Virus record (IMG/VR): IMGVR_UViG_3300007640_000049
Coordinates: 1 to 48,571 of that record
DNA from: a virus
Length of the DNA: 48,571 nucleotides
Reading direction: 5' to 3' (one strand)
Under the pieces are notes generated by a model that saw nothing but the letters and a program-made list of their open reading frames with translations, searched no databases and was not told where the DNA came from. A program made the position numbers and the translations under genes. Below, piece after piece: positions 1 to 48,571 of this stretch. The number at the start of each line of letters is the position of its first letter. Positions within the stretch are counted from its first letter, which is position 1.

Positions 1-618
1 AATGCTGCCACAGATACGGTCAGTGTTGGAGATAAGACTGGGTTCGCCTTGTCCAGTGCTGCGAATGATGCGATTGGTGCGGCGTTCCTTGCATATACGT
101 TGACCAAGGGTGCCCCAGGTACGGTTGAACGGGCGTTCTGGCAAGCACTCAAGACTCAAGCTGCTACAGATGGTGAGGTTTCAGGAACGCCAACAGCATC
201 CGAGTTCGACACTAACTTGACTGCGGTTACAGGAGCATACGACCACCTGTTACTGCTGTTCACCTCTGGTTCACTGGCGGGCGAAGCTCGACCGATCTCG
301 ACCTACAACAATACGAATGGTCGTGTTGTACTGCAAGATCCGTTGACTGCGGCTCCGAGTGCTGCGGACGAGTTTATTATCGTTCCAGATCATACGACAC
401 CTGAATCAGATATTGCTGATGCGATCCTTAGTCGCAATGTTAGCAATGTAGAAGTCGGATTGGGCGAGCATACACTCGGAACGATTGTGTTGTGCATCCT
501 AGAATCTGTGCGATCTGGAACCACTTGGACGATCAAGCGAAGTGATTCCACTACGACACATGTAACCAAGACGTTGACTCTCGATCCCGGTGCTGACCCT
601 GTTATTGGAGTTGACTGA
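1..618 (+). CDS. Virion (tail/neck-type) protein, 5' end outside window
   Basis: The frame is open from the first base, so the true start lies upstream and at least 205 residues are visible. The visible N-terminal part contains a VGDKTGFALS segment. This is a recurrent beta-structured motif of phage virion proteins that bind or decorate the head-tail region (recognition from memory). The C-terminal half reads as beta-strands with Thr/Ser-rich turns and no enzymatic motif. It is the first of four short genes before the terminator at 1423 and its stop TGA overlaps the next ATG, so the two are probably translationally coupled. Role is inferred from motif and position only. Confidence 0.6.
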   Translation, partial: NAATDTVSVGDKTGFALSSAANDAIGAAFLAYTLTKGAPGTVERAFWQALKTQAATDGEVSGTPTASEFDTNLTAVTGAYDHLLLLFTSGSLAGEARPISTYNNTNGRVVLQDPLTAAPSAADEFIIVPDHTTPESDIADAILSRNVSNVEVGLGEHTLGTIVLCILESVRSGTTWTIKRSDSTTTHVTKTLTLDPGADPVIGVD

Positions 619-782
619 TGTGGATTTTCGAGTGGGTCTTTGGCTGGTTTGGTTCTCCGAGTGATGCACCAAGGGTTGGCATTCACTTTCTGGTTGAGCC
701 AAATGAGCTTGATTTAATACCACAGATTGAGCAGCTTGATTTTATTGAGCAGACAGAAGATATTGACATGATGGTTCACTAA
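618..782 (+). CDS. Small protein, 54 aa
   Basis: This short gene starts at an ATG that overlaps the stop of the preceding virion gene (TGATG) and ends just before the ribosome site of the next one. The N-terminus is aromatic and hydrophobic (MWIFEWVFGWFG); the rest is acidic, with a Leu/Ile/Glu-rich tail. The tight overlap and exact fit in an otherwise empty 165-base gap are the arguments for it being real. The N-terminal segment could be a short membrane anchor, but it is only about 12 residues. Function unknown. Confidence 0.5.
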   Translation: MWIFEWVFGWFGSPSDAPRVGIHFLVEPNELDLIPQIEQLDFIEQTEDIDMMVH

Positions 783-791
783 GGAAGAGTC

Positions 792-1130
792 ATGGCATTC
801 ATAAAAATACCAAGCAATAAGAAGATTAGTGTAGGGGATATTGAACTTGTGGTGATTGACTACACGTTCAAGTTAAAGTCCGGAGAAACACTAGTCAGTG
901 CTAACTTGTCCGTGGCTGAAGTTACTGGATTTCTAGCATCTATCACGGATGAAGCCATCAATACCACTGAATTTGTCTTTGGTGATAGCAATAGGACAGT
1001 TGCAGTAAGTCATGCGGTTAAGTTTTCGGTAGAGGGAACTAGCACTGGAACTGCAAATATTACAATATCTGTTGACACAAGCCTTAATCGGCGTTTTGTA
1101 AGAACACTAGAATTACAGGTTATATCTTAG
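792..1130 (+). CDS. Small beta-rich virion-type protein, 112 aa
   Basis: Starts at ATG 792 with GGAAGAG about 5 bases upstream. The sequence has alternating hydrophobic/polar residues typical of an all-beta, Ig-like fold: a Gly/Glu turn, then VSANLSVAEVTGFLASITDE, then strands around TANITISVDTSL. Phages often carry such a short Ig-like or fibre-accessory protein beside tail fibre genes, which fits its neighbours, but no family is recognised. It lies 9 bases after the previous small gene and 2 bases before the next. Confidence 0.6.
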   Translation: MAFIKIPSNKKISVGDIELVVIDYTFKLKSGETLVSANLSVAEVTGFLASITDEAINTTEFVFGDSNRTVAVSHAVKFSVEGTSTGTANITISVDTSLNRRFVRTLELQVIS

Positions 1131-1132
1131 TA

Positions 1133-1366
1133 GTGGATCAGAAACCGAACTCTGAATACGTCTCAAAGATACTTGGCATTGTTAACAATCTTAGTCAGAA
1201 CAAGCACAAGACTGAGATGGTATTGCAGATACTAGACAAGATTAATCGCAGTGGAATCTCGATTGACGATGATTTTTGGGGCTTAATTGATGTGTCTGCC
1301 ACTATAAAAAAGGGCAACACTACAAATATCAAAGTAAGCTTTACAAAAAATTATCAAATTAATTAG
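1133..1366 (+). CDS. Small hypothetical protein, 77 aa
   Basis: Begins with GTG 1133 two bases after the preceding stop, so it is probably translated by reinitiation; no clear Shine-Dalgarno is visible. The first half is predicted helical (KILGIVNNLSQNKHKTEMVL), the second contains an acidic turn (IDDDFWG) and a basic tail. No family is recognised. It closes the first transcription unit, just upstream of a candidate promoter and a strong terminator. Confidence 0.5.
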   Translation: MDQKPNSEYVSKILGIVNNLSQNKHKTEMVLQILDKINRSGISIDDDFWGLIDVSATIKKGNTTNIKVSFTKNYQIN

Positions 1367-1372
1367 TCGCTA

Positions 1373-1402
1373 TTGTGACAATATAGACAAAGTTGGTATA
1401 TT
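1373..1402 (+). promoter_or_regulatory. Candidate sigma70-like promoter
   Basis: TTGTGA at 1373-1378 and TATATT at 1397-1402 are separated by 18 bases. The -35 box is a poor match. Transcription from here would run through the terminator hairpin at 1423-1452 before reaching the protease gene, so either the hairpin is an attenuator or the promoter call is wrong. Confidence 0.25.
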
Positions 1403-1422
1403 AGACGCTTGGTCCGAGATAA

Positions 1423-1459
1423 GGCCCAATCTCTTAATACAGGGATTGGGTCTTTTTTT
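1423..1459 (+). terminator. Rho-independent terminator
   Basis: GGCCCAATC (1423-1431) pairs with GATTGGGTC (1444-1452) around a 12-base loop and is followed directly by seven T (1453-1459). It sits between the first small-gene group and the protease/scaffold gene, whose ribosome site GGAG begins 3 bases after the T tract. Confidence 0.8.
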
Positions 1460-1472
1460 ATGGAGTTGTCGG

Positions 1473-4067
1473 ATGGAATCTAATAAGAAGCGGATGGGTA
1501 AGTTCTTTTACGAAAAGGACGAAGAGAGTGGGGAAGAATTTGTAGTCTATCCTTCCATCCCTATCTTTGATGAGCATGAGGGAGAGGATGGAACTGTCTA
1601 CGACAGGGAAGTTCTTGCTCACATTGCCCAGAATAACAATGACAGGATTGAGGATACGGACGACCTTTGCCCTATTGTCGGTTGGCATACTCCACAGGAG
1701 GACGAGTACGATCCGGATAAAGATCCTCCAATCATTGGTTGGGCTGAAAACTTCAGGGTAGAAGACTTTGGCAACAAGCGACCTAGAGGCTGCATCTTTT
1801 GCACCTTCAAGATCTACAAGAAGTTCCACGATTACTTCAAGTCTCACCCTCGTAGATCGGTTGAGATCTGGCCTGAGGACGATCCGAAACAGCGATACAT
1901 TGATCCGATTGCCGTATTGGCTGGAGTAACTCCCAAGCGAGACCTGGGATACCTGTACTCCAAATCGACTTCCGAAGGACCGGAAGTCCTAGAGCCTATG
2001 CGGTATAGCCAGAAGAATCGGTCTTCTAAGCTCAAGTACGAGATGGCATATCCCGGCGGTGGTAACACATATGTTACCAGTGGTACTGAGCGTAAGAAGA
2101 ATAGCAGGGCGGATTCTGTCTCTGTTCAGTACGAGCAATCGTTCTCCGAACTAGACAGGCAATTGCAGTCTGACTTGTTTGGGTATGAAGGCACTCATGG
2201 ACAGGCTCCTTTCAAGCCGCCCGGAGCGGGTTCTGCCTTTGTGTCTGGCATGGCATCTAGCCTGTTGGATGGCATGAAGGGCAAGAACGATGGAGGGAAT
2301 AAGGAACCGGCTAAGGAAATGGAAGTGCCAGAGGCAGATGTTTCTGGTGGGGTAGAGGCTCCTCCTACGCCGGAAGAGGCTGCGGATGCAAAGGCTAAGA
2401 CTCCACCACCTCCCCCACCTACAGAAGGTGGCATGGACATGGGGGCATTGGCTGAAGCTGGCAAGGCAGCATTGCCAGAGCAGAACGACAAACCGGGACC
2501 AAAAGACCCTAGGAGGACCAAGGCTCCTAAGAAGGATCAGGTCAAGGGGAGTGATGAAAATCCCAAAGGTTCTGCCTCTAAGGAGAACGAGAAGATTGAC
2601 CTGAGTGATGAGACAGAATCTTCTCTCAAAAAGAAGTTGGAGTCTCACAACAAAAAGGGCAAGGGTTCGGAAGCTACGCTGGGAGCATTGAAGAGCGTCT
2701 GGCGTAGAGGTGCTGGGGCATACAGCAGCAGCCATCACCCCAAGATGTCTCGCAGTGGTTGGGCTATGGCTAGGGTCAATGCATTTCTGGAGCTTCTAGA
2801 AAAGGGCAAGCCTAGTAACTCTGATTACACGCAGGATTATGATTTACTGCCTTCCGGTCATCCAAAGAAAAGTAAGAATCAAAAACAAACCAGTGATAGT
2901 TCTGGATTTAAATATGCCAAGCAGGGCAATGACGTAACTTCTCAACTTATGGGAGAACCTACAATGGCTTTATCTGACCAAGAAATGGGCCAGATCGTCC
3001 AAGGTGTGGAGACTCTCGTCCAAGACTTGCTTCAGCAGCAACTCCCCGGCTTAATTCAAAAAGCCATGGGTGAGCCAATGCCTGAAGATACTTTGGCAGA
3101 GGACGAGGCTACGGCTGAGTCTGAAGATGCCGAGGAAGGTGTTCTGGATGAAGTCATCATGGGTGACGATATGGAAGAAATGCCCGAGCAAAATGCCAAG
3201 AAGTCCAAGGACGATGAGGACAAGGACGAAAAAGAAAAGAATGGCATGATGTATGGGAAGGACTCAGAAGACTATGGAAAAGATTCTGAGGACAAAGAAA
3301 TGTATGGTGGCGGGTGCGGAAAGGAGAATTATGAGGAAGACATGAAAATGGCAAAGATGATGTTTGCCAAGGCATGTAGCTCATACAAGCTCGACTCTGC
3401 CAATGCTGACATTGAAGGTGCTAAGCAATACATGGCATCACTGGATGATTCGGATAAAGAATCAATCAGTCGCTATGTGGATAGCAGCGAGAGTAGTGAG
3501 CAGGAGAAACAACTGTACTCTAAGGTCTCTGTCAAATCAGAGAACAGCGAGCAGTACTCAAAGGCCAAGCGAGAGGCCAAAGCTTACTATCAAAAGAAGC
3601 TTCAGGAAGAGACCATCAAGTACCAAAAGGTACAGCAGGCTAATCGCAAGCTGATGGATGAGCTTGTCTCCATGAAGTCGGATTTGGCTGAGTCTCGAAA
3701 GAAAGAGCGTTACAGCAAGATTTCGAGTCGGTTGGCTGATCTTGAAAAAGATGGCTACTGCTTTGACCGAGAGAAAGAAATTTCTTTCTGCATGAATCTT
3801 ACTGACGATCAGGTCAACGAGCATATCTCTGAGCGAATCCCAATGCATTATGCAAAGGCTCCGTTTGGCGACATGATCCCTGTTGTCGAGAGCGAAAGAA
3901 TTACTCCTGCTCCTAGCAAGAGTGAGAAATATGCCAAGGCTGCTTCAGACGCAACTATTAGCCTTCGGGACAATGGTTTGCGTGGCTTGAAGTATAAGAA
4001 GGTCTTGGATTGGATGTGTGAAAACGACACCGACCGTACCCCAAGTGCAGATGAACTTGGTTATTAA
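1473..4067 (+). CDS. Head maturation protease fused to scaffold-like region
   Basis: 864 residues from ATG 1473 (GGAG seven bases upstream); a longer reading from TTG 1446 would start inside the terminator stem and is rejected. Residues about 20-165 resemble phage I-like/U35-type prohead proteases: a GWHTP segment (His72) and RRSVEIW (Ser129) followed by an IDPIAVLAGVTPKRDLG stretch, the place where related proteases carry their conserved Ser and ALLG.PP segment. Residues 408-442 hold a compact RGAGAYSSSHHPKMSRSGW motif followed by AMARVNAFL, known to me from other phage virion proteins (DUF5824-like). The rest is low-complexity, acidic and coiled-coil (about 690-765), as in scaffolds. Y-(S/A)-K occurs at 162, 481, 682, 695, 747, 793 and 820 and may mark processing sites. 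Decoration and capsid genes follow. Confidence 0.8.
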   Translation: MESNKKRMGKFFYEKDEESGEEFVVYPSIPIFDEHEGEDGTVYDREVLAHIAQNNNDRIEDTDDLCPIVGWHTPQEDEYDPDKDPPIIGWAENFRVEDFGNKRPRGCIFCTFKIYKKFHDYFKSHPRRSVEIWPEDDPKQRYIDPIAVLAGVTPKRDLGYLYSKSTSEGPEVLEPMRYSQKNRSSKLKYEMAYPGGGNTYVTSGTERKKNSRADSVSVQYEQSFSELDRQLQSDLFGYEGTHGQAPFKPPGAGSAFVSGMASSLLDGMKGKNDGGNKEPAKEMEVPEADVSGGVEAPPTPEEAADAKAKTPPPPPPTEGGMDMGALAEAGKAALPEQNDKPGPKDPRRTKAPKKDQVKGSDENPKGSASKENEKIDLSDETESSLKKKLESHNKKGKGSEATLGALKSVWRRGAGAYSSSHHPKMSRSGWAMARVNAFLELLEKGKPSNSDYTQDYDLLPSGHPKKSKNQKQTSDSSGFKYAKQGNDVTSQLMGEPTMALSDQEMGQIVQGVETLVQDLLQQQLPGLIQKAMGEPMPEDTLAEDEATAESEDAEEGVLDEVIMGDDMEEMPEQNAKKSKDDEDKDEKEKNGMMYGKDSEDYGKDSEDKEMYGGGCGKENYEEDMKMAKMMFAKACSSYKLDSANADIEGAKQYMASLDDSDKESISRYVDSSESSEQEKQLYSKVSVKSENSEQYSKAKREAKAYYQKKLQEETIKYQKVQQANRKLMDELVSMKSDLAESRKKERYSKISSRLADLEKDGYCFDREKEISFCMNLTDDQVNEHISERIPMHYAKAPFGDMIPVVESERITPAPSKSEKYAKAASDATISLRDNGLRGLKYKKVLDWMCENDTDRTPSADELGY

Positions 4068-4081
4068 GAAGGAGACATGAA

Positions 4082-4486
4082 ATGGCGGATGTTATCAGCT
4101 TGAAGGCTGGGGGTAATATCAACCCCTCTGTGTTTGTTGAACTGGATGCAACGGCAGATGCGACCGTTATTCAGGGTGATGCTTCAACCGTATTGGCCTT
4201 TGGAGTTTCGGGAGAATCGACCGAAGATGCTCCGGGCCTTAGCGGTGCAAGCAGCTACCACGCTTCTGTTAATTCAGAAGCTGTAAAAGTCTATGGTCCG
4301 GGCGAAAGCTGCCTGCTTACCGCAGGTGCTGCTGTTACCCGTGGCTCTTTGCTCAAGTGCAATGCAAGTGGTCAGGGCGTCTTGGCTACGACAGGCACTT
4401 ATGCAAATGCAGTTGCTGTTGAATCAGCCGGTGGTGCTGGTGAGCTAATTCGAGTTCGAGTGACTGACCCCGTTTACGTTCCCTAA
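4082..4486 (+). CDS. Capsid decoration/fibre protein (DUF2190-like)
   Basis: 134 residues with strong ribosome site (AAGGAG) upstream. Small, acidic, Gly/Ala-rich beta protein matching the pattern of DUF2190-like phage decoration proteins: a G..V tract, an S..V.VYGPGE turn, then LTAGAAVTRGSLLKCNASG, a repeated-turn barrel ending in an ELIRVRVTDP strand. Such proteins bind the outside of the assembled capsid and stabilise it. Its place directly between the protease/scaffold and the major capsid gene is the usual one. Confidence 0.8.
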   Translation: MADVISLKAGGNINPSVFVELDATADATVIQGDASTVLAFGVSGESTEDAPGLSGASSYHASVNSEAVKVYGPGESCLLTAGAAVTRGSLLKCNASGQGVLATTGTYANAVAVESAGGAGELIRVRVTDPVYVP

Positions 4487-4524
4487 TTGAACTAAACGAA
4501 CAATAAAGAAAGTGAGATTGAATT

Positions 4525-5565
4525 ATGGCAGCGCAATTTCCGGGGCAGTTTAATACTTATGTCCCTAACACGGAATCGTCGAAGAATCTTGTAGCGGATT
4601 TCTCTCGAAATCCAGAAGACTTCGCCCTACCTCAATACGTTCAGTACGTCCCGGTAGAGAAGAACAAAGGCTTCTACACCGAGATGACTGTTGAGATGGC
4701 TGGTCGTATTGTTAACCCTCATGACTCCCGATGGGCTGATGGGGATTATCAACCACGGCTAACTGGTAGCACTGAGAAGTTTGAGTTCAAGCCATTCCAA
4801 GCTCAACGCCACATCTATGGCTTTGAAATTGGCGAGATGGCTGCTGATCAAGCTTCTTGGGACATCTTGGCTCAGTTGGCTCGTCACGCTGCACAGCGAG
4901 CGATGACCAACCGAACCTTGGATCTCATTACCTTTGCCTCTAATACCTCGAACTACTTGAGCGCATCTCATGTGTTCAACGTAGCTTCTGCCCCCATCAC
5001 GTTGGCTGGTCGGCTTGATGCCGCATTGTCAACCAACATGGATATCAAGAAGACTCTTGATTACTGTGCAGAGTTCATTCACATCCAGACTCTTGGTGCT
5101 GTTACTCAGGACCAGATCATGTTTGTGATGAATCCGACCACGGCACGGGCTTTGTCCAACACTCAGGAACTTCGTGACACTGTCAAGCAGTCTCCAATGG
5201 CTCAGCAGTTGATCGAAGCTCAGCTTGGTCCTTGGACTCAATGGGGTCTTCCGGGTGAATTGTACGGATACAAGATCATCATTGAGAACACTGTCCGAGT
5301 CAGCACTAAGAAGGGTGCTACGACCAGTAAAGACTTCGTCCTTGGTGACGGAAACATTCTGGTCATGAGCCGTCCCGGTGGTCTGGAAGGCGTCGAAGGG
5401 GCTCCTTCGTTCTCCTCCTACACTGCCTTCATCAAAGATGAAATGATCGTTGAGCAGAAGCACGATCAAGATAACAAGCTCTACACTGGGCGTGTTATTG
5501 ACACGTTTGACTTCCGTCAAACTGCTCCTCTTGCTTCTATGATCATTACGAATGCTTTGACATAG
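4525..5565 (+). CDS. Major capsid protein
   Basis: 346 residues, the usual size for an HK97-fold capsid protein. The N-terminal arm is followed by an acidic, aromatic E-loop-like region (residues about 45-90) and a helical spine region (residues about 105-150, with DILAQLARHAAQRAM). The C-terminal half contains the P-domain/A-domain-like alternation ending in a YTGRVIDTFDFRQ strand. There is no Y-(S/A)-K motif, so any N-terminal processing is not evident. A strong terminator follows at 5601, a common arrangement that boosts capsid expression. Identification rests on position, length and fold pattern rather than a diagnostic motif. Confidence 0.85.
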   Translation: MAAQFPGQFNTYVPNTESSKNLVADFSRNPEDFALPQYVQYVPVEKNKGFYTEMTVEMAGRIVNPHDSRWADGDYQPRLTGSTEKFEFKPFQAQRHIYGFEIGEMAADQASWDILAQLARHAAQRAMTNRTLDLITFASNTSNYLSASHVFNVASAPITLAGRLDAALSTNMDIKKTLDYCAEFIHIQTLGAVTQDQIMFVMNPTTARALSNTQELRDTVKQSPMAQQLIEAQLGPWTQWGLPGELYGYKIIIENTVRVSTKKGATTSKDFVLGDGNILVMSRPGGLEGVEGAPSFSSYTAFIKDEMIVEQKHDQDNKLYTGRVIDTFDFRQTAPLASMIITNALT

Positions 5566-5600
5566 TCGTGAATTGCACCGCTCCCCCTCTGGTGGTGCAG

Positions 5601-5633
5601 GGGTTGTCCCGGATTTCCGGGGCAACCCTTTTT
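5601..5633 (+). terminator. Rho-independent terminator after capsid gene
   Basis: GGGTTGTCCC (5601-5610) pairs with GGGGCAACCC (5619-5628), ten pairs with one G-U, followed by TTTTT. A smaller upstream hairpin (TGCACC 5575 / GGTGCA 5594) precedes it. Confidence 0.85.
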
Positions 5634-5652
5634 CTCGTACAGGAGATCCCAT

Positions 5653-6177
5653 ATGGCAAACTACGCAGACTCAACCGATATGATTGAGAGATATTCAGCC
5701 GGTCTCCTTGGGGATCTTGTTAGCGATGACGGGGCTAGAGTCCCTGCATCGGGCCTTAGTGGCAATTCAAAAATGACCGTAGCTCTCAGGACTGCTACGG
5801 GGTATGTAAAATCGCACCTTCGGCAAGCAGATAGATACACAGATGCTGTGCTTGAGGGGATATCTGACCCGGCTAGTGCTTACTACGATTCTGAGTCTGC
5901 CGAAATGCTTGCGGACCTTACATGTAGGATTGCGTTTTGGCACCTATGGAAGCGCAAGCCCTGGAGTGATACGCATGAATCCGCCAGAAAGCAGGCGGAA
6001 GACGACTACAAAACAACTCTAGATATGCTCAGAAAGGGTACAATAGTTCTGGATGATGGTGCATCTCCAGATGCTGGAAAGCCCGAGAGTATCGGAATTA
6101 AGTCCACTCAGCTTAAAACCATGTGGAGCCAGATTGGACGAGGACGCTGGTATCCAAACAATAAGAATGTCCCATAG
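5653..6177 (+). CDS. Head-tail connector/adaptor (DUF1320/gp6-like)
   Basis: 174 residues; ATG 5653 preceded by AGGAGA. The opening YADSTDMIERYSAGLLGDLV, a short first strand and helix, followed by a helical bundle (TGYVKSHLRQADRY; SAEMLADLTCRIAFWHLWKR) and an acidic C-terminal helix, matches the layout of phage connector proteins such as the Mu gp36/DUF1320 group, which form a ring below the portal. Position right after the capsid gene fits. Exact family membership is from memory. Confidence 0.7.
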   Translation: MANYADSTDMIERYSAGLLGDLVSDDGARVPASGLSGNSKMTVALRTATGYVKSHLRQADRYTDAVLEGISDPASAYYDSESAEMLADLTCRIAFWHLWKRKPWSDTHESARKQAEDDYKTTLDMLRKGTIVLDDGASPDAGKPESIGIKSTQLKTMWSQIGRGRWYPNNKNVP

Positions 6178-6187
6178 GAGTTATTAA

Positions 6188-6763
6188 ATGTCTGTTGCAC
6201 ATTATTACGCTGGTCCCGCCGCAGTAACATTTACTCCGAGGGATACATCTAGCGGATTGCTTGTTCCCGGTCAGGCTGTTGTTCTTGGTATTAACCGAGA
6301 TGCCATTCCTGTTATTACGCAGCCTAAATTTGCTGACGTAATGAGTGACGATTGGGGCGGAGAAAATGGCGTCCCTTCTGACTCTCAGTACATGGGAGCC
6401 ATTGCTGTTATCCAGCTTAGCCTGATCAAGTTTGAGCTTGCTGCTATTGATAGGCTAATGACTGGGGCATCTCATTACACTAGCTCAACTTGGAATACTG
6501 CGGGTGAGGGTTTTCCTTTTGGTGGACTGATTCGTGCTGGAGGACTGATGGGTCAGCTTGTCCTTAACTCAGCCAACGCAGCATATACAGACTCGACAAA
6601 AACAAATGCAAAAGTGATGACATTTCCTTATGTTTTTGTTCGCAATGGAGGAAGTGTAAATCAGGGGACGGCTGCTGCTTCTTACGACCTACAGTTTGAA
6701 GCTTGGATGAACGCCTCGTTGACTCGACAACTTTACACTGTGGCATACACCACACCTACCTAA
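6188..6763 (+). CDS. Probable tail tube protein
   Basis: 191 residues, TAGGAG ribosome site 10 bases after the connector stop. The protein is beta-rich with Gly/Ala-rich loops and no enzyme motif. In tailed phages the gene between the connectors and the frameshifted tail chaperone is normally the tail tube protein, and that gene order is present here (chaperone at 6787). The assignment is therefore by synteny; it could also be a tail terminator or completion protein. Confidence 0.55.
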   Translation: MSVAHYYAGPAAVTFTPRDTSSGLLVPGQAVVLGINRDAIPVITQPKFADVMSDDWGGENGVPSDSQYMGAIAVIQLSLIKFELAAIDRLMTGASHYTSSTWNTAGEGFPFGGLIRAGGLMGQLVLNSANAAYTDSTKTNAKVMTFPYVFVRNGGSVNQGTAAASYDLQFEAWMNASLTRQLYTVAYTTPT

Positions 6764-6786
6764 TTCTTATACAGAGGGATCGTAAC

Positions 6787-7233
6787 ATGGAAACTTTAGA
6801 AGCTGCTGAACGTGCTATTTTTGAGACAAAGGTAAATGGGGTAGACCGTTGCTACGATCCGTGGACGGTCTACTCTACCCTTTACTTTGCCAATGACATT
6901 GTTGGATTGCATGAAAAGTCCAACTCTGACGCATTGAAAAACTCCGAGAGACTAGCAGCCCAAGATGAATTCCTGTCGGTAATCCGTCAGGCATTCAATG
7001 TTAAGAGTATTGAAGAGGCGGGCAAGGATGGACTTACCAAGGAAGAGTGTGCCGAACTGTTTGAGCAGTTTATTGTTTTCCTTGAAGACTTCAAAAAAAA
7101 ACAGCCTACATTGCTGAGCAAGTTAGTACTTACGGATTACAGTGGTTTGGTGGAGAAATTACAACAGGAATTAGATTCATCCTTGCAGTCCAGCGAGAGC
7201 GAGTCTTCTACCATCAGTCCTACAAATACTTAA
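6787..7233 (+). CDS. Tail assembly chaperone, short form (G-like)
   Basis: 148 residues from ATG 6787. The protein is largely helical and acidic, with a core helix pair and a C-terminal Ser/Glu-rich tail. It carries a run of nine A at 7093-7101 coding for KKK, where ribosomes can slip into the -1 frame. Together with a tube-like gene upstream and a tape-measure candidate downstream this is the lambda G/GT arrangement: the short form and the frameshifted long form together chaperone the tape measure during tail assembly. A start at 6703, inside the tube gene, is less likely because it overlaps 60 bases of that gene and lacks a ribosome site. Confidence 0.75.
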   Translation: METLEAAERAIFETKVNGVDRCYDPWTVYSTLYFANDIVGLHEKSNSDALKNSERLAAQDEFLSVIRQAFNVKSIEEAGKDGLTKEECAELFEQFIVFLEDFKKKQPTLLSKLVLTDYSGLVEKLQQELDSSLQSSESESSTISPTNT

Positions 7234-7400
7234 ACGCAATTGATTCTTCTGATAACAGAAGGGAGCTTCCTTGGTTTGCAAATTTGCATAGAGATCCGGC
7301 TGAAGGAGAACTGATTTACAATCGCTATACAGCCAATGTGCAAAACAAAAAAGACATGGAAGACATGATTGCTGAAAACAGAAACTTCAATGTGGGGTAA
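6787..7400 (+). CDS. Tail assembly chaperone, long form by -1 frameshift (GT-like)
   Basis: A reading frame in the -1 phase is open from 7086 to the TAA at 7398-7400 but has no start of its own. If ribosomes slip back one base on A AAA AAA (7095-7101), residues 1-105 of the short form are fused to 99 new residues, 204 in all. The new part contains ITTGIRFILAVQRE and ELPWFANLHRDPAEGELIYN, looks like genuine protein, and fills the 166-base gap between the short-form stop and the next gene. The extension is the part expected to contact the tape measure protein. Confidence 0.75.
7095..7101 (+). promoter_or_regulatory. Slippery heptamer for programmed -1 frameshift
   Basis: The nine-A run 7093-7101 contains A AAA AAA in the zero frame of the chaperone gene, the classical X XXY YYZ type. 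Slippage by -1 changes the next codon from CAG to ACA and opens 99 codons. A stimulatory downstream structure was not resolved by eye. Confidence 0.75.
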
Positions 7401-7406
7401 TTCAAA

Positions 7407-8342
7407 ATGCCATTCATGGCTGCTTTAGGTCCAGTGCTTCGTGCAGGGGCAGGCATGCTTGCCAGTGGTGGCGGCACTGCTGCCCGTGCTACTGGGAGTG
7501 CTTTAAGCTCTCAAGGCATGAAGCAGGCTGTTGTTCAGGGCGTGGGGCAGGCTGCATTGTCTGGTGGCATGGGTGGTGGCGGTGGTCAAATGGGAGGCAT
7601 CCTTAATATCGGAGCCTCAATGAAGGCAGGTGCTGCTAGGACTGCTGTTAGTCTTGGCACAGGAAGCCTTGATGCCATGGGGGCTGCTGCTGATCCAAGA
7701 ACAGCCTCTGTCATTAAAGGCGGTCTTGATGTATTTAAAGACACTGTTGGAACTGCGGCAAAAGCACTTTCCCCCATATCCATGATTAATCCTAAGACAT
7801 GGCTTGAGATTGGCCAGTCTGTTATGGGACTGCCAAACAAAATGGCAAAGCTGGGTGACGCTGCAATTGCTGCGGCTAAAGAGCTTGCTGGTTTTAGCGG
7901 TGCCATGGGAGAAGCTGCTATTGAGCAAGCCTTCGGTGATCTTCGGCGGAGCATACAAAAAGCCCAGCAGACAGGCCAAAGTACTCTCTCTCTAACACGC
8001 AGGACTGAAGAGCTAAAAGATAGTTTTCTTCCGATACAAAACGCGATAACAAATGTAACAAACTACCTTTTAGAAATGGGTGTAGAGCTTGTTATAGCAA
8101 TGCTCCCACTTGTTCAGGGCCTGTTTGAAGTCCTCAAAAAGCTTCTGATTTGGACGCTAAAACTGGTTTCTTATGCCGTTGATTTTATTGAATGGTGGTG
8201 GGGGCAAGATGGTCTTGGAGAAATAATTAGGAAGCAGGCTGATAAAATTGCACAAGTAGAAATTAATACTAGAAAAGAAGACAGTCGCGGCCCGTTGGAA
8301 GATCTTCTTCAGGACATTGCTGCGGGTGGTCTCATTAGATGA
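7407..8342 (+). CDS. Short tape-measure-like protein
   Basis: 311 residues beginning 7 bases after the frameshift product's stop. The N-terminal 70 residues are Gly/Ala/Met-rich. The middle is helical, and residues about 225-265 form a long hydrophobic helix region (VELVIAMLPLVQGLFEVLKK, then LIWTLKLVSYAVDFIEWWWG) as in tape measure proteins, which cross the membrane during DNA entry. Placement after the chaperone pair is the classical one. It is very short for a tape measure: 1.5 angstrom per residue predicts a tail of about 47 nm. Alternatively it is a membrane-active internal tail protein. Confidence 0.6.
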   Translation: MPFMAALGPVLRAGAGMLASGGGTAARATGSALSSQGMKQAVVQGVGQAALSGGMGGGGGQMGGILNIGASMKAGAARTAVSLGTGSLDAMGAAADPRTASVIKGGLDVFKDTVGTAAKALSPISMINPKTWLEIGQSVMGLPNKMAKLGDAAIAAAKELAGFSGAMGEAAIEQAFGDLRRSIQKAQQTGQSTLSLTRRTEELKDSFLPIQNAITNVTNYLLEMGVELVIAMLPLVQGLFEVLKKLLIWTLKLVSYAVDFIEWWWGQDGLGEIIRKQADKIAQVEINTRKEDSRGPLEDLLQDIAAGGLIR

Positions 8343-8357
8343 GTGAGGTCGTAAATC

Positions 8358-10739
8358 ATGCCAGCATCTTACGGTAGAGGCAATCGCTTAAATTACAATG
8401 GGACGACTGTACATGATGTGCTTACAAAGAGTGTTTCTGAAGAAGTAGTTTACGATTCAACCAACACTGACAGAGTGGCAACTAAGGTTGTTGTGACTCT
8501 TAACGGCTTGCTGTCAGTTGCAGCGATGGATGACGGCGGACCTGCTACGGTAGATCGTCAAGACCCTGCATCTCCAGAGACAGAAGGTAGCAGGTTTGAT
8601 TACACTCTAAATAAACTAAACGACAATCGTAAGTGGTTTATTTACTGGGTGGGTGACGACCCTCTCTACGCTATCTGGCCAATCGAATTTTGGCATCTTA
8701 GGCACAGGAATATAGATGACGCACCAAGCGGACTGACTGAAGATTTTGTTGCAGAAAACTGGTGGAGTGCTGGGCTTTATGACAGTGCAAAGATTCAGAC
8801 AAGCATTGTCAATATAGTATCTGACAGGACTGCTAGGGTTGAGATTGTATTAGAATTCACTTTTATTCCATGCAAAGTTTACAAGGGATATAGCTTAGAA
8901 ACTACAGTTGGAGAAGCTGACCCTACCGAGGGAACCGCGACTGAAGATGATCATAGCGGTAGGGCTGGAGACACATTAAAAGAATATAGTCCGCCATTGG
9001 ATCAGCAAAAAGATCAATATTGGGGCAGTGAATATCAACTGTGTGAATCAGGGGGAGATTTAATGACTCCCACATGGAAATCAATTCTTTCTAATAGGTG
9101 GAGAACAGGCGACAATATAAACACAGAGGACTGGTTATGTGAAAGGAACATATCTGGAACCATTGAGATTGTTGGGCGGGTTGGGTCAATAAACAGCATG
9201 GAAGCGACTGGACCTGATGCCGACACAAAGAAGGCTCCGTTGTCACCGCATTACGTCAGATTCTTGACAATACCTCCACTTCAGAATGGATTTAAAAGGC
9301 AGAGCCTTAGGTTTACAGAGCAAGAAGACAATTTAAAGCTTGACTATGAAATTGTGGACAAAGAAGTTTATGTCCAAGCTCCTTGGCCTGCTTGTACTTT
9401 TGAGGCAACTTGCAGTACCAGCATCAAGCCATTGTCTGGAGGCATGGGCGCAATGCCTTTGGTCAAGGTTGAATGCTCAATGTCAGGACGAAAGCATGTA
9501 GACAAAAAGCTTTTGTTGCAAGCTATGGTTCATGTAATGAACACCAAGACTAACTTTTTGCAGACCTACGCTACATTTTCATGCTTTCCATCATCTATGG
9601 AAATTACAGAAAGCCTTTCCTCAAATACGATAAGAGGAAATCTTGAGGTAATGGTAAAGCCTGACGAGTCTGGAAGTAATCCGTTTGCCTCAGTAATGAA
9701 GTTCTTAACTGCGACATTTGGTCAGGGAACTAGCTTGGGTCAAAAGGGGCATAAGGGCATAGATCATCTTAGAGGGCTGACTTCAGAAACCATTCGCCAG
9801 CAGCAGTGGGGAGCAAAAGAAAAATATGATCCTCAGAAGGCAAGGGCTGATTTGCAATATCCTGATGATTGCTACCTTTTAGGCCCACTATCTAGTCTTT
9901 TCATGCCAGTAATGCTTGGCCAGCACGGTCTAAATAACACAGATGGTGATCCGTATACTGACCAAAACACCGCAGGGGGAGACTCAGTTCCTCTTAGTTA
10001 TGTCGGGAATTCGGCATGCGACCCAATTATCTCATACGACACAAGCCCAAAAAAGGTTGTTCCAATAACGAGAACGACTTCTCTGGGTCAGCAAGGATTC
10101 TACTCTGGTCATGGCAAAGACTTTAGTCAAGATGATTACTCCAGAGACCAGTGGAGAGAGGAGGGTAAAACAACCAGTCCTGCAAGCCTGTACCAAGAAA
10201 ATCCTTTAGTAGGCAGGGACTTTATACTGACCAATGAAAGAATTAACGCCTCATTAGGCACCACGAATCCACTGCTTAAGCAGTATTTAAACTACATTAT
10301 TAAGGTTCAGTATGAAATAAAAAGCGGAAGAGAAATGGTTACGGCATCAAACCCTAAGTTGCCTTTTACGCTGCCCCATGCCAAGACTAGGCCAATGGCA
10401 TACAAGATCTACACGTTTATGGCAGCACGGCTCAATGCAAGGCCAGTCCTTCCTTATGCTGCCGACTTTGTAGAGACAACAAGTAACCTTGCTCACTATT
10501 TGGTAGATGCTAAATACAATTTTGCAAACCCAATAGCCTCAACAACTGGTATTAATGTTCTTTATGTTGCATCTGGGCAGATCATATTTTGCTTGCCTCG
10601 ACCTCACAAGAACAATGAACCAATATTTAATCCAACTGCGCCTTTTGTAAAAGGTCAGGCTAACGATCAGCCGGAGCTTAATTTCATTTCAATAAACAAC
10701 TTTGCCTATCTAAACGACAGAATTTTTAGTGGATTTTAA
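8358..10739 (+). CDS. Large tail/baseplate structural protein
   Basis: 793 residues, no recognised enzyme motif. The composition (aromatic, Asn/Asp/Gly-rich turns, alternating strands) and the place directly after the tape-measure candidate are those of a distal tail or hub protein that closes the tube tip and contacts the host. Two blocks can be separated: residues about 1-450, beta-rich, and 450-793, with Gly/Asp-rich loops and a hydrophobic C-terminal segment (GINVLYVASGQIIFCLPRP). No family is named; the role is inferred from gene order. Confidence 0.5.
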   Translation: MPASYGRGNRLNYNGTTVHDVLTKSVSEEVVYDSTNTDRVATKVVVTLNGLLSVAAMDDGGPATVDRQDPASPETEGSRFDYTLNKLNDNRKWFIYWVGDDPLYAIWPIEFWHLRHRNIDDAPSGLTEDFVAENWWSAGLYDSAKIQTSIVNIVSDRTARVEIVLEFTFIPCKVYKGYSLETTVGEADPTEGTATEDDHSGRAGDTLKEYSPPLDQQKDQYWGSEYQLCESGGDLMTPTWKSILSNRWRTGDNINTEDWLCERNISGTIEIVGRVGSINSMEATGPDADTKKAPLSPHYVRFLTIPPLQNGFKRQSLRFTEQEDNLKLDYEIVDKEVYVQAPWPACTFEATCSTSIKPLSGGMGAMPLVKVECSMSGRKHVDKKLLLQAMVHVMNTKTNFLQTYATFSCFPSSMEITESLSSNTIRGNLEVMVKPDESGSNPFASVMKFLTATFGQGTSLGQKGHKGIDHLRGLTSETIRQQQWGAKEKYDPQKARADLQYPDDCYLLGPLSSLFMPVMLGQHGLNNTDGDPYTDQNTAGGDSVPLSYVGNSACDPIISYDTSPKKVVPITRTTSLGQQGFYSGHGKDFSQDDYSRDQWREEGKTTSPASLYQENPLVGRDFILTNERINASLGTTNPLLKQYLNYIIKVQYEIKSGREMVTASNPKLPFTLPHAKTRPMAYKIYTFMAARLNARPVLPYAADFVETTSNLAHYLVDAKYNFANPIASTTGINVLYVASGQIIFCLPRPHKNNEPIFNPTAPFVKGQANDQPELNFISINNFAYLNDRIFSGF

Positions 10740-10756
10740 TTAAAGGTGTTACGGGC

Positions 10757-12364
10757 ATGGCCATTACATTTAGTGATTTTTTTAGTCGTTTTGGGAAAGC
10801 GGTCGATGCCTACAGCAAGCTTTTGACTGCTACTGGAACAACCTTAGACACTGAGTTTCAGCAAATACTTGATGCATTTAACTCTGATAGTTTTGATATC
10901 AAGCAGTCTATAGACGGGCAGATATCTTTAATTAAATCGTATCAAAGCGTATCTAGAGGTCAGATTGAGTCCCTCTTGATTCCTACAATGCAGTCTCTGA
11001 TCACTCAGTATGCCATTGACGACACCGGACAGTTTCAAACTCTAGACTCTGCGATCAATGTTTTTATTGAGCAGATGATCGCTGGATCGGAGTCGGTGCA
11101 GGACTCCACCATCTCCAGTTCCGTCGCTTCGGTCGGAACTGCTTATGGAGATGGCTCTGTGTTTGTCAGCATGAAAGATACAAATGGAAGGAATCAGGAG
11201 AATGCTTTTGCTGAAGATATCGACCTTAGCTGTTCTTCTGTCAGCACTGACAATTCTGCCACTTTTTTAGTTGCTAGTGACATCTCATACGATTCTATTC
11301 ATCATCTATATCCTAATGGATCTAACCTTTCAACATCTACTTCTTCGGTGAACCCATCTTCGGGAGTCATCCCTACTCCATTAATGGATACGGCAAGCTC
11401 GATTGATGCGAACATTCCGTCAGGATGGCAGGGAAGTGCTACGACAGCGTCTTCTTTCACCACAGACAAGCAAGATACTATTGTCGTTTCTGGAACTCCA
11501 ACTGGCGGATATTATTACATTCACGTTATCGACAGCCAGTCTCGAACTTACACGACAGACGCTTTGTCCTATGATGCTTCTGGCTCTACTGTTCAATCTG
11601 CAATTGCCGCCCTTCCGGGGTTTGGCTCAGTCAGTGTCGTTACCACAGGGACAACTCCTAACTACACTCACACAATAGATTACACAGGAACCCCAAGCCC
11701 CGGCACTACGACGACAACAAGCAACCTTACTGGTGGAACCCCATTGATTACTGTATCCACCATTGTTTCGTCAAGCCCAAGCATCAATGGCTCAAAGAGT
11801 CTTAAAATTACGGGTGATGGCGTTGAACAGACTACTTACTATATCCCCGTATCTCTCTCAAAAAATGTTCAATACGGTTATAGCATCTGGCTTTATCCAA
11901 GCACCATAACAACCGGAGTGCTTGAAGTATCTTTGGTGGATGATTTTGGGGGTTCCGTAGTAAACGACAGTCAGGGAACAGCGAATACCGTCAGCCTTCC
12001 GTTGTCCCCATTGACTAATGCTACTTGGTACAACCTTGGTGGATTTTTTAGGACGCCTTCAACATTCACAAACAACATGTACATTAAGCTAGCATGCTCT
12101 ACGGCAATTGACGCAAGTGGAATTTTGTACATAGATTCGTTTTGGCTCAGTAGCGTTACGGCTGCTTACTCTGGAGGCCCAAGTTTCTTTGTCACCTCTG
12201 GGCCAACACACTGGGATACAAGAGACCTGAGGCGAGTGACAGTTTCCAATGATTATGGAGGGGATGTAAATCAATGGCTAGACAGAATTTTCGATTTGAA
12301 AGGAACTGGAAAGAAGTTCCCAACATCAGGAAGTCCGACGATATTGGACAGCGTAATTTCTTAG
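10757..12364 (+). CDS. Tail fibre/adhesin-like protein with beta-sandwich modules
   Basis: 535 residues. The N-terminal 120 residues are helical (probably the particle-binding part). Residues about 238-330 form a repeat-type beta module with the signature LSYDASGSTVQSAIAALPG, seen in many phage and planctomycete surface proteins. Residues about 345-480 resemble a jelly-roll carbohydrate-binding module (strands ending in ILYIDSFWL). Together these point to receptor binding, probably glycan. The last 91 bases overlap the next gene in another frame. Family recognition is from memory. Confidence 0.55.
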   Translation: MAITFSDFFSRFGKAVDAYSKLLTATGTTLDTEFQQILDAFNSDSFDIKQSIDGQISLIKSYQSVSRGQIESLLIPTMQSLITQYAIDDTGQFQTLDSAINVFIEQMIAGSESVQDSTISSSVASVGTAYGDGSVFVSMKDTNGRNQENAFAEDIDLSCSSVSTDNSATFLVASDISYDSIHHLYPNGSNLSTSTSSVNPSSGVIPTPLMDTASSIDANIPSGWQGSATTASSFTTDKQDTIVVSGTPTGGYYYIHVIDSQSRTYTTDALSYDASGSTVQSAIAALPGFGSVSVVTTGTTPNYTHTIDYTGTPSPGTTTTTSNLTGGTPLITVSTIVSSSPSINGSKSLKITGDGVEQTTYYIPVSLSKNVQYGYSIWLYPSTITTGVLEVSLVDDFGGSVVNDSQGTANTVSLPLSPLTNATWYNLGGFFRTPSTFTNNMYIKLACSTAIDASGILYIDSFWLSSVTAAYSGGPSFFVTSGPTHWDTRDLRRVTVSNDYGGDVNQWLDRIFDLKGTGKKFPTSGSPTILDSVIS

Positions 12365-12549
12365 AGCAGAAGGAGAAGCTAGACGCCATGATGAGTAAGG
12401 TTAAAAATCTCATCGGAGGTGTCAATAAGCTGATGGAGGACTACAACGAAATTAACGAGGTTCTAAAGGAACAAGAAGATGTCATATTACGGCAAAATAA
12501 ATCTGATAGTTCTGGGGATCAAGCAACTGATGGCGGAGTCGATTCCTGA
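12274..12549 (+). CDS. Coiled-coil small tail protein, 91 aa
   Basis: Starts inside the end of the adhesin gene in another frame, but the ribosome site is excellent (GGAGGGG about nine bases before ATG 12274). The protein is one long helix with heptad-like spacing (KLDAMMSKVKNLIGGVNKLM, then EDYNEINEVLKEQEDVILRQ) and a short acidic tail. It is probably a trimerisation or linker component of the tail fibre assembly. Its own 3' end overlaps the next gene by 71 bases, making a chain of coupled overlapping genes. Confidence 0.65.
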   Translation: MARQNFRFERNWKEVPNIRKSDDIGQRNFLEQKEKLDAMMSKVKNLIGGVNKLMEDYNEINEVLKEQEDVILRQNKSDSSGDQATDGGVDS

Positions 12550-13000
12550 TACGAATCCGGATTTGATCAGGATAACATCAGACCCTAACCAGAATCGGAG
12601 AATACCCTCTGATTCTGTTAGCTTTTTAATATCACCTAGTCCAATAGCTCAGTATGATGAAATGCATTTTTCTGGCGGAGCAAATGAACAGTTAACTGTA
12701 ATTACAAAGGTTGTAGTCACGGCGTTCATGCCTCACAGTCTGGATGAGCCTGACGATATTAAGGAATTCTTTGCTGGGAATAACAGCATTAACACCGTAA
12801 AGATAAATGTACTTCGAGCCTTGTCAGGCAAAAACATTTATGATGACAACTACGATTTGCCTTTGCTCAATGTGCCTCTTCGACCAATTGAACATAGCTG
12901 GGTAAAAGACAAATCCTCAGGCGATATTCAGATTTCGTTTCATGTAGAGTATGATGAAGACCTAAGAGACATAGACGATGGTCTGCCCGGAGTTAACTAA
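12479..13000 (+). CDS. Tail-associated protein, 173 aa
   Basis: ATG 12479 follows AAGGAACAAGAAG, inside the preceding coiled-coil gene. Beta-rich protein without signal peptide or transmembrane segment; segments of note are DSVSFLISPSPIAQYDEMHF and a conserved-looking acidic C-terminus EYDEDLRDIDDGLPGVN. Its stop overlaps the next start (TAATG). Placement among tail genes suggests a tail completion or fibre-connector role; no family recognised. Confidence 0.55.
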   Translation: MSYYGKINLIVLGIKQLMAESIPDTNPDLIRITSDPNQNRRIPSDSVSFLISPSPIAQYDEMHFSGGANEQLTVITKVVVTAFMPHSLDEPDDIKEFFAGNNSINTVKINVLRALSGKNIYDDNYDLPLLNVPLRPIEHSWVKDKSSGDIQISFHVEYDEDLRDIDDGLPGVN

Positions 13001-15717
13001 TGTCAGTTCGCTTAAAGATTTTAAATAGCAATGGCGATTTTTTGCGAGCCAGACAGCCGGGAGACGCTGTTTCCAAAGACTATATTTTCTGTCTTACAGA
13101 AACTGAAGGCTCTTACATAGAAGCACTTAACAAGGGTCTTAGAAGTTCTCAGTCAGAATGGTTTCCTCAGTACGACTTTGCATCAAACAACCCGAGAGAC
13201 TCCAGCACTTATTACACTCAAGTGGGCGAGGAGCATGCTTCTGGCTCTTCTTCAGGCATACGATCTGCTCCAAAGTATAGTCCTTGGAGATTTAGGACTG
13301 CTCCAAGCAGCAGGCTTAATGAGTTGTTTTGGCCAACTCAATTTCAGCGTCATGCTGAAATGTATGTTGCTTTCATGCTGAACACACTTGATGCAAATCT
13401 ATTTAAGGCGTACAGAGATCGCCCCTATGTGTCTGGACCTGATGACGTTCCTCTAGGAATTGATAGAGTTTACATTCAGTTTGGCCCTAATGAACTTTCC
13501 GGTGACATTACCACGGGTCCGTATTTCTATATGAGATGCGCTGGCATACATGTTTACAACGGATATGGGCTTACTGATACCATTATCGAAGAAAACTCTA
13601 TCTTCATCATGAAGTTGGTTGATGACAGATACTACTGGAACAATCTTGAGATTCAAGGGAATGGTAGGACAAACCCTGAGTCTTTGTTTGACTGGCCTGA
13701 GGGATTAGCCCCAACTCCTTCGGCATACAAGCACCTTGCTGATTGGGGTCGCACCTACCCGACGCTTAACTTTACTGATAAGGGCAATGTAAACCTTTAC
13801 AACGAGAGAAAATTTGGCTTTGCCCTATACCCTCACAGCTTCCCTTCGTCCGGTCTCAGGAGAGGAATTGTATCTGACTGGGTTGCTTGGACCCAAGGAT
13901 TTATACCTGTCGTTTTGCCAAACTTTGATAGCTTTCCTTTGAAAGAAAAAGGAGGAGCGTCAGAAACAAAGGGATATGGATACTTTTCTTTTGCCCCAGC
14001 CTTTCTGGCAGAAGACGCTTTGTACCCAAGAGATTGGGATGCTTGGATGAATCGCTACAGCCCGGATAGGGTTCGAGCTTCTTCTATTTTTAATCAGCTT
14101 GGCTTTGCAGATACCGGGGTCATGAATATGACAACTCGGAGTACTCCTAGCGATGCTTTCCATGAAAAATCTGATCCATTTGTCAGAAGCACATGGGCTG
14201 ACATAAGTCAACTTAGAAGCAGAACCAATGGCACTAAGGGCGGATTCCTTGGTCGCATCAAAATTGACTTAAGAGAGCAAGACATTTTGCAGGGCGACCG
14301 ATTCATTACAAATTCTTTTTTGGGTGAAGGGGCTGGGTTCTTAGGTTCAAGAGATAGGCCAGCAGACAAAGGTGGTGGGGGCAGTACAAAATACAATGAA
14401 TTTTATCTAAACGGAGAGCTTGGAAAAGTTGGTGAAATTAGCACTCCGGTGGTGACTGTAAACACTGCTTTGTTCAGCAATGAAATCATTGACACAACTC
14501 TGCTTACTAGTCAAGCATTTTACGACGCTCCAGACTTTACCAAAAGACCAAGCAATGGAGACGACTACGATCCAATTGCTGGAAATTCATTGAGAAATAA
14601 TGTTGGCTCTAACATAAATAGCAGTCATCAGTACTTTGTTTCTCCGCAGTATAGGATTTTGATTGACGCTTGTCAGAGGATAACGACTCAGTATGAATAC
14701 TTGGCATTGTTAGATACTGGACCGGAAAGTCGAGAGTACATTGATTGGGGCTCAGTCAGACCAGCTAGAGATGGCGAGGGAGATGATGGACTTGTTTACT
14801 GGACTGAATGGCAGCATCACTCAATAAAATATAAACAGATTGCTGGTGAAAGGGGCGATGACCGTGCGACCACTACACCTTGGGCTGCTGTTGGTCCTTG
14901 GTTCTTCACTTATGAATCTTTTGTTTTTACTCCCTTGCTTACGGAGGGAGCTAAGCTGACATTGTCTGAGCGACCATATTCTCAAGTGTCAGCAACTGCA
15001 ACTAGTTATAGAAAAGACTCCATACCTCAAGAAATGCCTATTACATGGGGCGCTCCTAATGAGATTACATTCCAATTGCCGAATCTAGGAGATTCAAATA
15101 CTTTGCATGTCGCATTGCACAATGATGCAATGGATGATGGACAGCAAATTTATGCAGAAGGCACAGTTGTTCTCATGCCCGGACTGACTGATGAGACTTA
15201 TTACCTGAAAATAAATAAGGTAAAGTCTAGAGGGTCATTAAACTGGGAAGATAATTTTAAAACCAATCCAATTGTTCGACTACATCACCCTCCAGATTGG
15301 CCAACTACCTTAGAGGAAGGCATTCAGCTAACATGCATGAGAATGCCGGAGTCTTCATCCTCATGGTGGAGTGATCAATGGATTCCTTTAAATAGTTTAT
15401 CTGTAGGCACAAAGCAACTTGTTAGGTTTACTTTAGACGTTGCCCTGACGACTGCTGACGCATCTCAGCCAGCAACGATTACAGATCAGTACGGTCCCGG
15501 AACCGACAATTCAAACACGGCAATTACTGCTCACAACCTTTTGACTCATACGGCAGGAACCTATATGTTTGAAGGCAATGCCGGGGACGCCGGTCTTGCC
15601 ATGAGAGACGCTGATCAAGATTATAGAATTATCCAAATCGAATGTGCTGATACGCCTGACGAACCAGATCCCGATCCCGGAGGTGGTGGGGGCGATCCGG
15701 GAGGAGAGACTCCGTAA
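13000..15717 (+). CDS. Large minor tail protein
   Basis: 905 residues. The region around residues 190-215 (FIMKLVDDRYYWNNL) resembles a LVD.RYLW motif that I recall from minor tail proteins of environmental phages. Residues 600-900 look like a set of beta domains, and the C-terminus ends in a Pro/Gly-rich linker (DPDPGGGGGDPGGETP) that probably joins it to, or packs beside, the next protein. Start and stop overlap both neighbours by single bases (TAATG), so the tail genes 12274-17258 form one coupled unit. Function beyond tail structure is unknown. Confidence 0.55.
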   Translation: MSVRLKILNSNGDFLRARQPGDAVSKDYIFCLTETEGSYIEALNKGLRSSQSEWFPQYDFASNNPRDSSTYYTQVGEEHASGSSSGIRSAPKYSPWRFRTAPSSRLNELFWPTQFQRHAEMYVAFMLNTLDANLFKAYRDRPYVSGPDDVPLGIDRVYIQFGPNELSGDITTGPYFYMRCAGIHVYNGYGLTDTIIEENSIFIMKLVDDRYYWNNLEIQGNGRTNPESLFDWPEGLAPTPSAYKHLADWGRTYPTLNFTDKGNVNLYNERKFGFALYPHSFPSSGLRRGIVSDWVAWTQGFIPVVLPNFDSFPLKEKGGASETKGYGYFSFAPAFLAEDALYPRDWDAWMNRYSPDRVRASSIFNQLGFADTGVMNMTTRSTPSDAFHEKSDPFVRSTWADISQLRSRTNGTKGGFLGRIKIDLREQDILQGDRFITNSFLGEGAGFLGSRDRPADKGGGGSTKYNEFYLNGELGKVGEISTPVVTVNTALFSNEIIDTTLLTSQAFYDAPDFTKRPSNGDDYDPIAGNSLRNNVGSNINSSHQYFVSPQYRILIDACQRITTQYEYLALLDTGPESREYIDWGSVRPARDGEGDDGLVYWTEWQHHSIKYKQIAGERGDDRATTTPWAAVGPWFFTYESFVFTPLLTEGAKLTLSERPYSQVSATATSYRKDSIPQEMPITWGAPNEITFQLPNLGDSNTLHVALHNDAMDDGQQIYAEGTVVLMPGLTDETYYLKINKVKSRGSLNWEDNFKTNPIVRLHHPPDWPTTLEEGIQLTCMRMPESSSSWWSDQWIPLNSLSVGTKQLVRFTLDVALTTADASQPATITDQYGPGTDNSNTAITAHNLLTHTAGTYMFEGNAGDAGLAMRDADQDYRIIQIECADTPDEPDPDPGGGGGDPGGETP

Positions 15718-17258
15718 TGGGATGGTATCCATGTTGTTGTAAAAACGGATGTTCATTTTGCGATTGCTTTCCTTGTGGTATACAAGTCAAGTTAGACGCA
15801 ATACCTCCATTCAGATGCTCTGGGTCATCACTGCTACCGCATGATTTCTTCACTGGAGAATGGGTTTACATTCCTGTGACGGAAATTACTCCGGGGAGTT
15901 GCCGAGCAACTAAAACGATTGTAATTCAGGACGGGATAACGATTACCTTGCCACCGGGACCGGGATCGGTTCCTCCACCATACACTTGTGATCCATGCTC
16001 AACGTCAAATACAACTATCGTTGAAATTGAAATCACCATCTATCCACAAGCGAATTGCAACATTCCCTGTTCAGATGCAGACTTTCAGGGTTCAAGTATC
16101 TGTCAAAACTGTGGATGGCAATACGATGTAAAAATAAGGGTATCACCCTTGGTTGCTGGCCCAGCATCTCAGACTTATGAAGAATGGTACGCAGTTGCTT
16201 ACCAAGAGATTGACGATGAAAGATGTGATCTTGTCCTAGCAGAGGCTTTGTCTAGTGGCTCAAGGGTTTGTTTTAACGACCCAGCAACAACAAATTACTT
16301 CACCGCATTAAACCCAACACTGTGCAACGATGGGATTCCGATTCTAGACTTTGGTGCAAAAATAAGGATGACCATTGAGCCTATTGTTGAGTACAGGAAC
16401 TACGCTGGAGTATCCTGCAATGGAGATCCCGGCTGTGCCTGTTGGTGGCAATTTAATCCAGTTTCCTCTACAAGCTCCCCATGCACTCCAACAACTGATC
16501 CCAGCTTTGTGAACTGTATTGATGTCACATTCAATACTGGTTGGTTTAACATTGATTACGATGATATCACTGGAGCCATTCCGCAAGTATATCCCCCCGG
16601 TGTTCCTGATGGTTCTCCGGGGTTGCCATGTAGTGACATGGATTCATTCATCATGAAGGCAACTGATGACGTTGCTGGAGATTTTGTACCATGCTACTGG
16701 ACTAAATCATTTGCACTAAACTCCACAGATCCAAATTACGGAACTGAAATTTTCATGTGGCAACTAACACTTGTTGATGCCAATTATTTCATATTCAAGG
16801 CTACGTTTGACAGCACAGACTGTCCAATCTGCTGGGACTCAAAAATACCTGCATACTCTTGCTCATGCCCAGATATCTGGCAGGTTCAAGATGGAACACT
16901 GCACCCCTTTACTCAATACAAGTTTAGTCTTTATTGCAGACAGCTAAATTCTCCAGTAAATGATTCCGTTGCTTGGTATCACTGGATTAGTCAAAACGGC
17001 TTCTCTCTTGCAGACATATGGACAAATGGTGCAGTTCCAACAAATCCATTAAAGCCATTTGCAGCGGAATCATGGAAAACTAATGCACTTCCAGTAGCAG
17101 ATCAGAATTGCTCTAACAGTTTCTATTCAACTTCACAATGTACATTCATTGATCCAACAACATTGACCTTCCCTATTGATCGAGAGGAAGAGTTTCACTG
17201 TCGAAGTAAGCATGTTATTCCAGATGCAATCATTGCTCCCGTTGCTTGTCCCCCGTAG
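15717..17258 (+). CDS. Cysteine-rich tail-tip protein
   Basis: 513 residues with about three dozen cysteines, starting MGWYPCCCKNGCSFCDCFPCG. Cysteines occur in closely spaced pairs and triplets throughout, interspersed with beta-strand segments and Trp/Tyr-rich loops. Such density is exceptional for an intracellular phage protein and suggests metal clusters or disulphides formed after release of the particle. It is coupled to the preceding minor tail gene by a TAATG overlap, so it is most likely an exposed fibre or tip component. No enzymatic motif seen. Confidence 0.55.
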   Translation: MGWYPCCCKNGCSFCDCFPCGIQVKLDAIPPFRCSGSSLLPHDFFTGEWVYIPVTEITPGSCRATKTIVIQDGITITLPPGPGSVPPPYTCDPCSTSNTTIVEIEITIYPQANCNIPCSDADFQGSSICQNCGWQYDVKIRVSPLVAGPASQTYEEWYAVAYQEIDDERCDLVLAEALSSGSRVCFNDPATTNYFTALNPTLCNDGIPILDFGAKIRMTIEPIVEYRNYAGVSCNGDPGCACWWQFNPVSSTSSPCTPTTDPSFVNCIDVTFNTGWFNIDYDDITGAIPQVYPPGVPDGSPGLPCSDMDSFIMKATDDVAGDFVPCYWTKSFALNSTDPNYGTEIFMWQLTLVDANYFIFKATFDSTDCPICWDSKIPAYSCSCPDIWQVQDGTLHPFTQYKFSLYCRQLNSPVNDSVAWYHWISQNGFSLADIWTNGAVPTNPLKPFAAESWKTNALPVADQNCSNSFYSTSQCTFIDPTTLTFPIDREEEFHCRSKHVIPDAIIAPVACPP

Positions 17259-17265
17259 GTGATTT

Positions 17266-17613
17266 ATGGGAAACGAGAATTGGTTTGAAGAGACAATCAA
17301 GAAACATCTGGCTGATACTCCAGAGTATCGGGCTAAAGCTCAAGCTATTTACGATGCTCATAAGAGAGAAGTGAAGAGTAAGTCAGAACTAAAACAAGAT
17401 GGTCAGAGATTTGTCGATGAACTCGGTAACGTAGGTGTTACCACTGAGTCTGATCTGACCAAGATTGAGGGACTAGGGGACTTGATTCATGCGACACTAA
17501 ACAAGATCGGGATCACAGAAGAACGGTTCAAGGAAGTCTTGGGCTTGAAAGAGTGCAACTGCAATAATCGCAGGAAGCTTCTCAACAAGCTAGTCCCATT
17601 CTTTAAGTCTTAG
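17266..17613 (+). CDS. Small HhH-like protein with C-terminal CxC motif
   Basis: 115 residues, last gene of the plus-strand tail unit. Residues about 65-90 (LTKIEGLGDLIHATLNKIGI) resemble a helix-hairpin-helix turn of the type I.GlG...a..L...GI. The C-terminus carries CNCNNRRKLLNKLVPFF; a C-x-C...R..LN motif followed by a hydrophobic end is one I recall from small phage proteins of unknown function near tail and lysis genes. The stop codon is immediately followed by the stop of the convergent minus-strand gene. Confidence 0.55.
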   Translation: MGNENWFEETIKKHLADTPEYRAKAQAIYDAHKREVKSKSELKQDGQRFVDELGNVGVTTESDLTKIEGLGDLIHATLNKIGITEERFKEVLGLKECNCNNRRKLLNKLVPFFKS

Positions 17614-17832
17614 CTATCCACCAAGCTCCTTGAGCCTAAGTTTGTATGCCATCAACACAGACTTGTGTACATGATCAGGCCAGTCTCCGGGGTAATTCTC
17701 CCTGTCATTTCTGAACCTGACTTTGAGATCATCAAGCTTCTCAATTGTATCACACATTATAATCAAGCTGCACATAGCAATGTAGACCGTGCGCTGCCAC
17801 TTATCCGTTAGAACTTCTGCTGCTATCGCCAT
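17614..17832 (-). CDS. Small hypothetical protein, 72 aa
   Basis: Last gene of the minus-strand cluster. Start chosen at ATG 17832, which has GAGGAG eight bases upstream; a longer form from 17856 is possible. It is a helical protein with two hydrophobic stretches (TVYIAMCSLIIMCDTI) and a charged C-terminus. It overlaps the upstream gene by 32 bases. No family recognised. Confidence 0.5.
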   Translation of the reverse strand: MAIAAEVLTDKWQRTVYIAMCSLIIMCDTIEKLDDLKVRFRNDRENYPGDWPDHVHKSVLMAYKLRLKELGG

Positions 17833-17974
17833 CTCTCTGGAACTCCTCATTCTCAATTACCACAGGCTCGATCATTTTCCCTAGCTCTTGCCATTTAATT
17901 CCATACGCTCTGGCAATCTTGATTGCGGCGTACATTCCGAGTATGGCTGAACCGATATTAGGTTCTTTCTTCAC
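17801..17974 (-). CDS. Small hypothetical protein, 57 aa
   Basis: The best start is GTG 17974, preceded by GGAGGG six bases away and overlapping the end of the upstream gene by 17 bases; the longer reading from 18052 has no ribosome site. Sequence: a hydrophobic helix (IGSAILGMYAAIKIARAYGI) followed by a charged tail. Function unknown. Confidence 0.45.
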   Translation of the reverse strand: MKKEPNIGSAILGMYAAIKIARAYGIKWQELGKMIEPVVIENEEFQRDGDSSRSSNG

Positions 17975-18317
17975 CCAATCCCTCCAGTGCTTTGCGTGCT
18001 TCCAGGTAGTCGTTGTGCGCTGCCTGAATTGCGTTCCAGAACTCATCGCCACAACCGTCTTCGATTAACGACGCAGATACCCGCTGCTCAAACTCACGCA
18101 GGGCATTACGTTGTGTTCTGATCCGGTCACGTTCGTTGGTTAGGTCTTCGCATCGCTTCAGCGCCCACTTGATAGTCTTTGACTGGTCGCTGCTGATGTC
18201 GGCAATCATGCCTCCACCGAACCTTAGTTTCTCGTTTGCGTCATATAGCTCTTTAACACAATCGAGACACCATCCATCACTGTCATGTGGGCAATTCTCT
18301 AGGTGAGGCATCGTCAT
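17958..18317 (-). CDS. Zinc-motif coiled-coil protein, 119 aa
   Basis: ATG 18317 with GGAGGAGGG just upstream. The N-terminus has CPHDSDGWCLDCVKELYDAN, a likely zinc-binding Cys/His cluster, followed by a long helix with coiled-coil character (residues about 55-90). Short Cys-cluster plus coiled-coil proteins are common in phage early regions, usually of unknown role. The G-rich hexamer repeat lies about 33 bases upstream of this start, inside its presumed 5' leader. Confidence 0.55.
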   Translation of the reverse strand: MTMPHLENCPHDSDGWCLDCVKELYDANEKLRFGGGMIADISSDQSKTIKWALKRCEDLTNERDRIRTQRNALREFEQRVSASLIEDGCGDEFWNAIQAAHNDYLEARKALEGLGEERT

Positions 18318-18349
18318 CCCAAACCCTCCTCCTTATTCACTCATAGATA

Positions 18350-18449
18350 GACCCAGACCCAGACCCAGACCCAGACCAAGACCAAGACCCAGACCAAGAC
18401 CCAGACCTAGACCCATACCAAGACCCAGACCTAGACCCATACCCAGACT
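18350..18449 (-). repeat. G-rich hexamer tandem repeat, (TGGGTC)n on minus strand
   Basis: Sixteen consecutive six-base units, consensus GACCCA on the plus strand (GACCAA, GACCTA and TACCCA variants), plus a partial unit. On the minus strand this reads TGGGTC, so consecutive GGG runs are spaced by three bases, which is the canonical arrangement for an intramolecular G-quadruplex. It is intergenic, between the stop at 18468 and the start at 18317. Confidence 0.9.
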
Positions 18450-18467
18450 TGCAACCCCTTCCACGCA

Positions 18468-18722
18468 TCATTGCATCACCCCGTAACTCTCGATTGCAGC
18501 GGTGCGAATGTACCAAACACTCGGCAGCATCTCTGCATTTCCAAATCCAGCTTCGCCAAGCGGACCTGTCTCGTAAATGATACTGGCATCGTTTAGTTTG
18601 ATATCGGTGTCACTAACACCTTCCAGTACACCTGCGTAGATGTAGTTGCAGCACCATACCGTGATGCGTTCCCCCAGCAAGCCTTCCAATCCACCACCAG
18701 TTGTTTCAACAATCGTTTTCAT
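18468..18722 (-). CDS. Conserved small protein, SH3/Sm-like pattern, 84 aa
   Basis: The pattern LGERITVWCCNYIYAGVLEG, VSDTDIKLNDASIIYETGPL, and a final strand with AIESYGV is one I recall from many bacterial and phage small proteins: a beta-barrel-like fold reminiscent of Sm/SH3 barrels, including the near-invariant YETGP. Function in that family is not known to me. RBS candidate GAGGGATTGAG upstream of ATG 18722. The G-rich repeat follows its stop. Confidence 0.6.
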   Translation of the reverse strand: MKTIVETTGGGLEGLLGERITVWCCNYIYAGVLEGVSDTDIKLNDASIIYETGPLGEAGFGNAEMLPSVWYIRTAAIESYGVMQ

Positions 18723-18773
18723 CTCAATCCCTCCAGTAAGAATATGTCAGCACTTATCCACAAGCACCGACGT

Positions 18774-19310
18774 TTAGTACCCCATATCTAAGTCCTGGGC
18801 CTGCTCAGTCAGTTCGTCCAACGCCTTCTGGCGTGCCTCAATGTCAATGGTTTCACTGGCTACTCGATAGAACACTTTATGGTGCTTGTTCCAGTGGATT
18901 TCATAATCCCTGACAGTTGCAGACTCCCATCCTGGGCGACGTTTTAATGTGTCAAACTCCATCTGGCGTTCTGTCGTCCAGCTATGTTGCCAGCCCCAGT
19001 TTGTGTAGCCATCGTCAAGCAGTGTCGTGAATACCTCTACCTGCCGTCGCAGCCTGTAGATTTCCTGCTGGTTCTTGTTGTGCAACTCTCGGTACTCGTC
19101 CAGTTCTCCAGCGGCGATGTTGCTCGCCGGTACAAACCAGAACTGGTCGTCATCCCACTCAATCCAGCCTTCGCACTCGTCGCCTGTGTACCATTCCAAT
19201 GTGCCTCCAGCGAATTGGCTAATAGCACCGTCGCTCGATTGGCAATCCAGGGTTTCGAGTATCGCTGCTATATCTCGTAGCTCGCCCCAAGTAAAGCGTG
19301 GCTGTGTCAT
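18774..19310 (-). CDS. Hypothetical protein, 178 aa
   Basis: Start chosen at ATG 19310, which has AAGGAG seven bases upstream and lies 28 bases after the previous gene; an alternative ATG at 19367 also has AGGAGG nearby and would overlap that gene by 29 bases. The protein is Trp-rich and acidic in its first half (LEWYTGDECEGWIEWDDDQF), then coiled-coil (about residues 75-100). No known domain recognised. Confidence 0.45.
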   Translation of the reverse strand: MTQPRFTWGELRDIAAILETLDCQSSDGAISQFAGGTLEWYTGDECEGWIEWDDDQFWFVPASNIAAGELDEYRELHNKNQQEIYRLRRQVEVFTTLLDDGYTNWGWQHSWTTERQMEFDTLKRRPGWESATVRDYEIHWNKHHKVFYRVASETIDIEARQKALDELTEQAQDLDMGY

Positions 19311-19338
19311 GCCAACTGCTCCTTTTGCATACGTGTGT

Positions 19339-19617
19339 CTATTTGTTGCCTTGCCATGCCTGCCCATCACTATCCCTCCTTTGCCATATCCATTGTCCAG
19401 CCCAAGTACTCGCTTCAATCACATCCGGTTGCATCCTGTTTGGTGCCAGGATTAAAACGCCGCTGACAACCTGCATAGTGATGTATCCTCGACCCTCTGG
19501 CTCTGCCAATAGAACATAACGGTGCCTTGTTCCTTGATAGCTCATGTAATCGCTATCATCTCGGGCAACAAACAGTCGTCGCCTACCGTCAACACATGTC
19601 ACCAGTGCATCTGGCAT
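19339..19617 (-). CDS. Hypothetical protein, 92 aa
   Basis: ATG 19617 with GAGGT seven bases upstream. Beta-rich, Arg/Tyr-rich small protein (VDGRRRLFVARDDSD) ending in a Trp-containing segment. No family recognised. Its frame is open without overlap to the next helicase-side gene. Confidence 0.45.
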   Translation of the reverse strand: MPDALVTCVDGRRRLFVARDDSDYMSYQGTRHRYVLLAEPEGRGYITMQVVSGVLILAPNRMQPDVIEASTWAGQWIWQRRDSDGQAWQGNK

Positions 19618-19660
19618 CGCTTTTACCTCAGTTGATTCTGGTCTACTGTTGCCATTGCCG

Positions 19661-20119
19661 TCATCTCTTAATTCCTCTCTTCCTGAGATAGCGTGGACAC
19701 GAAAAATACAATGCTATCGACAACTCTTTAAAGTCTCTTCTTAAACTGTTGTTGTTAAATTCAAACATCTTGCTTCTGAAATTTGCACTTAAAGATTGAC
19801 TTGCAAGCGATTCCCACACCGACCACAGATCACCAATAGATTCAAAATACTTCCTTAAAATTCGACCAGCAGCCCTGTATTCATCTTTCGAGTGCTTGTC
19901 TAAAGGGCCAAGATAATCGTCAATAAACATCATCACTGCCACAAATTCGTCTTTTTCATCCTCGCCCTGCACGCCTTCAAGCTCTTCGAGTAAGTGAAGT
20001 ATTGCTTTTGTGTCATAAGACATTGGATGCTCTGCCATCCATTTTGCCCAGCAACTTGGGCAGCTACACAGGTCCGACTGTCGTAGCTCTTCATCATTAA
20101 AAAGATATTCCTCTGACAT
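19661..20119 (-). CDS. Hypothetical protein with Cys pair, 152 aa
   Basis: Start at ATG 20119 (AAGGTGAAAG upstream), 5 bases after the helicase stop; the alternative GTG at 20128 lies over that stop. A CSCPSCWAKW motif near the N-terminus could bind zinc with further ligands not evident; the rest is helical and acidic. Probably co-translated with the helicase. Function unknown. Confidence 0.5.
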   Translation of the reverse strand: MSEEYLFNDEELRQSDLCSCPSCWAKWMAEHPMSYDTKAILHLLEELEGVQGEDEKDEFVAVMMFIDDYLGPLDKHSKDEYRAAGRILRKYFESIGDLWSVWESLASQSLSANFRSKMFEFNNNSLRRDFKELSIALYFSCPRYLRKRGIKR

Positions 20120-20124
20120 GTCTT

Positions 20125-21720
20125 TCACCTTAACTGATTCTGATCTACATCTTTAATCTTTGCCCACCAGTCAATTGTCTTTAGCGGCATCATCCTCAGA
20201 TCCTCTGGCGGGTAGTATTTGTTCTCGTTAACGAACAGGCCAAGGGCTTGCTTGAATGTCATGTTAGATCTTCTGCATCTGTAGTAACATTCGATCCATC
20301 TCTTCTCTGTGTCGTATGCTTCTGCCACTTTGATCTTAGGGATAGGATCTCCCGTCATCTCGATCAGGCTACCGTTCTTCATAATAACAGCACGCTTGCT
20401 CTTCTCATGCTTGTAGCCACAGTTGTGGCAGAAGGAACCGAACGCCCTAATCGCATCGCACATCGGACACTGGATCGCACACTTCTCCTCTCCCCTCTGA
20501 ACCTTATGCTTTCGGATGGAAGATGCTACAGAGTTTGACATGTTGAACATGTCTTCCCATTCTGTGCGGTCTGCATTAGGACTGCCATGTCGCCACCAAT
20601 TACCGCCGTGGTCCTGAACTATGACACGGTCAATGGACGAATGGTTACGCATAACCCTACCGACCGTTTGGATGTACGAGACGATGGAGCCCATGGCACA
20701 GGCGAGTATTAGGTGAGCCAACTCTGGGATGTCGATCCCCTCCCTGAGTACATACCTATTGCAGATGACATGTATCTCCCCTCTCTTGAGCTTGGAGATG
20801 ATCTCCTCTCTCACCTGCGGTTTGCTTCTATGATCCTTGCCATCGAAGTAGCAGTCCTCTCCATCAATGTGAGCAGCACGCACGCCCTTCTTCTCGAACT
20901 CATCCACGAACCACTTGCTCTCCTCGATTCCCGGAGCAAATAGGATTGTAGGTTTCTTGTGAGGGTTGAGTCTTGAGTATGACTTGAACACATGACCAAA
21001 GATGGACGGAGTCCAGACTCTCTTCCGGATCTCAGCCAGACTGAATTCCCCCGTCTTTATTTGTGACAGATTCCGAGTGTCGATCTCTGCCCCACCAAAG
21101 ACATGGGCTGGTACATGGGCAGGGAATTCCAGACGCTTGTCCCTGAGTTCTGAGTTCAGGCAGCTAATGAACAGCTTGTCGTACAAGTTGCCCAGGTCAA
21201 CAGGAGTAGCCGTGAAGCCGATACGGCAGCAGCCTCGATTGTCATGTGTCTTGAATACAGTCCTAGCCTTGGTCTCCTTTTGCTGATGAGCCTCGTCCAC
21301 AATTACCAGATCAGCCTTGGGGATTCCTGACTTCTCTCTTCTAGCATAGACAGTGTCAATCGAACACAGTTGTATCTTGGTCAAGTTGCTTTGCTTGTCT
21401 GGGAACTGAGATGCGATGACACCGTAGTCCAAATCCTGTTCATCAAACTTCTTAATCAGTTGTTGCAGTAGAAGGTTGCGGCAACAGTAGACAACAACTC
21501 TCTTCCCATGCGCAACAGCATGCCTGATGATTGCCAGAAAGATCTCTGACTTACCCGCTCCCGTTGGAGCATAGACTACCTCGCTCGTCCCCGGCTTGTA
21601 GTCAAGAGAGACTACATGATCGAATGCCTTCTTCTGCCAAGGCCAAGGATCTACCGCAAAGTATGGTCGTCCTTCATCTTGACCAGAAGTTTCATTAGCT
21701 TGTCGTACTGATCCTGACAT
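20125..21720 (-). CDS. Superfamily II DEAH-box helicase with zinc finger
   Basis: 531 residues from ATG 21720; the ATG three codons earlier sits directly on AGAGGA, so the later start has the better spacing. ATPase motifs are clear: Walker A APTGAGKSE, DEAH in LVIVDEAHQQ, FTATP (motif III), NRYVLREGIDIP (motif V) and QTVGRVMRN (motif VI). A C-terminal CPMC...CHNC zinc ribbon (around residues 415-435) is present. This matches DNA helicases of the ResIII/UvsW/RadD-like group used by phages for replication restart and branch migration. It overlaps the ParB-like gene by 70 bases. Confidence 0.9.
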   Translation of the reverse strand: MSGSVRQANETSGQDEGRPYFAVDPWPWQKKAFDHVVSLDYKPGTSEVVYAPTGAGKSEIFLAIIRHAVAHGKRVVVYCCRNLLLQQLIKKFDEQDLDYGVIASQFPDKQSNLTKIQLCSIDTVYARREKSGIPKADLVIVDEAHQQKETKARTVFKTHDNRGCCRIGFTATPVDLGNLYDKLFISCLNSELRDKRLEFPAHVPAHVFGGAEIDTRNLSQIKTGEFSLAEIRKRVWTPSIFGHVFKSYSRLNPHKKPTILFAPGIEESKWFVDEFEKKGVRAAHIDGEDCYFDGKDHRSKPQVREEIISKLKRGEIHVICNRYVLREGIDIPELAHLILACAMGSIVSYIQTVGRVMRNHSSIDRVIVQDHGGNWWRHGSPNADRTEWEDMFNMSNSVASSIRKHKVQRGEEKCAIQCPMCDAIRAFGSFCHNCGYKHEKSKRAVIMKNGSLIEMTGDPIPKIKVAEAYDTEKRWIECYYRCRRSNMTFKQALGLFVNENKYYPPEDLRMMPLKTIDWWAKIKDVDQNQLR

Positions 21721-22415
21721 GTATTCCATTCCTCTAAAAAGTCCTTAGGCAAATGCATGAATGCCCTGTAGCTTTTACCAAGTTCCGCAATCGCTTGCGT
21801 CACATTCCTCTCAACCTTCATCTGCATTTTAACATCATGCGATAGCATTCCTTCCCTCTCTGCTATATCCACTTGTGATATTCCTTTCGCTCCTAGCTTC
21901 TGCCAGATGGCAATGACATCGTGAGCCTTGTCGGTTGCTATCTTCTCTTCTTTCAAGTAGTTCATGAGCTTAGGCTGAGCATGCATCACAAACTCATACC
22001 CTCGGTCAACCATATTGGCCGTGACATTGTGAGACTGGGGAAGCATGACCATGCTCTGGTTCATGCTGATGCCTGCCTTCTTCTTAAGCCGGACGGCGAG
22101 ATGACCGACCAGAAGAGTCTTGGCCTGAATGGGTAGCCTGTCAGGGTCTTTGTCTATGAATGTTTCAACCATCCACTGCTCTATTGTAATCCTCCTTTGG
22201 GCAAGTTCTATCCTTAAGTCTATGGTTTCAAACGGAATGTTCATGTGCTTGCATATCTGATATCTTAGCCAGCCATTAACAATCCCTCCACGATACAGGC
22301 ACAGGGGGAAGAGAACACCTTCTGACCTGACGCTGTCTAGAAGAAGCTCTACCTCCGCCCTGCTCCTGTCGGGAATACACTTCTTATGAAGTGCGAGACG
22401 CTTGAGTTCCTTCAC
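21651..22415 (-). CDS. ParB-like nuclease/partition-domain protein
   Basis: 254 residues. Residues about 20-70 show the ParB/sulfiredoxin-like signature: LLLDSVRSEGVLFPLCLYRG, then GIVNGWLRYQICKHMNIPFE, corresponding to the usual S..e.G...Pi.v....ivdG.hR pattern with Asn in place of Asp. The remainder is helical, as in the DNA-binding half of ParB proteins. Phages use such proteins in regulation or as host-modifying factors; CTPase or DNA-binding activity cannot be read from the sequence. Starts at GTG 22415, two bases after the upstream stop. Confidence 0.7.
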   Translation of the reverse strand: MKELKRLALHKKCIPDRSRAEVELLLDSVRSEGVLFPLCLYRGGIVNGWLRYQICKHMNIPFETIDLRIELAQRRITIEQWMVETFIDKDPDRLPIQAKTLLVGHLAVRLKKKAGISMNQSMVMLPQSHNVTANMVDRGYEFVMHAQPKLMNYLKEEKIATDKAHDVIAIWQKLGAKGISQVDIAEREGMLSHDVKMQMKVERNVTQAIAELGKSYRAFMHLPKDFLEEWNTCQDQYDKLMKLLVKMKDDHTLR

Positions 22416-22417
22416 CC

Positions 22418-23194
22418 TTAAAAGAACTCCTCTACCTCTGACTCTGCCGTCTCACTATCCTTTTTCTTTACCCCATCTCCCTCGGAGGAAGACGCTGCAT
22501 CCTCCAATGCTTGGAGTGTAGCAACAAATAGCTGCTGCTCTACTTTGCTTTGTGGTGGATCTTCTTCCTTCTTCTTCTTCCACCACTGTAGCCATCTGAT
22601 TCCATCGCTGGACTGAGCCATCTCTTCTGGATGCTTTCCCTTAAACTTTCCAAAGTAGAACGTGACCTGTTCTCCATCACCACTGTCATCACTATCAAAG
22701 TCTGACACATCTTTTGGCGGTGATGACTTAGGAGCGACCTTCGCTTGGTTCCGCTTTTGTCCAGCAGAAGAAGCACTGCCATTCGACTGGTACTTGTCGC
22801 CATCGTGGTGACCCCAGTACACATCCGAAGCGAGCCCGAGGTACACAGCACTACGACCGAACGCATCTGTCTCAGCCTTCTTGTAGGCTTCGTCCGGATC
22901 TCGCTTGACGTTCTCTCCGCCTGTACATTCAGGACATTTGAACACGCCGTCAACATCCGCCCGACACCACCAAACATACCCCGACACAAAGACCACAGTA
23001 TCCGAACCATAATCTTCCCTCCATCTCTTTGTTACATGGAACCCCCATCCTTGTCCCACTGGACCGAACATCTCAGTCAGTCTTTTCATTCGCCAGATCG
23101 GCTCAATAGAATCTCCTCTGAATCCTTTGTTGAATGGCTTCTTCGCATCCGATGGAACCTCTGCAATTGACTTCCAGATTAAATCGTTCTCCAC
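22418..23194 (-). CDS. Single-strand annealing recombinase (Sak3/Rad52-like, DUF1071-type)
   Basis: 258 residues from GTG 23192-23194 (GAGG eight bases upstream). The N-terminal part has KKPFNKGFRGDSIEPIWRMK, RLTEMFGPVGQGWGF and a KKAETDAFGRSAVYLGLASD block followed by VYWGHHDGDKYQ; these are the hallmarks of phage single-strand annealing proteins that coat ssDNA and anneal complementary strands. Residues about 175-215 (VTFYFGKFKGKHPEEMA) look like the short ExoX/DUF3820-type C-terminal module. The protein ends ESEVEEFF, an acidic tail with two aromatic residues resembling an SSB C-terminus. Neighbours (helicase, ParB-like, exonuclease) form a recombination module. Confidence 0.8.
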   Translation of the reverse strand: MENDLIWKSIAEVPSDAKKPFNKGFRGDSIEPIWRMKRLTEMFGPVGQGWGFHVTKRWREDYGSDTVVFVSGYVWWCRADVDGVFKCPECTGGENVKRDPDEAYKKAETDAFGRSAVYLGLASDVYWGHHDGDKYQSNGSASSAGQKRNQAKVAPKSSPPKDVSDFDSDDSGDGEQVTFYFGKFKGKHPEEMAQSSDGIRWLQWWKKKKEEDPPQSKVEQQLFVATLQALEDAASSSEGDGVKKKDSETAESEVEEFF

Positions 23195-23206
23195 AGTTCT
23201 TTCCTC

Positions 23207-23932
23207 TTAAAGTGATAGTGTTGGTACAAGTTTCTCTGACAGTGCGTAAAGCGTTTCCGCCTCTTCCATTACATACTTCTCTGCTAAGCTCCTATCTTTA
23301 TCCCATACTTTGTAGAACGCATCTCCCCTAAACCCTTGTGTCTTAGCCTTGATACCGAATGCAGCACATAGCTCTTCGTACTTTGGCATCGACCATACAT
23401 CCCCCGGCTTGCTGTACTGGTAGCTCATCCACTTTCTAGCAAGATCAATGAATGACTTATCCCACTTGCCATACTCATTGCAGATAGGGAACGGAGTCTT
23501 CACGCCGTGGATGAGTGTTCTTGCTGTGATGTACGGGAGATCAAACTTCTCGATGTTGTACCCGAAGATCTCTCCTCCTCTACCCTTGGTGTAGCTAACT
23601 GCTTCCCACCAACTAGAAAGGATATCATTCTCATCCCCGCTCAGAATCCTGAACCCAACAATCCCATCCTGATCTCTGGTCCCAACACCGATAGCAATGA
23701 TGCGACCGTAAAGCGGATTAATAGTTCCGGAAGATCTCTTTTGGTAATAGTAGTCCTCCTCCCTCCTTTCCCTATTCTTTTCCCACTCAAGCAGCTTCGC
23801 AACCTTGGTCTCTTCTTTCCAATTAGCTGGCAGCTTAGGTGGCTTGCTCTCATCGAATCTTGTTATGCCTTTAACATCAGACATAGGCAATGGCCCAGTC
23901 TCGATATCAAATACCATCCTCGGAATACCCAT
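23207..23932 (-). CDS. DEDD-family 3'-5' exonuclease (PolB-like proofreading type)
   Basis: About 241 residues from ATG 23932 (GGAAGG about ten bases upstream; ATG 23956 lacks a ribosome site). Exo I is FDIET, exo II is GYNIEKFDLPYI, and exo III lies in KYVMEEAETLY, where the usual Tyr-x3-Asp reads Tyr-x3-Glu. This is the stand-alone PolB-like exonuclease family found in many phages, acting on DNA 3' ends in recombination or replication. It overlaps the CsrA-like gene upstream and precedes the annealing protein, so exonuclease plus annealing protein probably work together. Confidence 0.85.
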   Translation of the reverse strand: MGIPRMVFDIETGPLPMSDVKGITRFDESKPPKLPANWKEETKVAKLLEWEKNRERREEDYYYQKRSSGTINPLYGRIIAIGVGTRDQDGIVGFRILSGDENDILSSWWEAVSYTKGRGGEIFGYNIEKFDLPYITARTLIHGVKTPFPICNEYGKWDKSFIDLARKWMSYQYSKPGDVWSMPKYEELCAAFGIKAKTQGFRGDAFYKVWDKDRSLAEKYVMEEAETLYALSEKLVPTLSL

Positions 23933-24158
23933 CCCTCTTGTACCTTCCGTCGTCATGGAACTTGCGATAGTTATCTCGTCCGCTTGCTCTTCCGCTTGGT
24001 CTTGTGACTAGCTCTCCCCGAAGAATTGTGTACTGCTTGGGAGCAGAAACTCCGATGCAAGCACACTGCTGATTCCAATCCAATTCAGTGATAACAAAGC
24101 TGACATTTAGGTCAGGGATCTCAATGCTCTCACCCTCTCGCCGCCATAAATGCAACAT
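23907..24158 (-). CDS. csrA: CsrA-like RNA-binding translational regulator (first copy)
   Basis: 83 residues. It begins MLHLWRREGESIEIPDLNVS like CsrA (ML.L.R..GE...I), continues to ACIGVSAPK and QYTILRGELV, keeping the Arg that binds GGA motifs in RNA (CsrA R44 position). ATG 24158 is the second of two adjacent ATG codons and has GAAAGG at good spacing, and it gives the CsrA-type start. The last 30 residues are a basic/acidic extension absent from host CsrA. CsrA dimers bind GGA motifs in leaders and block ribosomes or change mRNA stability; in phages they may redirect host regulation (inference). Confidence 0.8.
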   Translation of the reverse strand: MLHLWRREGESIEIPDLNVSFVITELDWNQQCACIGVSAPKQYTILRGELVTRPSGRASGRDNYRKFHDDGRYKRDGYSEDGI

Positions 24159-24171
24159 CATTTTCCTTTCT

Positions 24172-24576
24172 CTATTCTAAGTAGTTATCAAATCCTTCTT
24201 CCTCTAGACGCTCCATCTCTTTCAGCCAGAATTGTTTCTCTTGAGTCTTCGCTTGCGGACTCATGATCCTAACTTTCTTTGCCCTAGAGTAAGTGTACAT
24301 TTGAAGCCGCCGGTCTTCCTCCTCCGACATGAACTGCGGTGGAAGATTGTAGTAGTATTCCAGTGCAGGTTCAAGCCTAGCAGGCACAGCAGGAGCGCCA
24401 AACTCATCCGGCTTAAGATTGTCGATGCTCTCCTGCGTTGACAGTAACTCCATCAACTCTTCCCTCAGACGGGCAGGAGCCCTGCCTTCCATCGCCCTTA
24501 TGTGTCCAAGATGGTTTCCATTTAGTTGGTCATACGGGATAGGCTTCTTGCTTTCATCATCCTTGAAGACGTTCAT
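24172..24576 (-). CDS. Hypothetical helical protein, 134 aa
   Basis: ATG 24576 with GAGGGG just upstream. Charged, mostly helical protein; middle has AVPARLEPALEYYYNLPPQF, the C-terminal third is a Lys/Glu-rich helix. No transmembrane segment and no known motif. It is the gene just upstream of the CsrA-like gene and is probably in the same transcript. Confidence 0.5.
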   Translation of the reverse strand: MNVFKDDESKKPIPYDQLNGNHLGHIRAMEGRAPARLREELMELLSTQESIDNLKPDEFGAPAVPARLEPALEYYYNLPPQFMSEEEDRRLQMYTYSRAKKVRIMSPQAKTQEKQFWLKEMERLEEEGFDNYLE

Positions 24577-24641
24577 TTTCCCCTCGGTCTAGGTACGAAA
24601 AGTGCATTTCAATTAGGGTGTAGGGTTGGGTGTCCGTTGGT

Positions 24642-24746
24642 CTACTCTGTCTCAAGCGGAAGGTAGTAACAGACCATCCACCAAACAAACAGTGCTGTCA
24701 ATCCGACATCCACTAAAGCCCACCAGAACTTCTCATTGATTCTCAT
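24642..24746 (-). CDS. Very small membrane protein, 34 aa
   Basis: Starts at ATG 24744-24746 inside the end of the zinc-ribbon gene, with AGAGAGAGG nine bases upstream, and ends at TAG 24642-24644. The peptide has charged ends around one hydrophobic segment (FWWALVDVGLTALFVWWMV), a single membrane helix. It overlaps the preceding gene by 14 bases. Small single-pass proteins of this kind in phages include lysis and host-inhibitory factors; no such role can be shown here. Confidence 0.45.
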   Translation of the reverse strand: MRINEKFWWALVDVGLTALFVWWMVCYYLPLETE

Positions 24747-24975
24747 CCTCGAAATCCTCTCTCTCTAAAATCTCTAGCTGCCTCGGGGTGAGACCGCTCA
24801 TGAACTTCCCGAACTGGTGGACCGTGTAGTTAGGCACGGTCCCAGTCTTTAGTTCGTAAGCACAATCCCCGCACCACCATGCTCCGTCATGGTATGTGCT
24901 TGCTATGTCACCGCAAGAGCAGAAGTAGTTTCGTCCGTAATCACCAGTTACCTTCTTCTCTTTTCCCTCTGTCAT
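24733..24975 (-). CDS. Zinc-ribbon-like small protein, 80 aa
   Basis: ATG 24975 follows the TAA of the upstream gene by one base; the start four codons earlier (TTG) lies within that gene. The core is a four-cysteine cluster, CSCGDIASTYHDGAWWCGDC, the spacing of a zinc ribbon. The C-terminus is acidic. It may be a nucleic-acid or protein adaptor; function unknown. Confidence 0.55.
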   Translation of the reverse strand: MTEGKEKKVTGDYGRNYFCSCGDIASTYHDGAWWCGDCAYELKTGTVPNYTVHQFGKFMSGLTPRQLEILEREDFEDENQ

Positions 24976-24976
24976 T

Positions 24977-25222
24977 TTAGCACTCAATCTTCTCCAGATC
25001 TTTTAGTTTCAGATAGCAGTCAATGCTGCACTTAGTCTTGCCAGCCTTAATAAAATTAATATAAGAAGCACTCTTGTTACATTGCTCAGCAATATAAGGT
25101 ATGGTGCAACTGCTCATTAGATTGCCAATAACTCTTGGCACTTCAGATTGAATCAGCTTTTCAATCTTTTCCTTTTCAGTCTTGAACATAGCAACACGCT
25201 TGTAGTTACTGACCTTTGCCAT
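24977..25222 (-). CDS. Small HTH-type protein, 81 aa
   Basis: ATG 25222 with AGAGGGG eight bases upstream. Residues about 40-75 (IPYIAEQCNKSASYINFIKA, then GKTKCSIDCYLKLKDLE) have the helix-turn-helix pattern of Cro/C1-type repressors with a recognition helix starting at SASYINF. N-terminus is basic and helical. Could be a phage transcription regulator. Confidence is limited because only the HTH pattern supports it. Confidence 0.55.
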   Translation of the reverse strand: MAKVSNYKRVAMFKTEKEKIEKLIQSEVPRVIGNLMSSCTIPYIAEQCNKSASYINFIKAGKTKCSIDCYLKLKDLEKIEC

Positions 25223-25236
25223 CTAACAATCCCCTC

Positions 25237-25491
25237 TTAAGTAACAGGATAAACTAAGGTTGATTCACTTAGGATGATATCATTTCCCTGTGATGTGGCA
25301 TAGACCTTTGACGGAGAATCTTTGCCCGTGATGACCCAGACCCTTTGACTGTCTGGCATGCGGAACCTGTCATTCTTTCCCAGCCAGTACACGCTTACCT
25401 TGTCATAGTCTGACCACTTATCCTCTTTGATAAATTCCCACTCCTCTGCCATCATTTGCATTAGCAATTGATCGTCCTGTTCCTCTTCCAT
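25237..25491 (-). CDS. Hypothetical protein, 84 aa
   Basis: ATG 25491 with GAGGAG upstream. Acidic, methionine-rich start (MEEEQDDQLLMQMMAEEWEF) then beta-rich C-terminal half. No family recognised; compact gene in the early cluster. Confidence 0.45.
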   Translation of the reverse strand: MEEEQDDQLLMQMMAEEWEFIKEDKWSDYDKVSVYWLGKNDRFRMPDSQRVWVITGKDSPSKVYATSQGNDIILSESTLVYPVT

Positions 25492-25502
25492 TTAATTCTC
25501 CT

Positions 25503-25685
25503 CTATAGAAAAGATAGCAACCAGCCTGCGTAACAACACAGTGATGTCAAGCCAACGCAAGCCACAAACATTGCAGACAGTATCATGATTGTCCTACACA
25601 ATTTGTCTATTCCTTTTTCTTTTTTCTCTGGCTCCTTGTATCCGGAAGTTTCTACACCAAAGAAATCGTACTCATCCACAGTCAT
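25503..25685 (-). CDS. Small membrane protein, 60 aa
   Basis: ATG 25685, AAGGAG upstream. Charged N-terminus (residues 1-29) followed by a hydrophobic segment IMILSAMFVACVGLTSLCC and a second short hydrophobic stretch AGWLLSFL at the end. One long or two short membrane helices. Location in the early cluster and size suggest a host-membrane interacting protein; no further evidence. Confidence 0.5.
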   Translation of the reverse strand: MTVDEYDFFGVETSGYKEPEKKEKGIDKLCRTIMILSAMFVACVGLTSLCCYAGWLLSFL

Positions 25686-25702
25686 CTTCCTTACTCCTTT
25701 GA

Positions 25703-26767
25703 CTAGCAGAAGATTGGGACGGCAGATACTTTACCCCTCTTCTTTGAAATTGCAATAGCAGTTTGAGTTGCAGGCTGGTAGTCAGCCTTGATTGCCAGGG
25801 CGAACTCCGAGTATCCAATCAGGCATCCACACGATACCCAGTTCCAAGTGTCGATGAACTGATGCCAATGACCGAAGACATCTACAACAGCAGCCCTTCT
25901 TCGATTCCACGCAGACACTGCTTTGTTAGCTGGAATGCTTAGACCACCGACACCACCCGCAAACCTGATATTGTCACCATGGTGGAATCGTACATCATGC
26001 CCTTGGATCTTGAGCCAGTTGTGATAGCTCTCACCTATTCGGAACTTGAATGTCTCATCCCCGATGAACTCCTTTGCAATGAAATGGTATAGCCCCCACT
26101 CATAACTATTCTTATGACTGGTCTTGTGCCTCATCCTCTTGGTTGTTCTGCCATGGTTTCCGTTGCATGTAACTACATCTATCAGCTTGACACCCTTGCA
26201 CTCTTGCTTGATCTTCTTCAATGCAGAACACAACAGATCTCTAGCGAACAGGCATGCTTCTACCGGGGACAGATAGTTAGACTCTACTAACTCGTCATGG
26301 ATATAACCCGTGATCATGTCACCAAGTACAGCCACAACAATATGATCTACCTTGGCCTTTCTGTTCCATTCATGATACATATCAATGAATGACTGAACGA
26401 CGCTCTTGGCCCTAGCTTCTGCAATTGATGGGGTGTATTGATTGATGCCGTTGGTCTGCTTTAGATCAATCCGCTCCTCGACATGCCAGTCAGTAAGCAC
26501 AAGCACTAACGATACATCGCCATCCGTATCTACCGGAGCTTCCTTCCCCCACTTCCTCCAGTGAACAGATGACTGGCTCACTTCCTCGAACGCCTCCAGC
26601 CTAGCGTTGGCCATTTGAAGTTCCTCATACAGAAGACGCTGCTTCTGCATGAGAGACTTCTTTTCGGCTTTAGCCCTGGCTAGATCTCTCTCCAGCTTGA
26701 CCTCTCGCCCAAGGGATGGGTCAATAGCTTTCGCCTTTTGCCTGACGCTCTTCTTATTACTAGTCAT
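25703..26767 (-). CDS. Calcineurin-like metallophosphoesterase
   Basis: 354 residues. The metallophosphatase motifs appear in order: LTDWHVEE (D-x-H), GDMITG, CNGNHGRTT (GNH), RFHHGD and DVFGHWHQ (GHxH). About 65 N-terminal residues form a charged coiled-coil (RDLARAKAEKKSLMQKQRLL). Phage members of this family act as phosphodiesterases or nucleases; substrate unknown. Its start overlaps the stop of the upstream gene by 8 bases. Its N-terminus (RQKAKAIDPSLGR) repeats the RxKAKAI motif of that gene. Confidence 0.85.
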   Translation of the reverse strand: MTSNKKSVRQKAKAIDPSLGREVKLERDLARAKAEKKSLMQKQRLLYEELQMANARLEAFEEVSQSSVHWRKWGKEAPVDTDGDVSLVLVLTDWHVEERIDLKQTNGINQYTPSIAEARAKSVVQSFIDMYHEWNRKAKVDHIVVAVLGDMITGYIHDELVESNYLSPVEACLFARDLLCSALKKIKQECKGVKLIDVVTCNGNHGRTTKRMRHKTSHKNSYEWGLYHFIAKEFIGDETFKFRIGESYHNWLKIQGHDVRFHHGDNIRFAGGVGGLSIPANKAVSAWNRRRAAVVDVFGHWHQFIDTWNWVSCGCLIGYSEFALAIKADYQPATQTAIAISKKRGKVSAVPIFC

Positions 26768-27014
26768 CGGAATCCCTTAGCCACCGTGAAAGGGTAGGGG
26801 CTGTTGGACATTTGTCCCCCAGCAGTTCAAGAACAACTTCCCTCCTAACAACAGTGATCGGAGCGGATATCTCTCCCGCTCTCCAGCCATCTCGAAAGTC
26901 CAGCATCTCTGCCTTCTGATCTTTGCTCAGGCTGTCGAACCAGATCTTCCTTGGCTCTCGCTTAATAGCTTTGGCCTTCTCCCTTATACTAATACGTTTC
27001 CCTGCCTTATTCAT
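26760..27014 (-). CDS. Small basic protein, 84 aa
   Basis: ATG 27014 preceded by AAGGAGG. The pattern FDSLSKDQKAEMLDFRDGWR followed by a helix-turn-helix-like C-terminus (VVLELLGDKCPTAPTLSRWL) suggests a short DNA- or phosphate-related adaptor, and such genes occur directly before phage metallophosphoesterases (recollection). It shares the REKAKAI opening with the phosphoesterase. Stop overlaps that gene's start. Confidence 0.5.
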   Translation of the reverse strand: MNKAGKRISIREKAKAIKREPRKIWFDSLSKDQKAEMLDFRDGWRAGEISAPITVVRREVVLELLGDKCPTAPTLSRWLRDSDD

Positions 27015-27319
27015 ATACTACCAACCTCCTTGAGTATAATTATAAGTGCCTTGCTTATATCTTTTGCCGTCTGGTCTACCGTTTCTTCAGACACAATCCA
27101 CATTGATGCATGCAGCATCTCATGTATTATTATCTCTACTAACTCTTGTCCCTTTAGCTTATTAGATATAAGGATTTCTTTCATATCAGAATCAGGATGC
27201 GAACACTCACCCATTGGCTCATCGAATGTCCACGGTCCCGGATCAACAAACCTTAGCCTCCACTTTGTTCCGTTGATAGATATTTTATAAGTCTTATCCC
27301 TCTTCTTTTCATCATCCAT
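27011..27319 (-). CDS. HExxH zinc metalloprotein (protease-like)
   Basis: 102 residues from ATG 27319. The motif IIIHEMLHASMW is a zinc-binding HExxH helix with a hydrophobic run in front, typical of small phage metalloproteases and SprT-like domains. A third ligand (often another His or Glu 15-30 residues on) is not obvious: the following residues include EETVDQTAKD. Either an active protease or a zinc fold only. Its stop overlaps the next gene's start by 4 bases. Confidence 0.65.
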   Translation of the reverse strand: MDDEKKRDKTYKISINGTKWRLRFVDPGPWTFDEPMGECSHPDSDMKEILISNKLKGQELVEIIIHEMLHASMWIVSEETVDQTAKDISKALIIILKEVGSI

Positions 27320-27360
27320 CTCGCTCCGCTCCATGACATAGCAAGTAGGTGGAAGAAGGT

Positions 27361-27506
27361 AGAGAGCGGCAGGACTCGAACCTGCGTAGGACTCTTCTCA
27401 GGATGATCAATGCCTGAGAGGCGGGGTCATCGCTAGCAGATTATCCGCACGATCCTAGCTCCAGCCTTGGCCAGAGTGTGGGATGCCCAACACCCACAAC
27501 GCTCCC
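27361..27506 (-). tRNA. tRNA-like RNA with long insert
   Basis: Read on the minus strand, GGGAGCG (5' end at 27506) can pair with CGCTCTC (27368-27362) as a seven-pair acceptor with one G-U; a D-arm-like GTGGG/CCCAC hairpin with GG in its loop follows; the T-arm GCAGG-TTCGAGT-CCTGC (27385-27369) is a perfect tRNA consensus; a five-base variable loop CCTAC and ACTCT/AGAGT form the anticodon stem. About 77 nucleotides lie inside the anticodon stem instead of seven. No U33 or anticodon can be placed with confidence. It could be an intron-bearing tRNA, a tRNA-like element or a remnant; amino acid not assignable. Confidence 0.55.
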
Positions 27507-27522
27507 GTGTTCATGAATTATA

Positions 27523-27711
27523 TCATTTCTTTCTCTGTAGATCCGCCCTTAATATCCTGACGTTTTCCCCAGTGTCGAAGCCTAGCTTCACTCTAGTTGG
27601 CGATGTCTTGAGAACCTTTATCTTTATGATCTCTTTCTTGTCAGGGTCATCCTCATACTGATTGGTAATGATGATGATTTCTTCTTTTTCATTTCTGGTT
27701 AAGACTAACAT
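27523..27711 (-). CDS. csrA: CsrA-like RNA-binding regulator (second copy)
   Basis: 62 residues, ATG 27711 with GGAAGGA eight bases upstream. MLVLTRNEKEEIIII and IKIKVLKTSPTRVKLGF, ending ENVRILRADLQ, follow the CsrA beta-strand order and keep the RNA-binding Arg. The sequence is only distantly like the first CsrA-like protein at 24158. It is encoded immediately upstream of the tRNA-like RNA on the same strand. Two distinct CsrA-type proteins in one phage suggest separate targets or heterodimer formation (inference). Confidence 0.8.
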   Translation of the reverse strand: MLVLTRNEKEEIIIITNQYEDDPDKKEIIKIKVLKTSPTRVKLGFDTGENVRILRADLQRKK

Positions 27712-27733
27712 CTTGCTATCCTTCCTGTGTTAC

Positions 27734-27808
27734 TTAGAGTCCCGCGATCAATAGACCGAGAAGAAAGAACCCTAGAATGACTAGGGTTCCCTTGGTTTGT
27801 TCTGACAT
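27734..27808 (-). CDS. Micro-protein, hydrophobic, 24 aa
   Basis: ATG 27806-27808 overlaps the stop TAA of the upstream gene (TAATG), with AAGGA about nine bases before it. The peptide has a short polar start (MSEQTKG) and then a leucine/glycine-rich membrane helix (TLVILGFFLLGLLIAGL). The whole gene is spanned by a perfect 9-bp hairpin at 27767-27789, so it may also be an RNA feature. Candidate only. Confidence 0.4.
   Translation of the reverse strand: MSEQTKGTLVILGFFLLGLLIAGL
27767..27789 (-). terminator. Perfect hairpin, terminator- or attenuator-like
   Basis: GAACCCTAG and CTAGGGTTC pair over nine bases with a five-base loop. On the minus strand the following bases are TTTCTTCTC, a weak U tract. 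It lies inside the micro-protein gene and upstream of the second CsrA-like gene, where it could reduce transcription or protect an mRNA end. Confidence 0.45.
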
Positions 27809-28065
27809 TATAAGTTGTCCTTGATCAGAGTATTGAATCCTTCTATCACCCATTCCATCCAGCCTTCCCCAACTCCATCTATCTCGCACAACTCTTTGGC
27901 TACCATGTAGATGGCGAAGTCTAGATTTCCATCTTCATCGTACCACTCCCATACTCTGTCAACTTCCTCCGCCAACTCAGACCATGTGAATGGTTCTGGC
28001 CTGACGTTCCCCGCTGCCCACGCTGCTTCTCTTCCAGTGCATTTAAACTCGTTGCTATTTAGCAT
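27808..28065 (-). CDS. Hypothetical protein, 85 aa
   Basis: Start chosen at ATG 28065, which has GGAG eight bases upstream and overlaps the previous gene by 11 bases; the longer reading from 28116 has no support. Acidic and Trp-rich (EVDRVWEWYDEDGNLDFA), helical, ends DNL. No family recognised. Confidence 0.5.
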   Translation of the reverse strand: MLNSNEFKCTGREAAWAAGNVRPEPFTWSELAEEVDRVWEWYDEDGNLDFAIYMVAKELCEIDGVGEGWMEWVIEGFNTLIKDNL

Positions 28066-28384
28066 CTTGCTTGCTCCTATTAAAGTTCCTTGCGTACTCC
28101 CACTGCTTGTCTTCATTCATGTTGCAGTAGCGATACAGATCTGGTGCAGTTATCTCTCGCCATGATGCTGGCTCGCATATGTAGCTCCGTTCATCCATGA
28201 ATACAATGTCGCCCACACTGACTGAACAGACACCCGGAACAGGATTGAACTCGTTCTGTCCCTCTTGGAAGACATGCTCTAGCCGTTCGTTGATTGTCTG
28301 CTTATTCCACACGGCATCGCTTATGCCTATGAAAACCAATCGACATCTCTTTTGATATGGTTGATAAACCGGGAACACTTTCAT
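28055..28384 (-). CDS. Hypothetical protein, 109 aa
   Basis: ATG 28384 with GGGAGA seven bases upstream; its start overlaps the stop of the next upstream gene by 4 bases. Mixed alpha/beta sequence with a VSVGDIVFMDERSYICEPA segment and a charged C-terminus (KQWEYARNFNRSKQDAK). Function unknown. Confidence 0.5.
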   Translation of the reverse strand: MKVFPVYQPYQKRCRLVFIGISDAVWNKQTINERLEHVFQEGQNEFNPVPGVCSVSVGDIVFMDERSYICEPASWREITAPDLYRYCNMNEDKQWEYARNFNRSKQDAK

Positions 28385-28842
28385 ACTTGCTCTCCCTTGA
28401 TTGCATCGACAATTGCATCGACCTTGCTGTAGATTCTTTCTAGTTCTTTGTCCACACTGGCGAACACTCTGCCTCCTACCATTATCACGGTAGAAGAATT
28501 AGTGACTGGCTCCTCTGTCTCTTTCCAGACAAACGCCTCGTACTTGTAGGGGTTGTATGTCACCTCCTCCCTGTAAGGATTAGCGAGCAGATCTTCAGGC
28601 GTCAGTCTTCCCTCTGTCTCTTTCTCTATCCGCTTGATTGTCCCACATGCAAACGCATGCACGTTCTTCTTTCCTTCCCTCAGTACTCTTTCTCTCCCTC
28701 CCTTACGCACAACGAATGACACATCGTGCATGACAATGTACTGACCATGGTCAACAACTCGACCTGACTTCCGTTCCTGTACTGACCAACACTTCTTGTG
28801 CAGGTTCCAGTAGACTCTAACCTTCATCATGCCATCACTCAT
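28381..28842 (-). CDS. Conserved phage protein, NLHKK...KNVHAF type, 153 aa
   Basis: The sequence KVRVYWNLHKKCWSVQERKS, GRVVDHGQYI, then GGRERVLREGKKNVHAFACG is a widely distributed hypothetical protein family I recall in phages and plasmids; its molecular role is not known to me. Beta-rich N-terminal part, helical C-terminus (ERIYSKVDAIVDAIKG). Neighbouring overlaps (4 bases on each side) place it in the coupled early operon. Confidence 0.55.
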   Translation of the reverse strand: MSDGMMKVRVYWNLHKKCWSVQERKSGRVVDHGQYIVMHDVSFVVRKGGRERVLREGKKNVHAFACGTIKRIEKETEGRLTPEDLLANPYREEVTYNPYKYEAFVWKETEEPVTNSSTVIMVGGRVFASVDKELERIYSKVDAIVDAIKGEQV

Positions 28843-29108
28843 CGCTCTTCCCCTTCTGCCAGAGAGAGTAGCTTACTCAACTCCTCTTCCATTCTGTCAA
28901 TCCTGTGCCGCAGTTTTGCGTTCTCATACTCTAGTTCTTTTATACGCTTTGCGTTGTGACCTATCCCTCCCCATGTCTGATCGTTTGCATGGATGATATC
29001 CATCAACGCATCTGCCAGTTCACTGTAGATAATATCTTTGGTGAACAGTCCCCTTGCCTTGAGACTCGCGGCAGATTCTTTGATCGTATCCCGTTGTTCT
29101 TTTTCCAT
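28839..29108 (-). CDS. Coiled-coil protein, 89 aa
   Basis: ATG 29108 with GAGGAG upstream. The C-terminal half (KELEYENAKLRHRIDRMEEE) is a strong coiled coil; the N-terminal half is helical (DIIYSELADALMDIIHANDQ). Probably a small dimeric early protein. It overlaps the downstream conserved gene by four bases. Confidence 0.5.
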   Translation of the reverse strand: MEKEQRDTIKESAASLKARGLFTKDIIYSELADALMDIIHANDQTWGGIGHNAKRIKELEYENAKLRHRIDRMEEELSKLLSLAEGEER

Positions 29109-29121
29109 TGTCCTGTCTCCT

Positions 29122-29340
29122 CTAGTCTAAGATGTCATACTCAAACTCAATCAATGCATCATCCACATCACCGCTATCCAATGCGGGATAGGTTAGCTCG
29201 ATAACATATGCATCGAAGTCTGCAATGACTGACCAGTTTGGTTTGTCACCAGCATAGCTACCCTTGCGGGCAAGGATGCCGGTCATCAATTGCATGTCCT
29301 CGAATGTGTAGACTTGGAACCTTTCTTTGATCATTCGCAT
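29122..29340 (-). CDS. Hypothetical protein, 72 aa
   Basis: ATG 29340 with AAGGAG nine bases upstream, one base after the DUF7227-like stop at 29342. Acidic beta-type protein (DFDAYVIELTYPALDSGDVD). No recognised domain. Confidence 0.45.
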   Translation of the reverse strand: MRMIKERFQVYTFEDMQLMTGILARKGSYAGDKPNWSVIADFDAYVIELTYPALDSGDVDDALIEFEYDILD

Positions 29341-29341
29341 C

Positions 29342-30046
29342 TTAAATAGCTCCTTCCAGCTTCTTGCTTAACCTTTTGGATGCAGTCCCGTGAGCCCGGA
29401 ACCCTACAATGACCTTGCGATCTTTCTTCTGGCACAACATGCATCTAGCACATGACATGTCGTCTACCTCTTGTGCAGGGCAGATCGTGATAGGCACACC
29501 ACCCGGAGTCTTGTTGCCCCTGCTTGGTGCGTCCTTGGGCAGGATAGTTGCGACTGGACCCACACCTAGTTGGTAGTAGGTGTCCGCCTGAGTTAGAGAG
29601 TCCGCTGACATGTTGACCACTAGACCGCCTAGCTTGTTCATGTCCCGAACTACTTCAGCATTGTGTTGGTCTTCCATGTCGTAGTGGGTATAGGTCCAGC
29701 CTTTGGTATGCTTTGCAGCCTTGCCCAACTGGATGAACTTGTCCCGATCTATCCTGTCTGTCTTGTCGTCAGACAACTCCTTGTCCTTGGGTGCGTCACC
29801 CGCTTGTGCATGCCTCCAAGGCTGTCCCTTCCAGAACCTAGCCACCGCTCGACAGAACAGATCCCAGTTGCCACCCCTGTCTCCCTTGGATACTTTCTTC
29901 CAGTGGATGCCAAGAGGACCGAACCTTGCGTAACAGTCGGTATCTCTAAGTGGGCATGAGTTAGGACAGGAGTCCTTCTCTACCGTGGATACAGGAACAG
30001 GCCCGACCTTCCTGTTGTTGGATACCATAGTCAATTGAACTTGCAT
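29342..30046 (-). CDS. DUF7227-type cysteine-cluster protein
   Basis: 234 residues from ATG 30046 (AAAGG eight bases upstream; ATG 30085 has none). The start VSNNRKVGPVPVSTVEKDSC then CPLRDTDCYARFGPLGIHWK, WRHAQAGDAP, TYTHYD, a central VNMSADSLTQAD, and CPAQEVDDMSCARCMLC match a conserved protein common in phages and plasmids, with several cysteines likely forming a metal-binding site. The family has no established function that I know. It probably needs a metal cluster. Placed at the head of the small-gene operon after the hairpin at 30091. Confidence 0.7.
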   Translation of the reverse strand: MQVQLTMVSNNRKVGPVPVSTVEKDSCPNSCPLRDTDCYARFGPLGIHWKKVSKGDRGGNWDLFCRAVARFWKGQPWRHAQAGDAPKDKELSDDKTDRIDRDKFIQLGKAAKHTKGWTYTHYDMEDQHNAEVVRDMNKLGGLVVNMSADSLTQADTYYQLGVGPVATILPKDAPSRGNKTPGGVPITICPAQEVDDMSCARCMLCQKKDRKVIVGFRAHGTASKRLSKKLEGAI

Positions 30047-30090
30047 GATGAAACCTTTCTTCTTGAAAGAAACTAATCGGTACACAATAG

Positions 30091-30112
30091 ACCACCGTCC
30101 GAAGACGGTGGT
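30091..30112 (-). other. Stable hairpin with UUCG loop
   Basis: ACCACCGTC and GACGGTGGT pair perfectly around CGAA; in the minus-strand RNA the loop is UUCG closed by C-G, the exceptionally stable tetraloop. It lies in the 84-base gap between two minus-strand genes with no U tract, so it is more likely an mRNA end-protecting or processing element than a simple terminator. Confidence 0.6.
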
Positions 30113-30130
30113 GAACAGTGGATCGTCTAG

Positions 30131-31075
30131 TTAGATTGCAAGGACATAGTCCAAGCTACGCTTAATGACATTGTCCTTGTCATCAAGAGCCTTGACCATG
30201 CGGTCAAGTCGAGTCGCGCCATGTCGTGTCATGTCATGCTGGACATAGCCTTGGATAGCGTTGTGTCCAAGCCAAGCGGTGGTCACTGGACGAGATTCTG
30301 TAGCAACAGGAACACCTAGTTTCAGTGACTCTTGTTCCAGTCGCCTTAAGATCTTGAGGACTCTGTTCTCCTCGTTTTCCATGATCTGCTCCGTAGCGTT
30401 TTCCTTCCGTGGATAGACTGCATTAAGCAGGTCGTCGATTCTGATCTCGGTCTCTTGGAGATGCTTTGCCTGCTCGATTGATTTCTCAATCGCTGCCTTC
30501 ATCCTATGCATCCTCGCTGCAAACTGCTCTACCCTGTACTCTAGCATCTGAGTATGCTTGAACTTCATGTGTACGTCCTTGACCGACATACGCATCCCGT
30601 TACGACAGATGAGCCTACCTAAGAATCCTAAGATATCTATGCACCCATCGTACCTTGCTCGCATTAGGACGTTGGCCTTGACCCTGTCCTTGCCAAAGAT
30701 TGTCCGCCCCTCTCCGCTTTCGGTCATGATTGCATGCTGACCCTTATCCCAGAACAGAGTTAGGTCAGGCTTTTGCTCGAAGACCTCTCCCCCTGCAAGC
30801 AGCATGCGAGTCACATGTTCTCTTTCATGACCTTTGTAGACACTGCTTACCGTGGTATTGTCGATCACCTCTACCGGATTAGACCGCACCTTGGCATAGG
30901 CTTGGATGCTTATGTTGTCTGGTAGACTTACCGGCATCTTGGTAATGTCGCTCCATTTTGCTTCGTGCCTGTAGGTTCCTGTCTTTGGATCGTAGACAGA
31001 CTTGGGAGTGTACGCTTCGTCGATAGCGGACAGGATGAGATCGGAGTGTTGGGTCTTGGTTGCTTGATCAAACAT
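30131..31075 (-). CDS. DUF932-like protein
   Basis: 314 residues from ATG 31075 (AGAGGA upstream). The middle part GFLGRLICRNGMRMSVKDVH followed by a long helical region resembles DUF932/phage-plasmid-primase-associated-like proteins, which carry an R.vC.NG..... motif; the helical C-terminus is acidic and extended. Function of the family is unresolved; they are frequent in phage early regions. Well separated by a terminator (31100-31139) from the upstream gene, so it is transcribed on its own promoter or with read-through. Confidence 0.55.
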   Translation of the reverse strand: MFDQATKTQHSDLILSAIDEAYTPKSVYDPKTGTYRHEAKWSDITKMPVSLPDNISIQAYAKVRSNPVEVIDNTTVSSVYKGHEREHVTRMLLAGGEVFEQKPDLTLFWDKGQHAIMTESGEGRTIFGKDRVKANVLMRARYDGCIDILGFLGRLICRNGMRMSVKDVHMKFKHTQMLEYRVEQFAARMHRMKAAIEKSIEQAKHLQETEIRIDDLLNAVYPRKENATEQIMENEENRVLKILRRLEQESLKLGVPVATESRPVTTAWLGHNAIQGYVQHDMTRHGATRLDRMVKALDDKDNVIKRSLDYVLAI

Positions 31076-31099
31076 AGTATTGTTCCTCTTGAAACAAAG

Positions 31100-31139
31100 T
31101 TAAAAAGAAAGGCGGATACCCTACATGGATACCCGCCTT
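31100..31139 (-). terminator. Strong rho-independent terminator, minus strand
   Basis: The minus-strand RNA has AAGGCGG-GTATCC, loop ATGTA, GGGTAT-CCGCCTT: thirteen pairs (two G-U), followed by TCTTTTTAA. It separates the gene at 31168-31551 from the DUF932-like gene. Confidence 0.85.
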
Positions 31140-31167
31140 GATGGTGACTGTCAATTTATTGAAGATA

Positions 31168-31551
31168 CTAAACTTCTACGCTGTACCAGTTGGAATTGTT
31201 GGTGGTTCTGTAGCTATCCGATAGCTTGATGAACCGCATCCGTAAACCTTGCAGGATCTCGGAGCGTCGTGCGTGCATTGGCTCGCATTGATACCACGCC
31301 TCTGTCAGAAAGACTATGCACTTCTCGCATATCTCTACCAGTTTGTACCCGTAGCTTGGCCTTACGCTTAGCCACAATTCCGATACGGTATTGAGCCGGT
31401 CGATGATACGCTCGCACGTTGTGCGGATGTCCCCTGCCTTGTCCGAGTGTTGCATTGTGTTCACGATTGCGAGGATATTATCCTTCTGGTTCATGAGGAT
31501 ATTGTCCAGAGCAGATGGTTCGATGGTGGTTTGGTCTTGAATGGTAAACAT
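31168..31551 (-). CDS. Hypothetical protein, 127 aa
   Basis: Start at ATG 31551 with AAGGAG nine bases upstream; the longer frame to 31677 overlaps the previous gene without a ribosome site. Helical protein with regularly spaced Leu/Ile (LDNILMNQKDNILAIVNTM) and two Cys near residue 85. No recognised domain. Confidence 0.5.
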   Translation of the reverse strand: MFTIQDQTTIEPSALDNILMNQKDNILAIVNTMQHSDKAGDIRTTCERIIDRLNTVSELWLSVRPSYGYKLVEICEKCIVFLTEAWYQCEPMHARRSEILQGLRMRFIKLSDSYRTTNNSNWYSVEV

Positions 31552-31576
31552 TGGGTGGTTCTCCTTCTTGAAGAAA

Positions 31577-31957
31577 CTAGTTAGCGAATCGTTCACGATT
31601 GGAAATGTGTGCATTCTGTCCGAGATACTTGGCCTTGGTTCCGGGGCGGTCTGGACGATAGGACCGCTGCGCGGCAAGCGGGTTGAATTTGTAGTTGTCG
31701 TTAGCCCGCATGCGTTTCTGGGATTCTACAACCGCTGGTTCGTAGGCGGATACGATTAGGTCAAAGCAGTGTTGTGCAACGTCTTTGCGGTCGGGTCTGG
31801 ACTTGATGTAGTCCGCGATCTTTGTCAGGGCAGACTCTACCTGCCATACCGCCTTGAACGTAAGACGATTGTCTTTGAGTAACCCTGACAGGTTAGAGCG
31901 GTAGAAGCAGTCGCGTACCAGTTTGGTACGACTTTTGGTAAGCACTAAAGTGAACAT
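31577..31957 (-). CDS. Hypothetical basic protein, 126 aa
   Basis: Start at ATG 31957 with TGAGGTG eight bases upstream, just downstream of the terminator hairpin at 31997-32022 on the same strand. Basic helical protein (TKLVRDCFYRSNLSGLLKDN; C-terminal SYRPDRPGTKAKYLGQ). Likely a nucleic-acid-interacting early protein, but no family is recognised. It is the first gene after the large structured RNA. Confidence 0.5.
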   Translation of the reverse strand: MFTLVLTKSRTKLVRDCFYRSNLSGLLKDNRLTFKAVWQVESALTKIADYIKSRPDRKDVAQHCFDLIVSAYEPAVVESQKRMRANDNYKFNPLAAQRSYRPDRPGTKAKYLGQNAHISNRERFAN

Positions 31958-31983
31958 CTTGAACACCTCAAAAGAAAAGTGAA

Positions 31984-32022
31984 GAAACAAAAATAGCCCG
32001 CTAGGTGCGTACACTTAGCGGG
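31984..32022 (-). terminator. Terminator at the end of the large structured RNA
   Basis: CCCGCTAGGTG (31997-32007) and CACTTAGCGGG (32012-32022) form an 11-position stem with a four-base loop (one C-A mismatch on the minus strand); the minus-strand RNA continues CTATTTTTGTTTC. It ends the candidate RNA that starts near 32590. Confidence 0.7.
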
Positions 32023-32590
32023 TTGATTTTGGTCACTTGACCATTCTTGTTGTTGCATACTTCGATTGCTCGTTTGAGCAATCACGGCGGATGGCGTTAC
32101 CCATGGATACCATCAGACCGTTGTGTCTTGTTGCTCTACCCGTTTCGCTAGGGATCAGACGCTACTCTAAACCAATAGCCCTAGCAAAGAATCTACCCGA
32201 TTGATCTCGGCCAAACCTTGCAACCGGTCCAAGAAGGCCCGCGATCACAAGTGGGAATGGTACGCTTACAAGATAGCGTAGGTCATGGATTAAACCGGCA
32301 CTAAACGGACGCCCTACGGCTCATCCGCATCGCACCATATCCACGCAAACCCCAAAGGGTACTGATTGCATACCGCGAGCCATAGGCTCCGTACGCACAC
32401 TCCTCTCGTCCATCAGTGTTACCTTTGCCTAGTTAAACCCTGCTTGAAATGGTCCGCTTTGTGCGTTTCTTCCACTAGTCCAGACCATGGGTCTGGCATC
32501 GCTCCGATGGACACAAAGTTTTCCACAGGATTAGGTTACTGTCCGTAGGACCAGCCTAGACGCTAATAACGCCAACCTAAAAAAGTGGGG
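31985..32590 (-). ncRNA. Large structured non-coding RNA candidate, about 600 nt
   Basis: A 550-base stretch without coding potential, full of compact stems: GATTGCTC/GAGCAATC (32064-32083), GCTAGGG/CCCTAGC (32147-32185), TACGCT/AGCGTA (32261-32280), GAGCC/GGCTC (32377-32389), CCAGACC/GGTCTGG (32480-32496) and the enclosing pair TTAGGTT/AACCTAA (32531-32580). A terminator on the minus strand follows at 31997. The size and phage setting resemble the ROOL and GOLLD classes of large ornate RNAs, but family membership is not shown. The 5' end is uncertain; it may extend past 32590. Confidence 0.55.
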
Positions 32591-33226
32591 TCGGGACGAT
32601 ACGGTCATAGATCGCCATCTTGGCAGAACGGGTGCCTATGTGTAGACCGTCAGATTGATTACGGGGATACCGCGATTCGCATACTATTCTCCGTCTTGAA
32701 GAACTGGTTCGGATTGTCAGTGAGGAGTAACTCACCCCTCGATCATGGAATACAGTATCGATCATCCCGGATGAGTTCTCTACTCTATCCCCCCAATAAA
32801 AAAAGTTTTTTTCCTACCCACCCAGAAGTACTAGTGGCAGGAAGGGAGGGAAAATCTATAGGGGAACGGCGTCGAGGAGGATTCGCATAAACGTCCCTAT
32901 GGGCAAATCACTTTTCTAAGGCCCTCCTTGATAACGCCGATGGGGCTAAGTCCTTGTGCCGTAAGCACTTACGGATACTGCATACTTTTGTAGTCCCATC
33001 TCCTTATCCTCCTTACACTTACACCTTTTTCCTTTTAAACTGACTGACAGTCATAATGACCTACGGCTTACTACTCCTTTCAGTCGTAGAACGCTAGTTA
33101 AACTTCCGATGGACGGAAGTTGGTAATGGGCGGAGTGTTGCGTTTATTGCGGTTGCGTTGCAGATTAATGAAATGCCGTGTTTTACCGTGTAAAACGTCA
33201 ATTAGCGTTGCATAGAGTGTTGCGTT
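32591..33226. other. Non-coding divergent control region
   Basis: No supported gene on either strand. It contains a perfect hairpin CCGTAAG/CTTACGG with a two-base loop (32959-32974), AACTTCCG/CGGAAGTT (33101-33121), GTTTTAC/GTAAAAC (33180-33196), ACGGTC/GACCGT arms (about 32600-32650) and two short reading frames on the minus strand. One of these, 32946-32999 (17 codons), has an unusually strong AAGGAGGATAAGGAG ribosome site. The region separates the minus-strand early block from the plus-strand replication block and probably holds promoters for both and possibly an origin. Confidence 0.6.
33133..33226 (+). repeat. GTTGCGTT-type direct repeats upstream of endonuclease VII gene
   Basis: GAGTGTTGCGTT occurs exactly at 33133-33144 and 33215-33226, the latter touching the start codon; GTTGCGTTG at 33152-33160 and AGCGTTGCAT at 33204-33213 are related half-copies. 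The spacing and copy number look like operators or iterons for a phage regulator or initiator. Confidence 0.6.
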
Positions 33227-33547
33227 ATGCAGTACAAGTTGAAGTATATTTGTAGGAAGTACGGTTTAGACCAGACCGAGGCAGAGACTTTGACAGGGAT
33301 ATCCAAGTGTCAGATCTGCGAAGTGGATCTGGACTGGACCGGGGATAAGAATAAAATCCCCGGATGTATAGACCATGACCATAAAACTGGTATAGTTAGA
33401 GGAGTCCTTTGCCCAAAGTGTAACTCCGCCTTGGGCCTATTGATGGACTCAGACAGTCTGGCTTACAAAGCCTACAAGTATCTGTCAAAGAGGAAGAGAC
33501 TGAGGTCTACAAGAGAACTTTTCCTAAAGGACTACTGGAGAGACTAA
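33227..33547 (+). CDS. Recombination endonuclease VII-like (HNH) nuclease
   Basis: 106 residues. Two Cys pairs (CQIC and CPKC) surround CIDHDHKTGIVRGVLC, the HNH/endonuclease VII signature: DHDH.TG..RG.LC..CN..LG. Endonuclease VII resolves branched DNA (Holliday junctions, Y structures) and is used in phage packaging and recombination. The 106 residues are about two thirds the size of T4 gp49, so this is a minimal nuclease form. Start ATG 33227 directly abuts the second repeat and has no typical Shine-Dalgarno, suggesting regulated or leader-dependent translation. Confidence 0.85.
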   Translation: MQYKLKYICRKYGLDQTEAETLTGISKCQICEVDLDWTGDKNKIPGCIDHDHKTGIVRGVLCPKCNSALGLLMDSDSLAYKAYKYLSKRKRLRSTRELFLKDYWRD

Positions 33548-33641
33548 CGGAAGGGGTAGCCAGAAGATCGGCTCCCAGGGGTATTACCATACCTTAATAG
33601 AACTGCACTTTTTAACAGGTATAGGAACGGGAGGAAGTCCC

Positions 33642-33989
33642 ATGAAAACAAGGGTGAGAGAGACTATAAACCCCCGCTATAAGGCTCCGATCCGCCCAAC
33701 CGGGGGGACAAAGGTAATTAACCACAATTTGTCACCCGAAAGCGGGGATTTTAGATCGGAGTCTAGGGCTGACTTTTGCTGGGACAAGCTTCGATTAATT
33801 CTTCGATATCTCAATTACGGGAGTCTTTCCTGTGATGATCTCGATGACTACAATTGGGCCTGCTTGACCGCAGCGAAGATGGAGCTTTGCAGCCTGTCAT
33901 ATGTGTCTTGGGCTGAAGGGGGTCAGCATCCAACAGAGGAAGAGACGTTTTACGTCTTGAATCAGGCAGAGGGGTTGATAGGAACATAG
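33642..33989 (+). CDS. Hypothetical protein, 115 aa
   Basis: ATG 33642 with GGGAGG upstream. N-terminal 40 residues are basic/Pro-rich (INPRYKAPIRPTGG), the rest is helical with several Cys. It lies 10 bases before the polymerase-like gene, so it may act with it. No family recognised. Confidence 0.5.
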   Translation: MKTRVRETINPRYKAPIRPTGGTKVINHNLSPESGDFRSESRADFCWDKLRLILRYLNYGSLSCDDLDDYNWACLTAAKMELCSLSYVSWAEGGQHPTEEETFYVLNQAEGLIGT

Positions 33990-33998
33990 GAGAGGTAG

Positions 33999-35324
33999 AT
34001 GGACTACGCAGAAGCGCCAAAGGAAATTCTTTTACCAGTACCAATCGGATTCGGATCTCACACGGCAAGGGTTAAGACAAAGAAGCGGGACAAGATGGCG
34101 TGGCTAGCCTCTCTTGTTTTTACGCGCGAATGCGCCATTAAGGCGGAATGGATCAAGATCAGCTATCAAAGGTTGTCCAAAGTCCTTGGCACTAGGTATG
34201 CCAAGGAAATAATCCAGCGGTCGATAGACTCTAAGATCATCATTCGGAACGAATTCTTTAAAAAGGGCCTGACCAGTTTTGGCTATCGCATCCACGACTG
34301 CTTGAAGGATCGTGGGGTGACGGAATACAGGGTAGAGGATCGGGTGTTCCTCAATCGACTGCGTCAGGTTTGGCTTGAGAATGAGCAAGCTAGGCGTGGG
34401 ACTTGGCATCCAATCCACTTTGAAATGCATCAGCGTCTTCAGAGGTTCGATATTGACGAAGCAAGGGCAAACGAGGCAGCGTCTAGCTGCATCCCATCTG
34501 ATGTGGATTTTGATTCGTCCTACAACAGCCAGCTAATTGCAATCAGAAGGCTTAAGGCGAAGGATGATTGCATTCCTTTGAAGGTTGGAACGACAGGTAG
34601 GGTCTACACTCCTATCTGCAATATGAAGAAACTAGTCCGGTATCACCTCAAAGCGGATGGTGAACGGGTTACGGGCTTTGACATCAAGGCATCACAGCCC
34701 ACATTCTTTGGAATGCTTCTGAAGTTTATGTACAACCCAGAGAAAAGTTTCCTTTCTGAGCCTGATGTCCTTGAAAGGGCAAAAGACTACGGGGTTAAAA
34801 TACCATCAATCCCAATTGGATTTTGCAGCAATCATGAAGTCAGCAAGTACACAGAGCTAATAGCCAGTCACGATATCTACGATTACTTGGTGGATGAATA
34901 TCGAGACATGTTTTATTACAGCATGTCTAGAGATGACATGAAGACATCGTTGCTCAGAGATGTATTTGCCAAGAAAGGGCAGTACGACTCTGGGGTAGAG
35001 ACTGTATTTAGGAATGCCTTCCCCACGGTCTACCGCTGCATAAAGGAAATCAACAAGGGCAACTACACAAACTTGATTAGGCTATTGCAGTTTGTAGAGT
35101 CAGAGGTGGTGATCCACAGGGTATTCTCAAATCTACTAAAGATAAGCTCTAGTCCATTTGCCGTGCTTCATGATTCAATCTATGCAAAACGCAGTGACGC
35201 ATCGCTCGTCGTTGACTGTTTCAGGCAGGTAGCTTCTGATATAGGAATTGGAATAAGGATTGATCAGGAGTCGTTTAGTTCGAGAGTTAGCACTCTTGAT
35301 TCGACCTCGATATGTAGAGCGTAA
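33999..35324 (+). CDS. Compact polymerase-like replication protein with winged-helix front
   Basis: 441 residues. Residues about 52-100 (ISYQRLSKVLGTRYAKEIIQ, then GLTSFGYRI) read as a winged helix. The C-terminal half carries, in order, three motifs of the Pol I/T7-RNA-polymerase fold: motif A GFDIKASQPTFFGML (Asp228), motif B R311-x3-K315-x7-F323 matching the O-helix pattern R-x3-K-x7-Y, and motif C VLHDSIYA (His391-Asp392). There is no 3'-5' exonuclease and no extended thumb. HDS in motif C and the 83-residue A-to-B spacing are closer to T7 RNA polymerase than to Pol I. Likely a DNA/RNA polymerase, primase-polymerase or initiator; strand choice cannot be told from sequence. Endonuclease VII, nuclease and SSB genes flank it. 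Confidence 0.65.
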   Translation: MDYAEAPKEILLPVPIGFGSHTARVKTKKRDKMAWLASLVFTRECAIKAEWIKISYQRLSKVLGTRYAKEIIQRSIDSKIIIRNEFFKKGLTSFGYRIHDCLKDRGVTEYRVEDRVFLNRLRQVWLENEQARRGTWHPIHFEMHQRLQRFDIDEARANEAASSCIPSDVDFDSSYNSQLIAIRRLKAKDDCIPLKVGTTGRVYTPICNMKKLVRYHLKADGERVTGFDIKASQPTFFGMLLKFMYNPEKSFLSEPDVLERAKDYGVKIPSIPIGFCSNHEVSKYTELIASHDIYDYLVDEYRDMFYYSMSRDDMKTSLLRDVFAKKGQYDSGVETVFRNAFPTVYRCIKEINKGNYTNLIRLLQFVESEVVIHRVFSNLLKISSSPFAVLHDSIYAKRSDASLVVDCFRQVASDIGIGIRIDQESFSSRVSTLDSTSICRA

Positions 35325-35340
35325 CCACATGGAGGATGTA

Positions 35341-35829
35341 GTGGCAAAGAGAAAGAAGCCAATGTGCTTTGATCTAATTACGATCAATTTCTTGACAGGA
35401 CTTGGCATCAAGTCAGATATTGTTGAGAGGCGTGTTGCAGCCAGACTGACCAAAGATCTGTTTGGGTTTGGAGATATTTTTGGCTTTGACATGAATGGCA
35501 ATTGTTATATTGTTCAGCATACCTCCAGAAAAAACCTTGGCACTAGAATTAAAAAGATAGTTGCTAATGAGACGGCCAAGAATTGGCTTGAGGCATCAGA
35601 CAAAAATTTAATATGGGCTCTTGGCTGGTATCAATCAAATGGAGATTGGACGGCTAAGGTAGTATCGGTCAACTTAGGAGATTTTCCGGATGCAGATTCT
35701 TTTGAACCTATTCAAGACACTAAAAGTAATTCCTCCCGGCGCTCTTGTGGAGATCTGGGCAAAGATGCAGGCATTTGCCGCAACGGACTCTGTGGAAGAG
35801 AAGGCGGAAATTGCAGCAAAGATTGCTGA
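35341..35829 (+). CDS. PDDEXK-like nuclease/resolvase
   Basis: 162 residues from GTG 35341, which has GGAGG six bases upstream; the ATG 12 bases before it has no ribosome site. The core TKDLFGFGDIFGFDM, then YIVQHTSRKN, LGTRIKKI and a Trp-rich end follow the pattern of small phage restriction-like/Holliday-junction-resolvase nucleases (D......G....Q.T...n...R..Ki). Metal-dependent DNA cleavage is inferred. The C-terminal 46 residues overlap another gene in a second frame and look less constrained. Neighbouring polymerase-like gene suggests a replication/recombination role. Confidence 0.65.
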   Translation: MAKRKKPMCFDLITINFLTGLGIKSDIVERRVAARLTKDLFGFGDIFGFDMNGNCYIVQHTSRKNLGTRIKKIVANETAKNWLEASDKNLIWALGWYQSNGDWTAKVVSVNLGDFPDADSFEPIQDTKSNSSRRSCGDLGKDAGICRNGLCGREGGNCSKDC

Positions 35830-36040
35830 TGTCTTGGCGGATGCCACTGACACTACATTGGATGATGAGATTGCTCAGTTTATCCTGCGACTTCTGGACG
35901 ATCCGTTTGTAGAAAAAATGTTTGATGAGTTCTTTGACGAGGAAGACTCGGAAGAGTCTGAGGAAGAGAATGAGGAACAAGAGGAAGACGGAAATGATTT
36001 TCCGGTACTTGACTCTGAGGGAGAAGAGGAAGAAGATTAG
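35690..36040 (+). CDS. Acidic protein overlapping the nuclease gene, 116 aa
   Basis: ATG 35690 with GGAG nine bases upstream and a frame +1 to the nuclease, whose last 140 bases it covers. The first 80 residues are helical and mildly hydrophobic (ALVEIWAKMQAFAATDSVEE); the last 30 are nearly pure Glu/Asp. Such acidic tails are found in phage DNA mimics and in proteins that interact with SSB-like partners. It precedes a strong terminator. No family recognised. Confidence 0.55.
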   Translation: MQILLNLFKTLKVIPPGALVEIWAKMQAFAATDSVEEKAEIAAKIADVLADATDTTLDDEIAQFILRLLDDPFVEKMFDEFFDEEDSEESEEENEEQEEDGNDFPVLDSEGEEEED

Positions 36041-36087
36041 TTGTTCATTATTAGTGTTCTCGTTGTGATTGCGAGTTCAACGATTTT

Positions 36088-36127
36088 AGGGGTGGTGGCA
36101 GTCCAACCACCACCCCTATCTTATTTT
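36088..36127 (+). terminator. Rho-independent terminator before ssb
   Basis: AGGGGTGGTGG (36088-36098) pairs perfectly with CCACCACCCCT (36107-36117) around an eight-base loop, followed by ATCTTATTTT. Separates the replication genes from the SSB-packaging unit. Confidence 0.8.
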
Positions 36128-36138
36128 AAGAGGGTTTT

Positions 36139-36474
36139 ATGTCTTACAATCGAGTTGTAATTGTCGGGAACGCTGTTCGAGATCCAGAGTTGAAAACTGT
36201 TGGATCAAATGAAACAAGCCTCTGCGAGCTTGCCTTTGCCGTTAATGAAAGGCAAAAGGTTAACGGCGAGTGGGAAAAGAAGACAACTTTTCTAGATGTT
36301 ACGTTCTGGGGACGAACGGCGGAGATGGTTGGTCAGTATGTGGAAAAAGGAACACAGGTTCTTATTGAGGGTCGTCTTGACGTAGACAAGTGGGAGAAGG
36401 ATGGAAAGAAATTCTCCAAGGTCAAGGTCGTTGGCGACACTGTTCGCTTTGTAGGCGGAAGGAAAGATTCTTGA
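36139..36474 (+). CDS. ssb: Single-stranded DNA-binding protein
   Basis: 111 residues with OB-fold features: SYNRVVIVGNAVRDPELKTV at the start, KTTFLDVTFWGRTAE, and VLIEGRLDVDKWEKDGKKFS. It coats ssDNA during replication. Unlike bacterial SSB (about 170-180 residues with a DDDIPF-type tail) it ends directly after the OB fold in FVGGRKDS, so the usual protein-recruiting tail is missing. The stop overlaps the next start (TTGA). Confidence 0.9.
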   Translation: MSYNRVVIVGNAVRDPELKTVGSNETSLCELAFAVNERQKVNGEWEKKTTFLDVTFWGRTAEMVGQYVEKGTQVLIEGRLDVDKWEKDGKKFSKVKVVGDTVRFVGGRKDS

Positions 36475-36869
36475 GTTGGAACGAACAGAGAAGAGTGGGC
36501 AGGCGTGCAATGCGTGTTTGCCGAGTAGTATGCAAGTCGGTGGCGGACTGCGAGGGGAAAACACTAGAGTCAACAGAGGACTCCCTCCGTGTCTTACGGT
36601 CTGTAGTGTTGGGCGAGTTTGCCATTCGGCTTGTGTACTTCTTTTCAGATATATGGAAGATGAGTGTAGATCTTCCTTCATACAATAAAGTTAGTGCTGC
36701 ATTTTCTGTACTGCTCTGTTCTGCGCTGGAGAAGGACAAGGAGTCCGTCTTGCTTGTGGCAGAAGATCTACAGGATGTGGATGAGAAGTACGCTAGATGC
36801 TTGCGCTGGGTAATCGGAAACTATGCAGCTTTCTCGGATGAGGATGCAGATGAGGGATTCAATGAGTAA
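36471..36869 (+). CDS. Hypothetical helical protein, 132 aa
   Basis: TTG 36471 overlapping the SSB stop, with GGAAGGAAAG upstream. Helical, Cys-containing (MRVCRVVCKSVADCEGKTLE), with an acidic C-terminus (SDEDADEGFNE). Function unknown; the coupled start suggests co-production with SSB. Confidence 0.45.
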   Translation: MSWNEQRRVGRRAMRVCRVVCKSVADCEGKTLESTEDSLRVLRSVVLGEFAIRLVYFFSDIWKMSVDLPSYNKVSAAFSVLLCSALEKDKESVLLVAEDLQDVDEKYARCLRWVIGNYAAFSDEDADEGFNE

Positions 36870-37782
36870 CCAAGAGTTTATGCCAGAGACTGTTTTGTAT
36901 TCTTTGGCCCAGAAGGTTGATGCTGAATATAACAATTACATTGACTCTCCGAATGATGACCCTCCTAATTCTGATTATTGGGACGCTGTAACGGACTTCA
37001 TGGATGCTTGGCGTGGATTGTCTTCAAAGATTGATCCAGTGTTTAAAGCTATGAATCTTGACCTCGCGGTCCTTAAGTGGAATGAGCGACTTGTAGATTT
37101 TGATTCCAACGACAGTCCAGACCCTGTGCCTAATGGGGATTATTGGAACTGCCAGAAAGTTACCACTGATATCATTTTGAAGTGGCCTACGCTTCATTCA
37201 GTTTCTCTACAGCCCCCATCCGTGCAGTATTTGTACACCAATGGTCAGAGTGACATGGCTATTGCTGTTGCGTGGGGATTGGAAGATGTGGCGGATGTCA
37301 GGCGAGAGATGATGCAGCCCGGAAGTGTGATCAAGGATGACTATAAAAGTCCCAATGAAAGGGATCGGCTAGAGAAGAGGGCAATAGTTCAGAACTGGAT
37401 CGACAATGGACTGAACAAAATTCCAGAGGGCAAAGAGTTTACGGCTGAAGATGCTGGGGAGCCGGACTATATCCCTGGTGATGGCAATGTTCCAAATTCG
37501 GTTGAGGAATGTTATGCAGCCCAAATGGAGCCAAGATCGGCTTCTGCCATTACTGGAGTGCCGCTTGAGGATGTAATTGAGATCTACAATGCACTTGAAG
37601 GAATGGACTCTCAGGATGAGCCATTTGATGATGACAGTGATCTTGGAAAACACTTGCAACAACTGAGTTACGAAGAGTTGTTGATCAAGGCATCTGAGAT
37701 GAATATTGTGCTGAGAGGAAGAAAGCCCAATATTGATACTCTCCGTCGAAAGATTGTGGAGGCTAGCAGTATCAATGAATAA
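36862..37782 (+). CDS. Hypothetical protein with C-terminal SAP/HeH-like helix module, 306 aa
   Basis: Start at ATG 36862 with GAGG six bases upstream and overlapping the previous stop. A mostly helical protein. The C-terminus (SYEELLIKASEMNIVLRGRK, then a Thr-Leu-Arg-rich helix) has the SAP/HeH-like helix-extension-helix pattern, as in the giant portal extension. Such modules often bind DNA or capsid proteins. Its role is unknown. Confidence 0.5.
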   Translation: MSNQEFMPETVLYSLAQKVDAEYNNYIDSPNDDPPNSDYWDAVTDFMDAWRGLSSKIDPVFKAMNLDLAVLKWNERLVDFDSNDSPDPVPNGDYWNCQKVTTDIILKWPTLHSVSLQPPSVQYLYTNGQSDMAIAVAWGLEDVADVRREMMQPGSVIKDDYKSPNERDRLEKRAIVQNWIDNGLNKIPEGKEFTAEDAGEPDYIPGDGNVPNSVEECYAAQMEPRSASAITGVPLEDVIEIYNALEGMDSQDEPFDDDSDLGKHLQQLSYEELLIKASEMNIVLRGRKPNIDTLRRKIVEASSINE

Positions 37783-38122
37783 CCAAGACCTTCAAGATGC
37801 TCTTCAAGATCCGGAGATGAGGAAGAAGCTTGAGGAGTTTCTTAATAAGCAGATGCCTGATGAGTTTGGGATTGAGGCTGAAAGGAGTGATTGTTTTGTA
37901 TATGCTGAGCCAACTTCGGATAAAGATCTTGTCAAGGTTTTTTACGAAGGCGAATGGGCTACATACCAGATCATCAAAGAGTCCAAGAAGGGTTATATTG
38001 TTGACATGGGCATACCCGTATATGCTATTAAAAAAGGCTTTACTACATCTAACATAAGTAAAGAAGAGCTTATTAAGCTTGGGCTTCGCCATGGAAATAA
38101 GGAAAGTGATACAGGAGATTGA
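37775..38122 (+). CDS. Hypothetical protein, 115 aa
   Basis: Start at ATG 37775, overlapping the previous stop; GGAGG lies 12 bases upstream, a longer spacing than usual. Helical N-terminus (LQDALQDPEMRKKLEEFLNK), beta-type middle (KGYIVDMGIPVYAIKKGF). Function unknown. Confidence 0.45.
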   Translation: MNNQDLQDALQDPEMRKKLEEFLNKQMPDEFGIEAERSDCFVYAEPTSDKDLVKVFYEGEWATYQIIKESKKGYIVDMGIPVYAIKKGFTTSNISKEELIKLGLRHGNKESDTGD

Positions 38123-38627
38123 AACAAAATCTCTTAGCAAGAAAGAAGAAATACAGAGAAAGCGGCGGTGGCTTGAGGCATTTAACTCTACCAGATCGGT
38201 AGATGCAGCCTGCAAGATGACCGCCATTTCTTTTAACACTGTGTCTAAATGGTCGAGCGAAGACCCTGTCTTTGTTAAAGACTTTGATGAGATCAAGAAG
38301 GGTTTGCTGTTTGAAATAGAATCTGTGGCTTTTGATCAGGCTAGAGAGGGCAATGAAAAGCAGATACAGTTTCTCTTAAAGGCTTGGAATCCCGAAAAGT
38401 ACGGTAGCCAGTCAAGCATTAACCTGAACGTCAAAAAGGATATTGATGTTAGGTTTGCTGGAAGAGGGGTTGAAGAGGCTAGGCTTGAGCTTGCTGATCA
38501 GTTCATGCAGTTGATAAAAGAAACTCCGGGGGGAGATGACATTATCAATAGTATGAGAAACAAGGCTTTGATTGAGGGTGAGGTTGTAGATCATGCACGA
38601 CAGGACTCCGATGGAGTTGATGAATGA
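38091..38627 (+). CDS. terS: Terminase small subunit
   Basis: 178 residues from ATG 38091. Residues about 35-70 form a helix-turn-helix (VDAACKMTAISFNTVSKWSS), followed by the usual DPVFVKDFDEI, a long central helix region and KYGSQSSINL. Such proteins bind the packaging site on concatemer DNA and load the large subunit. The C-terminus overlaps the large subunit start by 35 bases, the usual arrangement. Confidence 0.75.
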   Translation: MEIRKVIQEIETKSLSKKEEIQRKRRWLEAFNSTRSVDAACKMTAISFNTVSKWSSEDPVFVKDFDEIKKGLLFEIESVAFDQAREGNEKQIQFLLKAWNPEKYGSQSSINLNVKKDIDVRFAGRGVEEARLELADQFMQLIKETPGGDDIINSMRNKALIEGEVVDHARQDSDGVDE

Positions 38628-40083
38628 GTACGGTCGGTCGATGGATCGCATGTACTTTACCTACAAGCCAAGGGCAGATCAGCCTGACAGGTTTGACGAG
38701 CAGTCGGCTTTCTACAACAGCAAGCACAAAGGCGTGACGTTCATTCTTGGTGGTAATGGATCTGGCACTACCACTACAGCATTGGCAAAAGCGGTCAAGT
38801 TTCTACTTAGAGATCAACCACCACCGAGACCTGCTACACCCTTCTGGTTTGTATCGGAAGGGTATCCGATGGTCATGGACGTTGTGTGGAACGAGAAGCT
38901 GTTTGGAAGAGGTTTGTTGCCAAAGGAAGAGATACAGTGGGACAAGATTGATTGGTACAAGCCGAATCAGAACTGGCCCTTTCGTGTTCCGCTTAAGCCT
39001 TGGCCTGGGGAAAACCCTGACAACTATTGGATCTTAGAATTTAAAAGTTACGAGCAAGGTCGCTCTAAGATGCAAGCTTCTTCCGTTGGTGGCTTTGTTT
39101 TTGTAGAGCAGTGTCCGTTCGAGCTAATTACGGAATCTATTGCTCGATGCCGAGATTACAATTTCCCCGGAGCGAAAATTGCTGAGTTTACTCCTATTGA
39201 TCCTGTTCTTTCTCAGCCGCTTGAAGACATGTTGATTAACGATTCATTGCCTGAAGACTGGGCTGTTTATAGGTGTAATACAGAATGTGCCATGGAGGCT
39301 GGGCATGTTTCAAGAGATTGGTACAACGAGTTCTTTGGGATGGTTTCGCCTGAAATGCGGGATGTCCGAAAGATCGGAGCATTCGCTTCTTATGAGGGAC
39401 TGATTTATCCGACATTCAACACTAGGCTCCATACAGATACAGATGTCATGTCCATGTTGGTTCCGGGTGTTAGGCACTACAGGGCAATTGACTGGGGGTC
39501 TGGGCCTGATAATGCAATGGTTTGCTTGTGGGCGGCGAAGGATGGAGTCGGTACTTGGTATGTGTATGACGAGTATTATAGCACGGACCAAAATATGAAT
39601 TATGCAGATCATGCATCGGAGATTATGAGCATGCATGACTGGAGTGATTCAATGTATTACTGCCAAACGTATGTAGATCCTGCGAGTCCGGGTTTGGCTA
39701 GGCTGTTTACGGACATGGGGATATACACATCGTCCGCACTAAATTCTGTGATTGAAGGCATCGAGGCTGTTAGAGTTCAGTTAACTCTTAAGCATGGTGA
39801 ATCGCAGATTGTCATTGATAAAGATAGATGTCCGAATCTCGTTAGAGAGCTTCAGACTTATAGGTGGGAACGTGCTAGGAACTCTAGGTTAAATCCGAAA
39901 GATGCAGCGCCGAGACCTTTGAAAAAAGATGACCATGCGTGTGATGCTTTGAGGTATCTTATATTCACCAATCAACAATCAGCCAGATACGATGGTATAA
40001 GCACAAAGAGGGTTGTGCCTAAGAACAAGCGGCGTTTTCTTAACACAACGGACATGGAGAAGGGCAATGGCTACTCAGGATGA
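38593..40083 (+). CDS. terL: Terminase large subunit
   Basis: 496 residues, start ATG 38593 with GAGG nine bases upstream. ATPase half: FILGGNGSGTTTTALAKAV has GGNGSGTT where a classical Walker A has Lys, and VGGFVFVEQCPFELITE carries Glu-Gln in place of the Asp-Glu of a standard Walker B. Nuclease half: YRAIDWGSGPDNAM, TYVDPASPGLARLF and DDHACDALRYL supply the acidic residues of the RNase-H-like nuclease. Packages DNA through the portal and cuts headfuls. Both ATPase motifs depart from the norm in the same way, and I recall related terminases of this type, so it is a variant family and not necessarily inactive. Confidence 0.85.
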   Translation: MHDRTPMELMNEYGRSMDRMYFTYKPRADQPDRFDEQSAFYNSKHKGVTFILGGNGSGTTTTALAKAVKFLLRDQPPPRPATPFWFVSEGYPMVMDVVWNEKLFGRGLLPKEEIQWDKIDWYKPNQNWPFRVPLKPWPGENPDNYWILEFKSYEQGRSKMQASSVGGFVFVEQCPFELITESIARCRDYNFPGAKIAEFTPIDPVLSQPLEDMLINDSLPEDWAVYRCNTECAMEAGHVSRDWYNEFFGMVSPEMRDVRKIGAFASYEGLIYPTFNTRLHTDTDVMSMLVPGVRHYRAIDWGSGPDNAMVCLWAAKDGVGTWYVYDEYYSTDQNMNYADHASEIMSMHDWSDSMYYCQTYVDPASPGLARLFTDMGIYTSSALNSVIEGIEAVRVQLTLKHGESQIVIDKDRCPNLVRELQTYRWERARNSRLNPKDAAPRPLKKDDHACDALRYLIFTNQQSARYDGISTKRVVPKNKRRFLNTTDMEKGNGYSG

Positions 40084-41014
40084 TTTGCTTCAAATGGCAT
40101 TAGCCTCTTTGCAAAGATCTAGGGGGAGTCGCAAAACTGCAACAGAGAGATTGGCAAGAGACCTTGGTCCTATTGGCGCTGGCATTGGAATGCTTGCAGA
40201 TTTCTATGCAGGGCTAAAGCAAAAGGATGCAATTCGCAGGCAGGATGTTCTGGGTGCTTACGACAACATTTTTAAGCAGCCTTCTTATCAGCCAACGCTT
40301 TCTGCGTTCAGGGTTAGCCCTTTCGTGTCTAAAGATTCTGGCGTTGATAGTGCAAGAAGGATGATGATTGGATCAGCCTCTGGCAGAGCAATTCCTGCTG
40401 TGAGTGATATGCACAGTGATGTTTACAACACTTACAGGGTAGATACTTATCCTGATGTTGTGTTTAGATCCAGAGGCAGGGAAGGCTTTGACCAAAAGAG
40501 AGAGAGAATTCTTACGCCTAGTGAGAGAAGAAGGAGGATCATAGAGGATGAAGTAAGGAAGGAGAGGGCATCTGATCGTTCAAAGACTCCTCCAAATGAA
40601 AAGTCGTTTGTCGAGAATGATAGCTTTGAGTCTTCAAACGTGTATTCGTTCTGGTATGACGAAGGAGCTAGTGAGCTTTACATAACCTTTAGAGACCCTG
40701 CGTTTGTTGGGGAGACTGACATACAGGGAAACAATCTTTGCAAAAATGATAAGCCATATGTGTATGACGGTCATGCAAGGAATCCGGGGAAGACATTTGC
40801 CTATACTGTTCCTAGAAGTATTTATACTGGTATGATGTCAGCCAAGAGTAAGGGCAAGTTTGTTTGGCAGTATCTTAGGGAGTGCGGAACTGTTTATGGT
40901 CATCAGTACCCAGTCCGAGAGGTTGGTCCGTCTGATGCAAGAAGCATGGTGGACAAAGAGGGTAGGCAGCGAGACAGGGAATATCAGCCAAGTGGATTCA
41001 GAACCCCTATCTAG
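40067..41014 (+). CDS. KTSC-domain-containing protein, 315 aa
   Basis: Start at ATG 40067, overlapping the terminase end, with GGAGAAGGG upstream. The C-terminal third reads as a KTSC-like domain: a YDEGASELYITF strand pair, then GKTFAYTVPRSIYTGMMSAK, with the usual A.S.G.y...Lr helix. The first 200 residues are basic and low-complexity. KTSC domains occur in small proteins linked to RNA or translation; here the role is unknown. Confidence 0.55.
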   Translation: MATQDDLLQMALASLQRSRGSRKTATERLARDLGPIGAGIGMLADFYAGLKQKDAIRRQDVLGAYDNIFKQPSYQPTLSAFRVSPFVSKDSGVDSARRMMIGSASGRAIPAVSDMHSDVYNTYRVDTYPDVVFRSRGREGFDQKRERILTPSERRRRIIEDEVRKERASDRSKTPPNEKSFVENDSFESSNVYSFWYDEGASELYITFRDPAFVGETDIQGNNLCKNDKPYVYDGHARNPGKTFAYTVPRSIYTGMMSAKSKGKFVWQYLRECGTVYGHQYPVREVGPSDARSMVDKEGRQRDREYQPSGFRTPI

Positions 41015-41025
41015 GAACTCCTCAT

Positions 41026-41577
41026 ATGATTTCTGTTCGGGATGATGCAGATGATATTGAGAGGGGTCCACGGGTTGTAGTTCTGGATGCAGACTTTCCA
41101 GTTTGGGAAAATTGCGTCTACGAACTTCCGGATGAAGTTCCTCCAGAAAAGAAGGATGAGTTGCTCATCCTTGGAGACAGTTACAGAGCGTCTGTAGTTT
41201 TATATGACGATGATTATGTCGAGGTGAACGGAGCTATCAGGAGAGATAGTTGTGAAATAAGCGTTATCGTTTCATATAGTGCTGATGAGAGCGGAACGCT
41301 GAATGTAAAGAGTACTATATTTACTGAAGAACTTACGGACGAAGAGACGCACGATTGCTTTATTTTGCTGATGAAATCGTTTTGCGAAGACGTAGACTTT
41401 GGTGAATATGAAAGAATTTCTCTTACATATTCAGAAGCTTTGCTTGGATGGATCAAAAATCTTAAGCATCTTGGCTTTGAAATAAGTCTTCTTAAGTGTG
41501 ATAATTACAAAGACTTTGATGGAAAGTGGTCAGATCATGAATATTTATGCACTTATGACCCACATCCATTAGAATAA
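41026..41577 (+). CDS. Hypothetical protein, 183 aa
   Basis: ATG 41026 with GGAACTCC upstream. Acidic, mostly beta-type protein (PRVVVLDADFPVWENCVYEL), C-terminal aromatic/acidic stretch. Function unknown; it is placed between packaging and portal genes. Confidence 0.45.
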   Translation: MISVRDDADDIERGPRVVVLDADFPVWENCVYELPDEVPPEKKDELLILGDSYRASVVLYDDDYVEVNGAIRRDSCEISVIVSYSADESGTLNVKSTIFTEELTDEETHDCFILLMKSFCEDVDFGEYERISLTYSEALLGWIKNLKHLGFEISLLKCDNYKDFDGKWSDHEYLCTYDPHPLE

Positions 41578-41655
41578 TGTCAAGGGCATTTGTTAAAATC
41601 AGAGGGGAATAATAGAATAGATGGATTATTCTGCCACTCTTTTAGGAATGCTTAA

Positions 41656-44600
41656 ATGGCTGATAAGGGATTGCGGGTCAAGGGCAAGACGTATAAGAGC
41701 ATCTCAGAAGTTCCAGAGCAGTACAGGGCTCAGTGGGAAGCTGGCAGTCGCCAGAAAGATCCGGGGAACGTAAATCCTAATATAGGGCCAAATGCTGGTC
41801 GGACAATCGTTCCGCACGTTACGACCTTTTCTGGCATTGTCTCTACATTAGCCAAGACATATCGCAATCATGATGAAGCGATTCGGCACAATGTGCAGAA
41901 CGCTCATATGATGCGTCGTGACCCTATGATCATGGGTCCGCTACTCGCTAGGCAGAGAGCAGTAGCACTTCTTAATTGGTCGGTTGAGCCAGAGGATAAG
42001 ACCTCCGAGGTCGAAGTCCGTATTGCCAAAGAACTGACCAAGATGATCAGCATGATCCCTCGGTTTACGGAATACCGCCGCAATCTGCTTGAGGCTGTTT
42101 GGTATGGCAGATACGCCATTCAGCACAAGTGGAGCTTTGTTCGCAAGGGCGGGGCAAAGGGCAAAGGAATCATTGACTGGGTTCCGGTGCATGGTGACAA
42201 AATCATGTTCCGGTACGATGATGGGACGGGAAAATATGATCCGAACGAAATTGGTATCAAGGTTTCTCCCGCTCATGTAAAGAACGACATCTGGGCAGGC
42301 AAGCCTGAGCTTGAGTACAATACAGAGGGTAGTGCGGTGTTCCTACGAAAGTGGGAACGCTCTCGTCTAGCACTGCACAAGCATCTCATCATGGATGGTG
42401 ATTATGAAGATCCAACCACCGCAGGGATGATCCACGGTGTTGGTCTTCGCCATTTCTTGTACTGGGCGTGGTTCCAGAAGCAAGAGACTCTAGCTCAGTT
42501 GGCAGAGATTGTAGAGCGTACTGGCATGGGCTTTACGATCTACTACTACCCTGCGGGTAACGAGCAGGCTAGGGCTAAGGTAGAGGAAGTGGCAGAGGAT
42601 CAGGCTCACAAGAACCAGATCATTATGCCGTATGATGCTGCCAACCCAGGTAGCTATGGCATTGATCAGGTACAGCCAGTCACGGCAGGAATTCCCGCTC
42701 TAACCAATCTGCTGGATGAATATTGGGGTAGCTGGATCATCCGATTCATCCTCGGTCAGACTCTCAGTATGAGAGACGGTGGAGGCGGATTGGGAACTGG
42801 TACGGCAGATCTGCATAAAGAATCATTCCTGCAAATCATTGAGTATGATGCGCATGCTTTGGATGAGACCCTGACTCAGGATCTCGTTCGGATGTATGTT
42901 CTTTTCAACTATCCCAGCTATCGGCACATCAACTTCAAGTTCAAGTCGCATACAGAGAAGGCTGTTCCGCTTGAGAAGCTACAGTCGATTCAGGCTGCTT
43001 GGAGTATGGGGGCAAAGGTCAAGGCGGCAGATGTCATGGACCTTGTCGGTATGACTGTAGCGGGGGAAGAGGACGATGCTCTTTACAACCCACAGCTTGC
43101 TATCGCTTTGAAGCAGTTCCGCGAGACTATGAATCAGGATCGGGAACAGCAAGTGGCAGAAGAGCTTGCTCAACAGCAGTCCAAGGAGAAGGAGTCTGTA
43201 CAGCGTTACTCTAAGTTGTATGCAAAGAGGGCTCCTGTTCCGGTAAGGCGACCGTCTAGGAAGGCTCCAAAAGGGTTTACTGTTGGGGGAGAGGCTAGTA
43301 AGAGAAAGGACTCTTCCTTCAAGCCACCCAAGGAAATGGTTTACAAAGATCCTGAAAAGAACAGCAAGGATGGTGCGGGTCCGGGGGATCATAAGGATTC
43401 TGATTGGGATACGACTTGGAAGCAGTTGATGGGGGATCTTACGGGCTTGCGGGGAGAAATGCCGGAAGAAGCCTATGGCTCCGCAGGCATTGCCGCTGCT
43501 CAAAAATACATGCCTAGAGATCCGGGGGATAAGGAGAATCCGGATTACAAGTACAATTTGCAGTATCAGGAAGAGGGTGATGAGCCGGAGCCTGTGGCAG
43601 ATCAGACTGGCGTAGATACGAGAGCAATATTGGGGGAAGAGCCAGAGCCTATGGAGGCTACTTTAGCCCGATTGCAGCAGGAGGATGCTGATAAGGATGA
43701 TGCTGCCAGTGCAGTCCAGCCAAAGGCTGAAGGCGAGATGTTGACTGGGGCGTCCTATGGGGAAGAAGAACTGGCTCAGAGCAGGTTGGAGCAAGAGGAA
43801 AAGGAGACTGATCTTGGAAAGATTATGAAGGAGGCGGGTTTAGCCGGAGAAGAGTCTTCTGGCACTATTCAGGGTAATGTAGAAGCTCAGTTTACTCAGA
43901 AGCCAGAATCTGACTTTGACGAAAGTTCTTCTATTCGTTTGGGAATCATTCGTCATTTGACTGATTTGCATCCTGAAAAAGAGCAGCCTAAGCAATTGAT
44001 TGACAAGCTTACGACTAAAGAGCTTGACACCTTAACAACGTCTGGAGTTATTAGTCGTGCAAAGTCTGCTATTCAGGAATTGCACAAGAAAGAGGGGAGG
44101 GTGACTGATTTATCTAAGCTAAAGAATGAGTCGGATGTTGATAAAGAACTTGAGAAGTATCCTGCGGATGTTCGATCTGACGTAAAGTCAATGTTTGCTA
44201 GAATTCCTACGCCTGATGCGGAAGGTAATAGGGTTAAGCCTGAGTGGTCAAAGTACGAACTGATGTCGCCAGATCAGATCGAAGTGGCAAAGCAATTGGC
44301 TAATGCCGAAAGCGCTACAGAATTCTTCCGGTCTCAAGGAAAAGGAGATTTAGTTTCTCAAGTGCTTTCTGCTGGCACTAGAGAGAAAACCGGCGCAATC
44401 ATGGGCAGGGACTTTAGTACTCCAGAGGCAAAGAAGCTTGTTGCAGAGTTAAATAATCCTGAGTATTTGCATGCAAGCATGGTTAAGGGGATGGGGAATT
44501 ACAATCACATTACTAGTGAGCTTGATAAATTTATTAAGTCTCAAACTGGCAGGAAAGAGGTTTTGCAGGACGATAGGTGGAGGATTCTTGAAAGCAATCC

Positions 44601-47600
44601 CGATGTAACCATTTCTCACCCAAGAGTTCCGGGCGAGACTATTACCATTCCTTTTAAGGATGCAGTTTATTCATTGCAGGCAATTCGTGAGTCTGTTAAA
44701 GAAGATAGGAATGCCTTGGCCGATGCCAATCTTGATAAGTTTGACGAAGAGACTGCTGGAAAATTCAGGGACTTATGGGGCGGACTGGAAAAAGATTATT
44801 CATCTTGGTCAAAGAAGACAGGAGACCAGACAAAGGCGGGGTATACACCTTTGGTCAAGAGTCTTCCGGAGGCGGAGGTAGATGCCGATGCTCATGATAA
44901 GATGATGGACAAGTTCCATGATATTGATGCTGGTTCAGGCACTGTTAAATCTGCATTGGATCAGATCGGGGAAGCAACGCCAGAGAGCATTAAGGATATT
45001 CCGGGAGATCAGTTTGCCGCTTTGTATATGATTGCTCAAGAGCAGAATCACGAAAATGCAAGCTTGTTTGAGGAAGATCTCGCTAGAAGGAATGAAGAGT
45101 CGAAGTCTGCTGCTGCAAGGGCTCAGGAACGGGCATCAGAAAAGCAGAAAACAGAGACGGCAAAATCGCAAGAGCTTGCTGCCTCGGAAGAGATAGTTCC
45201 AGAGACAGAAGAACCTTCGACTGTAGTTGCGGGGATTGGTGAAGATCAGTTCTCTGAAATGAACTACGAAGAGAAACGCGATCATGTTGATAGCCTGCTA
45301 GAGTCGATCAGATTTTCTGGCGTTCAAAAGCCTGAAGCTGGTGTTCAGTCTTTGTCCGAATCAGAACTGGAAGAAATGCACTCAGACATCTTGAGTGAGG
45401 TGGAGAGTGACATTGCACGAATGGGCAATTCTAGGACAACAAAGAAACAGCTAGAGGACTTGGCGGATAAGTACGGAGTAGATGTTTCTGAATTCTCTAA
45501 GGAGTCTGAAATTTCATCTGCCATTACTGAGTCGATTAAGGAAGAGAAAAGAGAGGCTGTAACCTCTGAGCAAGTTATTCCAGAGGCTCCGGTTACTGAG
45601 GTAGAAGATCCGGGTACTGGGTTTATTGACCTTGGGGCTCCGCCTGAAACTGGATTGGCTATTACTGATGCGACTGACGTTCCTTCTGCTCCGAAGACCG
45701 AGTTGATTCCAGCCGGTCAGAAAGATGCTGGAACGGGGTTGACGACGGAGGTTGTGGACGAAGCTGGTGAAATGGATCAGGATGTCCTTAGAAAATCAAT
45801 GGACATGGATGCTATTCGTGAAGCCATGAGTGGGATTGAGACAAGTGATTTGGAGCAATATCTTTCTAGTGAAGAGAGAGGTCCGAGAGTAAATCAAATG
45901 CTCAAGGACATTAAGAAGATTGAAGATCCAGATACTCGGTCTCAATTGACTGCATACTTGTTTGTGGCAGGGACTCCGGGCTTTATTAAGCAGGATGTTT
46001 CTCAGAAGACGAAAGATTTTATATCCAACGGCTTGCTGGCAGATTTGGAATCAAAGATTAGTGAGTCAATGCCTCCAGAGCGAGTAGGGACTACTGCTTT
46101 TGGAAGTAGGGAAGATGTTTCTGAACCACAAGTGACTCGCGTTAAGCCAGAGCCCGAACCCGCTGGGGCGCTTCCTTCGCCTAGAGACGCAGCTTTTATG
46201 CGTGGTCAGGAGATTGAAGATCTTAAAGCAGAGTTGACACAGAGAGGAATTAAGTTCCTTCCGGGTGAATCGAGGGATGAGCTTAAGAAAAGGCTGGAGG
46301 CTGGTGTTTCATTTACAGAATTTACAGATGCACAAATTGGAAAGATGGATGCTAAGAGGCTCAGGGCGTTGCTGACTGAAGCGAATAAGCCATTTGCAAG
46401 CAATGCCAGTGTTGGCGAGCTTAGGAAAGAGCTTAAAGACCACCGAGATGATTTGATCAAGGCGGATGAAGAGGCGAAGGCTGCTGCTGCACAGGTGGAT
46501 GAAGGTGACAAAGAGACGGCAGATTACATTAAGCAGATTGAAGACGTAGCCAGAATGGCTGAAGTATCGAAGGACTCGGAAGAATATGTTCAGGGAATAG
46601 GAAATCTTATCAAGAGTGCTGAGCAGCAGAAGGTTGAAATTGCAGAGAACGTCAGGGATTACAGAACCGATCAAATGGTCAAATCGCTGGTCGATACTTG
46701 GGAAGAAAGAAATCCGGGCAAGCAGCTTTACACCAGTGAGATTGCTGAGCGGTACAAGGTTGAAGAAAACATTGCATCTCATCTAAGCGATTATCAAGAT
46801 GCCCTTGTGGGCTTAGGTAGCCTAAGCAAGCTTCATAGGCATGCGGTAAGCGTTATGTATGGAGGTGGTAATGTTAGAAATGTTCCGCTTGAAGCCTTGC
46901 GTCGTGCAAGCAACCAAGCAGAGTATGTGATTGACCATGTGGTAACCACTCGACCGGAAGAGTTAATACAACAGCTTGTTGGGATTCGGGCTGATGCTCT
47001 AGAGAGTAAAGCCAGTCAGCTTTTAGAAGAAGGGAAGGCTAAGGCTATTGCTGATTTATTTGGGGTTCCGCTGAGCGATGTCCAGATTGATCCAGTTACT
47101 GGAAGCTCTAACTTTGACAAGGCGCTTGAGGCTAACACTTTGGAGAAGTGGAGAAGAGGTAGTGGGACTGAGGAAGACCCATATCAATATTTTGATATAG
47201 ATGAAATAAACAAAGAACTGCAAGATGCCTACGAGAGTAAGGCTCGCAGAACAACTCCACCTCCGGGGGCTGACCCGCAAGCTGCACGGGCAGGCGCACC
47301 TCCAGTTGCAGGTACTGATTTTGCAGATGTCAAACTTAGTACTGAGCGGTCTAGCTTGTTGGAGAAGGCAAAGGATCGAATCCAAAGAAAGGGTCGTGAT
47401 GGATCTTTCCTTATATCTGATCAGCAGCTTGAAGACGGGGCTAAGGGATTTGGATTTGTTAGTAAAGAAGAGTTGGGCAAGTTGAACAGGAGTCAATTGG
47501 AATCGAAATTTGCTGCTGGCCTTGAAAGGAAGCTTAAGCAGGACCAGCTTGTTGAGGACCATGGCATTGATGAGTCAGATCCAAAGTTTGCAGAGTACAA

Positions 47601-48408
47601 ACTGCTTGCAAGGCAAATGGGCTTTGAAGGAAATATGGCTGATAGAGTTGCAAAGGACAGGTTTGTTCAAGAGAAAGCTGGCGATGCTATTCTCGCTAAG
47701 AACAAGGCTGAGTCTGAGGCAATCATTGCAAAGAATGTAGAGAACACTAACTACAAGGACTGGGTGTCTAAGCGTAGTGCATTGGTTACTATGTTTGGCG
47801 ATGCAATGATTGGTACTACTGGTAGAAAGATTAAAGAGTTGCCAGAGTTTAACAAAGACACTATGGCACAAATGGACTCTAACGTCTTAGCCACGGCTGA
47901 AAAGTATCTAGGATTCAATCCGAATGAGGATAGATTCCAGCGTGATACGGTAGAAGAAACGAAGAAAGCTCAGGTCGAAGGTGCATTCGAGCATCTCAAG
48001 CAGAACATTGACGACATGAAGGGAATGACCAAGCAGTACTCTGACTTCATGAATAGCCTTGGCAATGAGACGGCTACTAAGCTGGCAGGGGACTTAGGTC
48101 TTAATAAGAGTGCAATGCTTGAGTTTGGGGAAATGCCACTGCACAAGCAGGCTTTTGTCGCTTCTAAGCTTCTGAATCATGCGGCTGTCCTTGGAGGTCA
48201 TAAGCCAGACAGGACTAAGGGTACGGTTGGCGGGATGGCTGATTCGATTGATTACTTGCTGAACAACCGGAAGGCGGTAGAGAATGCAATGAGGAAGGAA
48301 TATGGTTCCAGCTTTGCGTTCGAGGACTTGAACTGGAAGCATATCACCCTGATCATCTTTACCCTTCTGGCAATGTCTACTCTGAGTGCTATTGGTAGGA
48401 GCCGATAG
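41656..48408 (+). CDS. Portal protein fused to a giant helical extension (2250 aa)
   Basis: Residues 1-about 510 are a portal of the Mu gp29/DUF935 type: VPHVTTFSGIVSTLA, MMRRDPMIMGPLLARQR, RYAIQHKWSFVRK, a helical mid-domain, and QVQPVTAGIPALTNLLDEYW. A RYSKLYAK motif (517-524) marks the end of the portal-like part. The other 1726 residues are acidic, helix-rich and low in aromatic residues, with SAP/HeH-like helix repeats (about 1260, 1518-1548, 1553-1600), long Glu/Lys/Ala segments, and a hydrophobic C-terminal helix (HITLIIFTLLAMSTLSAI, about 2228-2245). A portal forms the DNA gate; the extension could line the head or act in DNA ejection. The frame is continuous, so it is a real fusion in this sequence; processing is likely. 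Confidence 0.8.
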   Translation: MADKGLRVKGKTYKSISEVPEQYRAQWEAGSRQKDPGNVNPNIGPNAGRTIVPHVTTFSGIVSTLAKTYRNHDEAIRHNVQNAHMMRRDPMIMGPLLARQRAVALLNWSVEPEDKTSEVEVRIAKELTKMISMIPRFTEYRRNLLEAVWYGRYAIQHKWSFVRKGGAKGKGIIDWVPVHGDKIMFRYDDGTGKYDPNEIGIKVSPAHVKNDIWAGKPELEYNTEGSAVFLRKWERSRLALHKHLIMDGDYEDPTTAGMIHGVGLRHFLYWAWFQKQETLAQLAEIVERTGMGFTIYYYPAGNEQARAKVEEVAEDQAHKNQIIMPYDAANPGSYGIDQVQPVTAGIPALTNLLDEYWGSWIIRFILGQTLSMRDGGGGLGTGTADLHKESFLQIIEYDAHALDETLTQDLVRMYVLFNYPSYRHINFKFKSHTEKAVPLEKLQSIQAAWSMGAKVKAADVMDLVGMTVAGEEDDALYNPQLAIALKQFRETMNQDREQQVAEELAQQQSKEKESVQRYSKLYAKRAPVPVRRPSRKAPKGFTVGGEASKRKDSSFKPPKEMVYKDPEKNSKDGAGPGDHKDSDWDTTWKQLMGDLTGLRGEMPEEAYGSAGIAAAQKYMPRDPGDKENPDYKYNLQYQEEGDEPEPVADQTGVDTRAILGEEPEPMEATLARLQQEDADKDDAASAVQPKAEGEMLTGASYGEEELAQSRLEQEEKETDLGKIMKEAGLAGEESSGTIQGNVEAQFTQKPESDFDESSSIRLGIIRHLTDLHPEKEQPKQLIDKLTTKELDTLTTSGVISRAKSAIQELHKKEGRVTDLSKLKNESDVDKELEKYPADVRSDVKSMFARIPTPDAEGNRVKPEWSKYELMSPDQIEVAKQLANAESATEFFRSQGKGDLVSQVLSAGTREKTGAIMGRDFSTPEAKKLVAELNNPEYLHASMVKGMGNYNHITSELDKFIKSQTGRKEVLQDDRWRILESNPDVTISHPRVPGETITIPFKDAVYSLQAIRESVKEDRNALADANLDKFDEETAGKFRDLWGGLEKDYSSWSKKTGDQTKAGYTPLVKSLPEAEVDADAHDKMMDKFHDIDAGSGTVKSALDQIGEATPESIKDIPGDQFAALYMIAQEQNHENASLFEEDLARRNEESKSAAARAQERASEKQKTETAKSQELAASEEIVPETEEPSTVVAGIGEDQFSEMNYEEKRDHVDSLLESIRFSGVQKPEAGVQSLSESELEEMHSDILSEVESDIARMGNSRTTKKQLEDLADKYGVDVSEFSKESEISSAITESIKEEKREAVTSEQVIPEAPVTEVEDPGTGFIDLGAPPETGLAITDATDVPSAPKTELIPAGQKDAGTGLTTEVVDEAGEMDQDVLRKSMDMDAIREAMSGIETSDLEQYLSSEERGPRVNQMLKDIKKIEDPDTRSQLTAYLFVAGTPGFIKQDVSQKTKDFISNGLLADLESKISESMPPERVGTTAFGSREDVSEPQVTRVKPEPEPAGALPSPRDAAFMRGQEIEDLKAELTQRGIKFLPGESRDELKKRLEAGVSFTEFTDAQIGKMDAKRLRALLTEANKPFASNASVGELRKELKDHRDDLIKADEEAKAAAAQVDEGDKETADYIKQIEDVARMAEVSKDSEEYVQGIGNLIKSAEQQKVEIAENVRDYRTDQMVKSLVDTWEERNPGKQLYTSEIAERYKVEENIASHLSDYQDALVGLGSLSKLHRHAVSVMYGGGNVRNVPLEALRRASNQAEYVIDHVVTTRPEELIQQLVGIRADALESKASQLLEEGKAKAIADLFGVPLSDVQIDPVTGSSNFDKALEANTLEKWRRGSGTEEDPYQYFDIDEINKELQDAYESKARRTTPPPGADPQAARAGAPPVAGTDFADVKLSTERSSLLEKAKDRIQRKGRDGSFLISDQQLEDGAKGFGFVSKEELGKLNRSQLESKFAAGLERKLKQDQLVEDHGIDESDPKFAEYKLLARQMGFEGNMADRVAKDRFVQEKAGDAILAKNKAESEAIIAKNVENTNYKDWVSKRSALVTMFGDAMIGTTGRKIKELPEFNKDTMAQMDSNVLATAEKYLGFNPNEDRFQRDTVEETKKAQVEGAFEHLKQNIDDMKGMTKQYSDFMNSLGNETATKLAGDLGLNKSAMLEFGEMPLHKQAFVASKLLNHAAVLGGHKPDRTKGTVGGMADSIDYLLNNRKAVENAMRKEYGSSFAFEDLNWKHITLIIFTLLAMSTLSAIGRSR

Positions 48409-48410
48409 AA

Positions 48411-48571
48411 ATGAACAATCCGGCTAAAGAACTGATGAATGTCATGCGGTCCCATCCTGATTCCAGAGATGGGGTGGTGGAGACGGATGATGTTCCTGCT
48501 GTGCTGGCAGAGCGTGCGTATGAATATCTCCGATCCTATGGAGATGACCTTCGCACGTTTGAGAAGGATGC
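48411..48571 (+). CDS. Partial small protein after the portal fusion
   Basis: ATG 48411, two bases after the portal stop, with AGGAG nine bases upstream; the gene runs off the right end of the window. The 53 visible residues are helical with a Pro/Asp-rich patch (SHPDSRDGVVETDDVPAVLA). Family not recognised. Confidence 0.55.
   Translation, partial: MNNPAKELMNVMRSHPDSRDGVVETDDVPAVLAERAYEYLRSYGDDLRTFEKD

Follow-up and report, generated by a model that had tools for sequence, protein, structure and literature searches.

A 441-residue phage protein with a superfamily A polymerase fold and a winged-helix-like front end is probably a small, active relative of Pol I

The window, the whole 48,571-nucleotide stretch of viral DNA analysed here, encodes a 441-residue protein that resembles a polymerase, and the locus raises the question of what so small an enzyme would synthesize, and in which process. 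An earlier note on this DNA had pointed to three motifs in the open reading frame, FDIKASQ with D228, R311-x3-K315-x7-F323 and VLHDSIYA with H391-D392, and had read them as parts of a compact Pol I/T7 RNA polymerase-type protein with a winged-helix front end and no exonuclease. All three motifs were found at these residues, and they far exceed chance expectation. The gene and its parts are as follows.

33988..33995, + strand: Shine-Dalgarno-like AGGAGAGG ahead of the ATG (printed sequence)
33999..35324, + strand: superfamily A polymerase-like gene, 441 aa (ORF, homologues, model, fold search)
34146..34334, + strand: winged-helix-like N-terminal domain, approximately residues 50-112 (model of the relative L048; conserved G90 and Y96)
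34341..34559, + strand: helical region, residues 115-187, where a reduced thumb would sit (DSSP of models)
34584..34613, + strand: G-R hairpin, residues 196-205, R201 invariant (family alignment)
34674..34700, + strand: motif A, GFDIKASQP, with D228 and with Q233 at the sugar-selecting position (alignment to T7 DNA polymerase AGIDASGLE)
34929..34970, + strand: motif B / O-helix, RDDMKTSLLRDVFA, with R311, K315 and F323 (alignment, model)
35088..35102, + strand: conserved Q364-x2-E367-S368 in the helix preceding motif C (alignment)
35163..35183, + strand: motif C, VLHDSIY, with H391 and D392 (alignment)

Single-sequence searches with the window protein (Pfam, PHROG, PDB and a viral scan) yielded nothing usable. 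There was no meaningful match in Pfam, PHROG or PDB, PF00476 (DNA_pol_A) was not matched at E<=10, and a weak Pfam match to FilR1 was taken as chance. In phage genomes, tblastn gave distant matches in uncultured huge phages of 595-636 kb, the best of them covering 72% of the protein at E=1e-9. A search with an alignment of four sequences identified 78 loci in IMG/VR, and members were also detected in phage records of 735 kb and 642 kb and in three bacterial MAGs, one of them a Bacteroidaceae MAG; any of these three non-phage records may hold a prophage or contaminating phage. An intact member (L186, 19368-20942) was observed on a 35-kb Hymenobacter qilianensis plasmid. Because this plasmid carries a replication initiator of its own, along with ParA, a reading of the gene as a plasmid initiator was dropped. 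The group falls outside the sequence models of Pfam, PHROG and PDB, and PF00476 was absent among the 25 families listed for 48 non-redundant members, the set on which the conservation counts rest. The gene group is widespread and without a name, and it ranges from a plasmid and smaller phages to the largest phages known, with records of 595-735 kb.

Alignment of motifs A, B and C across the 48 members showed that the key residues are fixed rather than freely varying. G200, R201, T204, R214, D228, S232 and Q233 are invariant (48/48), as are Y294, K315, F323, E367, H391 and D392, while position 311 is Arg in 34 members and Lys in 14. The homologue on a phage contig, L103, keeps all of the invariant residues but F323 and T204, with Ile at position 323 in place of the Phe of the 48. 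The window protein itself departs from the family consensus near the active site (G197, P205, C207 and A324), as might be expected of a catalytically dead structural relative retained for DNA binding. We regard this explanation as highly improbable, since both metal-binding Asp residues, the O-helix Lys and the His-Asp pair are present in every member.

The AlphaFold2 model of the window protein had an overall pLDDT of 78.9, rising to more than 90 in most of the catalytic core from residue 200 onwards, and showed a helix at residues 311-323. Residues 1-53 had low pLDDT, and the winged-helix region was of low confidence in this model. It was clear in that of the relative L048 (pLDDT 91.5, pTM 0.87), where the order H1-S1-H2-H3-S2-wing-S3 is predicted at high pLDDT ahead of the polymerase part; the term winged helix is assigned from this order of elements, rather than from a structure match. 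Residues 115-187 of the window protein may be the counterpart of a reduced thumb. In Foldseek comparisons, all PDB matches at E<=0.001 (21/21 for the window protein, 12/12 for L048) were family A DNA polymerases, at TM-scores of 0.25-0.39, and T7 and mitochondrial RNA polymerases formed the second group for both models, with modest TM-scores of 0.25-0.42 across the PDB fold matches. The best matches in a viral fold library were two proteins of ~405 aa, unnamed or labelled 'putative DNA polymerase I'. A right-hand palm is predicted, and the models support a superfamily A (Pol I/T7 RNAP type) fold for the window protein; model, fold search and alignment agree with the proposal of such an enzyme with intact catalytic motifs and no exonuclease.

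Among described groups, divPolA2 of Yutin et al. (2024) has an exo-less family A palm and an unusual N-terminal domain, accompanies PolB, and was proposed to be a repair DNA polymerase or an RNA polymerase (PMC11348598); huge or jumbo phages are not mentioned in the text of that paper. Its members match phrog_4756 at 1e-65 to 1e-163, and we identify the two with each other here on this sequence basis. The window group aligned to phrog_4756 over motifs A-C with an hhalign probability of 98.1 and E=1e-13, and the phrog_4756 profile detected the window protein at E=0.031 and the best family member at 1.3e-5. A tree split 52 rows from 12 with SH-aLRT 100 and long branches. By these comparisons the window group is clearly related to divPolA2 and appears to share its ancestry as a separate sister clade. 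Both consist of proteins of ~430-440 aa with a family A palm and fingers, intact motifs, a novel N-terminal domain, no exonuclease and no recognisable Pol I thumb, and both are usually additional to a PolB. They differ in motif A, which is D[IL]xxSQ(P) in the window group and mostly D[FY]xxLHP in divPolA2, and in range, since the window group, unlike divPolA2, extends to huge phages, MAGs and a plasmid. This large sister clade of divPolA2, with its winged-helix front end, enlarges the known repertoire of minimal superfamily A polymerases, the stock from which enzymes that synthesize DNA and RNA diverged.

The HDS form of motif C had been linked to T7 RNA polymerase, and a minimal single-subunit RNA polymerase could transcribe phage genes or supply RNA primers, its winged helix recognising a promoter or an origin. 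T7-like and mitochondrial single-subunit RNA polymerases have the HDS motif C and a similar G-R hairpin, which we take to be the counterpart of PolA TGRLSS and T7 RNAP RGRVY; the window protein, however, has neither their N-terminal promoter domain, for which 441 aa is too short, nor a match to their profile. The family profile matched PolA (probability 66, E=5e-5) with D228 and the steric-gate position in register, R311/K315 opposite the O-helix pair and H391-D392 opposite HDE, whereas the comparison with single-subunit RNA polymerases gave a probability of 0.3, no match, using a thin three-sequence profile. In T7 DNA polymerase, D228 was paired with D475 and Q233 with the Glu of the steric gate, given the numbering and gate residue that we presume for that enzyme. 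At this sugar-selecting position, motif A +5, all 48 members have Gln and T7 RNAP has Gly. The RNA polymerase reading, to which the HDS and D-x-x-G-R-x-[HY] motifs, the second place among fold matches and one of the two proposals for divPolA2 (PMC11348598) lend weight, is thus quite unlikely in view of the invariant Gln, the profile result and the first rank of PolA folds.

Since profile and fold favour PolA and Q233 is not Gly, HDS is not a sign of RNA polymerase here. The match to the PolA profile and not to that of the single-subunit RNA polymerases, together with the alignment of Q233 with the steric-gate Glu, leads us to infer with moderate confidence that the enzyme would use dNTPs. Fold and motif order are those of E. 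coli DNA polymerase I and T7 DNA polymerase (PF00476), from which the window protein differs in having no Pfam match, no exonuclease, a reduced thumb, HDS for HDE and Gln for Glu in motif A. Overall, the sequence comparisons suggest that it is probably an active, small Pol I relative with a DNA-binding domain in front.

Co-occurring polymerases were searched for in 26 records, including the window. PolB was present in 18 of the 25 other carriers, and a DnaE/PolC-type polymerase together with a compact PolA in two (2/25), so the earlier description of a minimal replicative polymerase is not supported as a general role, and a sole polymerase is ruled out as a family trait. Because most carriers encode PolB, or a PolC/DnaE-type enzyme plus compact PolA, the family gene is usually accessory. 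Several huge-phage carriers also have Toprim primases (DNAG_N and Toprim_2 models), and replacement of the phage primase is therefore not general among huge phages. In many huge phages the family gene is in the vicinity of genes for heads or tails rather than of those for replication.

Other polymerase and neighbour genes were observed in these records. The compact PolA of L002 (6897-8183) and L019 (just downstream of 9098) is exo-less, ~428 aa long and perhaps related to divPolA1, and its start shares 4 nt with the family gene. In about half of the loci (L003 4152-5474 and 24 others), the gene directly upstream of the family gene encodes a protein of ~440 aa to which no Pfam model matched; the idea that this neighbour is a ligase in huge phages had no Pfam support.

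The neighbourhood of the window gene is as follows.

33227..33547, + strand: endonuclease VII (PF02945, 2.3e-14; same place in L103)
33642..33989, + strand: 115-aa ORF with no assigned function, 9 nt ahead of the polymerase gene
35329..35829, + strand: ORF named PDDEXK-like in the earlier note (positional counterpart in L103)
36087..36118, + strand: terminator-like stem-loop between the polymerase operon and SSB
36139..36474, + strand: single-strand binding protein, SSB (PF00436, 6.3e-27)

Pfam confirmed endonuclease VII and SSB as flanking genes, while the PDDEXK-like nuclease had no Pfam or PHROG hit and stays unconfirmed. The full order is endonuclease VII, 115-aa ORF, polymerase, possible nuclease, 116-aa ORF, terminator-like stem, SSB and packaging genes. 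L103, whose terminase is 64% identical to that of the window and whose polymerase homologue is 29% identical, has the same endonuclease VII - polymerase - SSB order, with SSB ~1.1 kb downstream of the polymerase compared to 0.8 kb in the window. Two scans for closer kin of the window clade again returned the L103 contig alone. With a weak two-sequence SSB profile, no SSB was detected in the sequence flanking the gene of any of the other 47 members, and no iterons or inverted repeats were found within 31900-34100 of the window.

These neighbours would suit an accessory DNA polymerase for repair or gap filling that lengthens 3' ends already present and does no priming, the ends being recombination intermediates cut by endonuclease VII and the adjoining nucleases. 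Nuclease and SSB genes on both sides, replicative polymerases in the same genomes and the repair role proposed for the sister group divPolA2 by Yutin et al. (PMC11348598) are consistent with this. We nevertheless find it doubtful, as the front winged helix suggests sequence- or structure-specific DNA binding and no other primase is recognisable in the window.

Indeed, as the earlier note had stated, no other polymerase or primase could be recognised: PolA, PolB, PolC, DnaG and Toprim models matched nowhere in the window. The protein could then be the only polymerase that replicates this 48.6-kb phage. We consider this very unlikely, since the phage also has no recognisable replicative helicase or primase, so that the host replisome could copy the genome; a reduced thumb and the missing exonuclease also speak against processive, accurate synthesis. 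Among 14 other records with related terminases, four had a normal PolA and ten had none. Judging from how genes are ordered in relatives (L106), anything missing from the linear window record would lie in the head module, between the record's end and its start. A stand-alone PolB-type 3'-5' exonuclease (PF10108) is encoded at 23207-23956 of the window, without PolB, and could be a proofreader for another polymerase.

Two minimal groups provide precedents for a different use of such an enzyme. CCPol of SCCmec is exo-less and, with its SSB-like partner MP, a proven A-family DNA primase, making primers from dNTPs only with that partner (PMC7581432; PMC10061031). Like the window protein it is an A-family polymerase with a shortened thumb; it is found on a mobile element, and its partner MP may have a parallel in the SSB-type protein encoded nearby in the window clade. 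It differs in its steric-gate residues (E174 and F225, corresponding to Q233 and L319), in having a partial exonuclease domain where the window group has a winged helix, and in its proven activity, the window group being known from sequence and models. No D5/COG3378 or DUF927 helicase partner, as in CCPol, was recognised here. TV-Pol, a minimal superfamily A group with predicted primase-polymerase activity (Iyer et al. 2008; PMC2579912), is similar by its published description in size (400-600 aa), hairpin Arg, two Asp and RxxxK; TV-Pols lie on mobile elements, and the fingers Asp varies across the window group. Among the ORFs of the window's replication region there was no D5-like helicase fusion or neighbour and no integrase family.

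Because of the CCPol-MP and TV-Pol precedents, we propose that the gene encodes a catalytically competent, exo-less superfamily A DNA polymerase that synthesizes short DNA pieces with SSB, perhaps as primers, at replication initiation or recombination (rough probability 45%). Catalytic activity, dNTP preference, priming and the SSB partnership are what we infer, and the protein may be a primase or initiator, roles also named in the earlier note. The winged-helix domain would stand in for the exonuclease and most of the thumb, holding template DNA together with SSB. D228 and D392 would bind two metals and R311/K315 the incoming nucleotide, with dNTPs favoured through Q233. The short primer or patch so made could be extended by a high-fidelity polymerase, the phage's PolB/PolC in carriers and the host's polymerase for the window phage.

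Invariant catalytic residues, the predicted fold, the missing exonuclease, the winged helix in the L048 model and the gene order in two phages support short synthesis by a competent DNA polymerase. So do the PolA profile match, the usual company of PolB or of DnaE plus compact PolA, and a window in which no primase was recognised. Against it count the detection of a nearby SSB in the window clade alone, the terminator-like hairpin between SSB and the polymerase operon, the Toprim primases in several carriers, the head or tail gene neighbours in many huge phages, the different steric-gate residues of CCPol and the absence of an aromatic residue at 323 in L103. A bolder version, which we think unlikely, is an origin-specific primase-polymerase of a new class, whose winged helix would read the phage origin and whose superfamily A site would make the first primer with no need for DnaG, a primase of archaeal type or an RNA polymerase of T7 type. 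With its fixed motifs and small size, the protein's activity (DNA or RNA, primed or unprimed) is directly testable.

Three further observations concern other genes. An apparently phage-encoded CsrA-family regulator (PF02599) lies at 27523-27711 of the window, as read from the ORF list, and a 2250-aa ORF at 41656-48408 begins with a portal-like N-terminus and goes on into a long extension rich in Glu and Lys. About ten huge-phage loci (for example L003 5475-5660, L057 7460-7672, L061 7424-7624 and L082 7246-7446) have, immediately upstream of the polymerase gene, an ORF of 61-70 aa that presumably resembles the middle of the T4 major capsid protein gp23.

Follow-up and report, generated by a model that had tools for sequence, protein, structure and literature searches.

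Short fusions of phage portal proteins to PBECR, 2H and InPase domains were reported in 2017 by Iyer et al. (PMC5512222), and polyvalent proteins packaged in heads have been described along with portal fusions (PMC5512222, PMC9503650). The Mu-type portals, such as those of Mu and JBD30, carry the Portal_Mu domain and are encoded after the terminase in the head gene cluster. The window analysed here, which is the whole 48,571-nucleotide stretch of IMG/VR record IMGVR_UViG_3300007640_000049, has both of these features, but its portal ORF encodes 2250 residues compared with 526 in JBD30. The ORF and its parts are listed below.

41656-48408, + strand: portal-extension ORF, 2250 aa, a single open frame with zero internal stops
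41656..43101, + strand: Mu-type portal domain, aa 1-482 (Portal_Mu, phrog_113, relatives, 8rka profile)
43102..48405, + strand: C-terminal extension, 1768 aa without Cys, in frame, acidic, without a recognised domain
43345..43506, + strand: stretch of 54 aa (aa 564-617) common to the extensions of the window and its relative L005, 46% identity
48340..48405, + strand: membrane-helix-like segment, aa 2229-2250, the last 22 residues, KD19 mean 1.80

The ORF resembles the fusions of Iyer et al. in that a C-terminal domain is attached to the portal and packaging and injection are proposed (PMC5512222), and InPase and PBECR recur in the relatives of the window. Portal-effector fusions are already known, and the initial annotation, to which no such architecture was familiar, went too far in this respect. 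The fusions found here are larger, have different contents and can terminate, within one clade, in a membrane helix. Their extensions reach 2208 aa in a collection that includes the best 80 of 98 loci, and may be multidomain, whereas BcepF1.124, one of the fusions of Iyer et al., has 862 aa; sigma-70, topoisomerase IB and helicase domains are further differences, as is the unrecognised extension of the window itself. Fusions of such size, or with a C-terminal helix or sigma factor, were not found in the freely available literature searched. Like polyvalent proteins, the chains are very long, multidomain and encoded among head genes, and those of L005, L103 and L114 contain catalogued domains (ART-PolyVal, LPD1, InPase, helicase), but they differ in their covalent link to the portal. 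The window protein is encoded among the virion genes of a terminase-portal phage; it was not filed as polyvalent because, unlike its relatives, it has no catalogued domain.

The ORF was classed as a Mu-type portal since the Pfam profile Portal_Mu (PF06074) covered aa 85-465 at 1.9e-40, with 139.7 bits against a curated cut-off of 23.9 and profile positions 6-335 of 336 aligned. The PHROGs match for this part was phrog_113 (portal) at 2.3e-35, the JBD30 portal 8rka was matched by the portal profile at 6.1e-12, and identity to L002, L003 and L005 was 64-66%. The initial annotation correctly described a portal running on in one frame with a long extension, but the length it gave, 1726 residues, was revised to about 1768 aa because the relatives align only to near aa 482, which was taken as the border.

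The ORF is a portal fused to a long extension in one chain. A stop-free run over 1768 codons has a chance of about 2e-49 from base composition alone, and codon-position GC shows the same coding signature along the extension as in the portal part. Neither a stop nor a frameshift was present near 43,230, where the initial annotation had considered a break, and the relatives keep an extension in one frame with the portal and not as a separate unrelated gene. The IMG/VR record is linear, lacks a terminal repeat and starts inside a gene, as might be seen if the ORF had been fused during metagenome assembly or were a functionless read-through in decay. This explanation is hardly credible given the coding pattern of the stop-free codons, and as regards architecture an assembly fusion is refuted by the independent contigs that share it: L005, a relative of 66% identity from a different contig, carries a complete portal ORF of 2363 aa that also ends in a hydrophobic helix.

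The relatives form a pattern-based sample and not a census. The best 80 of 98 loci were kept, and 74 of these were added as new rows to the 12 rows of an earlier set, within which L007 and L002 were counted. L078, L095, L113 and L115 are repeat records of L006, L008, L003 and L005, respectively, and L003 was excluded as a truncated near-copy of L002. Among the resulting 86 portal ORFs (best 80 of 98 loci included), 76 were complete, with extensions of >200 aa in 48/76, >500 aa in 28/76 and >1000 aa in 11/76; after removal of near-duplicates the numbers were 42/67, 25/67 and 11/67. All eight members of the clade of the window (SH-aLRT 100) have a long extension.

The Pfam scan covered 56 of the 86 extensions, namely those of at least 100 aa with near-duplicates removed, again including the best 80 of 98 loci. 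InPase was found in 18 of these 56, ART-PolyVal in 4, a methyltransferase in 3 and topoisomerase IB in 2; PBECR nucleases, helicase, sigma-70 and SAM lyase domains were single cases. Open-frame lengths placed the domains within the portal ORF: ART in L005 (ART-PolyVal at 1.3e-16), L043, L044 and L069, sigma-70 region 2 in L116, topoisomerase IB in L072 and L107, helicase and InPase in L114, and LPD1 and InPase in L103. InPase or PBECR follows the portal in L013, L014, L103 and L006, for example, and is absent in the window, whose clade has a recognised domain in 5/8 extensions. The slot C-terminal to the portal varies family-wide and its contents have been exchanged between phages; the domains are largely those of polyvalent head-packaged effectors.

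The extension of the window carries a net charge of about -96 across the last 1750 aa of the protein. It matched no Pfam family at E 0.001, and none above cut-off at E 5, when searched whole and in six pieces. NCBIfam and PADLOC profiles and a tblastn search against phages and plasmids gave zero matches, IMG/VR scans with three parts of the extension found no sequence relative, and a PDB sequence search gave nothing usable. ART-PolyVal was not found across the whole window record. In the PHROGs search with the full chain, the region outside the portal gave just a weak match to phrog_17622 (E 0.1), and an AF2 model of aa 747-1125 was uninformative (pLDDT 45.7). The SAP/HeH-like repeats proposed by the initial annotation were not recovered, with Pfam SAP at E = 2.2 and Ish1 at 0.12, both under the cut-off, and no internal repeats in self-BLASTP. 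The 54-aa stretch has its L005 counterpart elsewhere in the chain, at aa 1301-1353 (E about 1e-7), and L005 was the sole match among ORFs of at least 40 aa in the loci collected at that stage. That the window extension itself has no recognised domain and, in the IMG/VR scans with three of its parts, no sequence relative was counted against a payload role.

Since the relatives' slot holds host-acting enzymes and regulators, an early-infection payload is the likeliest identity of the window extension. We consider it reasonably probable that this payload is tethered to the portal inside the head, cut by a protease and ejected with the DNA. The portal C-terminus, probably facing the capsid interior, would be a loading slot for cargo. 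In the homologous JBD30 portal, the crown and wing are located in the capsid interior (PMC11445458), and the window extension begins at the expected crown position of a JBD30-like portal, so the long extension is probably in the head, as initially proposed. With twelve copies in each head, twelve extensions of 1768 aa, together about 2.3 MDa by our own calculation, would sit on the crown of the portal ahead of DNA packaging. In the relatives, the slot would supply enzymes and regulators for host-cell targets (ADP-ribosyltransferase, PBECR nuclease, InPase, topoisomerase IB, helicase, SAM lyase and sigma-70 factor), and the unrecognised window extension would work in the same way.

Release would depend on a protease, since without cleavage a payload bound to the portal would be unable to get into the cell, a point counted against this reading. 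The window has such a candidate among its other head and packaging genes.

38593..40083, + strand: terminase large subunit (phrog_10250 2.5e-22, Terminase_3C 3.8e-7)
40061..41014, + strand: KTSC-domain protein between terminase and portal (PF13619 1.7e-7), relatives in eight loci
1446..4067, + strand: predicted prohead protease (N-terminal) with a scaffold-like C-terminal part (conserved His/Ser, model comparisons)
4525..5565, + strand: major capsid protein (phrog_1005 4.9e-5), 36-62% identity to relatives in four records
7407-8342: tape-measure-like candidate (the naming is a guess), 311 aa, one hydrophobic segment

The terminase lies three genes upstream of the portal, as in a head/packaging cluster, and the protease-scaffold, capsid and gp36-like genes are at the opposite end of the record, in the gene order of the L005 contig. 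In the protease-like part, His67 and Ser124 are invariant in 11/11 aligned N-terminal parts. Its AF2 model (pLDDT 76.7) gave T4 gp21 (Z 8.3) and herpesvirus proteases as best in the PDB re-alignment (VIA), in which models without a clear match may also score Z 7 to 8. Foldseek found no PDB match at E 0.001, its best hit being an unrelated MCE-type chain at E 0.12, and capsid maturation and prohead proteases are among the BFVD matches. We base the T4 gp21/herpes protease assignment on the re-alignment, the BFVD matches and the invariant His and Ser. This predicted assemblin/gp21-type protease would cut the extension from the portal, and the freed extension would be ejected along with the DNA.

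The hydrophobic C-terminal segment noted initially was confirmed: the top 19-residue Kyte-Doolittle mean, at aa 2229-2247, is the sole segment of at least 1.6 in the whole protein. A helix of this kind ends the window, L005, L116 and L118 chains, 4 of the 62 complete extensions of at least 60 aa (best 80 of 98 loci included), and all four belong to the clade of the window. Homology of the window and L005 C-terminal regions was unconvincing (z 0.6-2.7 against shuffles). The profile of the L116/L118 C-terminal domain reached L103 at 5e-17 and the window only at E 0.74, so a shared origin of the helix regions was not established. The helix may allow a membrane role; a soluble payload leaves it unexplained, which was counted against that reading.

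Podophage core proteins and long tape measure proteins serve as DNA conduits. Like the present extensions they are large, head- or tail-internal and in some cases membrane-inserting, but they are separate genes, and no sequence similarity was detected. A portal-tethered ejection core, in which twelve extensions above the portal pass down the tail and insert their C-terminal helices in the host membrane to form such a conduit, would account for the four helix-bearing chains and for the short tape-measure-like candidate, the JBD30 tape measure having about 1158 residues as judged from residue numbers (PMC11445458). We regard it as unlikely: L006 copes with a 339-aa candidate and a 240-aa extension, the terminal helix is rare in the collection, and the slot enzymes and sigma factor are unlike conduit parts. 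Because enzymes and a sigma factor occupy the relatives' slot, a delivered payload is favoured over a purely structural conduit.

The extreme C-terminal position of the helix would also suit an assembly initiator that anchors the portal to the inner membrane of the host while head assembly begins there, with the prohead protease later removing the extension as core or scaffold. The gp21/assemblin-like protease gene is present, and T4-type phages bring the portal to the membrane via gp40 (PMC7824862). This is quite improbable, given that a scaffold-like part already exists C-terminal to the protease domain, the helix is missing from most relatives with large extensions (best 80 of 98 loci included), and known effector domains are ill-suited to a scaffold. 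Also doubtful is a broader proposal: a general covalent loading dock that swaps payloads of up to 2,200 residues, including a sigma factor, at exactly twelve per virion, and that in the clade of the window has gained a C-terminal membrane anchor, making a portal-linked ejection apparatus acting at or through the host membrane during DNA entry.

If the payload reading is true, portal fusion loads a fixed copy number of large early-infection proteins, and the question is raised how the payload leaves a portal that remains in the capsid. The portal C-terminus would then be a hunting ground for new anti-defence and host-takeover proteins, with the 1768 unmatched residues of the window and other unmatched giant extensions as candidates. 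In the protease-motif test for separate genes, in which the motif was detected in 16/76 complete loci (best 80 of 98 included), a protease-like ORF lay directly after a short portal in L015, L077 and L100. In L047, L049 and L071, the short portal and the protease-like ORF are separated by gaps of 2.7-6.6 kb, which may hold separate payload genes.

The ORF at positions 41656-48408 (+) encodes 2,250 amino acids (aa) and is free of stop codons. Residues 85-465 matched Portal_Mu (1.9e-40), and the profile of the portal group matched the solved portal 8rka (6.1e-12), which we take to be that of phage JBD30, as it fits the 526-residue portal of the JBD30 paper. Similarity to relatives stops after residue 482. 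The remaining 1,768 residues are acidic, contain no cysteine, have a coding-type codon-position composition, and end in a hydrophobic segment (Kyte-Doolittle mean, 1.80). Together with a homologue in locus L005, these features confirm the giant portal fusion with a hydrophobic end described in the initial annotation.

Portals 64-66% identical to that of the window were found on three IMG/VR contigs. L005 has a complete 2,363-aa ORF, also with a hydrophobic helix at its end; in L002 the frame runs at least 515 aa beyond the portal, up to the contig end, and in L003 the portal ORF is cut off early. The in-frame extensions on other contigs (L005, L002) show that the architecture is real and not an artefact. 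The two complete extensions, those of the window and L005, share only one 54-aa stretch, differently placed, indicating that the extension evolves much faster than the portal.

Relatives were collected with an alignment of ten relatives, and 86 portal ORFs were measured (the best 80 of 98 loci plus earlier loci), 76 of which end within the locus. Of these 76, 48 have an extension longer than 200 aa, 28 one longer than 500 aa, and 11 one longer than 1,000 aa, the longest being 2,208 aa; after removal of near-duplicates, the counts were 42, 25, and 11 of 67. Genome matches with the group alignment were four Planctomycetota MAGs and one Saprospiraceae MAG. As a control, Portal_Mu exceeded the cut-off in 13 of 392 Planctomycetota genomes, with open frames of 171-573 aa except in L013 (1,341 aa). 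This indicates that long extensions are a mark of the window's portal group, not a general Portal_Mu trait.

Pfam was run on 56 extensions of at least 100 aa, with duplicates taken out. InPase was found in 18, ART-PolyVal in 4, Methyltransf_23 in 3, and topoisomerase IB in 2. Sigma-70 regions 2 and 4 and a Strawberry-notch/SNF2-type helicase were single cases, and PBECR1, PBECR3, PAPS reductase, LPD1, S-AdoMet lyase, DUF6884, and others occurred once each. The window extension, one of the 56, gave no Pfam domain and remains without an assigned domain. Domains were placed by family searches on the records, paired with portal ORFs via open-frame length:

Domains placed in portal ORFs of the group
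L005, L043, L044, L069: ADP-ribosyltransferase (ART)
L116, 8818-13074: sigma-70 region 2 (match 2.4e-14)
L072, L107: topoisomerase
L114: helicase and InPase
L103: LPD1 and InPase
L112, L068, and others: InPase

The L116 match suggests a sigma factor carried in the virion. In the L118 record, sigma-70 is in a separate 1,060-aa ORF outside the portal ORF. Some phages of the group have additional separate ORFs of 3,235 to 3,665 aa with ART stretches, two of them with sigma-70; the L112 and L114 records (G417 and G418) hold such ORFs of 3,235 and 3,665 aa, with sigma-70 and several ART-PolyVal stretches. A phrog_2859 domain lies at aa 804-901 of the L005 portal extension. In other phages (Roseobacter phage CRP-811; Vibrio phage 1.013.O) it occurs at the capsid-protein N-terminus and close to where a pre-capsid gene begins, occurrences that fit a head-internal domain.

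In the portal tree (75 rows), the window groups with L005, L002, L116, L118, L103, L112, and L114 (SH-aLRT 100). Extensions are long in all eight, 859 to 2,175 aa in the seven complete ones and at least 515 aa in L002, and five contain a recognised domain. Outside this clade, length shifts even between close tree neighbours (e.g., 2,208 aa in L068 versus 36 aa in L082). Of the 62 complete extensions with at least 60 aa, four (window, L005, L116, and L118) have a membrane-helix-like C-terminal end, and all four belong to the clade. L116 and L118 have a C-terminal domain in common (34%), part of which L103 keeps without the helix (5e-17); the similarity of the window to this domain was not significant (E 0.74).

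In the passages of PMC11445458 on the JBD30 portal, its crown and wing are inside the capsid. By analogy, a C-terminal extension should lie in the head, so the head-interior location initially proposed is likely right. The view that the architecture is unfamiliar was too strong, since portal-effector fusions are a known kind: passages of Iyer et al. (PMC5512222) describe portals with fused PBECR, 2H, and InPase and make the case that such fusions are packaged and injected, and those of PMC9503650 add portals bearing Nudix domains, as well as ARTs attached to head or portal proteins. The window's group shares effectors on the portal (PBECR, InPase) with the fusions in those passages of Iyer et al. 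but is set apart by its scale. The passages of the cited papers contain no fusions of such scale, no exchange of numerous payloads within a single portal group, no sigma factor, topoisomerase, or helicase cases, and no clade-specific membrane-helix end.

A sigma factor or ADP-ribosyltransferase in the variable part behind Portal_Mu would be expected to act in the host, and such a payload would therefore have to leave the portal, most simply by a cut of the head protease. We infer this cleavage, ejection with the DNA, and the same fate for the unrecognised extension of the window. The membrane-helix end is the main point that a portal-tethered payload leaves unexplained; it would suit a protein working at the host membrane, during entry or assembly. 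The conduit and the membrane action suggested in the initial annotation are hypothetical.

The likely head protease is ORF 1446-4067; ten further loci have its N-terminal domain, in which His67 and Ser124 are invariant. The best alignments of its AF2 model (pLDDT 76.7) were with T4 gp21 (Z 8.3) and herpesvirus proteases, and capsid maturation proteases and prohead proteases were among those matched in BFVD; Foldseek alone gave no PDB match at E 0.001. Upstream of the window portal are a terminase and a KTSC protein. The window, an entire IMG/VR record of 48,571 bases, has no terminal repeat, and its frame at 1-615 corresponds to the C-terminal portion of a protein of 546 aa encoded on the L005 contig. 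The record thus starts inside a gene, and the genome is incomplete. In L005, about 9.7 kb of other genes lie between the portal and the protease-scaffold gene; if the gene order is the same, a stretch would be absent between the two ends of the window record. The 74.6-kb L005 contig (G001) encodes two different capsid proteins (3562-4602 and 63935-64975; 62% and 58% identity to that of the window), and each has a protease-scaffold gene of its own. In the window, a DUF7227 protein (29345-30085, minus strand; strong match, 3.7e-77) adjoins a DUF932 protein.

Follow-up and report, generated by a model that had tools for sequence, protein, structure and literature searches.

A repeated Y-[SA]-K motif as a candidate head-protease cleavage signal in the scaffold and at the portal-extension junction of a phage genome

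Introduction

Assemblin-type proteases and phage prohead proteases have a common fold, and head cleavage in phage T4 takes place at a site of the L-X-E type. For pseudorabies virus, the available sections of PMC4498786 describe an assemblin in which an R-site, predicted as YLQA-T, frees the protease from the scaffold, and a putative M-site, where cleavage takes off the capsid-protein-binding stretch of 37 residues at the C-terminus. In phage SPN3US, the prohead protease gp245 cuts after A-X-E and has the portal, with its 254-residue N-terminal propeptide, as a substrate (PMC10052503, accessible text). Fusions of portals with effectors, e.g., the BcepF1 portal with an InPase, are among the polyvalent proteins of Iyer et al. 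2017 (PMC5512222), in whose accessible sections packaging and injection are proposed and assemblin-like processing is suggested in general terms. Portal-effector fusions are already known; a candidate cut signal, together with its protease, is the new element here. With a cut site and a protease both named, it becomes directly testable how a portal can bear a giant effector and yet function as a DNA channel.

Here we analyse positions 1-48,571 of the viral IMG/VR record IMGVR_UViG_3300007640_000049, a stretch of 48,571 nucleotides referred to below as the window, in which Y-[SA]-K tripeptides recur in a protease-scaffold protein and stand at the junction between a portal and its giant extension. 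As in the herpesvirus assemblins, the protease is fused to the scaffold, and the sites at 162/178 and 820 lie at places matching the R-site and the M-site, respectively; the protease domain also resembles theirs in structure, and a tyrosine heads the pseudorabies R-site YLQA-T as well (PMC4498786, available sections). Unlike these assemblins, the window's family has many more sites, carries modules within the scaffold and includes the portal as a proposed substrate. Like SPN3US, the window's family would mature its head by cuts at several sites, with the portal among the substrates, although this is proposed here from sequence, whereas the cleavage in SPN3US was measured; the motif is aromatic-small-basic rather than the acidic A-X-E, and the extension is C-terminal, whereas the portal propeptide of SPN3US is N-terminal (PMC10052503, accessible text). 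Portals carrying an effector domain, InPase for instance, are seen here in relatives of the window and recall the polyvalent proteins of Iyer et al. 2017, in whose accessible sections no cleavage signal is described (PMC5512222), whereas a candidate signal and a protease are named here. Mu gp29 (14554-16092, ~512 aa), unlike the window's portal, has no giant extension. Y[SA]K is absent from the portals of BcepF1 and E217, phages whose proteases are not matched by our protease-domain profile; a low-E match of the full-length profile in the E217/BcepF1 comparison falls in low-complexity sequence and was set aside. According to the accessible text of PMC10329688, the model of the 765-residue E217 portal covers residues 97-528 only. 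The open-access literature searched yielded no account of a head-cleavage motif of the aromatic-small-basic type.

Results

The octapeptide RYSKLYAK, confirmed by translation, occupies residues 517-524 of a 2250-aa ORF (41656-48408) and supplies this ORF with its only two Y-[SA]-K tripeptides, at residues 518 and 522 (Table 1). All seven copies that the original prediction had listed in the 864-aa protease-scaffold protein are present, at residues 162, 481, 682, 695, 747, 793 and 820, and the capsid protein has none, as it had claimed. From amino acid composition, 0.64 copies would be expected in the scaffold protein, which has seven, and 0.77 in the portal ORF, which has two. The motif is not exclusive to the head genes, a possibility that was ruled out by further Y-[SA]-K tripeptides in the window genes 10757-12364, 33999-35324 and 28381-28842 (minus strand), among others. 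A fixed small P1 following YxK, as in assemblins, was also ruled out, since the residue at +3 differs from site to site (S, Q, V, A, I, A and A in the scaffold; L and R in the portal). The gene order suggests that the window genome is circularly permuted, but its two ends (1-618 and 48408-48571) share no exact repeat of 15-200 bases.

Table 1. Coordinates of the features discussed, as positions in the window, with residue numbers of the encoded proteins.
Feature	Position	Strand	Residues	Remarks
Protease-scaffold polyprotein	1473..4067	+		864 aa
Assemblin-like protease domain	1497..1946	+	9-158	pLDDT mostly ~90 or more; structure matches; H72, S129 conserved
YSK162	1956..1964	+		R-site analogue at protease-domain end; [YF][SA] 26/28
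RYS (Y178)	2001..2009	+		second conserved [KR]Y[SA] site
YPGGGNTYVT	2049..2078	+	193-202	capsid N-terminus look-alike in scaffold
DUF5824-like module	2664..2837	+	398-455	E=0.0015, below Pfam cut-off
YAK481	2913..2921	+		26 aa past DUF5824-like module; predicted disorder
YSK682	3516..3524	+		in predicted helix
YSK695	3555..3563	+		clade-specific; in predicted long helix
YSK747	3711..3719	+		in same predicted long helix as 695
YAK793	3849..3857	+		at predicted helix end
YAK820	3930..3938	+		M-site analogue, 44 aa from C-terminus; in predicted helix
Cement/decoration-like protein	4082..4486	+		phrog_673 E=8.9e-16; Phage_cement E=0.0066
Major capsid protein	4525..5565	+		without Y-[SA]-K
FPGQFNTYVP	4537..4566	+	5-14	counterpart of look-alike in capsid protein
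Mu-type portal domain	41656..43071	+	1-472	Portal_Mu E=1.9e-40; model matches JBD30 portal 8rka, E=5.2e-14
Predicted last portal helix	43090..43197	+	479-514	probably barrel; AlphaFold2 model
RYSKLYAK	43204..43227	+	517-524	proposed cleavage point separating portal from giant extension
Giant C-terminal extension	43228..48408	+	525-2250	proposed cargo; ORF

Searches of IMG/VR for relatives yielded 1, 4, 13 and 28 loci, several of them sharing contigs, which are cited below by L numbers. The alignment comprises 28 protease-scaffold sequences, i.e., the window's and those of 27 relatives, and the portal set comprises 24 distinct portals including the window's. The relative L007 is 66% identical to the window. 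In cultured phages, tblastn found no match to the window's capsid protein or to the proteins of three relatives. A scan of viral contigs with the single scaffold sequence gave no match, and a scan of genome contigs with the protease-domain alignment gave 99 pattern matches with no relative among them. One contig, IMGVR_UViG_3300021356_000011 (74.6 kb), carries two protease-cement-capsid modules, L022 (1-14602) and L010 (53935-74605), with capsid proteins 77%, protease domains 92% and DUF5824 regions 83% identical, which reflects either a duplicated module or two phages assembled into one contig. The scaffolds of these two modules contain different inserts, with weak Pfam matches to a methyltransferase in L022 and to L5_gp82 in L010, which fits modules that can be swapped between sites.

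In the structural model of the protease-scaffold protein, a well-predicted N-terminal domain is followed by long disorder and then by a small module, and the C-terminal scaffold part is helical. A second structural look at the N-terminal protease domain returned herpesvirus proteases as its best seven rows, with Z of 6.6-6.0 over 106-121 residues, values under 8 that may reflect only a common arrangement. In a viral model library, capsid maturation / prohead protease models match the domain at E 2.9e-7 and 1.6e-4, the former being a phage capsid maturation protease model. When the scaffold model was compared with the PDB by plain Foldseek, nothing reached E<=0.001, a protease-domain profile matched none of the solved structures, and the Pfam and PHROGs matches listed for the 28 members at E<=0.1 include no prohead-protease profile; if the enzyme is an assemblin, it would be a diverged, unlisted one. 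S129 is invariant and H72 is present in at least 90% of the 28 aligned sequences, and the two would form the catalytic pair, with the nearly invariant E131 as only a candidate for the third catalytic residue (His or acidic). The gene order, in which the protease-scaffold gene is followed by the cement gene and then by the capsid gene, is the same in the relatives. The N-terminal domain is probably an assemblin-like head protease; that it is a protease is well supported, though not proven. Among the a-x-b pairs of the scaffold tails, LxE and AxE both fall outside the 22 most enriched, which does not fit a cleavage system of the T4/SPN3US type, in which one or the other would be enriched in the scaffold. 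Further matches to the scaffold's DUF5824-like region are found in Actinomycetia phage DSL-LC01 (54.7% identity), in Salinibacter phages and in Roseobacter phages, where the protein bears the annotation major capsid protein.

The scaffold sites differ in conservation. At site 162, all 28 aligned sequences have an aromatic residue, 26 have [YF][SA] and 12 have K/R in addition; model confidence drops below 50 from residue 161, which places Y162 at the protease boundary. The corresponding counts at site 820 are 21, 18 and 13 of 28. A further conserved site, absent from the original prediction, lies at residue 178, where Y is found in 27/28 and [YF][SA] in 23/28 sequences. Site 481 is ungapped in four aligned rows only, and the residue is aromatic in 13/17 ungapped rows at site 682 and in 3/13 at site 695. 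At site 747, eight of the 28 sequences have an aromatic residue and 16 have [YF][SA] within eight columns, and at site 793, an aromatic residue is present in 21 and [YF][SA] in five, the Y and the basic residue at +2 often being kept and [SA] not. Comparison with homologues thus upholds sites 162 and 820, and site 682 in part, but not sites 481, 695, 747 and 793 as Y-[SA]-K. Nor is Y-[SA]-K itself the conserved form, which is instead a core of [YF]-[SA] beside a basic residue; an essential K is ruled out by the presence of K/R at +2 in less than half of the sequences, 12/28 at site 162 and 13/28 at site 820. Four of the seven Y-[SA]-K sites (682, 695, 747 and 820) lie in predicted helices.

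The N-terminal part of the 2250-aa ORF has both the Portal_Mu profile, matched in Pfam over residues 85-465, and a portal fold, its model also resembling the Mu portal in structure comparison. That RYSKLYAK lies exactly where the portal ends is borne out by several boundaries. The Pfam match stops at 465 and the family profile at ~472, the predicted last helix (479-514) of the AlphaFold2 model is accompanied by pLDDT<50 from residue 513, and the complete, extension-free portals of relatives are 484-512 aa long. The low confidence from residue 513, after this last helix, places the octapeptide at the start of a linker. The window's portal extension contains no Pfam domain above the cut-off.

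Portal tails longer than 60 residues are found in 15 of the 24 portals. The first 150 aa of these tails contain 10 broad-motif sites, located in 8/15 tails, against 1.9 expected (0/1000 shuffles), and the remainder of the same tails contains 12 against 7.9 (89/1000). The junction count is 8 against 1.5 when the window is left out (0/2000; 7/14 tails) and 5 against 1.4 when L007-L009 are left out as well (22/2000; 5/12 tails). None of the nine short-tailed portals, one of which (L009) ends at the contig end, has a broad-motif site. Both the broad motif and the 150-aa stretch were chosen after viewing the tails, and this junction test is supporting rather than blind. In distant relatives, the junction sites are found at variable spacing, from +19 to +99. 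The strict Y[SA]K stands no more than 150 aa past the portal domain in 2/15 tails, those of the window and L007, and seven extended portals (L011, L013, L016, L020, L040, L046 and L048) have no broad-form junction site; the portal tails of L013 and L016 carry FAK and FSK. As a mark of the seam between portal and extension, the motif stands in that the junction is a hot spot in relatives, but its strict form is confined to the window and L007.

Effector domains are recognizable in the portal extensions of relatives, namely ART-PolyVal in L007 (598-778) and L040 (755-935) and InPase in L011 (1247-1372). In L032, a separate gene directly after the portal (L032:1581-7121) encodes InPase, LPD1, LPD3 and a weak LPD5, and has ARYQL near its start instead of RY[SA]. 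Since some phages have like cargo as part of the portal polypeptide but L032 encodes it apart, the portal link of the cargo appears dispensable. L025 and L014 carry InPase/LPD1 and PBECR3 in ORFs that precede the protease gene. The motif stands on both sides of InPase in L011 (7 before, 15 after), follows the ends of ART in L007 (15) and of InPase (16) and LPD1 (13) in L025, and stands 25-26 residues past DUF5824 in three scaffolds. Across 18 Pfam cargo domains, which include below-cut-off matches (DUF5824 of the window and L022, L5_gp82, the L022 methyltransferase, LPD5 and Rho_N), no site lies inside a domain, against 3.0 expected, and nine lie within 30 aa of an end, against 1.7 (0/2000). 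These nine flank sites are not independent, owing to repeated homologues (DUF5824 and InPase, three times each), and cargo domains and motif sites are partly homologous to each other; a boundary test by circular shifts is weaker, with P of 0.11, 0.017 and 0.039 for 20, 30 and 40 aa, respectively.

The best explanation of these observations, with a probability of roughly 0.6, is that Y-[SA]-K serves as a cleavage signal of the phage's own head protease. The original prediction of a maturation-protease motif is strengthened by an enrichment that recurs in relatives, a probable assemblin-like enzyme, and the location of sites 162 and 820 where assemblin cuts; it is weakened by the four sites that are unconserved as Y-[SA]-K and by the four that lie in predicted helices. 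All positions are candidate sites only.

A second short sequence in the scaffold bears on this assignment. The peptide at scaffold residues 193-202 resembles the capsid N-terminus, and in L046 the two are identical over ten residues. Peptides of the same phage share 5.48/10 residues, against 3.98 in shuffled pairs (n=25; 0/5000; L010, L019 and L030 left out), a covariation to which kinship of the phages contributes, the peptides being in different proteins and different places. The look-alike is absent from the portals in the gene set, and other genes give only degenerate matches. The scaffold may thus grip the shell by mimicking the capsid N-arm, and the look-alike may be a better docking candidate than Y-[SA]-K. 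The presence of this stronger candidate within the same protein argues against Y-[SA]-K being itself a docking motif, by which scaffold, portal extension and cargo would bind the shell or each other and remain uncut. Short repeated motifs in the flexible regions of co-assembling proteins would suit docking as well, the copies in predicted helices are better placed for binding than for cutting, and conserved copies adjoin the look-alike peptide; yet the sites lie at module seams, outside the folded cargo domains, and the most conserved of them stands at the protease/scaffold boundary, where assemblins cut. We consider docking of this kind unlikely.

The copy number of the motif was compared with local shuffles in 26 scaffold tails (8961 aa), with the near-duplicates and fragments L030, L034, L035, L043, L010, L019 and the first L015 ORF left out. 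These tails contain 36 copies of Y[SA]K, whereas the shuffles average 4.6 and none of 500 reaches this count; without the window, the figures are 30 and 3.8. When a-x-b pairs were enumerated without bias, YxK came out on top (76 vs 23.2), and RY and YS are the first and second dipeptides, while the reversed [KR][SA][YF] is rarer than expected (6 vs 12.0). The scaffolds of L002, L017, L019 and L048 are without any [YF][SA][KR]. Portal domains have no motif excess (1 vs 2.2), and capsid proteins have none of Y[SA]K (0 vs 2.8). The looser [YF][SA][KR] and [RK]Y[SA] are in excess in the capsid proteins (38 vs 13.0 and 18 vs 6.2, respectively), which probably represents conserved positions counted many times, as the shuffles leave shared ancestry in place.

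Homology and composition together might likewise produce the scaffold count, from structural tyrosines in a K-rich protein, with the portal copy as a coincidence or a clade-specific drift. Structural tyrosines can be proposed at the end of the protease domain, in the coiled coil and in the C-terminal helix, and site 793, with its Y and +2 basic residue kept without [SA], looks like one of them. The enrichment, however, holds outside the conserved C-terminal module. In the poorly aligned scaffold middle alone (L010, L019 and L030 left out), the broad motif occurs 24 times against 7.8 and Y[SA]K 12 times against 2.9, so conserved columns do not account for the whole excess. The shuffles ignore phylogeny, the capsid proteins also exceed expectation for the looser form, and the strict junction Y[SA]K is limited to the window and L007, but the variable spacing of the junction sites in distant relatives and their lack in the nine short tails speak against shared descent and composition as the source, which we judge improbable. 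That the true recognition sequence is instead P[GSA]xxN[TV][YF][VI] of the capsid N-terminus and the scaffold linker, with Y-[SA]-K secondary, is very improbable, since this sequence, although common to the capsid protein and the protease linker and covarying within phages (0/5000), is missing from the portals examined and degenerate elsewhere and so cannot account for portal processing, and a capsid cut there would take off only about a dozen residues.

Discussion

If Y-[SA]-K is a cleavage signal, the recognition sequence would be [KR]-[YF]-[SA] and/or [YF]-[SA]-[KR], with Y-[SA]-K as its form in the window's clade, and it would be recognised by the assemblin-like prohead protease with which the scaffold protein begins. 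This protease would free itself within the prohead at 162 and 178, the C-terminal scaffold tail would be detached at 820, and further cuts would be made within the scaffold and around the inserted modules. A cut at RYSKLYAK would leave the portal ring in place and the ~1,730-residue extension in the head as free cargo. Cutting, the cargo role of the window's extension and its injection are steps that we infer.

Taken further, and put forward only tentatively, one assemblin-like protease may, in this phage group, process two polyproteins punctuated by a common signal of the Y-[SA]-K type: a scaffold that swaps enzyme modules and grips the shell by a copy of the capsid N-terminus, and a portal that brings a giant cargo with each subunit, a fixed dose that is then cut loose. 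If true, the phage would load effectors at fixed stoichiometry through the portal ring, and the head protease would have a specificity unlike the acidic X-E type. The capsid look-alike in the scaffold provides a concrete hypothesis for scaffold-shell recognition.

Two minor features were observed around the cargo modules. Several separate cargo genes (L016:3753, L025:3500, L029:2419 and L043:6866) have a short leader that ends in RY[SA]; this is anecdotal, as [KR]Y[SA] is present in the first 70 residues of 21/331 genes of at least 150 aa, including capsid proteins. A linker resembling HPRxxxGxF, i.e., HPR, a few residues, a glycine and often an aromatic residue, tends to follow YA/YS at module seams, and was seen in the portal tails of L039, L040 and L049, in L025:3500-6934, in the L013 scaffold and in L029:2419-4035.
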